A program made the position numbers and the translations under genes. Shown one piece after another: positions 1-64,000 of a stretch of 64,000 bases of DNA (positions are counted from its first letter, which is position 1; each line of letters starts with the position of its first letter). Under the pieces are notes generated by a model. That model saw only the letters and a program-made list of their open reading frames with translations. It ran no database searches and was not told the origin of the DNA. Source of the DNA: Hypomesus transpacificus (Eukaryota > Chordata > Actinopteri > Osmeriformes > Osmeridae); assembly GCF_021917145.1 (NCBI RefSeq), contig NC_061066.1, forward strand, positions 4,502,782 through 4,566,781. The letters run 5' to 3'.

Positions 1-90
1 CAACGTATGGCTCGTATGTCAGGCATCCTGGTGGGGATGGGCTGGTTTTGGCCGGGTTGAAAATGGGTCCCACTCTTGCCCTGATAGTAT

Positions 91-115
91 GTGTGTGTGT
101 GTGTATGTATATATA
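91..115. repeat. GT/TA microsatellite
   Basis: A short run of TG dinucleotides passes into TATATA directly before the left end of the Tc1-like element. It probably supplied the TA target. The 90 bases before it show nothing recognisable. Confidence 0.8.
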
Positions 116-1716
116 CAGTGAGGAAAATACATATTTGAACACCCTGCTATTTTGCAAGTTCTCCCACTTAGAAATCATGGAGGGGTCTGAAATTGTCATC
201 GTAGGTGCATGTCCACTGTGAGAGACATAATCCCCCAAATATCCAGAAATCACAATGTATGATTTTTTAACTATTTATTTGTATGATGCAGCTGCAAATA
301 AGTATTTGAACACCTGAGAAAGTCAATGTTAATATTTGGTACAGTAGCCTTTGTTTGCAATTACAGAGGTCAAACGTTTCCTGTAGTTTTTCATCAGGTT
401 TGCACACACTGCAGGAGGGATTTTGGCCCACTCCTCCACACAGATCTTCTCTAGATCAGTCAGGTTTCCGGCCTGTCGCTGAGAAACACAGAGTTTGAAC
501 TCCCTCCAAAGATTCTCTATTGGGTTTAGGTCTGGAGACTAGCTAGGCCACGCCAGAACCTTGATATGCTTCTTACGGAGCCACTCCTTGGTTATCCTGG
601 CTGTGTGCTTCGGGTCATTGTCATGTTGGAAGACCCAGCCTCGACCCATCTTTAATGCTCCAACTGAGGGAAGGAGGTTGTTCCCCAAAATCTCGCAATA
701 CATGGCCCCGGCCATCCTCTCCTTAATACAGTGCAGTCGCCCTGTTCCATGTGCAGAAGAACACCCCCAAAGTATGATGCTACCACCCCCATGCTGCTTC
801 ACAGTAGGGATGGTGTTCTTGGGATGGTACTCATCATTCTTCTTCCTCCAAACACGTTTAGTGGAATTATGACCCCAAAGTTCTATTTTGGTCTCATCTG
901 ACCACATGCCTTTCTCCCATGACTCCTCTGGATCATCCAAATGGTCATTGGCAAACTTAAGACGTGCCTGGACATGTGCTGGTTTAAGCAGGGGAACCTT
1001 CCGTGCCATGCATGATTTCAAACCATGACGTCTCAGTGTATTACCAACAGTAACCTTGGAAACGGTGGTCCCAGCTCTTTTCAGGTCATTGACCAGCTCC
1101 TCTCGTGTAGTTCTGGGCTGATTTCTCACCTTCCTTAGGATCATTGAGACCCCATGAGGTGAGATCTTGCATGGAGCCCTAGTCCGAGGGAGATTGACAG
1201 TCATGTTAGCTTCTTCCATTTTCTAATGATTGCTCCAACAGTGGACCTTATTTCAACAAGCTGCTTGGCAATTTCCCCGTAGCCCTTTCCAGCCTTGTGG
1301 AGGTGTACAATTTTGTCTCTAGTGTCTTTGGACGGCTCTTTGGTCTTGGCCATGTTAGTAGTTGGATTCTTACTGATTGTATGGGGTGGACAGGTGGCTT
1401 TATGCAGCTAAAGACCTCAAACAGGTGCATCTTAATTTAGGATAATAAATGTAGTGGAGGTGGACATTTTAAAGGCAGACTAACAGGTCTTTGAGGGTCA
1501 GAATTCTAGCTGATAGACAGGTGTTCAAATACTTATTTGCAGCTGTATCATACAAATAAATAGTTAAAAAATCATTAATTGTGATTTCTGGATTTTTTTG
1601 TTGTTGATTATGTCTCTCACAGTGGACATGCACCTACGATGACAATTTCAGAACCCTCCATGATTTCTAAGTGGCAGAACTTGCAAAATAGCAGGGTGTT
1701 CAAATACTTATTTTCC

Positions 1717-1721
<5 letters not shown>
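116..1721 (-). mobile_element. Tc1-like DNA transposon, about 1.6 kb
   Basis: Long terminal inverted repeats of about 200 bp lie at 116-325 and 1517-1721. The outer end reads CAGTGAGGAAAATA and the inner end reads CAAATACTTATTTGCAG. Both ends abut TA, the expected target of the Tc1/mariner superfamily. A single transposase gene runs on the minus strand between the repeats. The right end lies directly in a (TA)n tract, so the exact last base is uncertain by one or two positions. The arms differ at several sites, so this is not a brand-new insertion. Confidence 0.95.
329..1353 (-). pseudogene. Tc1-like transposase, broken by one frameshift and one stop
   Basis: The minus-strand reading starts at ATG 1353-1351 ([16 protein letters not shown]), the usual N-terminus of fish Tc1 transposases, and ends at TAA 331-329. 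The total fits about 341 residues, normal for the family. The paired-like DNA-binding helices come first. The DD34E catalytic core follows, with the first Asp in [12 protein letters not shown] and the second in HDNDPKHTA. The third acidic residue lies in [11 protein letters not shown]. Two lesions are visible. A 1-base deletion near 1208 shifts frame between RKWKK and NMTVNLPRT. An in-frame TAG at 541-539 falls where Gln is expected just before the SPDLNPIE block. The copy therefore cannot make active transposase. Confidence 0.92.

Positions 1722-1779
<58 letters not shown>
1722..1779. repeat. (TA)n microsatellite
   Basis: An uninterrupted TA dinucleotide tract sits between the Tc1-like element and the BED-type hAT derivative. 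A shorter TA tract follows the hAT derivative at about 2531-2553, so that element may have inserted into one original tract. Confidence 0.9.
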
Positions 1780-1782
<3 letters not shown>

Positions 1783-2530
1783 TGCTGTCAGTTTAACACG
1801 TTATTAACGGCGTTAACGCAAACCCAAATTAACGGCGTCAATTTTTTTATCGCGCGATTAACGCTCTGTTTGGCCTAGCAAACTTTGTAGTTTTTTTTCA
1901 CATGCTGTTGCAACAACTACCGAAGTTAGAAAAACTACAACACCACACCGGATCTAGCTAGACCGGAAACAAAACAACAGGCACGCCACACACTTGTTTG
2001 GCTTGCGATCCGGCTAAAGCGTAGTAGCAGAGCCCGTTTACAGATATGAGACATTCTCTGGTAGTAGGTTAACTTTACGTTTTGAGTGGATGGCGAGCGC
2101 GAGACGCCGAAATGGATGCCAATAAGATTCTGAATGGAAAGTTTACTTTTAAAAAGTTGCCAAATGGTTCCATTGACAAGACCAAAGTGATCTGTGTGTT
2201 TTGTCGTTGTAAAATGAGCTATCATTGCAGCACGTCCAGTCTGAAATACCACTTGATGGCCAAGCACACAGATGATGCAAATTCTCCGCCCCCTCGTCAA
2301 AGCCAGGCGATTGCAATGTTGTTTTCAATAACAAAAAATATTTGCACGAAGCAATCCGAACCACTTTTCCATGTTGATAAGAGCATTAAAATTTGAAAAA
2401 AGAATGGGACAAAAAGAAATCAAGGGACATTTAGAATAGATAGTAATAGAAATGTGCGATTAATTGTGATTAATCGCGAGTTAACTATGACATTAATGCG
2501 ATTAAATATTTTAATCGTTTGACAGCACTA
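1780..2530 (+). mobile_element. Short hAT-like element with BED finger remnant
   Basis: The ends are inverted copies of TAGTGCTGTCA (left) and TGACAGCACTA (right), followed by AT-rich subterminal motifs rich in TTAATCGCGATTAA-like words. This end type is familiar from hAT elements in fish. The 8-bp target duplication cannot be scored because both flanks are TA repeat. At about 750 bp the element is far too short for a full hAT transposase. It carries only the N-terminal BED-finger coding region, so it is an internally deleted, non-autonomous copy. Confidence 0.75.
2112..2396 (+). pseudogene. BED zinc-finger fragment of a hAT transposase (ZBED-like)
   Basis: The reading from ATG 2112 gives MDANKILNGKFTFKKLPNG and then a BED-type zinc finger with C-x2-C at VICVFCRCK and H-x4-H at LKYHLMAKHT. 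BED fingers bind DNA at the N-terminus of many hAT transposases and of the ZBED proteins derived from them. The frame stops at 2396 after about 94 residues, with no RNase H-like catalytic domain. The upstream ATG at 2082 is in frame, but 2112 matches the family start better. It is a truncated relic inside the hAT-like element. Confidence 0.8.
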
Positions 2531-2553
2531 ATATATATATATATATATATATA

Positions 2554-2974
2554 GGGTCCGCCGCCCCTGATCTCACACCCTCTTAAGCCAGCTTTTACAT
2601 TTTCACCACAAATTGTCTTAATTTAAATAGTTAAATTAAATTGTAATTATTAATTACACACCCAGCAAAATGTGTACTTAGTTTCACTGATAGAACCAGG
2701 TTTGTAAATAAAAACTAACAACAACCCCAAAACACTTTGAAACGGTTTACACTCTAATGTTAATAGTAGTATACATGAATAAATCATCAACTGAGGTGAC
2801 GATGCAAGAACTTGAAAGAATTCCTGATGAATATAATTAAATTTACTAAACCCTTAAAATATTAGCTTGAACCTCTCTTAGAAGCTCAATAGCATGCCTC
2901 AATGTCATCTTAGAAGAGGGATGTTAGTCAGATCCAACTCTTGCCAAACTGCCGAAAGGGAGACAGAATGGTCA
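2554..2974. other. Presumed 3' flank/3' UTR of KY, no other gene
   Basis: An AT-rich stretch between the hAT derivative and the KY stop codon. It would contain the KY 3' UTR on the minus strand. I see no convincing poly(A) signal and no second gene. Confidence 0.5.
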
Positions 2975-5900
2975 CTAGTGGCTCTCCACTTGATAGTTGA
3001 GAACAAAGGAACGCGATCGGTCGCCAGGATTGACTTGGATCATAATGTTGAGGTCGGTGCACCCCACTGTACTGCAGCAGCCACTCCAGTACCCATTTGC
3101 ATCAAGGACCAGCTCCTGTGTGTCCCTGCCTCCCACGGAGACCTGTGACACGTGGGGGATCCTCATCTTAAACTTGACCATACGACTGGCTGGCAGGACC
3201 CCTGACAGGGGCTCCACCAGCTCATAGTCCTCTTTCCAGGAATCGTATCTCAGTGGGTAGAAGGGCCACCTCGCTGTGGGGTTGGTGCAGGAGATCAGAT
3301 AATTACAGAGGAACCCATAGCTCCCCATCTCTGCTTTATCCCTGCCATATACGGTGAACACGTACAACCCCGCCCTGGGGACCTGCACCCTGAAATCCAC
3401 AGAGTCTCCTCGCCTGGACTGAAAAACGTGTCTCCTCTGCTCATCGTCAGTCATGGCTGCGGCACTCAGCATGGCCATTAGGTCCAAGTGGCTTGCAACT
3501 CGGAAGCGAAGGGAGCAGCGGCCGTCCGCCGCGTGGACGATGGGGCCGCGCTGCGAGGGATGCTGGAGGCCCCTCCTCTCCGTCAGCCAGCTGGGCCCCA
3601 CTGGGTTACTCAGGTCATCCGGAAGACACATTTCCCTGTTGACCGCCTTGCACTGGACTTGATACTGACACACTTGGCTGTACTTTTCGTCCTCTCCAGA
3701 ATTCAAGGCCTTCGCATATATATCCAAGGAATGCTTTTCAGTTTCCTGGGGGTAGACATCTAGCTTCATGCCATCTGGTGTGAGTGTCATGATAGCGTTG
3801 CGCTGTTTCCCATTCATGTTGTGCTTGAACAGCACAGGTGATGAACTCTTAACTGTGATCGTTGTCTTTCCATCTGCATTGGGGAGAGAAGCCAAGGATA
3901 AACATTAGACGTTACATACATTACTGTACACACGCAAGAGTGATACCAAGACCGAAACCAAAACTTTATTCAGCAACTTAGTGAATCCTTGATAATATCA
4001 ACATAATTAAATCTGTGGAAAGCAGCAAAAACTACTGACCTGATTGGATGAGATATGTCTCAGGGTGTATAGAGAGGAGGCCCAAATTATAAAACGTGCT
4101 TCTCAAATGCATCGAGTTCTCAAATTGCTTCAAGGAAAGCCGAGGTTTGAGCAGTTGCCACTGGCTCTCAAGCGGGAAATGATCTCCCACAAAGAGTGCA
4201 GGGTGTGTCAGGAAGTAGAACTCATTGTATCTTAAAGCAAAAGCAACACCAGGAGACAAGCATTATGGTTTGTCCACTCCGGTAATTCTGTATCCTCAGT
4301 GCGCTCCCGAAGTGCAATGCACACATGCTTAGCGGGGAACTTAAAAGGAGAGCTTGAGAAGCGCACTTACTCAAATTTGAATGTGGAGTGATTATCACGG
4401 ACGTTCCCAGCTCCCCATGTGCTGTCCAGTAGATGCCAGGTCCCTGCTAGTCTGACCGCATTCCAGGCGTGGGTGGCACTCCCTGTGAAGCGGGCACCCA
4501 GCTTGTACATTCCACCCTTGGAGTACCCAGACACCTGCTGACACTCTATGCCTGCAAGACTGACCCACACTGCAAGTGGGTTACTGCAATCACAGACATT
4601 CACAGACGGCTCAGCAAGCCAGTACTTCTTAGCAGTGGACACGCTTTCCGGAAGCAGTCAAGCGCAGTGCAGTACAAGCCCGATCAACATTAGTATCATA
4701 GGACTTAGTAAAGCAAACAAGATCATTCGGAAGTAATATCTGCAACACACACATACACACACATACACACACACACACAACAAACACACTCACACACATG
4801 AACACAAATGCACACCCAGAACATATATGACATTATGCAGTTTACATCAAGACAACGACTCTCGACAACTGGAATTCTGACAGTGTTTACTAGTTACATC
4901 TAGCTACCTGTACAGCCCAATAGGTCTGCCCATGATTAACAAAATGATCACACCAGAACAGCAGGATTGATTTTTAACATCACTGAAACCCCACACGTCC
5001 CACGCATCTCTGATGGCTCAGCAATGTCCCACAAGGCTACAGGATGCTAAATGCAGAAGCCGGTCAAGACGAGTCGTGACAGGAGTCATCAGCTCAATGC
5101 AAACTGAACTTCTTGATTCATTGATAATGACTTAACCCGACCAACAAACCCGTTGATTATCAGCTTGTAATGTTGATTGGATTGAAAGAGCTTTGGTGGG
5201 AGCTACCTGCACATAGCTTGGAACAGGCCAGCGTAGCCTGCACACACTCCTTTCCCTGTCTTTAAGACATCACTGGGGGAGCCTGATCTGAGGTCAGGGT
5301 TTTGGAGGCCCACGACATCATATTCTGTAAGGACACAAGTCAGCAGGGCTAGTTAGGGATCAAGAGATTGAATGGACAAGACTGTGCCTATTCACCCTGA
5401 GGGGAGGAGTCATTCGCATTGCGGACTCCTTAACATATCCAGCATTGCCATGCAACAAAACTCAGCCACAGAAGCATCAGCGCTGCTGTCATTTGTGTCC
5501 TGCGTCCAGTAATTTGTGTCACTTTGTGTTTGGAAAACAAAGAGCCAAAGCGATCGTCTGTCAAAAATCCCCCGTCTTCAGGTATTGCGTGACACGCTCT
5601 TAGGGTTGACATGACTACGGCCACTGACCTCTTTGGTTCTGTGCACCAACCTCAAGAGCAACATCCTGTTAACGGGCAGGAAATTACAGTTTTTCACAAT
5701 TGCTAAAACACTAAACCCCATTCTCTGAATCAACCGTTCAGTGAACTAAACCAATTTGTCAAATCAGACACTCTTTTGGCAAAACTCTAAACACATTCTC
5801 ATTCACTAAAAGCATTTTGCACTGTGATGCACTTGTGCTGCAAAATGGTAAACACAACTACAACACAGTTGTCATCTGTAAAACATAATGACTCAAAACT

Positions 5901-8900
5901 GTTCACACTTCTTTCTAATGGTGGTTTGGGACAATGGCAGCTTTCACCGTGGTGTCTATATACAAGAATAGTTCAACATCAAGCAGCAATTTTTACTGTA
6001 AATGTTTGCCTTCCACCATACAGCCCTTTTTTCAACCCAATTGAAGAGTTTTTCTTTGTGTGGCATTGAAAGGTCTATGACCGAAACCCATATACCAGGG
6101 TCAAATCTCCAACAGGTAATGGAATTGGCCTGTGGTGACAGGTGTGGAGGGTTTTCAAGGCTGGATTCAGCACACCAGAGGGTTTTTTCTTTGTTCTTTG
6201 TTGACAGTACTATAGTAAGTTGTGATGGTTACTGTAATATTTTCAAATCAAATCAAATGTACAGTATTTTTATAGCCCTTTTTACAAGCAATGTCACAGA
6301 GGGTTTCACATACGCCCATTGAACTGCCCCTCAGCCAACCTCAAGCTTCAAGGAAGACAAGGAAGGTAAAACTCCCATACCCCTTTTCCACCAATGCATT
6401 TTGGGTGCCGGTTCGGAGCCGGTGCCTAATCGCGAACCAGTTCTTCCTCTTTCGATAGACTGGGAACCGGAAAAGTGGTTCGTACGTGGTTCGCGACGAG
6501 CACCACTTTGGAGCTCTTATTTTATTGATGAAACTGCTCATTTGTAAATTTGCTCCGACTTTTTTTATTCTCGATTGTAATGTAAACATTCGGGATGCAT
6601 GCGCAATGTGGCTGCAGAAAACCGGGAAAGGATAGAATTTTTTATGGCAAAAGGACTACACGGATAATACAAATAGTTACATTTAAAAATACCAAAAAGG
6701 TAGAGGAGGACAGCCTTTCAAAGAGAAAGCGATTACCCATTGATCTGTCGCATCAGAATTTTGATTTGGGTCACGAAAGTCTTGAAATTTGAGTGAGAAT
6801 GTTACCCGGTACAGACCACATAGTCGAGTGGCAACCATGTCTTCGTCATGTCACTAAGTTCATAATTTAACAGTTCATAATTTTACAGTTTTACAGTCAA
6901 TTTTACATTTTAAAAGTCGACAAGGACAGCTTTCAAGAGATATGGGAATTCTGCTTTTAGCCAGCTGGTCCGATTGTTTTTCTGATTTGTTCAAACTGGC
7001 CATGAGTGAGACTGCGTCCCCGTTACACTGTTTTGACGTTAGCCTCAGTCAGACTCGCTCACTGGCAGTGTGCACAATGTTGTGATTCACTTAATTTTAC
7101 ACCAGTAACGTCAGAGAGGACTGCCTAATGTAAATACGAGCCTGATGAAGATAGCCAGCATCTCATGAGCAATAACAGCAACGAAACGTCCGCCATTGTT
7201 GATGTTGTGTTTGGCGCTACCGCGCTAGCGTTGCTGGGAAATATGAGACGTATACAGTGACGTAATGACGTGGCTCTGTGGTGGCTCTCGCCCGTGGAAA
7301 AGCAAACCGGTTCTTAGTAAGCACCGTTCTTGAACCAGCTCCGAATTGGCTCTAGCACCAGCTCCGAACTAGCTCCCGGTTCACTTTGGTGGAAAGGGGG
7401 GTACCAGAAAAACTCACTTACTGTAAGGAGAACAAATTTACAGAAACCTTCAAATCAAATCAAATGTATTTGTATAGCTCTTTTTACACGCAAGCATGTC
7501 ACAGAGGGCTTCACATACGCCCATAGAACTGCCCCTCAACCAACCTAAACCCTCAAGGAAGACAAGGAAAAACTCCCAACAGGAGAACAAATTTAAGACA
7601 CTTTGGGAGGAGTAATTCAGTGAGGGATCCCCTCCAGAGACGGTTGGTGAAATAGAGGTGCAGAACACAGGCTAAACATAGTCATACATCAGGAAAGTGT
7701 CAATGGGTGTTGAAACACCAAAATCCAGTGTTTCAAAATCCAAAATCAATTTTCTTTATTGCTACAGTAAATGAATTTACTGTGTAAACATAAACAAATT
7801 ATTCTTTACATGTAACTACAAGCCCTGGATGCTGTGTTCTCAATTTTTTGTGTTGTGTGTGATGATTTGCTCCAGTGTTTATATATTGATTGGTTGTGTT
7901 TATGATCTGAAAGTATAGTTTGATTTTGAGCACAGGTTACATGGTTTAGGAGCGAGTGTTTGATTTTGCCAGAAGAGTCAGAGGTTTTGGAAATTGAGTT
8001 TGAATATATGGTTTTGTGTTTACAGTTTTGAGAAAATGGTTGACTGTTTCAAGAAATGTGTTTTAGCAATCGTGAAAAACTGTAATGAATAAACCTAGCC
8101 CTCTAGAGCAGACTCACCAATGTGGTGTGTGACCCACATCCAGATAGCCCTCAGCTTCTCCATGTCACTCTTAGTCCCCTTCAGCAGCTCCTGGACCAGG
8201 GCCTCCACAGTGTCCTCGGCTTTCACCTGAGAACAAAGAGCACAATCTAAGGAATTGTTCCCCCTTGCAGATGCACAGCTCTAACGAAATGCAATGACAC
8301 CAATGTTTGAAAAACAAAGCATTCACTTGTCCGTTCCAAAATTACCCTACCAAAAAGTACAAAGCATTTTAAACAGCAATTTTATAAAGACAGATTCCAA
8401 TAATACGAAGGCTTACCTTACTTGCATAAGCATCAATATGTTTGAGTTTATCTAAATACATGCGCATTGACTTCAGGTTGGATTTGTCCCATGGGAAAGC
8501 TAATATGAGAAGCACAGCAAAACAAACCATGTACGTCAGTCAAGCTTTGCTGTAAGGGCTACAAATTTTTTAATTTCTTTCTCCTCTAGTGAGTTTTTCT
8601 GGGAGTTTTTCCTTGTCTGCCTTGAGGGTTTAGGTTGGTTGAGGGGCAGTTCTATGGGTGTTTATGAAGCCCTCTGTGACATTGCTTGTAAAACGAGCTA
8701 TACAAATCAATTTTGATTTGATGATTTACAAAACACACCATTCATTGGGGGGAAAAAAGGAAGCTTTCTCTGTATTTGGTTTATACAGACTCACCATATT
8801 CAGTCTTCCTGCCAAGCTCTGTTTTATAGTCATCACCAACGAAACCTGTAATAAAGTCCATGCCAACACATTTTTTGGGTGAAGTAGACACCTGGCTGAA

Positions 8901-11209
8901 TTATCTCCATTAGATTAATTTTGTTAAAAGCAAAAAACACATTATTTGCATGTTTTTAAACCAGAAATGAACTTTGTTTTACCCTCATTTTCATATGCAA
9001 CTTCATTTCTCCTTACTTCTTTTCCTGTAGTGCACAAAAAATACTTTTCCTCATTTCATCTTGCATAGTTTATATAACTTTGGATGCATTTTAACATGGC
9101 CTTACTCAAATAATGCAAAGTGACCAACCAAGCTTTCCTGTTTTCAAAACAGGAATACACAGTGCTTGTGAGACACAACCTTTTCTTAAATGTAATCTTG
9201 TGTGAAATTCCTTACAATTCCTGTCAGCCTCTATTGTTGTCATTCACCTTACCTTTACCAAAAGAAAATCTCTTTGGCAATGTTGGAGTGCTTTTCCTTG
9301 GTTGAACCTCTACTGTGACTGTGAACAAAATGCAAAGCATAGGTTTCAATTTTTTTTTTACCCTTTTCCATGACTTTTCTATAACTTCTTACCAAATTTC
9401 CATGACTGTATTTCTGCATTATAATGAGTAAAGTAGCCTTACAACTAAATCATAATGTAAACTTCAGATGCTTGTGGGATTTGAAGCATAAATAGGGACT
9501 ACATCTCGAAGAATGACAAAAAGTGTATTCTCTCCCCTCAGACTTCCCCGCGGTTAAATTCTTGAACCATTTAACCAGTGGCGATTTCTTTAAGACTGCA
9601 AGGGAAGCTCAGCTTCCCCTAACATTTCAAAAATTCATGGTCAAATATTTACTATTGTGTTAACATTCTAAATGCGTTAGAACACGTTCACATCGAAGAC
9701 GAGTTCGTTCAGAATCAGCTACATATATTAGCAGGTCAGCTGACTGATTTCCTTCTCATACATTCCCGTAGTACCAGGGCCGAATCTAGGTTCCCACTAG
9801 GGGGGTCTGGGGGCATGTTCCCCCAGAAGCCATTTTTGAAAACATCCTTTTAAATAGTGTCCTCTAGTGGGGGGCTAATTAAACTTTTGGGTTAGGGTTA
9901 GATACGCCCATGCGTAGTGCCACAGTGCATTTCCCTGTTGAAGCTCAGCTTCCATGGACTTCAACGGGGATGGTTGGTTTTTTTTCAGTGCTTTGAAACT
10001 ATACGGTCATTGGATAAAAGCTGCGATTACGTCCCGCCCTGGACGCTCAGCGTCTCTGAGGGTGAATGGAGGAGTGGGCTGGCCTGGACGCTGGGCTTCC
10101 GCGTGATGATTGGAGGGTCTGTCGACAGACTGCATCTCCTATTGATTGACAGTAATTTTGTACTATAAAAAGTCATCGAAGCTATTCAAGTTCAGTCCCA
10201 TTGCGGATTTTGCAACTGTAGTTGAAAGACAAACTGCAGCAACCTATTTCTTGGTATTTGCTTGGCGAAATTGCTAACCAATTCTCATCATACATTTCAT
10301 ACAATTGTACACCATGTTCCTTGTTTCAGTTTAACCTAATTTCCACATTTCCAAGCCAGTGAACTAGCCAGTGAACTAGCCAAATAAATGGAACGTTTTT
10401 AGGATGTAGGCCGAAAACGAACTTCCCCTCTTTGAAAGGCCAGCAACCGCCACAGCATTTAACGCATTTCAACCATTCCAACTTCATAACGTGCAGCATG
10501 TTATTGTAATAAATGTTACTAAACTAGCAAGCTAGTAAGCACATATATTTAAACCTTTCTAGTTTATATATACAAATGTACATGATGATAAGCTTACAAA
10601 CAAAATGACCAAAAGCATGATCATTCTTTTAAAAAAATCAAATTTTCCAAAACATAATATATCATACAAAATACGTATATATGTAAAAACAAAATCACAT
10701 TATTTCCAGGCCTGGAAAACTAATTCTGTACGTTTTCCATAAAAAGGTGAATAAGGAAAAAATAAGCAATGAGAGGGCATTTGTTTTTTAACGACCGTTG
10801 ATGTGTCAGGTATGTAAATGGCTCACAATGTTTGGTCATCTTGCAATGCTCTTTTTTGCTGCCTTCAGAAAAACTGATTGATGAGTTTCTGTATTATGTA
10901 ACACACCAGTAAATGTCTCTCACCATTATCACTGTGTCGTTTAACCACATCTGCTCTGGCATTCTCCCCGCGCTCTGTGAGACACGTCAAAGCACAGTCT
11001 TGTCATTCACAGTAATTATGTATGCAAAATTGCACAGCCACTGCGTCATTATCCGATATGCTTACTTTGGACCTGTTTCAGCTTGCTCACTGACTCAAAT
11101 AATGTGGATCATTGCCATAATGATCTAACATTATCTTACTTTAGATACTTACCAAGTTTGTATTCCTGGCTATCATCATTATCATTTTTGTCTTCACTGG
11201 CACAGAAGC
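2975..11209 (-). CDS. ky: Kyphoscoliosis peptidase (KY), transglutaminase-like; multi-exon
   Basis: Nine minus-strand coding exons join in phase with AG/GT borders: 11209-11153, 9312-9259, 8845-8795, 8499-8417, 8226-8118, 5324-5207, 4559-4371, 4230-4040 and 3873-2975. They give about 582 residues, and the first Met is not located. Short N-terminal exons are followed by FPWDKSNLKSM, then the transglutaminase-like core. The predicted catalytic triad is intact: Cys in KGVCAGYAGLF (codon 5244-5242), His in THAWNAV (4471-4469) and Asp in LLDSTWG (4426-4424). The large last exon encodes the two C-terminal KY domains and stops at 2977-2975. In vertebrates KY is a muscle sarcomere (Z-disc) protein needed for neuromuscular maintenance, probably a protease. 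The mammalian protein is somewhat longer, so one or more 5' exons are likely missing here. The acceptor at 4560 has a weak pyrimidine tract but is the only one that keeps frame. No lesion is seen in the core. Confidence 0.88.
4744..4800. repeat. CA-rich microsatellite in KY intron
   Basis: Imperfect (CA)n with interspersed TA and AAC units, in the intron between KY exons 5207-5324 and 4371-4559. Confidence 0.85.
5325..5684. other. KY intron, no recognised element
   Basis: Intron sequence between a KY exon and the IS630-like element. A 64-codon minus-strand frame at 5430-5624 has no motif and no splice context that I trust. Confidence 0.5.
6002..6180 (+). pseudogene. IS630-like transposase C-terminal remnant
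   Basis: Plus-strand words FTVNVCLPPYSPFFNPIEEF and, one frame over, VMELACGD lie where the last acidic catalytic region of an IS630-type DDE transposase would be. A 1-base shift near 6066 separates the two pieces. No complete frame exists, so it is a relic. Confidence 0.7.
6241..6377 (+). repeat. Dispersed fish repeat, first of three copies (split)
   Basis: Begins with iterated CAAATCAAATCAAATG and continues through GTCACAGAGGG, CACATACGCCCAT, AACTGCCCCTCA and AAGGAAGACAAGG. Further copies lie at about 7450-7620 (plus) and 8575-8722 (minus). I know this block as a very common teleost repeat, possibly the 3' end of a retroelement. Its class is not certain. Confidence 0.7.
6378..7403. mobile_element. 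Non-autonomous DNA element nested in the repeat
   Basis: Inverted ends TACCCCTTTTCCACCAA (left) and GGTGGAAAGGGGGGTA (right) enclose about 1.03 kb. Subterminal words of the GGTTCGGAGC/CCGGTTC type repeat on both sides. It interrupts the dispersed repeat, whose AAAACTC text resumes after 7403. It therefore sits third in a nest: KY intron, IS630-like element, dispersed repeat, then this element. No transposase fragment was recognised. A TA or TNA target is possible. Confidence 0.7.
7448..7625 (+). repeat. Dispersed fish repeat, second copy
   Basis: Same order of blocks as at 6241, ending with AAAACTCCCAACAGGAGAAC, in the same orientation and less diverged. Confidence 0.7.
8575..8722 (-). repeat. 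Dispersed fish repeat, third copy, inverted
   Basis: Complement of the same repeat, with GGTTGAGGGGCAGTTC and ending in ATCAATTTTGATTTGATG. It lies in the KY intron between exons 8417-8499 and 8795-8845. Confidence 0.7.
9259..9312 (-). CDS. ky: KY microexon (phase 1-1, 54 bp)
   Basis: The exon is bordered by CACAG and GTAAAG on the minus strand and is exactly 54 bp. It encodes VEVQPRKSTPTLPKRFSF, which recalls the conserved stretch before the catalytic domain of vertebrate KY. The flanking exons 11153-11209 and 8795-8845 are also phase 1-1, so this exon could be included or skipped without breaking frame. Confidence 0.65.
9576..10455. mobile_element. hAT-type non-autonomous element with 8-bp TSD, in KY intron
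   Basis: The element starts CAGTGGCG and ends CGCCACAG. It is flanked by a perfect 8-bp direct repeat CATTTAAC at 9568-9575 and 10456-10463, the hAT signature. The 880-bp interior has no transposase frame. It contains a GGGGGTCTGGGGGCATG block and a stretch near 9900-9920 shared with the palindrome at 11362. Confidence 0.85.
10464..11152. other. KY intron, AT-rich, nothing recognised
   Basis: Low-complexity AT-rich intron sequence without inverted repeats, coding motifs or RNA-like folds that I could recognise. Confidence 0.5.
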
Positions 11210-11361
11210 CTACATTTAGTGGGGGTTGCAGATAACATGTTAGATGGCATGCAAAATATAGTGCAAAACAACTATGCAAGTCACTTCTTCATGTACAACA
11301 ATGCACTATAACAGCTGAAAGTAATTCAGACAAGACATTATCAACAATAATAAAAATTAAA

Positions 11362-11396
11362 ACGCCCATGCGTAGTGTGGCACTACGCATGGGCGT
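11362..11396. repeat. Perfect 16-bp palindrome (hairpin)
   Basis: Arms ACGCCCATGCGTAGTG at 11362-11377 and its exact complement at 11381-11396 surround a 3-base loop. The arm also occurs singly near 9903-9920 inside a hAT element, and its first half near 34204. It may be the fused ends of a mobile element. Confidence 0.85.
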
Positions 11397-11985
11397 ATCT
11401 AACCCTAATTATTATAATAAAAATAATCACTGCAATCATACTTACACAAATAGCATAGGTAGAATGGAAGCAGAGGAAAACAAAAAATTGCCAGCAGTAT
11501 TTTCTGCATTAGAGAAAGGTGGTTGTGGAAGGCCATTTATCCTTCAGTTACCCTGGTAAGAAATCTAACAGGAAGGCTTCTGAAGTTTGTATCCAAGAGA
11601 AAAGAAACATAGCAGCTGTCAAATGCATGTCTTGTTCTTCTCTAGGAAATGATGAATACTCCATCTCTTACCTTATATATATATAAATCTAATCACAGCA
11701 TAATTTTTTTTAATTTTAGTTACACTCCATAGACAGAAAGACGGACCCAGCAGGGTGAATGGCCTCATCACTAAACTTATGTTCTTAAGTCACAGAAATA
11801 CACTTAAGTGTGTGTGTTTTATTACTTATATTCATTTGTCATCAACAAAACTGTTACAGTAGTTACAGTTTGTACAGATTAGGGACAATAAGGATGAAGA
11901 CTGAAAATGTATGACAGAAATGTTAAGATCCACCGCTTCCTCTCCCTGTTCAAGACGAATAGGTAAATGTTCATTTGTAACTTAC

Positions 11986-12064
11986 CTGTACAGACTGGAT
12001 CCTTCTTGCACAGTTCTCTTTACCTGCTACTGACGTCAAGTAATGAGTTGCTGGCGCCTTTATA
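11986..12064 (-). promoter_or_regulatory. Candidate KY promoter and non-coding first exon
   Basis: On the minus strand a TATAAAG sits at 12064-12058. About 35 bases downstream comes a stretch that ends in a strong donor (GTAAGT) after base 11986. The exon-like stretch has no usable in-frame ATG, so it would be 5' UTR. The distance and order fit a TATA-driven KY first exon, but this rests only on those two signals. Confidence 0.3.
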
Positions 12065-12345
12065 AGCTATCCATATAGGGTTTCTATGGCTGCGGGACTT
12101 CCCAAAGAAAGTCATAAAATTCACTCCCTTGCTGATAAAGTACTGAGTAGAGTCAGCAAAAGAATCAGGACACACCTTTTGTCAACATCTATTCAAACTT
12201 ACACTTCAGTCACTAACTTAATCAAAGATTGACAAGAACATCAAAGGTTACCTTTCAGATTGGAAGGAGATAAGGAGGCATTTTCTTTCAATTATCATGA
12301 ATTATTTATTGTGCTGAAGTCCAAATGATCACACATTACTGCAGC
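12065..12345. other. Upstream of KY candidate promoter, nothing recognised
   Basis: No coding, RNA or repeat structure recognised before the hAT-like end at about 12350. Confidence 0.4.
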
Positions 12346-12349
12346 TGAG

Positions 12350-12704
12350 CAGGGGTGGAAGTAATGAATTATAACTACTCCTGTTACTGTAATTAAGTTG
12401 TTTTTTCGGGTACTTGTGCTTTTATGAGTGCTCAAAAATAAGTACAAATTAAGCAAAGTAATCACAATTCATTACTGAGTAGCCTAGCCTACAATTTGAA
12501 TTAATATTCAAACATTTGACCGGCATTTCAGTAGCCCAAAAATAATATCCGATCGTAAATGAACCAATTAAAACCTTGATATTTGGGATAAAAAGAAAGT
12601 CCCTGCTGCAGCAAGTTTCAGAGACAGTTTATCGTAATAATCGCACAGTTAAGTTATGGACAGAAATGAAGTTTTGGAGAAGCAAACCAACCACATGATG
12701 GAAA
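12350..12704. mobile_element. Truncated hAT-like end fragment
   Basis: Begins GCAGGGGTGGAAGTAATG and continues with a text typical of one end of a fish hAT-like element. The other end is not present, since the LINE remnant begins at about 12705. Family assignment is from memory of the end sequence only. Confidence 0.4.
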
Positions 12705-13586
12705 TTACAGTATTTTGAAGGCAGAGGGGAAAGTGCCGTAAGTAAGAGAAGAGTTAAGGACATGGAGAAGAAAAGTTATGATGGAGGGAGAGATGGTTTG
12801 AAAGAGAGGGGAGGGGACTGGATCAAGGGGACAGGAGATGGGGCGATGAAAGAGAACAAGGTCAGAGATCTCTGCCTCGGACAGGAGAGAGAAAGAGTTT
12901 AGACATTTGGTAAGGTCAGTCATAGAGGGTGAGTGGGTAGGAAAGGTGGGTTCAGGGAACTGACTGCTAATGTTGGCAACCTTTTTCTGAAAGAAGGAGG
13001 AGAAGTCGTATGCTGCCAGGGTGGAGGGGTGGGGGAGGGGGGTTAAGAAGGGTGGAGAAAAGTTTGTGAGGGTTTGAGGCAGAGTTAATTTTGTTCAGAA
13101 AGTAGTGGGTTTTAGCATCAGTTATGCGGGCAGAGAAGGATTTGAGGAGGCATTGATACTTATCAAGGTCCAGACCGTCTTTGGACTTGCGCTATCTCCT
13201 CTCAGCTGCCCGAAGGATGGACCGTTCTTCACGAATAACATCCGTGAGCCACAGGCAGGAGTGAGAAGATCGCGCAGGCCTGGCTGACAGGGGACAGAGA
13301 GTGTCGAGTGATGCAGTTAATGTGGATAACAGGGTGTTAGTGGCAGTGTCGGTGGGGTGGGATATTAACTCGTCAATGGGAGGGAGGGAGGATGTTACAA
13401 TGGAGGAGAAATGGGAGGGGGATAGGGAGCGAAGGTTGCGGCGGAAAGTTACGAGGGGAGGGAAGGTAGTAGGGGTTTGAGGGAGAGAGACAGAGAATTG
13501 TATGAAAGAGTGATCAGAAATGTGTAGTCGGGTGATCAGAAATGTGTAGTCACAATGTAGTTACAGAGGTTAAGTCAGTGATACAG

Positions 13587-14166
13587 TTACGTGTCAGGAT
13601 GAGGTTGAGCTGCTCTCCTGCCTTGTGGGTCGCCGGTGTGTTCAGCAGCTTCAGGTCGAAGGAAGTCAGAAGAGACTTGAAGTCGACGGCCGGCGTTCCT
13701 TCGAGGTGGATTTTGAATCAGCGGTGTTCCATCATCCGGAAGGACGCTGAGGAGCATGTCCAGCTCCTCCACAAAGTCAGCTAGCGGCCCTGGTGTCTGA
13801 TAGAGGACAACTAAAAATGCTTTGATAGGATCAGTTAGCATCACATAATGGTGTTCAAATGATTTGGCAGTAACAGAGAGTGGGGTGGATGTGTATTTAA
13901 TATGTGGGGAAAGAAGCAAACCTGTCCCACCACCTCGCCCAGTTGAGCGAGGTGATGAGGAGAACGAGTGGTTGACGGAGAGAGCAGCTGGAGTTGCAGT
14001 GTTCTCTGGGCGGATCCATGTCTCTGTCAGCGCAAGAGAAGCATGGGATGCAAATGCCGGGATGAAGTCTACCTTGTTCACAGCAAGCTGGTAGTTCCAG
14101 AGCCCTATAGAAAGAGAGAGGGCAGGTCTGCTAGTGGTGTAATGAGCGGGAATGCTGAAGAAACAC
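13587..14166 (-). pseudogene. LINE endonuclease remnant (copy 1)
   Basis: Exonuclease-endonuclease-phosphatase type endonuclease of an L2-like LINE. SLALTETWIRP holds the conserved Glu, and GTGLLLSPHI and VEELDMLLSVLPDDGTPL follow. A deletion near 13725 removes the GDFN motif and shifts frame, so the last part of the open frame is not LINE-like protein. The frame upstream of 14170 belongs to the inserted hAT. Confidence 0.8.
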
Positions 14167-14174
14167 ATGCTAAC

Positions 14175-15145
14175 TAGGGATGGGACGTATGGCACTGACG
14201 CATCGATGCTTGTGTCGCAAAACCAATACGCACAGTTTCTAAAAAGTGTTTTGGAGCTTGTATCAAATTTCGAAACCACGTGACAGATGACGTTCAATGC
14301 TTCAAACGTCACGAACTGGTTCGAAGTTTTGCCGCTCTTCTGAACCAGAGCCATGGAAGGAACGAAGCCACCGCTTCTTGTTAAAGACAAATCTCACATT
14401 GTCAGAGAAGCAGCACCAGGCATCGCTAGAGTTTCTTCCATCAGTCATTATTATTTAGCCAAATCCGTATAGTAATAATTATAAATCCGTGCATTTGTGT
14501 TGTGTTATTTTATTGAAATGAAACGTAACATGATAGGACTAGGTAGGTCTATACAGTGCCCAGAAAACAAATGTTGATGATTCGTCAACATTGTCAACAG
14601 TAATAATAATTTGTAAAAATAAAGTTCCCCTAGTTCGCAATAGACCTACATATCACAAATGTTAAGAAAAAATCGGTGTTATCTAGTTTAATTGATATAA
14701 AGACCATATCGTATAAACTCCGTCCACCCGCAACAAGAAGTAATGATTTCTTCGGTGGTGTAGTTGGTTAAAACATTATACGCCAACATTGTTAATGCGA
14801 ATCTGGAATCCTGAGTTCGCGCCCCAATGCAGGGACCCTCGTACGACGTTCTTTAACTTTTACTGTGAGAAAATGACATAATTCTAAAGGCCTACGGATG
14901 TATCACAACATTTTAATGTGTGAGAACTAATATCAGATCAAAATGAACACATGTAGCCTTAATTAAATATTGAATAACGTAGGGTAGTCTACCGTCGGAG
15001 ACAACCACTACGCCTCATTCAGCCAGTTTAAGCGGCTGCTAGATGACGCTGTTCATTTTCAATGCGCCGATAGTTCGGCTCTTTGGGCCGGCACAATCCG
15101 GAAGAAACCACCAAAGCTTCACAAGGCATCGTTCGCCCATCCCTA
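14175..15145. mobile_element. hAT-type non-autonomous element in the LINE, 8-bp TSD
   Basis: Ends TAGGGATGGG (left) and CCCATCCCTA (right) are flanked by the perfect 8-bp repeat ATGCTAAC at 14167-14174 and 15146-15153. The 971-bp interior has no transposase frame. It contains a tRNA-like stretch near 14757-14825. Confidence 0.9.
14757..14825 (+). other. tRNA-like stretch inside the hAT element
   Basis: GGTGTAGTTGGTTAAAAC resembles a pol III A box in a D-arm context, and GAGTTCGCGCC about 50 bases later resembles a B box. The arms do not pair well enough for a working tRNA. It could be a captured tRNA-derived fragment. Confidence 0.35.
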
Positions 15146-15390
15146 ATGCTAACTATGAATATGTTCTAGGTGGATTAGAATACAAATAGGTTGATACTTA
15201 TCTGAATAGGTGATCCGCCTCGTCGGCCATTCTCGGTGGACTCCCGCAGGTAGACTCCCTGTCTTTTCTCGACCGAGTCTTCGTGCACCGAGGCTACCAG
15301 ACGAGGCTGTCACTGCAGTGCTAGCCGCCTTAAATATGCTAATGCACATCTGACGATGGCCCTAATTATAATGTCAACAGAGCTGGGTCT

Positions 15391-15799
15391 GCGGCGGCGA
15401 GTACCCTGAAACTCAATCGCTAGCTAGTTACCATAAACCAATCTAGCTTTGTATCCTAGAGCCCTGCCCGTGATGCGACGAAGTCTAGCTAACACAAATA
15501 ATGAAACAAGGACAGATTAACCCACTAGTAAGATGACGGTCACGATGTTCACTCAGTAGAAACACAGATGCACTCTAGCTTAGCATGTGTCTTATTTGTA
15601 ATGTATTCTTGGAACAAAAATTTTGCGTATAGTGTCCTGCTGAAGTGAATATCGAGACCGCCGCATTGACTGCGAGTAATCAAGGCTGTTGTTTATATTG
15701 CGTACAGCTAAAACTTAGTCTCAGGGGTAAAGCTGAAGGTACAGCAGTTAGATAACTAGTTTAAACTGGTCAAAGAGTAGCTAGCCAGTGAGTCAGTTT
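15391..15799. other. Gap between LINE copy 1 and the KDZ element
   Basis: About 400 bases with no recognised coding or repeat structure. It ends in the 7-bp target repeat CGGTGGC at 15800-15806. Confidence 0.4.
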
Positions 15800-15806
15800 C
15801 GGTGGC

Positions 15807-17250
15807 CAACCCAGTCTCATCCCAACTCGTCAAATATTGACGCTTGGGCAGAGCCCTTTGGCGTCACTATACCGACGCCGGGGGACGCCTTTTTCGTCGT
15901 TTTTTGACGCCTAGGGACGCCCATTGACTTCCACGTTAATATGTTCGGCTTTTCCCGTAGAAAATTGTGAACTATGGCGTCGTATTTTGACGCATTAGGT
16001 CTCCCATAGATTTTGATGAGCGGCTTTCGGATTTTTACGAAACGTCACCATAATAAGTCGGGTGATTTCGTAAAAATCCGGCCGATGTGCTTTCAACATG
16101 ATTTTTTTGTTACATCCAAGACATAAACGTTATAAATGACATAAACCTTATTTAAGGACATAAAAGTTATTTATAAAATGGACTGATACCAAATAAACCG
16201 ATCTAAAAAGGTAGGCCTATATGCATAAAAAAGAAAAGAAAAATAGAATCCATCGGGGGAGGAATATCATTTTATTTTAATCATAATTTTAAGCGCATGG
16301 AAGCAATCATGTCAAATGCACTGACAGGAAAACCTATAAATTATCCAACATTATTGTAATTTTATTATTACACACAAGTCGCCTAAAAGTTTGACGCTCA
16401 ATATCTGGCTGGAACTACTTCTTGTCACCCAAACCTCCGCTCTCTCGTACTGAAAAGGTAAGCTATTATCGATGAGGTAAACGTATATTTAAGATACTAT
16501 CCTACTATACAGTTTTTTTTATTGTTTTTAGGTTGGTTTAATGTTATTATGTTTGACGTACATTGCCCGGTGCTTTGCATCACCAATATAAATTAATTGA
16601 CTTTGTAAACTGCAAAAATAGGCTAACACACTGTGCTAGCTAGTTAGCTAGTCTAACGTTATGTCATGCAAGGTCATGAACCGGTGCACTTTCATTGGAC
16701 TCAGACCAATGTTTATCTTTGCTGGCGTGGTCCTTTTTACATCTCATAGCTTGCTAGGTATGACATTTATTGTATTGTATTTTTTATCTTTTCTTACTTG
16801 CAGCTGAAGTCACGCATTTTCTGGAAACGATATCGATATCCTTATTACCTCACCATATTATTACCTCACCATATCCTTGCCTTACTGCCTATTTTAATAA
16901 TTTGTCAGGACGTACCTGTGTATACCTGTGTCCACCTACCTCTGTCCACCTGTGTTACGCCCTCCACAGGCTCTGCCTGTCTTTCTGTTTGTCTGTGTTT
17001 GTGTGAATCTCCAGGCTGCAGTGATCCAGTCCACCCTACCTGCACAAGATCCACACCTGCGGTCCAGTTTCCCAATAACTTGCGGTGACATACCCTGGTT
17101 TGCCCTCCACTCACCGCCAGATCGTTGTTTTTACAACCTGGTACCTACGTTCCTGGCCTCCTTGTACTTCCGAGTCTATTATCTACTATTTGTCTTCAAA
17201 GTGTTCTAATATTGCACTTTCTTGTGTCCCAAACAAACATCCCACTCACC
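15807..17250 (+). repeat. Left terminal inverted repeat of the KDZ element
   Basis: Matches the complement of about 30785-32241 almost base for base. Differences are few, for example AAATATT versus GAATATT near the end and a CAGACAAACAGAAA-type insertion in the right arm. The outer 200 bases hold eight GACGC/GCGTC words. Arms 16028-16042 and 16066-16080 form a perfect 15-bp inverted repeat (CGGATTTTTACGAAA). Open frames inside this arm recur in the other arm and have no protein motif, so I treat them as non-coding. The accessory gene starts about 230 bases inside. Confidence 0.9.
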
Positions 17251-17477
17251 CCAACTCTCCATCTGCCTGCCTACGCGCTCTGCTTGCTACCTGCCTCGGT
17301 GTTTGTGAGACAAATATATACATTACTTCTTTCCATGTTCATACCGAAGTTCATGCTTTACTACAATACCCATAAGCCATAGGAATGAAATGTAAGAATA
17401 ATAATTATTTAATGTGTGTTACTCATATTCCTACTTGCAATGCTTATAACATGTCAATGTGTTTATGTTTGCAGAAA

Positions 17478-18978
17478 ATGACCAAACCCAAAAGCAGGCC
17501 TTGCCCTCACTGCCAGGTCATGAATACTGTCAACCGCAAAACATGCCTTTCATGTTTTGCAAGCCTCTCACAAAAAAAAGAGGATTAAGTCCAAGGAGGA
17601 GAGTTTGCATGTTGGTGACTGGGGGGGAGAATGTGAAGAAGCACCGCAACGCAGGCAGAGTGATAGATTCAGCCCGCATATCTGTGAGTGAGAATGTGGA
17701 GGTCTTAGGTTACGGTTCCATTCAGATTCATACTATAATGGTCGGAACTTGATATCAATGCCAGTTTCATTGGTATCAGGCCATATCATTTAATCAATAG
17801 CAGCATCACATCTTATAGTCTTCCTGTAAGGACCCCTAGCTTTGTCAATTTCAAAAGAAGTATAGTAGATACTTTGAAAAGTAGGAAGAAGTATGATACC
17901 ATTTCAAAAGTAGTTGATCAGATGGCAAGAGAGCTGATACAGAGGACAAAGCCTGATAACTTGTTAATGTCTGTTTTTTAGGTCAATAAGCTGCATGAAC
18001 TGGACTTAAAGCCCCTGCTCTTCATGGGTAAAGAGAAGAGAGGGGGGGGGGGGTTTACAGCAGAGGTCATTGCAGGCATAGGCTTCATACCAGAGGGGCC
18101 TGTGAGGGAGATCATTAAAAAAATGACCACCCTTTATGAATACTATCTTAAATGTAAGAACACATATTTTGCATTGGGACATGCTTTTTTATAACTTTGC
18201 ATTTAGTTTCTAAACACATTATGTAACATAAAATATACTAATAGAATATTGTTGATGAGTAAATATTCCCCGATTAGACCCTGTTTCTGTTTAATTAACC
18301 TCATTTGTGGGGCTGTTATAGTTAGATTCAAGCTGGGAGCAGAGAACATATTGCTTCCCTCTACATTTACTTATTTGTCTTTATCTCTCAGACCACAATA
18401 GCCTCGTTGCCACAGCTGGTGAAGAAACAAGAGAAGAAACACCAGAAGCAACATCCCCTGCCTCCACTCAGGATCAAACCTTCACCCTTAACCTTGTCCC
18501 GGTCCCCCACCCACCTCCTATGACTTCCTCTCTCTCTTTATCTACTCTTCCTACTCCCTCTCTCTCTACATCTACTCTTCCTACTCCCTCTCTCTCTTCA
18601 TCTACTCTTCCTACTCCCTCTCTCTCTTCATCTACTCTTCCTACTCCCTCTCTCTCTTCATCTACTCTTCCTACTCCCTCTCTCTCTTCATCTACTCTTC
18701 CTACTCCCTCTCTCTCTTCATCTACTCTTCCTACTCCCTCTCCCTCTTCACATCCTATGACTCCCTCTCTCTCTTCCCCTCCTCTTCCCTCCCACTCTTT
18801 CTGTTCTCCTGCTCTTCCCTCCCATTCTTCCTCCGCACCTCCTTTCCCCAGTCCCTTGCTCTCTTTACCTCCTTCACCAACCCTCTCTCTATGTTACCCA
18901 CTTTCTACTTCTTCCCATATCTCTTCTCCTCAAGGTCTTCCCAAAAATCATTCCCCGGGAAAAAGAAAAAGAATTTAA
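17478..18978 (+). CDS. KDZ accessory gene: zinc-ribbon plus Ser/Thr/Pro-repeat protein, 3 exons
   Basis: Exons 17478-17683, 17982-18153 and 18392-18978 have clean AG/GT borders and compatible phases. The start follows an acceptor (TTTGCAG) at 17474. The N-terminus MTKPKSRPCPHCQ carries a CPHC...CLSC four-cysteine zinc-ribbon-like motif. Next come DSARIS and, across the junction, VNKLHELDLKPLLFMGKEKR, then FIPEGPVREIIKKM. The last exon is Ser/Pro/Thr rich, with about seven tandem STLPTPSLSS decamers, and ends in the basic GKRKRI. The frame holds only if one base is dropped from the A8 run (17572-17579) and one from the G7 run (17621-17627). The gene is therefore either slightly damaged or affected by homopolymer errors. 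It would be about 320 residues. I do not know its function. A DNA-binding partner of the transposase is a guess. Confidence 0.55.
18535..18765 (+). repeat. 30-bp coding minisatellite (STLPTPSLSS units)
   Basis: Seven or so near-perfect 30-bp units of the TCTACTCTTCCTACTCCCTC type in the last accessory-gene exon. Several central units look identical, which suggests recent unequal exchange or slippage. Confidence 0.9.
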
Positions 18979-19256
18979 GGTAAAGGTTGTCTTATGTAAG
19001 GGTCATATGCTTATGCATTATGAATAATCTTTTCTTGTAATGACCCCAAAAAAATCAGGCAAATCATCTTATTTGTTATTCCTCTGTTCATATATTTTCA
19101 GGCTGCAATTTCCTGTTTAAAAAGAGGGATGTTCAAAGCAGGTAAGCTCAGATGCATGCAATTGTGTTTCATTTAAATTATTTTTAGTGGGGGTTTAATT
19201 ATTATTAAAGCTTTTTTGAGTTAGCTTGTCCATGAATCCATCTTGCCAGGCTTCAA

Positions 19257-19470
19257 GTTACATTTACATTACATTTAGTCATTTAGCAGACACTCTTATC
19301 CAGAGCAATTTACAGCAAGTACAGGGACATTCCCCCTGAGGCAAGTAGGGTGAGGTGTCTTGCCCAAGGACACAACATAATTTGCACAGCCAGGAGTCAA
19401 ACCGGCAACCTTCTGATTAATAGCCTGATTCCCTAACCGCTCAGCCATCTGACCTTAGGCCGTCTGAAGT
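19257..19470 (-). mobile_element. tRNA-derived SINE, minus strand
   Basis: On the minus strand it has a tRNA-like head (GGTCAGATGGCTGAGCGG, then GGTTGCCGGTTTGACTCC), a conserved middle with CCTTGGGCAAGACACC and a tail matching AGCAGACACTCTTATCCAG on the plus strand. Other copies lie at 54622-54812 and 63288-63361. It sits in the 3' region of the accessory gene and is not needed by the element. Confidence 0.85.
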
Positions 19471-19549
19471 AATGCACTTGTGGCCAAACGAATTATCATC
19501 CTACAGAGGAACTCCTGGCAGCTACAGGCCTTAGATAGAGAGTGATAGA

Positions 19550-20425
19550 TAGGGGTGGGCCATATGGCCAAAATCTTCTATCACGGTATGAGTAATTTTA
19601 TATCACGGTTACGGTATATATCACGGTATAGTAATTGTTCTGTAAATTCAGTTAAGAAATTTTACCAGTGCCACTAGTGTGGTGGAAAAAACAGTATTGC
19701 ATGTACTACAAGACGTTACTGGCTATTATTTAAAGGCAACGACAGTACGAGCGTTCCGATTGGCGGATGCACAGTCATGCCATCCGCATGGTGACGTACT
19801 CACAGCTCAGAGTTTTACTATCAATATTTAACTTCGGTGTCGGCGTATCAACCTTCTTAAAGCTCGGTCGATACGTTAAAGCCTCAGTTTGATATTTCCC
19901 GGCATGTCCTCACTCTCAATAGTCAGTAGCTAGCCTTCACTAGTCATCCTAAATCAAGAATGCTAGCAACGCCACCAGTGTAATTTTACAACAATAATTT
20001 TACAGCACGAGACATACAACTTGAGCAACAAATCAAATTGGTTACCTGCAGAATGGGTCATCAAATATATAATTAATTAGCATCGGCATGAATGTGTACT
20101 CCACATCAAAAATTCCGTCAGACCAACGCAAATCTGCATCAAGGTCAAACGAAAATAGCAAATCAAATAAAAGTTAAACTACAATTCTAAATATTGAAGG
20201 AATACGATTTATGCAATGGCTTATATACAATACAACAACCAGACATTTAATTGACGTGAAATACAAAAATATCACAAATTTGTAAAGACTTTAGATGCGA
20301 GCCCTTTTTGCCCAACCCAAAACATTTAAAAGTAGTCAAAAAGTATACCGCGGTTGAAACGGTATAGCCAAAACTCTCCCGGTTTCTGCCGTCGAACGGT
20401 ATATACCATCATACCGCCCGGCCCT
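19550..20425. mobile_element. hAT-like non-autonomous element
   Basis: The left end GGGGTGGGCCATATGGCC and right end CCGCCCGGCCCTA are inverted. Subterminal ATATCACGGTA words recur near both ends. Flanks ATAGATAG and ATAGACAG form an imperfect 8-bp repeat. No transposase frame was seen. Confidence 0.65.
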
Positions 20426-20948
20426 AATAGACAGATACAATCCCTTGCAATTTTAGGGGTAAAAGCGCCTGCCCTTTTCCTAACAGTTTCCAAGGATGAC
20501 TTCCCCAGGTGGTTCTGTGCAACAAACTATCTGACTTGTCACCATTTAGGCCCATCGAACTCTAAGAGACTGTACTCTTATCTTTTGGCTATATCTCAAG
20601 TTCTTTCCTCCATCTGAAATGTAGCCAACAGCATTTTTCATCACAAGCAACTTGTGAAAAGCCTATAGTTCCTGTTGTTAAAAGTTGAACATTTATCATT
20701 AAACATACATTGCCTCTGTGAAGAAACTATCACCAACTTGAATCAGAGAAATTAACTTCTACTCTACTAAAGAACTGCAGTATCCAATAAGAATTCGTTA
20801 TTCTTTGTGTTAATTATAGTCCTGTAACGGCCACAGATACCAGATTCATATTACTGTCCAAGCATTTGATTTGATTACTATTAGGATTTGAATTTTATTT
20901 AAGCCAATACGACAAAATGTGCTTCTCCAAACCCTTACTTATACAGTG

Positions 20949-22068
20949 TAAAAGGTCCCATGATATGAAAACTTAACTTTAGGAGGTTATTTAACATTAA
21001 TATGAGTTCCCCTATCCTACCTATGGTCTAGCCTGGTCCTAACCAGACCCTCGTACATTTCATTTGTACAGAGGGTCTGGGATCTCTCCATTGACAAACG
21101 TTAACTTCCTTGAAGGCGGGTCCTCTGTTGAAGTGTAAAACAATTGGATCCGCCCAGAACCACTCTGATTTGCCATAACCAATCGCAAGCGTTCGCCTTA
21201 GCCAACTCCTTCACCACTACTGTAATGGAGCAAGCTGCCGTAGCTGGAAAATCAAACTTTTCCCGAACCCCGTGGGGAGGAGGGCCACAACATCATGGCC
21301 ACCAACAAAACTCAGCAAGGAATGTTCTTGCTCCGGCTTTAACCTATATTCGGCAGCGTTGCCACAACCGCAGAATAGTTTCGCTCGCATCTTTCTCCGC
21401 CGCCATTACTGAACCACTCAAACAAGTGCACGACATTAACGTCATCGTTCTCAGCCACTCCCTCTGTTCGCTGATTGGACCTACAACAAATTTGTTTCTG
21501 GAAACCGACTTCAGAGCCGAGCTCCCAGACCTAGTACAGAAGCAAAATCCAAATTGAGCGGAAGTACGTAGGAGGGCAGAGCCAGGCTACCTATGGTCCC
21601 CCAGTGGCTAGAAATTGCGATATGTGTAAACCAAGCCCTGGATGTCCTGCTCCGCCTTTGAGAAAATTCAAGTTCAGATGGGCCCATCTGGAATTTTCCT
21701 CTTATGCGTTATAAGGGGGAAAGGTTACCTCCCCTTACTCTGCGTTGCCCGTCCAAAGAATATGGCCCGCCAATGATAAAATTAGCTACGACTGTGCAAG
21801 CACGATATTGTTTTTTCCTCGAGAGACATCATGGCTTACAAACGACCGAAGCATGGCAGTTAGCCCCGCCTCTCTCCTCCTCATAGCATTCAAAACTACA
21901 GATACAGGAACGGCACATCCTGAGGAAAGCTCATTGTGGGACTGCTCGTAGTGGCTGTAATTCTGCACGAAGGCTGAATTTCGGGAGGAGACTTCAGATA
22001 CAGTATTAGGGACCACTAAGGCCTATATAAAAGCATCCAAAAACAGCATGCCATGGGGACCTTTAACT
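20949..22068. mobile_element. TIR repeat (AAAGGTCCCATGA ends), interrupted
   Basis: The left end AAAGGTCCCATGATATG and right end CATGCCATGGGGACCTTTA are inverted. It is split by the 561-bp element at 21029-21589. A shorter relative lies at about 60740-61203 with the same GACTGCTCGTAGTGGCTG and CACTAAGGCCTATAT blocks. No coding capacity. Confidence 0.75.
21029..21589. mobile_element. MITE with 9-bp direct flanking repeat
   Basis: The ends TAGCCTGG and CCAGGCTA are flanked by CCTATGGTC at 21020-21028 and 21590-21598. Removing the element rejoins the surrounding repeat cleanly, as in the related copy near 60860. The open frame at 21144-21557 has no known motif. Confidence 0.85.
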
Positions 22069-22619
22069 TAAGTCACATAATCTCATGGTGAAATTGTAAA
22101 AACAGATAACATTGATCACTGTATTTCACTAACTTTTGATAAAGTAACCACTATGTTATCAAAATTTTACTTACTTAGTCTTACTCTTATTTTTATACAT
22201 ATTTTATATTTAAATTGTTTTATTCTTAGATTTTAGTTCTAAGAAATAGTTAAACTTTTGCACTTTTACTTACTTTAAGATCCGTATGTTTATTGTTTGC
22301 CCCTCCCTGCCACCGTAAATTCATACATAGTGAATAAACCATATTCTGATTCTGATGTGTATTTCTTTTCACAGTGTAAAAGAATGGGAGGATACCTGGA
22401 AGTCTGCTGTTAATATTTCTGTGCCTAGCTGCCTGGTTATTGTTTAAAGAGTTCCCAATTCTATATTTGTTATTGATATACACTGTAACATGTTATGAGC
22501 TTATTGTGATACTGTTACGGCCACAATCTTTTTCTCAGTTCAAGTTTTGTTTGTTATCCACTTACATTTACATTTAGTCATTTAGTCACTTCCTGGGTTC
22601 TAGGCATCGATTTATGGTT

Positions 22620-22860
22620 GCCTCCATAAAACTTAACTTATAACACGGGTGAGTTGGTGACCAAGCTAACGTTTTCGGGTTTTTGTTTTAGATTCACTGT
22701 TAGGTAAGGGAGCGCGCTGGCTCCGCCTTCCCATTGCGGGGAGGACCAGCGGCTGTTTTTCTGTTCAATAAACTTTGGTATTACTTTTATAAACATTGAC
22801 TTTCATGGTTGGACTCACTTATGTTAGCCTACAAGCAACCGTCTGATCCTTTGCTTGGTG
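22620..22860 (+). repeat. Inverted poly(A)-bearing module, left copy
   Basis: Contains GGTGAGTTGGTGACCAAGC, CTCCGCCTTCCCATTGCGG and an AATAAA at 22767-22772. Its complement lies at 25460-25715. It lies downstream of the accessory gene in the sense orientation, so it may be that gene's 3' end. Confidence 0.75.
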
Positions 22861-23518
22861 GAGGTAAGAGTAGACTACCTATGAAGAGAAAACTTAGATT
22901 AAAAATTAGGCCATCACAAGCGGATGTCAATTTGTTATCTTATTAACACCACATTACATACAATGTTAAATGATGGATTCCTTGTGGCTGAATATGAATA
23001 ATCTGTACTGGGAGTGTGGCGCGATGACGTCACATTCAGAATAATCCATGCCTTAATAAAGGTGATGGCATGAAGATAGGCTATATGAATTATACATTAT
23101 ATACACTTAACTAAAATGATAACCATAGCGAACTTACGTGGACTACAAATATGGCGCATATTAGTGTTAAAACATATTGGCGGGGTTGTGGGAAATGTAG
23201 TTCTTTTTTACTTTCAATTAAAAAACTAATTTTTTGAGAAGATCTTTGTCCTCAGTTACATTTAAATCACTTAATATGACAAATATACATTCATTGGTCT
23301 TTTATGAAAGACAAAATGTATCAGTACTCGAAAAGTCAACATTTAAATATCTTTATATGTAAACTTTACTTAACATTATTTGACATCATTATCTTCGCAC
23401 ATGGTTCCAGTATGATGTGAAGAGTGTCAATATTGGTCTAAATACAAAATCCCAGGATGATCCTAGCTTCAGATAGGAAAGAAAATTGAATTGAATTTTA
23501 GGAAAAATTACCTTTTCT

Positions 23519-24176
23519 AGGTGGCGCTGTTGATCCCCTGTAGGGGCTAGGGTTATGAAACTAAAAGACACAGTTTATCTAACCCCAGTCATTCACTGTA
23601 CCAAGCAAGGACTATGTGCCATGAAAGGAACCCAAATTACCATACTACTACTAAATATAGGGCTTTAAGGTGACCCCTGGCAAGGGTTCAAAGGTCAATA
23701 TATCAGATAAGGGTTTACAGGAATGTGTCAAATTTACATAAATGAACCCGCAAGGTAAGACCTTTCCAAAAATGGGTTTGACGTTGTTGTACGACAGTCT
23801 TCCATCAATCCAATTCAATCCAAATCTGCCATTGCAGTGAGGTATCTTTACAAGTATAGATTCCAAGACCATTCATAATCTAAATAGACGACATCAGTGG
23901 TCAAAGTCAAATTATGTTTTGGTGGCACATAGTCCTGGTTTAGCACAAACAGAACCAGGGTACAGAACCACTTGTGCATTTGTTTATCCCCAAACTTAAA
24001 AGATGATTAGTTGTTCTGCATAAGACATGGTCTGAACAGACAGCGCTAGGGTTAGGGGTTTGATGTCCTTGGTGGTACATGTTCGTGGCTTGCCCTGTCG
24101 AATATTTTGGACTAGTAAATACTTTTTTTCACATGGCTTTACCTCTAAGCCAGATAGAGGCTCAACAGCGCCACCT
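23519..24176. mobile_element. Putative MITE with 15-bp TIRs
   Basis: AGGTGGCGCTGTTGA at the left end and its complement, with one mismatch at most, at the right end. No convincing target duplication or coding frame. Confidence 0.5.
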
Positions 24177-24743
24177 TGAAATGTTCATTTTCAAAATCTA
24201 AAATGTGTCTTGTACTCCAATGTATGCTGTTACCGGGCTGAAAATTTACATGTTGATCCATTGAGACATTCCATGCAGTGTGACAAAAACATTCAAAACT
24301 CGGATTTAATATAAAATAAAAGTATGAGAAAAAGACATTCCAAAGTTTACTTTTGTAGTGCTGATTATATATAATGCGTATTGATCTATAATGCATATAC
24401 ATTTTACATTTCTGATCAATCTAATATAAAATTGGAGATGATATTGGTGTAAAACACAAATTACTAAAAGAACTACAAACGTATTCCATTAAACACTGAA
24501 TCGAGATGTTGAACGACGGCATATTTGTAGTTCAACTAGGCCTACATGTTTCAAAGTTTACATGTTTAGGGTTTGAAAACAGAACATCTTAACAATTGAT
24601 ATATCACATACAAAGTATGTATGAATAGATTATAATATATTGGAGGTGTTGAAGAGGTAATCAATATTAGCATTAAATGCCCTAGTTGGCAATGGAGTAG
24701 TATTTTAAATGAGATGACGCATCGAGGGATTAGCCTTGACTTT

Positions 24744-24860
24744 AGGTGTATTCGAATTCATGCAGCGCCGGCGGCACCGACAGCCGGCCTCGCTGACTTG
24801 AAGGAGTGAATGCCATTGGCTGGTCCGCGCCGCCGGCCCTGCATGAAGTCGAACACACCT
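24744..24860. repeat. GC-rich foldback repeat A
   Basis: AGGTGTATTCGAATTCATGC at the left pairs with GCATGAAGTCGAACACACCT at the right, with CGCCGGCGG/CCGCCGG inside. It forms a long hairpin and stands out in an AT-rich background. A relative lies at 25138-25270. Confidence 0.75.
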
Positions 24861-25137
24861 TTTGTGTAGGCTAGGGCTACTTAAATCATGGTGTATGGCA
24901 AGATTTGTTGGTAGCTATATTTAGCCTTTTTGGTTTGTCATAATGTGTAATTTCGCATAATTAGAAACCATCCGATTACTTCGTTTTACGATTGTTTGGA
25001 ATCTCGTTGGTTTTAAAGAACTACAGTTAGCTATCAGTAGCTTTCAGCTAATTCAGGGTTCCGTTGGGAGGATCCCTATTTGCGTGGTTTATATGCCAAA
25101 TATTCCCACTCATTTCTATCAACAGAAAATGCGTCTA

Positions 25138-25270
25138 TAGGTACATTCGACTTCATGCAGCGCCGGCGGCGTCGACAGCCGGCTGCCTTGAATCTGAGAA
25201 TACCATTGGCTGCGTCATGTCAGCCGGGCTGCAGGCGACGCCGGCGCTACATATTACACACAGAACTTCA
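25138..25270. repeat. GC-rich foldback repeat B
   Basis: Shares CATTCGACTTCATGCAGCGC with foldback A and ends in GACGCCGGCGCTACAT. The hairpin is less perfect than in A. Confidence 0.65.
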
Positions 25271-25459
25271 ACCTCATCCAGACTCAGATTTTCACTAATG
25301 GTCACTAATCAATATTAAATATTGAGATGATAGTTGTCTCGAGTTATACAGAGTTAAATCAGAATTTTTCAAAAACAATCTGGATAATTGAAATATATGA
25401 TGAATAAATATATGATGAATAATAAATGAATGATTTATCCCCATCATTTCCCAATTGCC

Positions 25460-25715
25460 CAATCTGCCAGCCAACATAAATTGAGTCCAACCACGCAAGT
25501 CAATGTATGTAAAAAATAATACGAAAGTTTATTGAACAGAAAAACAAGACTGAGTTAGTGAAAATAAAACCAAAACCTGGGAGCCGCTGGCGCTCCCCGC
25601 AATGGGAAGGCGGAGCCAGCACGCTCCCTTACCTAACAGTGAATCTAAAACAAAAACCCGAAAACGTTAGCTTGGTCACCAACTCACCCATGTTACAAGT
25701 TAAGGGTTATGTTCT
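25460..25715 (-). terminator. Inverted poly(A)-bearing module, right copy; candidate 3' end of the KDZ transposase
   Basis: Complement of the 22620-22860 module, with AATAAA on the minus strand at 25533-25528. It lies about 200 bases downstream of the transposase stop codon, which suits a 3' UTR and cleavage signal. The left copy plays the same part for the convergent gene. Confidence 0.5.
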
Positions 25716-25912
25716 ACCACTCATTTACAAATAATGCTCTGTGCTCTGCTGCAGTCATGCTCTGGAGGCAGCCTTTGTTGCAATTGACTCGCCTGGGCCA
25801 TTACAGGTAAAGATCAAAGGGAGAGAACACACAGTATACATTACAGTATATCAAGTTAGGTCTCAGGCGATTACAGCTGTGACTGAGTGATTCAGATCCA
25901 AGTGACTTGAAT

Positions 25913-28900
25913 TCAATTCTCTGCATCCTCCTCCTCATCACTATCATCATCATCCGAGCTGTTGCCACGTTGCCAGTCCATGTCTTCTTCCATTTCCCTG
26001 TCCTCCTCTTCCACCAGCCTGTTACTTGGTTTGAGAGTGCATCTGTAGGTGCCTGCTATGGTCTGCTGTTGGAGTCTCAGGTCTTGCAGTCTTCTTTTTA
26101 GTGCGCTGATGAGGCCCTTGGACCCCTCCTCGGTTAATCCATTTGGCAAGCCTGGAAATTTTGTTAATTTATGTTGAAATTAATTTACCGAAGACTATAC
26201 TTGCAGGATTGGTTTCCACTTAAATAGTTTGACCTATAAATTTGAAAATGCATGTAGCCAGATCATTTGATTTACACTTACTTCCTGTCTGTGTGCTCAC
26301 TAAAACAGTGCCCATCAGTGTCTGGACCTTTGCCACTGAGTCCTTGAGGTACTGGCAGTGCTGCAGCATCTCCTTCACAAGGATCTGCTTTTCCTCTTTT
26401 AGTCGTGAGGCAAGCATTACGTGGTCAAAGAGCTTCTTCTTTGTAAGGATGTCCACACCGTCTGTCAAGGAATAAAAACATTTGACATTAATAAACTAAT
26501 TTGATGACATTTTATATGCATACTTAAGTTAAATCTTGATGCAACACCTGTGTTCTGTTCCTGCCAAGGCCAGATCATGCTCTCTGCAGCTTTGTTAGAG
26601 ATTTTCTGCACAACTAACTCTGTGTCCACAAGGTCACCATCAGGCTGTTAGTTGTATCTCTGGATGTCTTCCAGCAACCGTTTATTTTCCTAGGCTATCT
26701 TTTGAGTTATTTTCTGTCGCCTTTTGTTGCGATCTGCAAATACAGTAAAAACAATAGTACGTAAAAAGAGCTGCCATGGTAATGAAGATATCAGTATAGC
26801 CTAAGATTTATCTGCATTAGTTATGTTTAGACTATACATACCATTTTGTCTGTAAAGGTAGTGCTTTTTCTGACAAATGCTCACAAAGAGTGCTTCGATT
26901 GTGATCTGCAAACTTTGAGCATCAACAGGACCAGGTGCTGCGCTTCCTTGATTAGAGATAAAATAAATACACTTTTAACATTTAAGCTACAGATATGCAG
27001 ATATTACAACCAAGTGACTGAGAGTGTTTATGAATTAAGTATTTTTCTTACTGCTACTGGCCCACTGCTTGACATCAACAACCCATTGTTTCAGCATGTC
27101 ATCACAGCAATGCAACTGCTCCTGCATTGTCTTCAGGCTCTCAGCTACATCCACAGTCTTCTCTACTGTCTGAAAACAGCAATACAGAAGGTCTTTAAAA
27201 CTACCAGAGGTCCTGTACCACTACAATTTCTACTAGGGGGTACTATAACAACCTGATGCATTTTGGGTATAATAAGTAAAAGTTACGTTTATATGTAACT
27301 GCTTTAAAAAGTTAATCATCTTCAGTATGTGAACACACCTTCTTGAATCTAGAAGACAAGGCTATATGGAGGCCATTCTCTTTCCGTTCATTCCACCCCA
27401 TAGCATGGACAGTCAGCATGTCAGTTCTTACTGTGAAGAACAAAACAAAATCACAATACAATTTTGTAAAACAAGTACATTTGCAGGCTGGCAGGGGGAA
27501 ATAACCTTACAAACCTGACTTGGCCATATACTTGGTGGTAAGGGCACATCTGGAGAGAAAACTATTCACTTGCTCTACTTCTTCACCGAGAGTGGTGCCG
27601 GCGCCCTCCTGGTTCCTTGCAGTCCACAGAATCTACAGGAAGAAGATAATGTGTAAAGCGGTGTGGACACGTTATTGAAGCATATCCTGAGATTACCAAC
27701 TTTAGAGGGCAGCACTTAGGGGCTACAGAAAAACTTTAAACACACTCCTAGGTTGTTGTATGGGTCAGTCCAGACCACTGTGGTATGGCTATTGTCATTT
27801 ATTATGGCATTTTACACTCAGTTTGCCACATCATACTCTAAAATGTACGGTCAAGTAGCTAAAAGCATCACCTCGCATTTTGTATTGTGGGCTTTGGCAT
27901 GCATCACAGACAAGCAATGCCTCATTTCCTGAAGGGGTTGAAGATGTGTCAGGGCCTCTGACACTTGTCAAGTATGGCACATATCGGCAGGTTACATCCA
28001 TGGCCAAAAATGTAGCACTCTGGAACTCTTTTTGGAGAAACATTGGATATGCAAAGATTTCTCCTCTATACATATTCAGACCTTTAAAAAAAGCACAATG
28101 CACATGAAAGAGGATTTAGATCATAATATAAATATATATTATTTTATTTTTTTACTACTACTTAATCAGACCCATGCCAACCTTTGAGAAGAAATCCATG
28201 TCTACACACAGCAATTTCCACACCTTCTTCATCCAACTTGTTGGCCCGCTTTGAAGTCTCTCTTGCTGCATTCCATTGGGTGTCACCACACATCGCTTTT
28301 CCTGCGGTCTACCAAAGTAAATCATTTGAACATGACAATAGTTAATTCAAGTACACTAGATTGCAGGATTGTTCACGCAAACACACAAACTAACTGTCAA
28401 GATTTTGTCATTGCCTGACCTATCTTACATTTGAAGGATAAAGCAATATGCAATATGAATGTACTGTGCCCCCTGGATAAGAATCTAGTGCTGTATCCCC
28501 ACCTGATCATAGACTCCCTTCTCCAAAGGCAATCGTGTTTTCTACTTTAACTTTAATTAGAACAAAATAATCCCAATAAATGTTGTTCAGAATAATGTAA
28601 AACGTACACTCTTGACAGTTCCCCGGACCTCCTCAACAAAACTGGACACCTCAGAGTCTCGGGCTAAAAACACTCCATCGAAGAACCCTGGCTCTTCACT
28701 CCTTTAAGACAATGTATTATGGACTACCTTTGTAATAGGACCTTTTATTTATGTAGCACTTATCAAAAAAAACATTGACATTAACAGTGTCATTAACAGC
28801 TGGACATACTGTATATTAACTACATTGGCTGTTCATTATATGTGCACAGAACTCACTGGTTTGTTTTCTGGAACCTGTACAACTTTCTGTTGCCATCCAC

Positions 28901-30750
28901 AGAAACAGCCACCATTTCAGGGCTACAGGCTGGACAGACCAATGGCTCCTTTCCAAGAAGTTGGTTCTCTTCATAGTTGCAGTACACAAATTGCAGAAAA
29001 CTTCTCTGAAATGCATCTGCATTCACTTTGCCAGTCTAAAGAAAATAATATAATACAGCTTTCAAAAACGATAAACTACATCTTTGCCTTTGTATGTTTT
29101 GTGTTTTGTATGCAACTTTTCAAATCCATAAGGATGCAAATGACTATTTTGTGTGGTAAGGTCTTCAGTCTACAATCTGAAATATGTACTACCTACTACA
29201 GCCACTTGTGGACCTTGAACTGCTTTTTACTTACTCTTCCATATTGCTTTGTTCTCTGGTCCAACATTGCTGTAAAGGCTTGTCTGGACATTCCTGGAGC
29301 TGCTGTCTTCATAGCCTCAAAGGAATGGAAGAGATCCTGGTGGAACAGTGTCTGTGCCTGCATGGTAGCAGGCCAGTAACCACTCTTTACAAAGTCACTG
29401 ACTTCTGGAGCCCATTTCTGGTTGCAATGTTTGCATGTTAGCACCGGAACGTGAAGATCATAACGGCCTGAGAGCACATGAAAGGCAAATCAATAACATG
29501 AAACCAAAGTGACGTGTTAGTAATATAAAAAAATTCAACAGTTTAACAAGATCCTACCATTTATGCAAACCAGTATGATGGATCTACCAACAGAGACTGC
29601 TGCATCAGCGTTGTCACAGGACCATATCCTTTGAGGTAGAGCTGTTGGCAGAAAACAATCTGCAAGGCAAAGAACCATAAGCTATACAATTAATAATGTT
29701 TGGGTTGTGAGTAATGACTTAAATAACACATTTCAATTTCAGATAAGAATGATCTGTTAAGAAAATTGACAATCAATTGTAAAATAAATGCCAACCTTGT
29801 TCACAAATGCTGTATTTTCCAGTGTCACAGAGTGTCACAGCCTCTGTTGGTGGGATGTATTTGAAAAATCCATCCATGATGGTTTGCCTGTTGTGTAGAG
29901 TGTGGTGTTTATGTACCGAGCCATCACACTCAGCACAAAACCACTCTGAGGGCATACATTCCCCACAACGGATGACAGCTTCTTTCACGTGACAGTGATT
30001 GCATGTCATCTGTACGATGTTCTCAGCAGAAAGTAAATTGTCAAGGTTCTGTGGCCTCGCCTGTTGCCAACATTGTTGGACCTTTTTCTGCCTTTGACTC
30101 CAACTGGACAATGGTGGCTGCTGAACAAAATCTTGCGATTCCATGTTCTCTGAGTCCTGTAGAAGGTCCTCAAGCTGCCGCATATTCAAATCTTCAAAAG
30201 GGAGGAGAAAAAATAATAATATCGTAACTCCAACATCGCCACAACACACTGTTGAAATACAGCATTTGGAACAAAAGATTATTCACCATGGTCTAGGTGT
30301 TGGCCATGGTCTAATGGCGGTGAAAAAGAAACATGTCTTCCTTCGTCTGGTCTTTGTGATGTTGACTGCTTTCTAAGGGCTCGTGGGCGCTGGTGAACAA
30401 TGTCCCCATTGTGGTCCCTCTTCTTCCAATGAACAGGCTTTGGTGATGTGGTCTTAGTTTTCTGTCTGTTCTTCTCTGTCTAGAATTACAACTTGGTTTA
30501 AGAAAGGTTTACCAATATGGGAAATGCCTTCGGACTACTGACAGAAAAAGCAGTTAAAGTAGTGTAACCCTTCTGATTCATGTCTTTTAAATACGCCTCC
30601 ATGTATCTTATATGAACTGGTAAGAAGGAATACTGTTAACTATAGACAAAACAGAAGCTGCTTTACCTCTTCTGTCTTGAGATGTTCAAGAAATGTATCT
30701 ACACTCTTGAGCTCATCCTCCAATTCCATCAACTGCAAATCACTCATCAT
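25913..30750 (-). pseudogene. KDZ (Kyakuja-Dileera-Zisupton) transposase, 16 exons, damaged
   Basis: Exons on the minus strand: 30750-30667 (start MMSDLQLMELE), 30479-30287, 30191-29796, 29659-29558, 29467-29235, 29035-28857, 28701-28608, 28308-28182, 28081-27872, 27632-27515, 27430-27339, 27169-27052, 26937-26842, 26733-26548, 26461-26282 and 26151-25913. All have AG/GT borders and compatible phases, about 880 codons. A CxC cysteine cluster comes first (CNHCH, IRCGEC, WFCAEC, LHNRQ). The KDZ core follows: VSVDGNRKLYRF with the likely first catalytic Asp, PGFFDGVFLARDSEV, DEEGVEIAVCRHGFLLK, NMYRGEIFAYP, VMHAKAHNTKC, NQEGAGTTLGEEVEQVNSF, RTDMLTVHAMGWNERK. The C-terminus is coiled and acidic (EEEDREMEED...DDDDSDEEED). 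Lesions: a +1 frameshift at about 27963-27972 and in-frame stops at 26692-26690 and 26650-26648. The transposase would cut and move this element in the nucleus. Confidence 0.85.
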
Positions 30751-30784
30751 TGAGTTGAAAGAGTAGACAGACAAATGGGCAGAT

Positions 30785-32241
30785 GGCGAGTGGGATGTTT
30801 CTTTGGGACACAAGAAAGTGCAATATTAGAACACTTTGAATACAAATAGTAGATAATAGACTCGGAAGTACAAGGAGGCCAGGAACGTAGGTACCAGGTT
30901 GTAAAAACCACGATCTGGCGGTGAGTGGAGGGCAAACCAGGGTATGTCACCGCAAGTTATTGGGAAACTGGACCGCAGGTGTGGATCTTGTGCAGGTAGG
31001 GTGGACTGGATCACTGGAGCCTGGAGATTCACACAAACACAGACAAACAGAAAGACAAACAGAAAGACAGGCAGAGCCTGTGGAGGGCGTAACACAGGTG
31101 GACAGAGGTAGGTGGACACAGGTATACACAGGTACGTCCTGACAAATTATTAAAATAGGCAGTAAGGCAAGGATATGGTGAGGTAATAATATGGTGAGGT
31201 AATAAGGATATCGATATCGTTTCCAGAAAATGCGTGACTTCAGCTGCAAGTAAGAAAAGATAAAAAATACAATACAATAAATGTCATACCTAGCAAGCTA
31301 TGAGATGTAAAAAGGACCACGCCAGCAAAGATAAACATTGGTCTGAGTCCAATGAAAGTGCACCGGTTCATGACCTTGCATGACATAACGTTAGACTAGC
31401 TAACTAGCTAGCACAGTGTGTTAGCCTATTTTTGCAGTTTACAAAGTCAATTAATTTATATTGGTGATGCAAAGCACCGGGCAATGTACGTCAAACATAA
31501 TAACATTAAACCAACCTAAAAACAATAAAAAAAAACTGTATAGTAGGATAGTATCTTAAATATACGTTTACCTCATCGATAATAGCTTACCTTTTCAGTA
31601 CGAGAGAGCGGAGGTTTGGGTGACAAGAAGTAGTTCCAGCCAGATATTGAGCGTCAAACTTTTAGGCGACTTGTGTGTAATAATAAAATTACAATAATGT
31701 TGGATAATTTATAGGTTTTCCTGTCAGTGCATTTGACATGATTGCTTCCATGCGCTTAAAATTATGATTAAAATAAAATGATATTCCTCCCCCGATGGAT
31801 TCTATTTTTCTTTTCTTTTTTATGCATATAGGCCTACCTTTTTAGATCGGTTTATTTGGTATCAGTCCATTTTATAAATAACTTTTATGTCCTTAAATAA
31901 GGTTTATGTCATTTATAACGTTTATTACTTGGATGTAACAAAAAAATCATGTTGAAAGCACATCGGCCGGATTTTTACGAAATCACCCGACTTATTATGG
32001 TGACGTTTCGTAAAAATCCGAAAGCCGCTCATCAAAATCTATGGGAGACCTAATGCGTCAAAATACGACGCCATAGTTCACAATTTTCTACGGGAAAAGC
32101 CGAACATATTAACGTGGAAGTCAATGGGCGTCCCTAGGCGTCAAAAAACGACGAAAAAGGCGTCCCCCGGCGTCGGTATAGTGACGCCAAAGGGCTCTGC
32201 CCAAGCGTCAATATTCGACGAGTTGGGATGAGACTGGGTTG
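30785..32241 (-). repeat. Right terminal inverted repeat of the KDZ element
   Basis: Complement of the left arm. The 15-bp inverted repeat pair lies at 31968-31982 and 32006-32020. The transposase start codon at 30750 lies only about 35 bases inside the arm. The arm is thus placed to act as promoter and leader for the transposase, just as the left arm is for the accessory gene. Confidence 0.9.
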
Positions 32242-32644
32242 CGGTGGCAGAGTACTCAGGGTCGTCTTTAGTAATTGGGGGCGTTGTATCTGTGCATTAG
32301 CATATTTAAGGCGCGTAGCACTGCAGAGGCAGCCTCGTCTGGCAGCCACGGCGCACAAAGACTCGGTCGAAAAAAGACAAGGAGTCTACCTGCGGGAGTC
32401 CACAGAGGAAGGCCGACGAGGCGGATCACCTATTCAGATAAGTATCAACCTATTTGTATTCTAATCCACCTAGAACATATTCATAGTTAGCATGTGTTTC
32501 CTTAGCATTCCTGTTCATTACACTACCCGTAGACGTTGATATGTCACAAAGTATACAAGGTCAACTTCTAACCTTCAGTACCTGTCCAGATCTTCTCCAC
32601 TTGCCCTCTCTCTTTCTGTAGGGCTCTGGAACTGCCAATTTGCT

Positions 32645-33373
32645 GTGAGCAAGGCAGACTTCATCCCAGCGTTTGCAACCCAGGCTTCTCTTTATGCCCT
32701 TGCGCTGACAGAGACATGGATCCGCCCAAAGAACACTGCAACTCCAGCTGCTCTCTCCGTCAACCACTCCTTCACTCACTCACCCCGCTCAACCGGGTGG
32801 GATGGTGGGACAGGTTTGCTTCTTTCTCCACATATTAAATACACATCCACACCACTCTCTGTTACTGCCAAATCATTTGAACACCATTATGTGATGCTAA
32901 CTGATCCTATCGAAGCATGCTTAATTGTTTTTTATCACCCACCAGGACCGCTAGCTGACTCTGTGGAGGAGCTGGACATGCTCCTCAGCATCGTCCCGGA
33001 TGATGGAACCCCCCTGATAGTCCTTGGGGACTTCAACATCCACTTCCAAGGAACGCAGGCTGTCGACTTCTTGTCTCTCCTGACCTCCTTCGACCTGACG
33101 CTGCTGAGCACACCGGCGACCCACAAGGCAGGCAAACAGCTAGACATCATCCTGACACGTAACTGTATCACTGACTTAACCTCGGTAACCCCACTGCACA
33201 TTTCTGATCACTACTTTATCCAATTCTGTCTCTCTCCCTCCAACTCCTCCTACCTCCCCTCCCCTCGTAACTTTTCTTCTCCATGTCTTAAACTCCTCTC
33301 TTACCTCCGGCACCTTACCCTCTGCCTTCAAACAGGCCAGAGTTACCCCTCTACTCAAAAAACCCTCCCTTAA
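32645..33373 (+). pseudogene. LINE endonuclease region (copy 2)
   Basis: AP-type endonuclease: ALALTETWIRP (catalytic Glu), TGLLLSPHIKYT, VLGDFNIHFQG (Asp and Asn of the GDFN motif), DIILTRNC and HISDHYFI (catalytic Asp-His). These motifs are intact, but the frame runs into unrelated residues after about 33270 because of the downstream deletion. Confidence 0.85.
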
Positions 33374-34145
33374 CTCTGCCGTCCTACAGAACTACAGGCC
33401 GGTATCACTGTTACCCTTCTTTTCTAAAACAATTGAACGTGCTGTATCTAACCAACTGTCTAACTTTCTCTCTCAGAACAACCTGCTTGACCCCAACCAA
33501 CCGGGCTTCAAGACTGGCCACTCCACAGAGACTGCCCTCCTTTCAGTCACCACTGCCCTCCAGTCTGCCAGAGCGGCTTCCAGGTCATCCGTCATCATTC
33601 TGCTGGACCTCTCTGCAGCGTTTAATACGGTTAACCACCAGATGCTGCTCTACAGACTTTCTGAGATGGGCATCACTGGCATTGCACTCCAGTGGATCTC
33701 AACCTACCTGTCGGGAAGATCCTACCAGATCTCCTGGGGAGGCAAACTGTCAGACCCTCGCCAGCTCTCCACTGGTGTCCTACAGGGCTCCGTCCTTGGA
33801 CCCCTCCTCTTCTCTCTGTACACAACCTCACTTGGACCAATCATCACCTCCCATGGCTTCTCCTACGACACGCAGCTGTACCTGGCTGCTCGCTGGTCTC
33901 CCAGCATGTGCAACCCGCCCTCTTCAGAGGATTCAGAACGCAGCGGCCTGCCTGGTCTACAATCTACCCAGGCGCTCCCATGGGTCTACAATCTACCCAG
34001 GTGCTCCCATGTTACCCCGCTCCTCATCTCTCTCCACTGGCTACCCATCAACGCCCGTATCAGATTCAAGACCCTGGTACTGACCTTCCGAGCAGTGAAC
34101 GGGATTGCACCCGACTACATCAAGTGTCTCCTGCAACCTTACACC
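33330..34145 (+). pseudogene. LINE reverse transcriptase remnant (copy 2)
   Basis: Frame-shifted RT pieces: RPVSLLPFFSKTIERAV, PGFKTGHSTETALLSV, LLDLSAAFNTVNHQMLLYRL, GVLQGSVLGPLLFSLY, and C-terminal ISLHWLPINARIRFKTLVL. The catalytic YADD box is deleted (SYDTQLYLA). Confidence 0.85.
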
Positions 34146-34760
34146 CCCACCCCAGATTTTAGGGGGGGTAATGAAACTTTTGGGGGTCTCCAGCCCCCCC
34201 AAAATAGGGCAAGATACGCCCATGGCTGTAAGATCGCCTATACTCGTGCATTCCTTGGTATCATTGTTCCCGTATCAAGTGTGGCATATATTCCAATGCG
34301 GTTTATAAACACAATCAGATTTACAAACACAAAGCTCCCATTCTGGTGGGGGGCACCCTTTAACTAAATACTTGATTGTAGATCAATTATATCTATTATT
34401 GAACGACCACACACTGCTACAATCTGAAGTCCAGCACTACTGAAACTCCAGCTAAATTAGAGCATACAGGGCCTGTACTGTACAGCAGGGATTAACAAAG
34501 CGTAGCCCCCAAAAACAGTGTGCAGCTCCGCTACATGAATTAATGTAACACTAGGAAAGATGTACAGATAATTGGTATGCCAAAAATGACATCTTTACTT
34601 TGTTGTAATTTGGAAGATGTTTGTACAGAATTATAGTGAACTTTGATCATTGAATAAGGACACATCTGCTTTTATGGTGCAGCGGTAATTTGTTTTTTAT
34701 GTGAAATTATTTATAAGTTATCTTTAAATTACACTTTGCAGTATTTTGGAAGAATTGTAT
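34146..34760. other. Repeat debris after LINE copy 2
   Basis: Holds a G-rich/C-rich foldback at about 34156-34202 and GATACGCCCATG, shared with the palindrome at 11362. The rest (34370-34760) shows nothing recognisable. Confidence 0.5.
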
Positions 34761-34763
34761 TAA

Positions 34764-35950
34764 ATGGGTCATTTACTGATTTAATAGGGTATTTCACACT
34801 GTTCCTTAAGGTCTCCGAATAGGGTATGTAACATTGGTAGGACTAAAAATGGCCTGGGTGCTGTTCTATGCGCCCTAATGCACCCTGTGAAATAGCCCTG
34901 GAACAAAACAAGCGTTTTTCTCCCTTTTATGGTATGCTCATGAATATTTAGGTGAGCTGCGTGCTGATTGGTTGGTTTACAACGAGTGAAACTGCGGAGC
35001 AAAGACGCAACATGGCCAAAAGCACTCACTGAAACATTGAAGGTGGAGAATTGATATAAAAACGTGCCTATAAATATGTAGTGTTGTGTATACACAACAC
35101 TGTTTTCAACAGACAGACTAGATATCATTTGAAATGATAAAGCTAGTTGTTTGCACTTCTGTTGTCGAAGCATACGGGATCGACTTGTTGGGTACATTAC
35201 AGCTTAGCAACCAAATTATCGTGATTCAACTCAGCTTCAGTTAGCTCTAGCTATCTTGCGGAAAAATGAAAAATAACCTGACAAAGATCTGGACAAACAT
35301 GCATCGTAAATTGTAGATTTACATGACAACACAGGTTATTTATTTTAATGAAACACAGTCAGGAACATGAAATAACGTTAGCCCCATTGTCAATAAACTA
35401 AATCATCACACATTTTACCTATGCTAGATACAGGCAGGATACGTTAGCATTGCAAATAACTGTTAGCTAATAACAGCTTTCAAAACTGTCTGTGAACTGG
35501 TTCGAGCAAATGTGTAATTGAGGGTCTAACTGCACAGGGATCTTCTCATAGAAAAAACATCACAGCCCGTCAAGTGTTTGGTTCCTTGGAAAGACTGAAA
35601 AGTGTCAGCATTCCCTTTACAGCCTGGAACACTGCATTTACGACCGTAGTCCATTTTCAATATCCTTGTTCTTCTTTGTAATTCAGTGGAAGTACACAGA
35701 GCAGTGCGCAGCAAATTTTGGGGCGTGACAAAGGTACAGACCGGAGCCAAAAAAGTGGAGCCCCCGTTGTGACATCACGACGGTGGATCTTTTGAAACCG
35801 ACCGTTTTACAGCAGCAGTTTCAAATTGTGAGATTTGCATAGGAAAGAGGTATCAATGGACTTTGAGGTTCACTGTATGTCCATTTTACACACTGAACTG
35901 TTGTTATTCAACCATGACAAGGTAAACTTGGTTTTGCAGTGAATGACCCT
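34764..35950 (-). mobile_element. TTAA-flanked DNA element with a THAP-like exon (Kolobok-like?)
   Basis: The ends ATGGGTCATTTACTG and CAGTGAATGACCCT are inverted, and TTAA lies on both sides (34760-34763 and 35951-35954). A minus-strand THAP-finger start lies at 35654-35535. TTAA targets occur in piggyBac and Kolobok elements. I recall THAP-type fingers in some Kolobok proteins, so Kolobok is the better guess. A related copy lies at about 41325-42990. Confidence 0.65.
35535..35654 (-). pseudogene. THAP-type zinc-finger start (fragment)
   Basis: MDYGRKCSVPGCKGNADTF from ATG 35654-35652 matches the start of THAP domains (C-x4-C after a short N-terminus). The second half of the finger is missing and the frame ends after about 40 residues. 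In the copy near 42540-42680 the text runs on further (FPVRFDAHLCICF) but has a frameshift in its first part. Confidence 0.6.
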
Positions 35951-36150
35951 TTAACAAGCCATTAAACAGGCGTAACTAATAAAGTGGCCGGTGAGTGTAT
36001 ATGTTACTATTACGATTAAAGATTTGTTTATTTTACTAAACGAGATTCAAAGAACCCGATTCAGTAAAATTATCTGAACTTCCCATCACTACTAGCCAGG
36101 CTAGCATATAGCAACCTACTACTACAGTGCTAGTTAATATCTGTGGGTGC

Positions 36151-36446
36151 TGTCACGACGTGAGGTGGGGTTGGACCCAAATGCAGGGGAGTACCGAGGC
36201 ATAGCGAGGAACACAGGTTTAATTCTCAAAACGGGAAACAGACAGGGTACACACAGGGACAACGGGTAATGCTAAGACAAAGACTGGACACAAAGCAGGA
36301 ACCTAAATACACAGAAACAAACAAGACACAGGTGAACACAATGAAACTAACGACAACTGAACGAGACAGGTGACGACAATGACAGGGAAACACTAGGGCA
36401 GGGCAAAAACCAAAAACAATAGGGGGGCACGGCTGTGGCCGTGACA
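36151..36446 (-). repeat. 3' LTR of the non-autonomous LTR element
   Basis: 296 bp, TG...CA ends. On the minus strand it has a T-rich start, a TATTTA-type box and an AATTAAA near the end, typical for an LTR. Confidence 0.9.
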
Positions 36447-36448
36447 GT

Positions 36449-37544
36449 ACCCCCCTCTCAAGGGACGTCACCCGACGACCCACAAGGCAGGGCAGGGGGT
36501 CAGGGCAGGTCCGGGGGACGACCTGGAGGCAGGGCAGAGGGTCGGGGCAGGTCCGGGGGACGACCTGGAGGCAGGGCAGAGGGTCGGGGCAGGTCCGGGG
36601 GGCGGCCCGGAGGCAGGGCAGAGGGTAGAGGCAGGTCCGGGGGGCGGCCCGGACGCTGGAGCACGGGGGCGCATGGGAGCGCGGACGAGGGGGGGCGCAT
36701 GGGAGCGCGGGCACCGGGGCGCATGGGAGCGCGGGCACCGCGGCAGGCAGCAGCCAGAAGTCCTCGGGCGGAGGAGGAGGCCAGAAGTCCTCGGGCGGAG
36801 GAGGCGGCGACCAGGAGTCCTCGGGCGGAGGAGGAGGCGGCCAGGAGTCCTCGGTCGGAGGCGACCAGGAGTCCTCGGGCGGAGGAGGAGGCGGCCAGGA
36901 GTCCTCGGATGGCCTGGCACTGGGCGGCACAACCTCGGGGCGAGGCAGGGGCTCAGGGCAGGAACGAGGCTGGGGCACAGGGCAGGAACGAGGCTGGGGC
37001 ACAGGGCAGGAACGAGGCTGGGGCACAGGGCAGGAACAAGGCTGGGGCACCGGGCAGGAACGAGGCTGGGGTACAGGGCAGGAACGAGGCTGGGGTACTG
37101 GGCAGGAACGAGGCTGGGGTACTGGGCAGGAACGAGGCTGGGCTACAGGACAGGAACGAGGCTGGGCTACAGGACAGGAACGAGGCTGGGGCACAGGGAA
37201 GGAACGAGGCAGGGGTACAGGGCAGGAACGGGGCTGGGTTCTGGCGGCAGGCGGCCGAAACTCCCTGGCAGGAACAGCCTTGGTGGTCTGGGTGCTGGGC
37301 GGCGCAACCTTCTTCGTCCGGGCGCAGGGCGGCACAACCTCAGGATGAGGCAGGGGCACAGGGCAGGATCGAGGCAGGGGCCCAGGGCAGGACCGAGGCT
37401 GGAGTCGGGGTTCCGGCTGGGGCTGGAACCAGGACTTGGGGTGGGCCTTGAGCTGCAGGCTTCGGGGTCCACCAAAGGCCAGGCGGGTCCCTAGGAAAGG
37501 GTTGGGTGAACTCTCTGCTGGGTCCCATCTTGGTCTTAGCGTTC
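36449..37544 (-). CDS. Repetitive Pro-rich ORF inside the LTR element
   Basis: One minus-strand frame covers the whole interior and runs on into both LTRs (476 codons, 37656-36226). It has roughly fifteen PRSCPVPQ-like octamers (24-bp unit) and then EDSWPPPPPPEDSW-type repeats. The plus strand is also open over most of the same DNA (36435-37451), as expected from a 24-bp unit lacking stops. No gag, protease or RT motif is present. I cannot tell whether any protein is made. The repeat may simply be a GC-rich minisatellite carried by the element. Confidence 0.35.
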
Positions 37545-37840
37545 TGTCACGACGTGAGGTGGGGTTGGACCCAAATGCAGGGGAGTACCGAGGCATAGCG
37601 AGGAACACAGGTTTAATTCTCAAAACGGGAAACAGACAGGGTACACACAGGGACAAAGGGTAATGCTAAGACAAAGACTGGACACAAAGCAGGAACCTAA
37701 ATACACAGAAACAAACAAGACACAGGTGAACACAATGAAACTAACGACAACTGAACGAGACAGGTGACGACAATGACAGGGAAACACTAGGGCAGGGCAA
37801 AAACCAAAAACAATAGGGGGGCACGGCTGTGGCCGTGACA
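37545..37840 (-). repeat. 5' LTR of the non-autonomous LTR element
   Basis: Same length as and nearly identical to the 36151-36446 LTR. No clear tRNA primer-binding site (TGG start) was seen directly inside it. Confidence 0.9.
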
Positions 37841-37845
37841 GGTGC

Positions 37846-38504
37846 ACAGCAAGGATATTATAGTTTTGCATTTTTCATTCGTTTTGATTTTTATTTTGTT
37901 TTGACGTTTTGTTTTCAAAGTCAGTTTGTTTTTAATTAGTTTTTAAAGCGGGTTTGCTCGTTTAGTTTAGTTTCTATTTTTTGAAAATGTTTAGTTTTAG
38001 ATTAGATTTTATTAGTTTTAGTGTTAGTTTTAGTCTTTTGTAATATGGGTTATTTGTCAAGCTCAGAAAAAGTATGGTGCACAATTGTGAGACATCCCAG
38101 TATCATAAACATATTTTAGCCAACGCTAGTTTTGCTGCCGCATATGCACGCGGTACATATTGCTGTGCCCTCCGAGCCCTCCCTAGACAGAGACGGTCCA
38201 ACAAAACCACCACATTTTGTTCATAGTAATACACTGTACAGTTTACCCCTCTTCCATCATATTAAGGGGCATACATTTGATAGATTAGCCAATAAAACCC
38301 TTACATTTAAGGTTGTAAAATGTTTTGGGGTACACATTTATTGTACACACCATTACAGTAAATAGAACTCATATTACAAAATTAATCTTGATTTTTCAAT
38401 TTCATTATCACGACAAATGCTCCAACTTTGAAGGTACCCATTTGAAGCATAGTACAGCAATTTACATAGTCACTTTTGTCACATTGTTCAGTTAGTTTAT
38501 GATG
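37846..38504. other. No recognised feature
   Basis: AT-rich sequence with TTAGTTTTAG-like iterations at 37900-38040. No gene supported. Confidence 0.5.
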
Positions 38505-38512
38505 ACAACAAT

Positions 38513-39642
38513 CAATGGCGGAGCCAGGGGGTGGCCGGGGGTGGCCACGGCCACCCCCCGTAGAATCTCGGCCACCCCAAGCACCACATCAGAGCGGTTA
38601 AAAGTTTTGACGGCTGTGGAAAAATGCGGAACCTTTCTCGCACCGCTAGTACACTGTTGGACCCTTTAGCCACGCGCAGCGCGCACACATCCTGTATTTG
38701 AATTAAACGGCTCAAGCATGGCCTGAGAATGCCTGTTACCACCTGACGCTTCGACCGGCACCTGCGGCTAAGTGAAGAAACCCAAAACAGAAAGGTATGA
38801 TATCATAATGGATGTTGTTTTTGTCTTCTAATAACTGTGACTATCCCACCCATGACTATCTATTTTGCGAAGTTTAGAAGCAAGCTAGATCGTGTTATGA
38901 TTGTGTCAGGTATATACAGTATGCATTTTGGATAGGTGTCATTAAAGAGGGAAAAATAATGAAGAGGAAGAAGGCAGACATAGCGTCCTTCTTCAGGGCA
39001 AGTGGAAAGAAGACAGCTAAGGCAAAGAATGAGGATGAGATGGAGAAAAAACAGGCAGAGAGCGAGGATGAGGAGCCCCCAGAGAGCAGCAACTTAAATG
39101 GAACTCCAGGTATACAGTATAGAGACTCACATATAGTACAGCTTGGTATGAGGTTATCTTATTTACAATTGGCTTAAAGTGTGTCTATTCATATACAGGT
39201 CAGGTTGAAAGTGCATTGTAAAACATATCAGTTAGTTTTTTCATTACATTAAAGTATGGCATATTTGTATTTGCTACCCAGAGACACTTTCACTAATATT
39301 ATACTTTAGCTTATAGTGTGTTTGTTAAACACTATATAGGATGCATTATAAAACCTTTAGGAAAATTACCTGTACACCTTATTGTTATTATTTTAGATGT
39401 TTCTGAAAGATTGATTGAGAGCAGGACAGAAGAGTCCTCCCTGAGGAGTGGCCCCAGTGGATCCCCAGGTACAGAATAAGTGTATTCTTTTTTTTCACCT
39501 GTATTCCGAATAATGTTGAGATGTTTCCTATATGTGTCTTAAATAGCTCTGCATCGCCTGGTGAGACACATGCTTGCCACCCAAAAATTATCACTGGCCC
39601 CATCCTGGCCACCCCAATGGAAATTCCCTGGCTCCGCCACTG
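38513..39642 (+). mobile_element. hAT element with ZMYM-type N-terminus, 8-bp TSD
   Basis: The ends CAATGGCGGAGCCAGGG and CCCTGGCTCCGCCACTG are flanked by the perfect 8-bp repeat ACAACAAT at 38505-38512 and 39643-39650. Subterminal GGCCACCCC words occur at both ends. The interior keeps only the first two coding exons of a hAT transposase, so it is an internally deleted copy. Confidence 0.92.
38959..39468 (+). pseudogene. hAT transposase N-terminal exons (ZMYM/TTF-finger type)
   Basis: Exon 1 (38959-39109) encodes MKRKKADIASFFRASGKK and an acidic stretch, the usual start of ZMYM1-like hAT proteins, and ends at a GTATAC donor. Exon 2 (39396-39468) encodes DVSERLIESRTEESS and GPSGSPG, between TTTTAG and GTACAG. 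The catalytic exons are absent. Confidence 0.7.
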
Positions 39643-39650
39643 ACAACAAT

Positions 39651-40287
39651 CCCTGTATTCTTAGGGCTGAAACCATTGTTCATGCATATGCCACAATGGA
39701 GACCTTCAATACTTTATTTCGTATTGGCATTAAAACATACATTTTATTATAATACCATAAAACACATTTGATCATAATACATGACCACAACACAGTACGA
39801 TATTACAATGGTCTTTGTTTAAAATACACACAGAAATCACATTTCTTACCCTGACAAATATCATGTGTAGGAGACTGGTAAATACAGTGAACATGCAGAT
39901 GTTTTGATAGGTGCCTACAGATTTAACACTTAATTTGATCGATGCATTGGATATGCTTGACTCAACTACTTGCATGATGTTTCTTAACATTTTCAGGGAT
40001 GAACTTCCTGCCAAAAGAAATGCTAGTGGGCATCTCAGAGCAGTTTGTTAAGCCAAGGAGACACACCGGTTCTTTGGAGTTACAGTCGGATCATGAACAG
40101 ATAATACTGATGCCATTGTATATAATTATACAGAGATTTTACATTAAATATCCAAATCAGTGCATTAATGTCTGTATGTGTGAGGAAATGATAAAGAACA
40201 GATTGCTAATTTGTGCCTTGGACTGTGTTCCATGCTCAATGCTGTATAATTGGATCCTGTTGTTGAAAATGGTGCATGGAAATGCAA
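39651..40287. other. No recognised feature
   Basis: AT-rich. A 118-codon plus frame at 39999-40355 has no motif. Confidence 0.5.
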
Positions 40288-40876
40288 TGTCTATAAAAAG
40301 TATTCACCCACACCCCCCATGGACTGTATCATGTTTTAGTGTTTTACAAGACTGAATCACAAACACTAAAAGAAAGACTAAGTTTTTAAAAACTTTTTAA
40401 GTTTATTTTTTTATTTTTAAGATAGATCTAAATTACTAACAAATGTAAATCACCAAATTGTAGCATTTGTGCCCCTTTACTTTGACACACCTAAATCTGC
40501 AACCAAGTCTGTTGAGAAGTCAAAATACGTTAAAAGGAGATCACCTGTGTGAAATCAACGTGTTCCAAGTAACTTAGTAAAAAGCTTAAAAACTCCTGTA
40601 TGTGGAATTTTTTGGTCAGTCCGTTTGCTGACAAAAACTACATAATGAAGAAAAAAGGAACATTCCAAGGTATCTGCGACAAAGTTTTTCAAATGTAGCG
40701 ATCAGGGAAAGGATACAAGGACATTTAACAATGGCACTGAATATCCCTTGTAATAGAGTTAAGTCAATAATAAACAAATAGATTGGAAAAGAAAGAACAG
40801 AAAGATTATGGCTGTGTATCTGCCTAGACCGTCCTCACAAACTGAACGTTTGTGCGACAAGGGCATTAGTCAGGTA
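40288..40876 (+). mobile_element. Tc1-like relic, left part
   Basis: Starts with TCTATAAAAAGTATTCACCC, the known end of a fish Tc1-like family, and continues as a decayed element with no open transposase frame. The apparent right part lies at about 43688-43990, so later insertions seem to have split the relic. Confidence 0.6.
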
Positions 40877-41324
40877 GCAGGGGCGTGTTCAGGGGGTGGC
40901 CTGGAGTCTGATTGGCCACCCCAGGTGCCACTCCACTATATTAACCTATGATAATTATCTGGTGGGACTTTTAATTCAAAATGTATGATGAGTAACCAAC
41001 ATTTCATTTATTGATGCATTTAAGTCTTAAACCTGAGTGGCAGTTATGCGCCAGAGCAGTGTCTAGCCTGCAAAAAACCCAGAGAAAGTTTTAGATTTTG
41101 AGCGGGGCGGTTATCGTTGAGTAACAGCATAAAACAACAGAAGAAGAAAAGCTTTCCCTCAACCACATTTCAAGAAGTCTGTGGGGATTCCGGGTTACAT
41201 TTGTTACGCCTGGTTTTATTTCACTAATAGCTACTTGTCACCCTGAAAGATGTGAGTAGACTTGATACGCATACTGTGCCAGCAGTTAAAAAGGTTTTAG
41301 CTGTATTAAGCTAGGTTTTCTCCT

Positions 41325-42990
41325 TTTATGGTATGCTCATAAGTATATAGATGAGCTGCGTGCTGATTGGTTGGTTTTTAACGAGTGAAGCTGCGGAGCA
41401 AAAACGCCACATGGCCAACAGCACTCACTGAAACATCGAAGGTGGAGACTAATAAAAAACTAAAACGTGCAAATAAATCTATTGTGTCAACACACCACTG
41501 TTTTCAACATATTGACTAGATATCATTTGAAATGATAACGTTAGTTGTTTCCACTTCTGATGTTGAAGCAAACAGGATTGACTTAGGTGGGTAACCAAAC
41601 TATATAGTAGTTAATTCAACTCAGCTTCAGTTAGCTAGATATCTTGCTGAAAAATAAAAATAACCTGACAAAGATCTGGACAAACATGCATCGTGAATTG
41701 TAGATTTACATGACAACACGGGTCATTTATTCGAATGAAACACAGTCAGGAACATGAAATAACGGTTTAGCCCCATTGCCAATAAACTAGGCTAAATCAT
41801 CACACATTCTACCTATGCTCTTGCGTTAGCAAGCTAAACTAGTTTACAGGCCTACAGTCTAGGTGTTTTCGCTATCTAGCTGTTCTTGCATTCCTAGCAA
41901 ATCAGCGTTAATAAAAAGCAGATGAGCTAGAGTCTAGCTAACATTGACTCGACGGGCATGGCTGATGTTCGTCTATACCGTAGCGTAGAAGATCCCTGTG
42001 CAGCTCGACCCCCAACTACACACCCGCTCGAACCATCTCACCAAGGACGGCCCTGAAAACTCGGGACAATGCAAAGCAGGACCTGCTATGAAGCTGTTGC
42101 TGAAAAGAGGTGTGCCTCAACCCTATGCCCACCACAACCTCAAGCTGCGGCATGATTCTGTCAGCAACAGCCATTAGCAATGCTAACAGCCATTAGCAAT
42201 GCTAACGTTTCCTGTACCTAGCACCTGCCTTAAGGTGCTCTGCTGTTCGTTTTCTGGCTATTTTTTCGGAAGCTTTCCTTCTAATGCCGACTACAGCTAG
42301 TCTAGCTAGAGTCATTTGCTAAGTAAGGTATGTTGATGTGTTTTGAAACTTATTTAGCATTCTACTTAGGCTAGATACAGGAGATGCTAGCATTGCAAAT
42401 ATGCTAACTGTTAGCGACAAAATCACACTTACAGCCTGCGTTTGTGACGACCATACGGTCGGAACAGCACCTCTCCCTAGCAACAGCGGCCCAGCAAATC
42501 CCTCTCCAAACCATTCAAGGTCTTCATTCAAAACAAATGCATAAATGAGCGTCGAACCTCACAGGGAACCTCTCATAGAATAACATCAGCAATGCCCGTG
42601 GAGTGTCTGGTTCCTTGGGAAGATTATGAAAAGTGTCAGCATTCCCAGTACAGCCTGGAACACTTTCAAACGTTCTCCTTTGTTGTTCACGTGGAAGTAC
42701 ACAGAGCAGCGCGCAGCTAAACTAGTGTCTGAGATCCTGGGCCAGAACACCAGAGGGCTGGTCTGTATATAAATGTTGGGGCGTGACAAAGGTGATGCTA
42801 TATTTGTGACGTCACAAATACAGCTTTTTCAAAACCGATCGCTTTACAGCTGCAGTTTCAAGTTGTGAGATTTAGATAGAAAAGAGGTGTCAATGGACTT
42901 TGAGGTTCACTGGTATGTCCATTTTACCCATTGAACAGTCGTTATTCAACTATGACAAGGTAAAATAGGTTTTGCAATCAATGACCCCTT
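41325..42990 (-). mobile_element. Diverged copy of the TTAA/THAP element
   Basis: Direct-orientation relative of 34764-35950, sharing GAGCTGCGTGCTGATTGG, CAGTCAGGAACATG and TTTGAGGTTCACTG. It has extra internal sequence (for example 41820-42470) and lacks the same left end. A THAP-like frame with a frameshift is read on the minus strand at about 42680-42540. Confidence 0.65.
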
Positions 42991-42999
42991 TAATATCTA

Positions 43000-43687
43000 T
43001 CGTTAATTTCCATATTTGTTTCAAACTAAATTTGAAACAAGGCAATTATATATCTAAAAGTGCAATAGTTATTATTTTGTTTTAGTCATATGCGTTGGGT
43101 AACATACCATTTAGCATACTTAGAATAAAGCAGATTTTATTATAATTCTGATGACAACATTTTGAATGTGTATTTTTGTTGTTGTATGTAGCCTACTAAG
43201 CCTACTAAGAAGTACAATTTCTTTAAATTAAGTATGGACAATTTCTATTACATTTGTATGGTGCCACTCTGTTGTGTTGTGATTCGTAGATCTATTTATC
43301 TTTTAAAAGAAACTTGAATTAAGTCACTGTAATGCTAGTAATTAAAGTAGATATGGGTAGTTTAGACAAATAATAAATTAATGCTATTCAGATGTGGTGT
43401 GTGTGTGCGTACTTTATGCCACCCCTGCATAAATTAGTGACCCACTTGGGATTGTTTTATTTTTACCTTTTTCTGTGTCTTTAAATCAAAACACTTAAAA
43501 GTGACTCAATGCTGGCATTGTTCTACGTAGTCTCATTTACAACACTGGGAATCCGGATTTGGTCATCTTGAAAAGTTTGTATCTGGATCAGGGTGATCCA
43601 ATCCAATGTTGCTTTGAAAAACCAGTACAAAAGTAAAATGGATTACCTGATCCTGGATAGCAAAACATGGAATTTCAAAATCCAGAT
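43000..43687. other. Unassigned repeats
   Basis: Holds a foldback-like region around 43550-43710 built from GGATC/GATCC words (ATCTGGATCAGGGTGATCC ... CTGATCCAGATT). No gene. Confidence 0.45.
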
Positions 43688-43990
43688 AATTCTGATCCAG
43701 ATTAAACTTTCTGAACAACTGGCCCCAGAAGAACACCACCTCTACAATGAAGCATGGTGGTGACAGCATCATGCTGAGGGGATACGCCTCTGCAGCAGGG
43801 CCTGGGAGGCTTCTGAAGGTAGAGAGTAAAATGAATGCAGGAAAGTAAAGCACAAAAATCCAGGGGGGAAACCTGCTGCAGTCTTCAAGATGAACTGCAT
43901 TTGTTTTCCAGTAAGACAACAATCTCAAGCTCAAAGCTAAATCCACACAGGAATGGCTTAAAAACAACAGTGTTAATGTCCTGAGGCCTT
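43688..43990 (+). pseudogene. Tc1-like transposase relic, right part
   Basis: Plus-strand words GGDSIMLRGYASAAGPGRLLK, in more than one frame, followed by a decayed region where the second catalytic Asp would be, mark the middle of a Tc1-like transposase. Several stops make it non-functional. Confidence 0.6.
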
Positions 43991-45842
43991 TTCCATTAAA
44001 GCCGCTCCAAAAAGAGGGACTCAGAGTCCAAACTTGGACTTAAAGCCCAAACCTGACTTTAATTAGCTTAACAAGTCAAGCGTGGCTAAAGCGGTTCAAT
44101 AAAGGCCAATTTCAGCTCACGCAATCCGACTAATTCAAGTCACATTTAAGTAGTCAAGCTAATTGCGCGTGCACCCTATTCTTAAGCAGCCCGAGAGGTA
44201 GAACATGGTTTATATCGTTCCACCACGGCTAAAACCAATGCACACGGCCTCTTGACTTTGTCCAGAAAGATCCTTCCTTTTAAGCAGCTTCCTCATCCAC
44301 CACTTCATCAAAATAAAATGACACGCCATGATTGACATGAACGATAGGCTATGTAGTTCAAGGTACTTTTTTATAGACATTACTTCATTGATTAAAAAAA
44401 ACAGACATCCTCGAAACACATTAAATGTAATTGACTTTTTTTTTTACATTGTTTTATAAATAGCCTACTATTAATCAATACATTATCCAGTAGCCTAACT
44501 TTTTAACATGGTTTTTGTGTCGGGAAAACTAAGGATAGATGTATGAATTTAGGTTTAGTTTGTAATTGTAGGCTACTGTTAACAACTATGTAGCTATGAT
44601 AATTATACTGTTATAATAGTTTAGATTAAGATATAGGCCTATATGCCTGATGCCTAAACATTTGAAATCACAAACTACCATATAGCCATACATTTAACAT
44701 GGGCTATGTAGGTTTGTATAATTCTGAAATCATAGTTGATCATTGTTTAATGCATTACACTAAATGTTGTAACCTATGTATTTAAGTTGATTTTCTATAA
44801 ATGTAGCCTACATATTAAACTGAGGGAGAATGAGAAAATGAGAATGTCTGTGGAAAATCATAGTTTTCTCGTTGGGTCAGTGTTACAGGAACGTCTGATT
44901 AAGAAACAACACGGGCTAAGCCTGACAGTTAGCCTACTAAATAGACATTATCTCAAAATGTATTCATGAAAATTCCTTAGAATTAGCATAAGTCTATTAA
45001 TTCTTAAATATATTAAACATAATCAATTAAAACATACTTAAATGTTTTAAATATGGCTAATTGTGAAACAAGCAAGATTCAAGTAGTACATTTTTTCAGA
45101 TTTCGCGCTTTCCCAATCGTTTTTCTTTTCCACCATTTCACCTCAGCTCTGCCTGCCAGGATCGTGACTTTTGCTCTGTAACGGTAAGATATCTGCAGTC
45201 ATCCAATTTATCTGCTAGTAATCTGTGTGCGTACATATGTTTTACTTGTGCAGTTAATACCGTACTACATTAATTTGAATAATCAAGTCCAGTAAATCCG
45301 TCATACCAAACATTTTCATCTTGTTTTATAGCTAGCTCTAAGTCTCACATGGTCGATGCTAGAATCTTCAGATAGGGTGGCTAATTTGCGGCTCAGGTGG
45401 GCTTTGGCTGCGATGGAGAGTTGGTTGTTCTGCTAGGTTCAGGCAGGAGGACTCTGTATCGTATTTACTTGATACTTTATTCACACGGTACAACACTTCA
45501 TTGTAACATTTGATTTGGCATTATGGTTCTGCTTGAATCGGCTCCCTGCCGCACCCAACGGAGACACCGTCTCGACCTCCGAGCAGAGAGCAGCGACGCA
45601 TTCCCCCTACAACAGGAAACACAGAACAAAGGGTGGAGGCTGGGGAGGTGGAGGCAGCAGATTAAACAGAAGCACCCTGTGTCGCACTAGCAAAGCAGAG
45701 TGCAGCGATATCCTGATTAAATAGCCCTGCTAAGAGGGTGTGCACCTACTGCGTGATATGACGCGCTGCCAGTGACACGCTGCTAATGAGGCGTTATGTC
45801 TCGCGTCCCCCTGCATGAACCAGCTCCGTTTGTTTCTCCTCT
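43991..45842. other. No supported gene
   Basis: Mostly AT-rich unique-looking sequence. A pyrimidine-rich stretch with a GTAAGA donor-like site at about 45185 could be a 5' exon, but nothing joins to it convincingly. Confidence 0.4.
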
Positions 45843-46690
45843 AAGTAAGTAAGTAAGTAAGACTTTATTTATATAGCACATTTCATACAAGAATTTTAGC
45901 TAAAGGTGCTTTACATAAAATCAATAAAAACAATAATACAAGTGATACAAGTAATAATTAAAACAGCAACAATAATATAACTAATAAAAGTAGTAAAACC
46001 CTTCTGAGATAAAATTACTTAAATATTTCGGTAAGAAGGTAGGTTTTAAGTTGTCTTTTAAAAATGTCTAGCGTGTTTGCTTCCCTAATATTTATGGGTA
46101 ATTTTTCCATAGTTTTGGGGCGTAATTAGCAAAGGCCGAATGACCAATCTTCTTATGACTGCTTCTGGTGACCTCTAATAGGCCTGCATTTGATGATCGC
46201 AGTGTTCTAGCTGGTGCGTCGTTTATAAGGGAGTTAGCAATGTAGATAGGTCCTTGTCCGTGTAGAGCTTTTTATGTGAGGAAAAGGACCTTAAAGTCAA
46301 TTCTGAAGGTAACAGGGAGCCAGTGTAAAGTAGCTAGGACAGGACTAATGTGTTCTCTCCTTTTTGTTTTGGTTAATAATATAGCTGCAGAATTTTGAAT
46401 GAGCTGTAGTCTTCCAGTGGTTTTCTTGGGAAGACCAGTCAAAAGTGCGTTACAGTAGTCCAGCCGGCTGGATATAAAAGCATGAATTAACTTCTCTGCA
46501 TCATTTTTTTATGAATGGTCTATGATGGTGGTTTTTGATGGTGATTATGGTTTATGAATAGTCGTACCTTTGCTATATTCCTCAGGTGAAAGAATGCTGT
46601 TTTGGTCACTTTATTTATGTGAGAGTTGAAATTCAAATCTGAGTCCAGGATTACACCGAGACTCGTCACCTCTGGTTTATAATCGGGGAT
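45843..46690. repeat. Dispersed teleost repeat, TAAG-started
   Basis: Begins with (TAAG)5 and CTTTATTTATATAGCACATTTC, then a long text with CAGCCGGCTGGATATAAAAGC and GATTACACCGAGACTCG. I know this from many fish genomes as an antisense-oriented retroelement-like repeat. The family name is uncertain. Confidence 0.55.
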
Positions 46691-49242
46691 TAAGCTAGCG
46701 ATTGGCCATCGCTAGCGAAAATCGCTCCTCATTTGCATAAAGTTGAGAAAATCTCAACTCTGTCGCGTCGCGTCGCTACCCACAATGCACCACGCAAGCG
46801 ATTCGCCTGGCTTCATAGAAAATGAATGGAAAAAATGTGGTCGCTCTCATCGCGTCGCTGCAGTGTGAACGCACTGTTAGAGTGGAGGGGAGCTTCGGAT
46901 GTCGTTGAAAAAATATTTATAGTTTGCCGGCATTGCCAACATTTTCGCTCTTCAGGCTTCGTTTTTTGGATCAATAGATAGCTAATTTTGTGCTGGTCGT
47001 AGACAGTTGTCTGTGGAATCCAACAGACTTACACATTTGTTCAGAGCCCCACGAAAGCGAGACAAAGTCCAACTCTCGCCCCTAGAGTCCAATGCAAGTC
47101 TGGTGACAAATTCGTCAGAAAAGGCAAGAACAATCAGATTTAGAAACTGCCGGTAGAGTCGTATATCTGACCGCACAGACATATAAGGGCCTTTTCTGGT
47201 TTTGGCGTCTTGAGTCTTGGGTCTCGGAAAATATCCGTATTTTTGGGATTGGACATATAGTTTTGCGTCTAGGTTAACTTGTTTGAGGTGTGGATTCTAG
47301 CTAGATTTCTGTTATACTCTGCCCTCTGCGCGTTAGCAGCCATAGCTGCACCATCACCATGGCAACCACACAAACACGTGCCACTCAGTAACACAGGTGA
47401 TCGGTATTAGCTGATTAGTGGAGACACAAGCTATTCAGTCAACTCGTCTCATTAAAAGACTAAGAGCAACACAACACAACTACTACCACTACTGCTATAT
47501 CTTATGCCACTACTTCAAACTACTAATTTTGCAGATGCTGCTAATATCTCTTTTACCAACTACTATGCTAATGGAACTGTTTTGTTCTACTACGCCACTT
47601 AGTGCGTTCACCTGACCATGAGAAACCCGATAGTAATTGTTGTTTTATGCCAATAATACGATTACTCTGTTTACATGTGTAATTATTTATGCGATTACTC
47701 AAACGCCTCTACGTGATTATTTTTATGAATCATTGTATGCTCCACGGACAAAAATTGCACCATCATCCTTCTGCAACAAAGTGTTGCCGTGTCTTCCTGT
47801 ATCGGCCCTACTGCTGTATGTTTCATTGAATCAACACATTGAATCCTGCTAAAAAAGCCGAGTAAACACACTCAATGATAGGCTATACATGTACTGCTAT
47901 TACTATTCCTACTATAATTTCAGCTGTTAAAACTATAATATTCTTGTTACGACTGGCTAGACTACTTCTTCTGTTTAACAGTTCAGCTTTCAGCTTCTCC
48001 CGCATTGTAGGCTATTTAAGCTCTTAGCTTTGTTGATGCAGTTCAGCTTCCTCACTGCCTCTTGAAATTCAACCATTTCTTCGATTGCTTCACAACGTTC
48101 AAACGTATTCTCCCGCATTGTATTTAAGCACTAAGCTTTGTTAGATGATTCAGTTCAGCTACCACACTGCCTCTTTAGAGTGAGTCACAATTTTTTTAAA
48201 TTCATTTTAGCTTGCAGGTATTTTCTCATTTCTGTATTTTCAGCCATGAAAAAAAAAAAAAAAAAATCAGCATTTCAACATATTTTCAGAAGGAAATGCA
48301 TGTTCTAGTTTAGTTTGCTTTGCCGTGCTAGAACAACGACGGAGCCAGATATTTCAAGGTTACAGTTTCTTTAAGCCGACACAATACTTAAGCAGTCAAA
48401 CTAAAAACACGAAGCAAAAAGAACAATGTAGGCCCTGCATGTATAATACTACAGTAGCCTACTAATAGTAATGATTTTCGTAAAGTTCAAATGTATCTGC
48501 TTCTTGATCGGACTTGTACCACATTTTGACAGTTTTCTGCAATGCCTTAACTCCAGCTCACAAGCAGTGTTGGGTGTAACGCGTTACAGTAGTCAGACTA
48601 CTTTTGTTAGGTAACGAGTAACTTAACGCGTTACTTATTTAATTGAATGAATCCGTAACTAGTTCCTTGTTCAAACAAGTAACGCTTACTTAATTTAGTC
48701 TTTTGGTCGAGAGCACTTAGCATGTAGCTAAAAGTCCAGGAAAGTTGAGGCTACTTTTCGCTAGGTACCTACGAAAACATCTTAATCTGCTAGACTGGTG
48801 GGTTCCCCTTCGTTCTTTTGGTGCGCAGTCTCACGAGCCCAATTTACCCGGCGTCATGGAGCCGACCAGCTTAATAGTTATTTAAGACTTGCATGTACAG
48901 GCCTACGTAATGTCACATTAAATAATGTATTGAACTCAAGCTTGTGTGATGTTTTGCTGTATCGTTCAGTGGTTTTGGTTTAGGATTATATTACAGTAAG
49001 TAAAATAGTCCGGTTCAGTACATAAATGAACAGCATTTTGCTACCATATACCTAGCTATAGCTTAGCTTCGTTTTGCTCCTAGATTCAAACCTAGCCCTT
49101 GTAGAGCTAGCTAACTACTAGACTTCTGCCTGACATTTTACAACATTATTTATTGATTAAAGAGTTTCTTGTTTCTTCTAAAATGAAGTCAGTAACACTA
49201 GATAAACAGCCAGGAATAAGTCAGTCTATGCGATTCAGACAA
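46691..49242. other. Repeat fragments, no supported gene
   Basis: Contains a DNA-transposon-like end with GCGACGCGATGAGAGCGACC on the minus strand (about 46840-46865), a poly(A) tract at 48248-48266 and a hAT-like end GTGTTGGGTGTAACGCG at about 48567. No open frame shows a known domain. Confidence 0.45.
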
Positions 49243-49388
49243 TGGCCAGGTTTCCCAGATTCGTTGAGAAGCTCTTAACGCTAAGAGCTTCTTAAGAACG
49301 TTCGAAAAGCGCTCTAGAACGCTCTTAGCACGTTCTTAAGAAGCTCTTAGTGTTAAGAGCTTCTTAACGAATCTGGGAAACCTGGCCA
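49243..49388. repeat. 146-bp foldback element (near-perfect hairpin)
   Basis: TGGCCAGGTTTCCCAGATTC at the left and its complement at the right, with arms of about 73 bp that differ at only a few sites. No loop to speak of. Confidence 0.9.
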
Positions 49389-49587
49389 ATGAGTATGCCA
49401 CTCTTGTGACTGCTGTTTGTTTTTGTTGTCTTTTGTTGTTTTGTGTCATTCATATTGTTGTAGTTCTGGCATTGTGGCGACATAAGAGTGACATTTGTCA
49501 ACTATCCTTCGTAATAATCAAAAGGGCATTGTCACAGCCTTCTTCCCAAATATGTCTCAAGTGTCTAACTGTCTACCATTGTCCATT

Positions 49588-50039
<452 letters not shown>

Positions 50040-50144
50040 TTATTGGCACCCCTGGTAAAGATGAGCAGAAAGGGGCTGTTGTCAGCAATCCGTATTGTCC
50101 GCTATAAGCCAAAAATGCAGAAAGAAGAAACCAATATAATAAAC

Positions 50145-50400
50145 AACATGCTTAGGATCACTAAATACTCATAATTTGTTCTTGTTTACCTAAACTTCCA
50201 GTTCAGTTGCGGGCACGTCATGGATGATGTGATTTGCATCACGGTGCAGCCGTTTTTTCCCTATGCTACTTATGCTGGCGCGATGGTAGGCCTACTAGCT
50301 TTAATGTTTCGTATGTGTTTGTCTGTACAAAATACAATCCTATCCCCCCTCCTAATCAAGTGGTGAATCGGCAGATTTAGTCTTGAGTCAAGTAACCTTA
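50145..50400. repeat. Repeat shared inverted with 61.2-62.8 kb
   Basis: Contains TTGTTCTTGTTTACCTAAAC and GATGATGTGATTTGCATCACG, whose complements occur at 62705-62815, and TGGTGAATCGGCAGATTTAG, related to 61205-61290. It lies next to the STK38L exons. Confidence 0.6.
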
Positions 50401-50719
50401 AATATAATGTTTCACAAGTAGTTGTGTGAACTTTCAAGCATGTCTTATGTGCAGGGTTCTAAATTAACTTTTTTGATCACCAGCCAAGTTGGCTGGTAAC
50501 TTTCTAAAGTTACCAGCCAATCAGAATTTCCACTAGCCAAATTCTTTCCGGTGAAAATAAAAACAATTATGAGTTTCACTGAATGCATTTCATCATTTTA
50601 TTAACATTGTTGGCATGAAAAACACAGAAAATAAAGTAAAATGAAGCACAGAAGTATGATGCAAGGGTATGTGAAATCACCAACACGTGACTAAGTAAGG
50701 ACACGATTTATTGTAAATG

Positions 50720-51519
50720 TACGGTGGCCGACATGAGCAAACGCGCTGCAAACTAAGAAAACACATGCATATAGACAAAACACAAGCAAATTAAGAAAAC
50801 ATCTTAATTAATTTGACAACACATGCGTAGCATTCAGCAAACGCGCTGCAAATACGCACAACACAACCAAATACATAAACACTGCAAATACGCGTTGCAA
50901 AAACAAAAGCACGCAAACCAAAAACGCATCCAGTTATCACAACGGAAGTTTTCCAGGCCTCTAGGGGGAGATCCAAGTGGAACATCTTGATTTTCGGCCC
51001 CATGGAGCGAGAGAGAAAGAGAGAGCATATGAAAAGTTTGGACCAACATCGAAGTAAGTCTTTTGAAAAACTGTAAAAGAGGAGGGGCACATGTAAAAAT
51101 GAATACTAATCTTTTTATGTTGCCTCTTTACTTCGATTTTGGTCCCCTTATTCAAAACAAACTTCTCATCTGCCCTCTCTGGTTCGAAAATCACGCTCTT
51201 CCACTTAGCGCTCCTACTAGAGGCCTGGAGCAGTTCCGTTGTGTTATCTGGATGCAGCTTATTTCTGTTTGCATTTGTTTTCGGGGTTTGCGTGCTTTCC
51301 TTTTTGCAGCGCGTTTCTATATTTGCAGCGTGTTTATGTAGCCCATTTGGTTGTGTTGTGTGTATTAGCAGCGCGTTTCTATATTTGCAGCGCGTTTGCT
51401 GAATGCTGCGCATGTGTTGTCAAATACATGAAGATGTTTTCTTAATTTGCTTGTGTTTGTCAATTTGCTTGTGCTTTGTCTATATTTGCAGCGCGTTTGC
51501 ACATGTCACCGCCACCGTA
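50720..51519. mobile_element. Nested long-TIR element within the hAT
   Basis: The ends TACGGTGGC and GCCACCGTA are flanked by TAAATG on both sides (50714-50719 and 51520-51525). The arms extend over 300 bp and are rich in GCAAACGCGCTGCAAAT-like words. Overlapping open frames on both strands reflect the inverted repeat, not genes. Confidence 0.75.
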
Positions 51520-51700
51520 TAAATGGCTAAAACGTCCATTCGCATCATCATAAGATTGACTCCTGCCCCTGCATTTACAGTAATGTTTTGTCCTAAGCAG
51601 GCTATAATTAAACTGACCCAATATACTCTTTATTAAGAACAATGTATTTACATTACACTAGACTGTGTCAGTAAGCAACATAATTTTTCTTATGCGTAGA

Positions 51701-51892
51701 CTACATAAGGCAATCCTTACAAAACATGACAACATTTTCATTGTCAAACACAAGCCATTCCCGACCTGTCAGCCATTTGGCATTACATTTTCTTTTCATC
51801 GTTTCTCTAGTGCTATCAATATCCTCATCCTCTGCCTCGTTCCTCTTCTCGCCCCCAGAACTTTGTCCTAACCACCGCCGCATTAAGTTCAC
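51701..51892 (-). pseudogene. hAT transposase N-terminal TTF-finger fragment
   Basis: AKWLTGREWLVFDNENVVMF followed by CKDCLM resembles the TTF-type zinc finger that opens ZNF862/ZMYM-like hAT proteins. Only about 60 residues remain before a stop. Confidence 0.65.
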
Positions 51893-52501
51893 TTTTTACT
51901 TTACTAGCTAGCTCTTATTACCTCCTATGATCCGCTATGCTTCGTTTGACTTCTTCCTTGTTTTCTGGTGGAAACTCCGTTCGTTTCCACGGTTTCTCGC
52001 GCCGGTTTCACTTCAACTGCGCGCAGCCAATGGGCGTATAAAACGTTATCACGTACCATTATGGCACAGTGTTCATTGGAAACTCAGGAAGTACTCCCAG
52101 GGGGATAAATGACCAAGAACCATGCCGAAAACAGAGCCTTATGTATCATTCATGTAATGCCTCATGTATCACCGGCCAAACTGGCTAGTGAGTTTTTATT
52201 AACACCCGCCAAAATGAATTTTAACCCGCATTTGGCGGGTTGGCGGGTGTTAATTTAGAACCCTGCTTATGTGTGTTCGGCATACATTTTTTTCATAGAC
52301 TACGGTCGTTTTAGCCTACATCCACTGACTACATAAAATCATCTTGAACATTGCATTGTGCACAGGATTAATCTTTCTTAGTTTGACCTGGTAAACCGTT
52401 CAGGCTGTTCTCAGTAGATGGGATTTGCACCAACAAGTTAACACATAACTTGAACCATAATCAGTGCAATGTAGTCGGTACAATAATACTGGGTGATAAA
52501 C

Positions 52502-53390
52502 ACACATCAGCAAGACCAAGGAGATGATTGTGGACTATAGGAGGCGGCAGGAGGAGGAGCATGCACCCCTACTCATCAATGGATCGGAAGTGGAGAAGGT
52601 CAGCTGCTTCAAGTTCCTCGGGGTGAACATCAGCAATGACCTCACCTGGTCTGTTCACACGGACAAGGTGGTCAAAGCGGCCCGTAAGCGCCTCTTCTTC
52701 CTGAGGAGACTGAAGAAGTTTGGTATGGACTCAGTCATCCTCACTTTTACAGATGCACTATAGAGAGCATTCTGACAGGTTGTATCACAGTGTGGTATGG
52801 GAGCTGCACAGACAGGGACCGCAAGGCCCTACGAAGTGTGGTCCGTTCTGCTGAGTTCATCATCGGCAGGAGGCTCCCAGCCCTACAAGACACCTACCAC
52901 ACACGTTGCCTAAGGAAAGCCAGCAGGATTCTAAGAGACTGTTCCCACCCATCCTTCAGTCTCTTTACCCCGTTGCCTTCTGGCAGGCGTTACCGCAGCA
53001 TCCGGTCGCGCACACGCAGACTGGACAACAGTTTCTACCCAAGGGTCATCAGGCTTCTCAATGGACACTGATATGGACATTGTTTTACTGCACACTAGTC
53101 ACTTATACACTGTCACTTTCAGCTACTGGTTGCTCTTTCAGTAACATTGCACTACTGTACCTCACTGTACCTCGCCACCAGGCTCCTGTTTGGTCATTGA
53201 CATAGTCACTGATCTGCAAATTTGCACCATTGCACTGTACTCCACTTAGGTTAGAATAGGTTATAGGGTTGAAACAGGTTTTTTGTGCATTAGGGTTAGT
53301 ATAGCGTACTATTTATTGTTATCTGTAATTTAGGAAGCCTTGGTGTTAGGGTTAGTATAGTCGTTTATTTATTGCTATCTGTATATTTAG
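52502..53390 (+). mobile_element. LINE 3' region (jockey/CR1-like), split from its tail
   Basis: RT C-terminal text TKEMIVDYRRRQ, FLGVNISNDLTWSVHTDKV and, one frame over, VWYGSCTDRDRKALRSVVR, CLRKASRIL, PLPSGRRYRSIRSRTRRLDN. A 1-base deletion near 52748 separates the frames. The 3' UTR from 53071 is interrupted at 53390. The expected 3' tail (CCTGACAAATAAAAGACTTG) lies at 60207-60365, beyond the tandem insertion. 5'-truncated and dead. Confidence 0.8.
52524..53071 (+). pseudogene. LINE RT C-terminal remnant
   Basis: Two frames, 52502-52763 and about 52750-53071, hold the thumb and C-terminal region of a fish non-LTR reverse transcriptase, ending at RVIRLLNGH. The frameshift at about 52748 breaks it. 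Confidence 0.8.
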
Positions 53391-53660
53391 GGTTCCTCCG
53401 TCAGGAGGACCCTATTGTATTTGTTGGTATTATTAGGTTCCTCTGGTAGGAGGGAACCTATTGTCATGGTTGGTATTCTTATTATTAGGATTCCTCCGTC
53501 AGGAGGACCCTATTGTAATTGTTGGTATTATTAGGTTCCTCCGGTAGGAGGGAACCTATTGTTATTGTTCGTATTCTTATTAGGTTCCTCCGGTAGGAGG
53601 GAACCTATTGTTATTGTTGGTATTCTTATTAGGTTCCTCCGGTAGGAGGGAACCTATTGT
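53391..53660 (+). repeat. Hairpin iteron array (six 45-52 bp units)
   Basis: Six units start at 53391, 53436, 53488, 53534, 53583 and 53632. Each opens with a hairpin of the GGTTCCTCCGGTAGGAGG type (stem GGTTCCTCC with GGAGGGAACC), followed by TATTGTTATTGTTGGTATTC. Older-looking units at the left differ more, and the right-hand units are nearly identical. Confidence 0.9.
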
Positions 53661-54378
53661 TATTGTTGGTATTCTTCTTCTTATTATTTTTCTTCTCCTT
53701 GCGCCCCAATATCTCAAAAAGTCTCTTGTCATACATTTTCTAATTTGGCACATTAATACTACATCCAAGTGGGTACCCCCACACCAAATATGGGCCACAT
53801 CGGACCATAGGGGGCACCACAGGCCACGCCCAAAAGTCTGATTTTCAAAGTGATTGCATTTCCACCAAATTGCTCTAATTCTTCTGAAACTTGGTATGCA
53901 TGCCTCATTTTTCATGGGGAACAAAAAAGCCTCAGAGACCCATAAGGTCCGCCATGATGGATTTTCCTGTACAGTGATAATTTTGGAAAACATTCAAAAT
54001 TCCTCTTCTCTTGAACCTAAGGTCTAATTGACTCGAAATTTGGTACAGATATGTATCATTGACGTATTGAGAAATGTTACTTAAGGCAATTGAATCAAGT
54101 ACAAAATAGCTGAAAGGGGTGTATTTATGTAAATGTCCACATTGCCTCAATATGTTTGTGTCACTAAATCAAATGTATTTTTGAAGGATGGTTCAAACCT
54201 AATAGGCTTTAAGGTGACATGCTTCTGAAGTACCATGCAAAGTTTTACCTTGATATGTCAAAACATGACTGAATTACAGCTGTTTGAACTTGGACCAAAT
54301 CTAACAATGCTCGCCATTGGAGAAACAGCTTTTTTTTATTATCCAGTTATTGAACTTTGTGTATTCCATGCCTGGGAA

Positions 54379-54434
54379 TTGCTCAATTGGCTGAGATGTT
54401 GTGCTGGTAAGCAAAGGGTTGTAGGTTCAAAACC
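54379..54434 (+). other. tRNA-like module 1 (A box + B box)
   Basis: TTGCTCAATTGGCTGAG resembles a D-arm/A box and GGTTCAAAACC a B box, 56 bp from start to end. The spacing is close to that of a tRNA. Repeated with minor changes at 56359-56414. Confidence 0.55.
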
Positions 54435-54621
54435 AGTCAGAGGTATAGTTTTTAATTTTTTTATTCTGACAAAACGGTTTCTAGTCTTCCGATAAATCCT
54501 CCGGTTGTAAAACATAGCAATGCCTGTTTATTTGAGCCCATCACAACACTCCAATCGTCTGTTTAGCGAGACTGTGTAAACCACTGCAAAACAAGCCAGG
54601 TTCACCACAGTAGCTAGCTAC

Positions 54622-54812
54622 TGGAGGTCAGATGGCTGAGCCGTTAGGGAGTCGGGCTATTAATCAGAAGGTTGTTGGTTCGATTCCCGCCCGTGCCAAA
54701 TGACGTTGTGTCCTTGGGCAAGGCACTTCATCCTACTTGCCTCGGGGAGAATATCCCTGTACTTACTGTAAGTCGCTCTGGATAAGAGCGTCTGCTAAAA
54801 TGACTAAATGTA
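54622..54812 (+). mobile_element. tRNA-derived SINE, full-length, with empty site in unit 2
   Basis: Head GGTCAGATGGCTGAGCCG with B box GGTTCGATTCCCG, middle CCTTGGGCAAGGCACTTC, tail GTCGCTCTGGATAAGAGCG. Unit 2 reads straight through TAGCTAGCTACTTGTAGTC near 56600 without it. A TACT-like repeat flanks the insertion. Confidence 0.9.
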
Positions 54813-55180
54813 CTTGTAGTCTACGCATGGTAGAGATAACGCTAATGGTTATTTCTAATGAAGTAAATTGATTGTTCAGGTGGATTCCTTGTCTGTTGCA
54901 CAAATTAATTTCAGTAACCTAAGCCAGGACACATCCCCACTGATGCTAGGCATGGTTTGAAATTCCCTTCCATGACAAGTTATGGCACTCCAAACAACCT
55001 TTTAAAAAAACTATAAGTAAGTTATTCTTTACAGCAGCAACCCAGTCAGCCCGTTGTCCCATTTTCATAGGAAATGTACAAGCAGTTTCAACTTTGGCTG
55101 AATCTAACAACGCTTACCACAGGAGAAACAGCTTACTTTTTAATACAGTTACTGAACATGACACTATTCAACACTGAGAA

Positions 55181-55236
55181 TAGCTCATTGGGCTGGGATG
55201 GTGACCTGTAAAGTATAAGGTAGTAGGTTGGAATCC
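55181..55236 (+). other. tRNA-like module 2
   Basis: TAGCTCATTGGGCTGGGATG with GGTTGGAATCC. Close relatives at 56964-57019, 57237-57292, 57510-57565 and 58378-58433. Confidence 0.55.
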
Positions 55237-55427
55237 AGCCATTATCTTTTGGCCTGTCATCATTTTGATTATCTGTTTAGTTCAATAGGATGACATCATT
55301 CTGAAATACCATGCACAATTTCATGCAATTTCACCTTGAAATGTCAACCGTTTCTTAACCTTTGTCCCAAAGCTGACCAAAGCTAATACTCTGCCCTTTC
55401 TATTCATACAATCTCAACAGTTGGTGT

Positions 55428-55481
55428 GTAGCAGTGAGGATAGAGACTGACTTGTAACCTTATGCTCATGAGTTCAAATCC
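55428..55481 (+). other. tRNA-like module 3
   Basis: TGTAGCAGTGAGGATAGAG with AGTTCAAATCC. A relative lies at 60011-60065 near the end of unit 2, so this type marks the 3' end of each unit. Confidence 0.5.
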
Positions 55482-56358
55482 CCATTCAGCCTGTTGTTGG
55501 CCAAACATGAAGTAGTTTAGCTCTTTTGTTGTCCAAGTCTCGATCTTCTAAAGTGTACATGTTTATAATATTTTGGGGAGGAACCTGCATCGCTGCTTGC
55601 AGCTATATTTAGGTTCCTCCGGTAGGAGGGAACCTATTGTTTTTGTTGGTATTCTTATTATTCTTATTATTTTTCTTCTCCTTGCGCCCCAGTATCTCAA
55701 AAAGTCCCTTGTCATAAATTTTCTAATTTGGCACATTGATACTACATCCAAGTGGGTACCCCCACACCGAATATGGGCCACATCGGACCATAGGGGGCGC
55801 CACAGGCCACGCCCAAAAGTCCGATTTTCAAAGTGATGGCATTTCCACCTTATTGCTCCAATTCTTCTGAAACTTGGTGTGCATGCCTCATTTTTCATGA
55901 GGAACAAAAAAGCCTCAAGGACCCATAAGGTCCGCCATGATGGATTTTCCTGTACAGTGATAATTTGGGAAAACATTCAAAATTCCTCTTCTCTTGAACC
56001 AAAGGTCTAATTGACTTGATATTTGGTGCATATATGTATCATTGACGTGTTTAAAAATGTTACTTAAGGTAATTGAATCAAGTACAAAATGGCTGAAATG
56101 GGTGTATTTATGTAAATGTCCACATTGCCTCAATATGTTTGTGTCACTAAATCAAATGTATTTTTTAAGGATTGTTCAAACCTAATAGGCTTTAAGGTGA
56201 CATGCCTTTGAAGTACCATGCAAAGTTTCACCTTGATATGTCAAAATATGACTGAATTACAGCTGTTTGAAATTGGACCAAATCTGACAATGCTCGCCAT
56301 TGGAGAAACAGCTTTTTTGATTATCTTTATTGAACTTTGTGTATTCCATGCCTGGGAA

Positions 56359-58698
56359 TGGCTCAATTGGCTGAGATGTTGTGCTGGTAAGCAAAGGGTT
56401 GTAGGTTCAAAACCAATCAGAGGCATAGTTTTTTATTTTTTATTCTGACAAAACGGTTTCTAGTCTTCAGATAAATCCTCCGGTTGTAAAACATAGCAAT
56501 GCGTGTTTATTTGAGCCCATCACAACACTTCAATCATCTGTTTAGCGAGACTGTGTAAACCACTGCAAAACAAGTCATGTTCACCACAGTAGCTAGCTAC
56601 TTGTAGTCTACGCATGGTAGAGATAACGCTAATGGTTATCTCTAATGAAGTAAATTGATTGTTCAGGTGGATTCCCTGTCTGTTGCACAAATTCATTTCA
56701 GTAACCTAAGCCAGGACACATCCCCACTGATGCTAGGCATGGTTTAAAATTCCCTTCCATTTCAAGTTATGGCACTCCAAACAACCTTTTAAAAAAACTA
56801 TAAGTTATTCTTTACAGCAGCAACCCAGTCATCCCGTTGTCCCATTTTTATAGGAAATGTACAAGCAGTTTCAACTTTGGCTGAATCTAACAACGCTTAC
56901 CACAGGAGAAACAGCTTACTTTTTAATACAGTTACTGAACAGGACATTATTCAACACTGAGAATAGCTCAATGGGCTGGGATGGTGACCTGTAAAGTATA
57001 AGGTAGTAAGTTGGAATCCAGCCATTATCTTTTGGCCTGTCATCATTTTGATTATCTGTTTAGTTCAATAGGATGACATCATTCTGAAGTCCCACAAACA
57101 ATTTCACCTTGGTATGTCAAAATATGATTGAATTAGAGCAGTTTCAACGTTGGCTGAATCTAACAACGCTTAACACAGGAGAAACAGCTTACTTTTTAAC
57201 ACAGTAACTGAACATGACAATATTCAACACTGAGAATAGCTCAATGGGCTGGGATGGTGACCTGTAAAGTATAAAGTAGTAGGTTGGAATACAGCCATTA
57301 TCTTTTGGCCTGTCATCATTTTGATTATCTGTTTAGTTCAATAGGATGACATCATTCTGAAGTCCCACAAACAATTTCACCTTGGTATGTCAAAATATGA
57401 TTGAATTAGAGCAGTTTCAACGTTGGCTGAATCTAACAACGCTCACCACAGGAGAAACAGCTTACTTTTTTATACAGTTACTGAACATGACACTACTCAA
57501 CACTGATAATAGCTCAATGGGCTGGGATGGTGACCTGTAAAGTATAAACTATTAGGTTGGAATACAGCCATTATATTTTGGCCTGTCATAATGTTTATTA
57601 TCTGTTTAGTTAAACAGGACGACATCATTCTGAAATACCCTGCACAAATTCATGCAATTTTACCTTGAAATTCCTAACCTTTGTCGCAAAGCTGACCAAA
57701 GCTAATACTCTGCCCTTTCTATTCATACAATCTCAACAGTTCCGGGTCCAAAAGGCCCTTTTAGAAAACGCCTGGATGTACTCTTATAAAAACATGTGTC
57801 AAATATGAATATATTGTGGTATTATGTTTGACTTTTGATCTGAATTGGGTAAGGCTTCAACCTGTGGTCCAATTCTGTCTTCCAGCTAATACCTACCACC
57901 TCTAGGCCTCTTCAGGCCTGTGTTTTCAAAACAAAATCTAGGCGGAAATAGAAACTTTCACTTTCCTTGTATTCAAGCTTCTATTTAGGACTGACAGGGG
58001 TCCTGACAACAAGGAACATAACTTCAGAGTGTCAGCTTTCAAAAGAATCCATTTACATGCATCTACTCCAAATAGTTCAAGAACAGCAGTCAATTTTCTT
58101 TGGGTATAATGTTTAGGCGTTTTTAGGCACATTTAACAGGTTTCAGAAGAGGTTAACTCAATATGTTTGTGTCACTAAATCAAATGTCATTTTGAATTAT
58201 GGTTTTTCAAACCTAATAGGCTTTAAGGTGACATCACTCTGACGTACCGTACACAATTTCACCTTGGTATGTCAAAATATGATTGAATTAGAGCTGTTTC
58301 AACTTTCGCTTACCACAGGAGAAACAGCTTACTTGTTTTATACAGTAACTGAAAGTGTAAATACTCAACACTGAGATTAGCTCACTGGGTTGGGACGGCG
58401 ACCTGCAAAGTATAAGGTCGTAGGATCGAATCCAGCCACAGTCGTTTAGCCCGTCTTAAATTTGAATATCTGTTTAGTTAAACAGGATGACATTGTTTTG
58501 AAGTACCATGCGCAATTTCACCTTGATATGTCAAAAGATTATTGAATTACAGCTGTTTAAACTTTGGCCGAATCGAACAATCCATGCTGCAGGAGAAACG
58601 GCTTTCTTTTTTCATACAGAAACTGACCAGAATTTCTCAGCCTTCCAGGTAGCTCAATGGGTTGAAACGTTGTCCTGCAAGGTCACAGGTTCGAAACC
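56359..58698 (+). other. tRNA-like modules 4-9 in unit 2
   Basis: Modules at 56359-56414, 56964-57019, 57237-57292, 57510-57565, 58378-58433 and 58650-58698. The last has the best B box, GGTTCGAAACC, after TAGCTCAATGGG. Spacing is about 273 bp in the run 56964-57565. The text before each is related (GGAGAAACAGCTT, then CAGTTACTGAAC). Confidence 0.6.
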
Positions 58699-59129
58699 AG
58701 GCACAGTCTTTTGGCCTGTCTTCATTTTGATTACTTGTTTAGATGAACAGGCAGACATCCTTCTGAAATACCATGCGCAATTTCACCTTGAAATGTCAAC
58801 CGTTTCTTAACCTTTGTCCCAAAGCTGACCAAAAACTAATACTCATATCATGCAGTCAGCACCCTTGGGTACCAAGCATGCAGTGCGGCATGTCAAGACT
58901 TGTGGAAAATAGTTTGGTTAAAAAAGCTGTGCGAGGGATTTCAGTTGTTGTGTTCGTTCAGTTGGATGTTTGTAATGTTATTGTTGGTTAGTTATAATAA
59001 TTTTGTTGGTCACCCTGATTGAGTATGTTGTGTATTTTAATCGGACCAGATAATCGGCTGCTGTACAGTCATAGACTATTCTCGCAAGGCGCTGAATATG
59101 AGCGCTACCCTAGCCCAGTTGCCCCATGA

Positions 59130-59910
59130 CTATTATTAGTTGTGCATTGACTGCACAACTAATAATTGTAAGCGACTTGTGGCTGCTACTTTTTTGTCTG
59201 TTCTGGACTATGGTGATTTGTTGTATATGCATACCTCTGTTCAGTGTCTTAATATGATTGACTCGGCGTACCATTCATCCCTGAGATTCATCACAAACTG
59301 TAAGGCTCGGACTCACCACTGCCAGTTGTACTCTCGGGTAGGATGGCCTGCTTTGTCCACTCGTAGGCTCAGTCACTACTGCACATTTATTTACAAGGCA
59401 ATACTTGGTGTGCTACCTAGCTATGTATGCTCCCTTATCATGCGGAAAAGTGCTGGTCCACACTTTGTACGTTCGCGCGACTTGGTGTTGCTTTTGGTCC
59501 CCAATGTACGGACAGAACAGGGTAAAAAGGCTTTTGTGTACTCTGCCCCCACTGTGTGGAATACGCTGCAGAAAGACCTAGGACTTGTTGAATTAATTTC
59601 GTTGAATGCCTTTAAGTCGAAAATGAAGGAAATTGAGCTGGACTCTCAAAGATGTCAGTGTTTTTAATAGTTTTTTTTCCTGGTTACAGAAATGGGTCTA
59701 TTTAGGATTGTTGCAGTGTGAATTGATTTGCTTTATTTTTTAGTGCTATTTTAATTTTGTCCCTGTGTGTTTGTCTATAACTGTTTGTCTGTAACTATGG
59801 TTTATCTGCCTGTCTTGGCCAGGTCACCTTTGAAAAAGAGATTTTTAATCTCAATAGGTTTTTTCCTGGTTAAATAAAGGTTAAATAAAAAAAAAATAAA
59901 AAAAAATTGA
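59130..59910 (+). mobile_element. 5'-truncated LINE with poly(A) tail, in unit 2
   Basis: The open frame 59140-59667 holds a LINE ORF2 C-terminus (FLSVLDYGDLLYMH, LRFITNCKARTHHC, GWPALSTRRLSHY, AFVYSAPTVWNTLQ). A short 3' UTR follows, ending GGTTAAATAAAGGTTAAAT and an A-rich tail at 59885-59907. It is truncated at the 5' end and cannot move itself. Confidence 0.8.
59140..59667 (+). pseudogene. LINE ORF2 C-terminal fragment
   Basis: 175 codons without a break, covering the region after the RT palm of a fish non-LTR element. The RT core and endonuclease are absent. The unbroken frame suggests a fairly recent insertion. Confidence 0.75.
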
Positions 59911-60010
59911 CTGATAGTCTGGAAAGAGATCAACTCAAGAAGAGTTTCAATATCCTATAAAAAGTTAATACTCAGCCCTTCCCAATTATACAGTCTCAGA
60001 AGTTGGTGTT

Positions 60011-60065
60011 TAGCAGAGAGGCTAGAGAGACTGACTTATTACCTTATGCTCATGAGTTCAAATCC
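60011..60065 (+). other. tRNA-like module 10
   Basis: TAGCAGAGAGGCTAGAGAG with AGTTCAAATCC. Counterpart of module 3, about 140 bases before the terminal hairpin. Confidence 0.5.
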
Positions 60066-60206
60066 CCGTTCAGCCTATTGTTGATGGCCAAACATGAAGT
60101 AGTTTTGCTCTCTTGTAGTCCAACTCTCGATCTTCTACAGTGTACATGTTTATAATATTTTGCCATTTTGCGGAGGAACCCGCATCGCTGCTTGCAGCTA
60201 TATTTA

Positions 60207-60365
60207 GGAATTTCACTTATTAAGCTCAGCATAGATGTAAATTTGTTCCGTGAATTTATATGTTATGTTATGCCAGGTGCTTGCTTGTCTTGTCTTAAGA
60301 ATTTCAGTGCCCAGTCTAACCTTGTGTTGTTCTGTGTACCTGACAAATAAAAGACTTGAACTTGA
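60207..60365 (+). mobile_element. 3' tail of the LINE split by the tandem insertion
   Basis: Text from GGAATTTCACTTATTAAG to CTGACAAATAAAAGACTTG matches the expected 3' end of the LINE at 52502-53390. Joining 53390 to 60207 restores a continuous 3' UTR. Confidence 0.7.
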
Positions 60366-60739
60366 TCTAGGATAAGTCAAGAAAACAGAATCCTGGAATT
60401 TTATTGAATGTGAATATTCTTTTCTTTCTCTTTTCTTCACTGCGGTGAAAAAACCGGCGCAAGACGCTGCTAATGATTAACACAAAACAATCACATTTGT
60501 CTTAAGGCGTGAAAAAGTCTATAATCTTTGAAGCCGAATATTTGGAATAGAGCTTTCATGGTTTATCAACATTCGTGTATCTTCTTCAACTATTTTCCGA
60601 CAACCGCCCCTTTTCACCAGAGCGTGTCACATTTGTATCGGTTCGGAAAGAAAAAGATCCAGCCCTGACTCCGTTTTAGTTTCCTGGCAGTGGCAGCAAT
60701 ATTCAGATGAAAGATCATCAAGACATGAAAATGTCACTT

Positions 60740-61203
60740 TAGGAGGTTATTTAACATTAATATCAGAATCAGAATCAGATTTGTTCGCCATGAAAGTTTG
60801 CACTCACAAGGAATTTGCTTTGACAGGAAGGTGCATACAATAAACATATGAGTTCCTCTAGCCTGCCTTTGGTCCCCCAGTGGCTATACATTTTGATAGG
60901 TGTAAACCAAGCCCTGGATATTCTTCTCTGCCTTGGAGAAAATGAAAGCTCAAAGTGCGATATCAATTTTTCCTCAAGAGACACATGGCTTGCAAATGAC
61001 TGAAGCATTGCAGTTAGCCCCGCCTCTCTCCTCATGGCATTTAAAGCTACAGATACATAAATGGCACGTCCTAAGGAAAGCTAATTGTGGGACTGCTCGT
61101 AGTGGCTGTAATTCTGCACCAAGGGTGAATTTCGGGAAAGAGGCTTCATATACAGTATTAGGGGACCACTAAGGCCTATATACAGCATGTCATGGGACCT
61201 TTA
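60740..61203. repeat. Second copy of the AAAGGTCCCATG repeat
   Basis: Shares GGAGGTTATTTAACATTAAT, GTAAACCAAGCCCTGGAT, GACTGCTCGTAGTGGCTG and the end CATGGGACCTTTAA with 20949-22068. It has an extra insertion at about 60765-60850 and a shortened start. Confidence 0.75.
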
Positions 61204-64000
61204 AGGGTACTTGACTCAAGACCAAATCTGCCGATTTACTACTTGGTGATAGGAGGGGGGATTGGATATCACCCTTTGTATAGACAAAGACAGCCTACTA
61301 AAGAATGTATATTACATTACAATTCATGAACTGTCATCACCAGCTGCATCACGGGCACGGCACTATCTATAATTACAGTTAATAATATTTGTGGCATCTA
61401 AATCACCTAATGCATCACGGGCACTGTGCACTAGTGAATATAGCAACAGGAACAATGCTCGTACAACTTTATAAAGGATGCATGTCTTAAAGAATGCATT
61501 GTGCTTATTACATTTATGTCTTATGAACTTAGAAGTGTGCCTGGCTTAAACATTGTGCCTCACACAGGGTGTGGGAAACAGGCTGTACTTTGTGTCTTAA
61601 TCTCTCCATTTCAGAAGCAACCTTGAAAGCGGGCTGAGACGGCACCCGAGCAGGTGGGAGGCGAGGGCAAGAACAACTCTGTGATGCACGAGAGAACAAG
61701 CTCAACCCTTTTTATCTTTCTGTTTTAATTGCACTGTATAATATATGCTGGGGCAAGGACAGATAGTTAGTTGGACTTTGTGAACCAGCCCAAACTCTGT
61801 TGCGGGTAGGGAAACGTAGACAACCCCAGAGCTCTGTACTTGTTGATTTCCAACTGCTGCATTAAAGCTGATATGATTGGACCTCTAAGACTCCAGACCA
61901 CTCTTTCTAGAACACAGACTTGTGTCATTGAATACCATCATTACATATTGGATTAGACACAACGATTTTAAGTCCTTCACTACCTATGAAACATTACAAC
62001 AATTGTTGGGTCGATCGATTCCTATGGGAACTGCGCTAGAAAGATAGCCTTGTTGGGTAATAGGGGTAGAGTTTGCCTCTGTCATGTCACTGTATTAACT
62101 GTCTTCCTAGTTGTTGTAGATAGGCCGCCAACTTGATTTATCGAATGCAAAATTTGTTTGCACACAATGTGATACTGCTCATGCGCAACCCAAGATCCAC
62201 ACTGGGGCCTGGGGTCCCAATGTTACAGTAATAAATACATTTCCAATACAAGTTACACCAGCCTCATATTCGCAATGGGCTTACTTGGACCGTGCCCTGA
62301 CAGTAAATGAAGAACAATAAATGTTTTGCCAGGATAACTGGATCTATCAGACCATTAAATGTTTATGATGTCCCTGTGTGTTTATACTTTTGACTCGGGA
62401 CAACAACGTGATAATTGTCAGCCAACAATAGAATGTTGATCATGTCGGGCTACGCATTTATAGACCAACTGCAATCTAACCCTCAACGTGTGTGACATCC
62501 CATGTAATAAATTACATTTTGCTGAATGATTGAAGGGCTAGATAACAATTGTTGCAATGAAATAGTCACCGACTTTCACCACCGAAATTAATGACAGATT
62601 GACAAAGGCCACTTCAGTTTCCGACCTTGCCTTGGCTGCGTGCAAGAAGCGCCATCTAGCGATCATTAGGGGAAATTTGACCCCCTATCCGCGCTAAACG
62701 TAGCTAGTTGAACCGTGATGCAAATGAAATCACATCACGCATGATGCGCCCACAACTCACAGGAAGCTTAGGTAAACAAGAACAAATTAAGAGTATTTTG
62801 TGATTCTAAACATGCTGTTCATTAGATTGAGTGACTTCTTCAACACTTTAACTTTTGTAATATGCAAGAAAAGGAAAACAAAATAAAAATAAAAAAATCA
62901 AAGCGCTCAATTAGTAGGGTCTGTAAATAAGTTTTCCTAAATATAGCAACTTCTGATCAACCGATTTCAATTTCAGGTTTAAATTCAAAACGTCCAGTTT
63001 GCTCCAACCACTTCCGGTTTAAGCCACGCCCATTCCGAGAACGGACACGGATACTGATCATTTAGTTGATTAACAGATATAAAATCTCTATATAAAATGT
63101 TTATAGTCGGGCCAGGCATTTATAGACCAACTGCAGTCTAACCCGCAACGTGTGTGACATCCTAGGCTATAATAAATTACATTTTGCTGAATGATTGAAG
63201 AGCTAGATGGGATCAGAAGTAGCACACGCCCAACAACGTCTCACAGATTTTGATCTCCATACCGCTCCATCTAACATAACACAAAGACATTTACATTTAG
63301 TCATTTAGCAGACGCTCTTATCCAGAGCGACTTACAGTAAGTACAGGGACATTCTCCACGAGGACTATTTATACAGACAAAGACAATTTATACAGCTCCA
63401 TCTAGCATTCTAGATTGGAACTGGATAATCCAGTAGACGCCAGCACTACTCAGCTGATACAACCAGAACTCTCAAGAACATCCTTCAACACACCATTTTA
63501 TAGCACAAAGTTTTAAAATGTCATTGATGCATCCACAATCATAATACAGATATGCAGCGGTCCCTTCTGTTATTCACTCACTCAAAATAGGATCATTTCA
63601 GCTGTAACAATAGTTATCCACAGACCTGCTGTCTCTAATCACCTTCCCCAGGTAATATACTCATGTCGCAAGTCTCTCAAAGTCAGGGAGTCAAAACTCC
63701 AGGTGACCTCTACCCCAAATGGCCAGCTGTCCTTTTACAGGAATCAACAAACTCAAAAGTAATCTACCACAAACAAACCCCCAACTTCTCTAGTCATAAG
63801 CAACAATTCAGACTCAACTTAATCATTCCCCCTCCTGAAAGCAACAAAAGTTGTCCCAGCATGTGTCTCTTTAACAACAAACATAGAAGCCTAAAAATCA
63901 AATCGCATTTAAACCACATTTCTAAATTTCTACATGTGCATGATGTTTGATTTACAGTAGAAAAACATAGCTACAATGTTTTAACTGGTGTAAGTGATGT
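61204..64000. other. Dispersed repeats, no supported gene
   Basis: A direct repeat of about 85 bp lies at 62465-62540 and 63125-63210 (GTGTGTGACATCC, TTACATTTTGCTGAATGATTG). A segment at 62705-62815 is the complement of 50145-50250. 61205-61290 resembles the complement of 50320-50400. A partial SINE lies at 63288-63361. The 95-codon frame at 63663-63950 has no motif. Confidence 0.55.
63288..63361 (-). mobile_element. SINE 3' fragment
   Basis: ACATTTAGTCATTTAGCAG and CTCTTATCCAGAGCGACTT, the tail of the same SINE family as at 19257 and 54622. The tRNA head is missing. Confidence 0.8.

Follow-up and report, generated by a model that had tools for sequence, protein, structure and literature searches.

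A probable two-gene KDZ transposon with long terminal inverted repeats in the delta smelt genome

KDZ transposases are generally described as having an RNase-H-like fold. Zisupton of the platyfish is said to combine imperfect arms of ~99 bp with a single gene of 24 exons and the extra domains ULP1, SAP and SWIM. Among the three KDZ groups, Zisupton alone is called well characterised as a transposon in the account of Kojima (2025; PMC12730594), its own fungal additions aside, and its target duplication is given there as 8 bp. The same account describes Kyakuja elements of fungi as creating a 7-bp target duplication, having 5′-CA..TG-3′ termini and being without terminal inverted repeats, with a second gene beside the transposase that encodes a TET/JBP dioxygenase (PMC12730594). 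Maize MuDR is described as carrying two convergent genes, one for the transposase and one for a protein whose function is unknown, their promoters lying within or beside terminal inverted repeats of ~215 bp (PMC3440606), and in chromodomain-bearing Gypsy retrotransposons the chromodomain is reported to be fused to the integrase and is thought to steer integration (PMC12477816).

We analysed a window of 64,000 nucleotides from the delta smelt (Hypomesus transpacificus), in which positions 15807–32241 very probably represent, in identity and in anatomy, one mobile element: a decayed copy of a KDZ-superfamily DNA transposon that moves by cut-and-paste and was recently active in this fish (Table 1). 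A first-pass annotation had proposed a KDZ transposon of 16.4 kb, and this is borne out by a KDZ profile match and by the coinciding ends of other copies. Its inverted arms are near-identical, as had been claimed (98.0% over 1,481 alignment columns), with a length, taken from their alignment, of 1.47 kb rather than the 1.44 kb first reported; arms measure 1.44–1.48 kb in all 11 copies compared from this family (hereafter the window family), and the termini CAACCC…GGGTTG recur in other copies. The flanking repeat noted earlier, CGGTGGC, is present on both sides, giving a duplication of 7 bp, not 8. The motif GACGC occurs eight times within the first 300 bases, against a mean of 0.45 and a maximum of 4 in 5,000 mononucleotide shuffles.

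Table 1. Features of the element, with their positions in the window, strand and basis.
Feature	Coordinates	Strand	Basis
Target-site duplication, left, CGGTGGC	15800–15806		Flank sequence
Terminal inverted repeat, left, starts CAACCC; gene 2 downstream; putative promoter region	15807–17274	+	Arm alignment
Subterminal array, 8 GACGC motifs in both orientations, with a mirror counterpart in right arm; candidate binding array for the transposase	15839–15993		Motif count
Gene 2 exon 1, zinc-ribbon-like start MTKPKSRPCPHC; frame lost at A-run (17572) and G-run (17621)	17478–17683	+	End set by P0121 comparison
Gene 2 exon 2, second G-run, in frame in window copy	17982–18153	+	Copy comparison
Gene 2 exon 3, Ser/Pro-rich linker, part 30-bp minisatellite; stop after GKRKRI	18392–18978	+	Exon model
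Gene 2 last chromodomain exon, remnant, KEWEDTWKSAVNISV	22379–22423	+	Known from relatives
Transposase exon 16, includes stop	25913–26151	-	Exon model
Transposase exon 15	26282–26461	-	Exon model and P0001 comparison
Transposase exon 14, two in-frame stops in window copy	26548–26733	-	Exon model
Transposase exon 13	26842–26946	-	Exon model and P0001 comparison
Transposase exon 12	27052–27169	-	Exon model and P0001 comparison
Transposase exon 11	27339–27430	-	Exon model and P0001 comparison
Transposase exon 10, GEEVEQVNS, presumed catalytic Glu	27515–27632	-	Exon model and relatives’ alignment
Transposase exon 9, MDVTCR and VMHAKAH; frameshifted in window copy	27872–28081	-	Exon model
Transposase exon 8	28182–28308	-	Exon model and P0001 comparison
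Transposase exon 7, FFDGVF	28608–28701	-	Exon model and P0001 comparison
Transposase exon 6, VDGN, presumed first catalytic Asp	28857–29035	-	Exon model and relatives’ alignment
Transposase exon 5, CxC3 cluster; first half deleted in 5/11 copies	29235–29467	-	Pfam and copy alignment
Transposase exon 4	29558–29659	-	Exon model and P0001 comparison
Transposase exon 3, N-terminal region rich in cysteine	29796–30191	-	Exon model and P0001 comparison
Transposase exon 2	30287–30479	-	Exon model and P0001 comparison
Transposase exon 1, start codon just inside right arm	30667–30750	-	Exon model and P0001 comparison
Terminal inverted repeat, right, GGGTTG at end; transposase downstream; putative promoter region	30763–32241	-	Arm alignment
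Target-site duplication, right, CGGTGGC	32242–32248		Flank sequence

Alignment of the arms with the rest of the genome, which had been proposed as a check, yielded at least 43 arm matches and further copies of the element. Ten other fetched copies align with the window copy in collinear blocks of 94.9–99.5% identity, above chance, and seven of them lie in the opposite orientation (the listed chain for C1 starts at 18523; its left arm was nevertheless compared). Seven of the ten are without a match to ~18.9–20.3 kb of the window, a gap that reaches 21.6 kb in C22. Other copies end at the positions that match 15807 and 32241, the exceptions, among seven further single ends, being C63, whose last bases differ, and C356, where the search strings used gave no end. 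At the 13 loci with both ends read, the target-site duplication was 7 bp at ten, 8 bp at two and absent at one, so that the length found at the window copy is also the usual one. Beside two insertions, uninterrupted repeats hold a target-like site in which the 7 bp occur once (56/60 bases at C17a and 49/49 at C91). Among the copies, substitutions appear neutral in type (S 32, N 85, stop 4; expected shares 21/75/5%), with no sign of selection within the window family.

On the joined exons of the minus-strand gene, the search suggested by the first-pass annotation matched the KDZ transposase domain (PF18758; 5.7e-31; 108 bits, cut-off 26.6; positions 4–217 of the 217 in the profile) and the N-terminal cysteine cluster CxC3 (PF18804; 1.9e-16). 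The hallmarks it had named—the CxC cluster, DGN, FFDGVF and VMHAKAH—were all located in the exons. Its count of 16 coding exons held after comparison with P0001, an annotated delta smelt relative that is 98% identical over the aligned columns; a 17-exon model was dropped because P0001 lacks the second exon of that model. Fish relatives, at up to 98% identity over aligned columns, have the same exon pattern. The presumed first catalytic Asp, in VDGN, does not vary among the 50 aligned relatives, and the candidate Asp of MDVTCR and Glu residues of GEEVEQ are kept in at least 90% of the same 50. A search for solved structures similar to the transposase gave none that was relevant, with two weak matches to CONSTANS zinc fingers (0.33 and 0.47). 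In the window copy the gene is disrupted by a frameshift and two stops, which had been missed; an open transposase frame of 885 codons exists at another locus. The description of this copy as a nearly complete representative thus holds for its anatomy and fails for its coding state, as transposase and gene 2 are both broken and the chromodomain core of gene 2 is missing.

The convergent three-exon gene on the other strand, here called gene 2, was likewise found where it had been placed. It had been given no identity, and we consider it the more interesting part of the element. It belongs to a family found in teleosts, whose members have a zinc-ribbon-like motif at the N terminus, followed by a Ser/Pro linker and, in some, a C-terminal chromodomain match. 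This match, a weak one, was seen in 9 of the 18 relatives scanned and was listed for none of the other nine; with Pfam Chromo it reached 1.8e-4 in P0136, 2.6e-4 in P0126 and 7e-4 in P0124, the best score of 21.8 bits lying under the cut-off of 25.1, and the zinc-ribbon matches are also under cut-off. For the relatives, a structure search returned Polycomb (1pdq, E-value 0.003) and HP1 (6asz, 0.048) along with unrelated low-complexity matches at like E-values (Mediator, 0.023). In the window family, a remnant of the last chromodomain exon is present in 11/11 copies and the core exon in 0/11, so this family has spread, at least lately, without the chromodomain core; exon 2 is out of frame at its G-run in seven of the 11. 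Gene 2 lies opposite a transposase, in convergent orientation, at 19 of 22 gene 2 loci of the window family. An Osmerus eperlanus protein, P0127, consists of translated arm sequence joined to gene 2 (1.6e-38), its gene model beginning in arm sequence. Among viral contigs, a search turned up no gene 2.

A second, divergent KDZ family shares the terminal CAACCC and has arms of 1.56 kb, unlike those of the window family in sequence; its transposase is 30–61% identical, by stretch, to that of the window family. At all four places examined, of six listed, a homologous gene 2 is convergent with this transposase, and its orientation and its position just inside the opposite arm are the same as in the window family.

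It could be argued that gene 2 is a passenger, a host gene fragment captured once and hitch-hiking with no function for the element. This would fit its broken state in the window copy and the missing chromodomain core in all 11 copies compared, as well as its occurrence without a listed transposase nearby at 3/22 loci, an absence that is weak with 54 of 390 candidates scored, and at three divergent places; at the one examined (C367), the 18 kb downstream contain no KDZ transposase. Conversely, no gene 2 is listed alongside 3 of 22 window-family transposase loci (C356, C44 and C15:3.2M), again a weak absence with 54 of 390 candidates scored. We nevertheless consider a passenger unlikely, given the recurrence of gene 2 in the same place in a second family with so distant a transposase, the same three-exon form that it has there at C20, and the cysteines and many further columns that are invariant across relatives from other teleosts (10 sequences aligned). 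Just as improbable, in our judgement, is that the element is Zisupton in the strict sense, the KDZ lineage already described from fish: both fall under a common superfamily profile and two loci have 8-bp duplications, but 7 bp prevails, the CA..TG termini are those described for Kyakuja, no ULP1, SAP or SWIM domain, as ascribed to Zisupton, is listed for the smelt transposase in the Pfam scan, and the arms and gene count differ.

There is, finally, foreign-looking sequence in the interior: a SINE-like stretch (19282–19455) inside the part without match in seven copies, an inverted 130-bp pair (22625/25582) and a helicase scrap matched by Pfam (21217–21405), beyond which ten further frames in the stretch separating the genes were without a Pfam match. 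Such features might suggest a composite unit, or arms that belong to another, larger element into which the KDZ gene and gene 2 were received. This is very improbable: arms, both gene regions and most of the interior are common to the ten other copies, both genes begin just inside the arms, and plan and terminal hexamer recur in the second KDZ family in spite of its unlike arms.

Taking the locus as a single two-gene KDZ element, a mode of action can be outlined. The transposase would bind the subterminal GACGC array, cut by means of its Asp/Asp/Glu residues and insert the element with a 7–8-bp stagger, while the upstream region common to both 1.47-kb arms would supply one kind of promoter for inward transcription of the two genes, on the MuDR pattern. 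The protein made from gene 2 might be an accessory factor linking the element with host chromatin, through target choice or relief from silencing, a role to which we give less than even weight. With both genes broken, the window copy could be mobile only with transposase supplied by another copy. More broadly, we tentatively propose that this teleost KDZ lineage is an old two-component system, in which a KDZ transposase and a zinc-ribbon/chromodomain partner are transcribed inward from promoters duplicated in the long arms, with the partner perhaps reading host chromatin marks to steer insertion or escape silencing, as a histone-mark counterpart of what TET/JBP genes are presumed to do to DNA methylation for the KDZ elements of fungi.

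For a KDZ lineage of vertebrates whose ends are of Kyakuja type, exact ends, a duplication length, a gene structure, a minimum number of copies and an open-frame locus are now available, and a second gene has been identified in it. That KDZ elements in delta smelt carry a second gene, of a kind seemingly able to read chromatin marks in other fish, suggests a new way of dealing with the host. Our literature search found no pairing of a chromodomain with a KDZ transposase, although an earlier description in Repbase, Bohne 2012 or Iyer 2014 is possible. If the chromatin role of gene 2 holds, KDZ accessory genes would touch epigenetic marks in two kingdoms, by TET/JBP in fungi and by a chromodomain protein in fish, which raises the question of whether KDZ transposons need a partner against host silencing.

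Among known systems, MuDR resembles the smelt element in layout, not membership, in that two genes converge from starts at the arms (for the smelt arms, a role as promoters is presumed), whereas its arms are far shorter than 1.47 kb and its transposase superfamily is unrelated to KDZ. Chromodomain-bearing Gypsy elements likewise encode a chromodomain within a mobile element, fused to the integrase of a retrotransposon, whereas in the KDZ case it sits in a protein of its own, encoded by a DNA transposon, and has been lost in the window family. With Zisupton the element shares the superfamily, a fish host, a big many-exon transposase gene and recent activity; Zisupton, however, has 8-bp duplications, short arms and one gene, against mostly 7 bp, long arms, 16 exons and two convergent genes in the smelt. 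Judged by ends and duplication length against the published descriptions, the element seems to fit Kyakuja rather than Zisupton. It has in common with Kyakuja a KDZ transposase, the 7-bp duplication, CA..TG termini and the presence of a second gene, but Kyakuja is described as armless and its second gene is of the TET/JBP type—we found no Pfam match to this dioxygenase among the 27 proteins or pieces scanned, which took in part of the short frames—whereas the smelt element has 1.47-kb arms and a gene of zinc-ribbon/chromodomain type.

The joined minus-strand exons matched the Pfam families KDZ (E = 5.7e-31) and CxC3 (1.9e-16), bearing out the first-pass annotation's assignment of the element to the KDZ transposons. 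A protein search returned 150 relatives; among the 120 of these listed, all with a named organism came from fish, and the top relative (P0001, Hypomesus transpacificus) was 98% identical over aligned columns. A 17-exon gene model was dropped because P0001 lacks one of its exons, leaving 16 coding exons, as originally proposed. The inverted arms described at the outset also proved real (98.0% identity over 1,481 alignment columns). The element starts with CAACCC and ends with GGGTTG, and CGGTGGC flanks the window copy on either side.

Inverted arms of the KDZ element and exons of gene 2, its second gene, which converges on the transposase gene
Feature	Position	Strand or orientation	Basis
Left arm	15807-17274	inverted with right arm	arm alignment
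Gene 2 exon 1	17478-17683	+	
Gene 2 exon 2	17982-18153	+	
Gene 2 exon 3	18392-18978	+	
Right arm	30763-32241	inverted with left arm	arm alignment

An arm search of the 437-Mb, 376-contig genome found at least 43 matches, a lower bound with 40 of 62 candidates scored. The target duplication, expected to be 7 or 8 bp, measured 7 bp at ten of the 13 distinct loci with both ends fetched and 8 bp at two (C2 and C15), but was lacking at one (C158). Single ends at seven more loci carried CAACCCAGTCT in five; the last bases differed at C63, and the C356 end had no match to the search strings used. Two insertions (C17a and C91) lie inside local repeats, where uninterrupted units supply a target-like site with a single copy of the 7 bp (agreement over 56/60 and 49/49 bases, respectively). 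Inverted stretches of an older repeat (12714-15348 and 32291-33332, 75–94% alike) bracket the window insertion, and the right stretch runs into what resembles, by eye, LINE coding sequence. Elsewhere in the window, two 300-bp stretches, 98% alike, surround GC-rich tandem repeats of 24 bp and 42 bp (36140-37833), and a complex region at 53372-58808 resembles a satellite, with units of 273 bp and one block duplicated at a spacing of about 1.98 kb.

Once correctly oriented, ten further copies match the window as collinear blocks at 94.9–99.5% identity. The stretch at about 18.9–20.3 kb of the window is unmatched in seven of them (to 21.6 kb in C22). Parts of 28.2–29.0 kb are absent from C6, and the middle is incomplete in C158; additional inserts occur in C17a and C6, the listed C1 chain starts at 18523 and C2 contains 500 N. 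A SINE-like stretch (19282-19455; inverted repeat of the same at 54625-54799) falls in the part missing from those seven. A minus-strand DEAD/RecQ-like helicase scrap (21217-21405; Pfam DEAD E = 1.5e-4, below cut-off) also lies inside the element, its stretch common to nine of the ten. An inverted 130-bp pair (22625-22754 and 25582-25711, 95% alike) encloses about 3.1 kb of interior; as both its arms occur in nine of the ten (C158 lacks the first), the pair is older than the family's spread, and is possibly a nested element.

The window copy had been called nearly complete: a KDZ element it is, but both its genes are broken. The transposase has a frameshift in exon 9 directly ahead of VMHAKAH and two in-frame stops in exon 14, and gene 2 loses its frame in exon 1 at one A-run and one G-run, breaks that could also stem from errors of assembly. 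When 11 copies at ten loci were scanned (C1 and C134 being one insertion with identical flanks), only the C1/C134 locus was lesion-free by exon, frame, stop and splice dinucleotide, with an open transposase frame of 885 codons. A deletion of about 157 bp, common to five of the 11 copies, removes the CxC3 exon (exon 5) over its first half; a subfamily whose transposase gene is altered has therefore spread, perhaps aided in trans. Set against the open-frame locus, the remaining copies show a neutral-looking mix of changes (S 32, N 85, stop 4), with 21% S, 75% N and 5% stop expected under uniform change. Over 10 copies, C1 and C134 each counted, transposase exons differ from the window copy by 0.76% and introns by 0.95%. 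The family is young.

What goes beyond the first-pass annotation is a conserved second gene. Gene 2 had 13 protein relatives in an initial search and 30 in a profile search (8,000 candidates scored), those named being all from teleosts (e.g. Danio rerio, carp, wolffish, sablefish and European smelt). Their common plan comprises a zinc-ribbon-like N-terminal start (C..C, C..C), a middle region that is conserved, and a Ser/Pro linker; every Pfam DZR match to the start fell short of cut-off. In the window, a 30-bp minisatellite (18493-18897) codes for part of the linker. Between copies, exon 3 diverges by 6.7%, far above the other exons, and the exon 2 G-run is out of frame in seven of 11.

Pfam scans of 18 relatives (E limits 1 and 0.1) listed a C-terminal chromodomain match in nine: P0136 (1.8e-4), P0126 (2.6e-4), P0124 (7e-4), P0128 (1.2e-3) and P0123 (3.1e-3), and more weakly P0135 (0.016), P0125 (0.022), P0134 (0.039) and P0131 (0.17). 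None of the 18 reached the Pfam cut-off of 25.1 bits, and no match was listed within those limits for P0121, P0122, P0127, P0129, P0137, P0138, P0140, P0141 or P0152. Against solved structures, the gene 2 profile matched the Polycomb (0.003) and HP1 (0.048) chromodomains, amid unrelated low-complexity matches. The core chromodomain exon was found in 0 of 11 smelt-family copies and a remnant of the last exon (22379-22423) in all 11; the three exons noted at first sight were thus found, but as a shortened form of the gene.

Gene 2 belongs to the element, on the evidence of genome positions, arm sequence in a related gene model and, most strongly, a second family. Window-family gene 2 occupies 22 loci: a convergent transposase lies 12–16 kb away at 17, about 11 kb off at C56 (at the cut contig start) and 38 kb off at C39. 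None was listed at C63, C371 and C11, with 54 of 390 transposase candidates scored, and no gene 2 was listed beside window-family transposases at C356, C44 and C15 near 3.2 Mb, with all 87 gene 2 candidates scored; the absence of a transposase therefore counts for less than that of gene 2. For divergent gene 2 relatives (43–46%) at C367:347835, C2:5318862 and C8:13370098, no adjacent KDZ transposase was listed, and the 18 kb read downstream at C367 contain none. In European smelt, gene model P0127 opens with arm sequence in translation, which matches both arms of the window element (1.6e-38 and 1.0e-37).

The second, divergent KDZ family of this genome has a 13,230-bp unit within C20:2741000-2760999. 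This unit shares the CAACCC/GGGTTG ends of the window element and is flanked by GCAGACC as its 7-bp duplication; its 1.56-kb arms are 99.9% alike, so that the family is probably very young. Its transposase (30–61% identical to P0001 by stretch, 59–61% in core exons) begins just within one arm, and a convergent three-exon gene just within the opposite arm. Against the gene 2 profile, the joined product of that gene reaches 26.9 bits (composition bias 13; top of 1,000 shuffles, 13.5), and the next exon, ECLYHTSLKVFPIRSVIKERV, resembles the beginning of the chromodomain in the relatives (E = 0.006, six-frame scan). A convergent gene 2 homologue also adjoins the arm at C328, C13:5.47M and C158:0.11M (at the last, just exon 1 in the 5 kb covered), and hence at all four places examined, C20 included, of six listed. 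GACGC occurs eight times, two strands together, in the first 300 bases of the window element (mean 0.45, maximum 4, in 5,000 mononucleotide shuffles); its absence from the same stretch of the second family marks it as family-specific, and it might be a candidate binding site.

Anatomy, duplication and recent copies are thus accompanied by a two-gene plan common to two families. The KDZ transposase would move the element by cut-and-paste, and, because the start codons lie close inside near-identical arms, both genes would be transcribed inward from like upstream sequence. We infer that gene 2 encodes an accessory protein coupling the element to chromatin; that it guides target choice or helps the element to escape silencing is a tentative and somewhat improbable reading, given a chromodomain with weak profile matches whose core the window family has lost.

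In PMC12730594, Zisupton duplications are 8 bp; judged by duplication length, mostly 7 bp here, the window element is not Zisupton. Fungal Kyakuja, in the same paper, has a 7-bp duplication and CA..TG termini without inverted repeats; the window element has similar ends but adds long arms, and is filed as a KDZ element with Kyakuja-like ends and not named Kyakuja. Nematode Zisupton-like genes have inverted repeats, with no duplications found, according to PMC9297572. The words Zisupton and KDZ are absent from the main text of PMC12083275, on the related H. nipponensis, and no publication linking a chromodomain with a KDZ transposase was found in the literature searched. Maize MuDR, as described in PMC3440606, has arms that bear the promoters of two convergent genes; the two convergent genes of the window element likewise start near its arms, which may by analogy act as their promoters.
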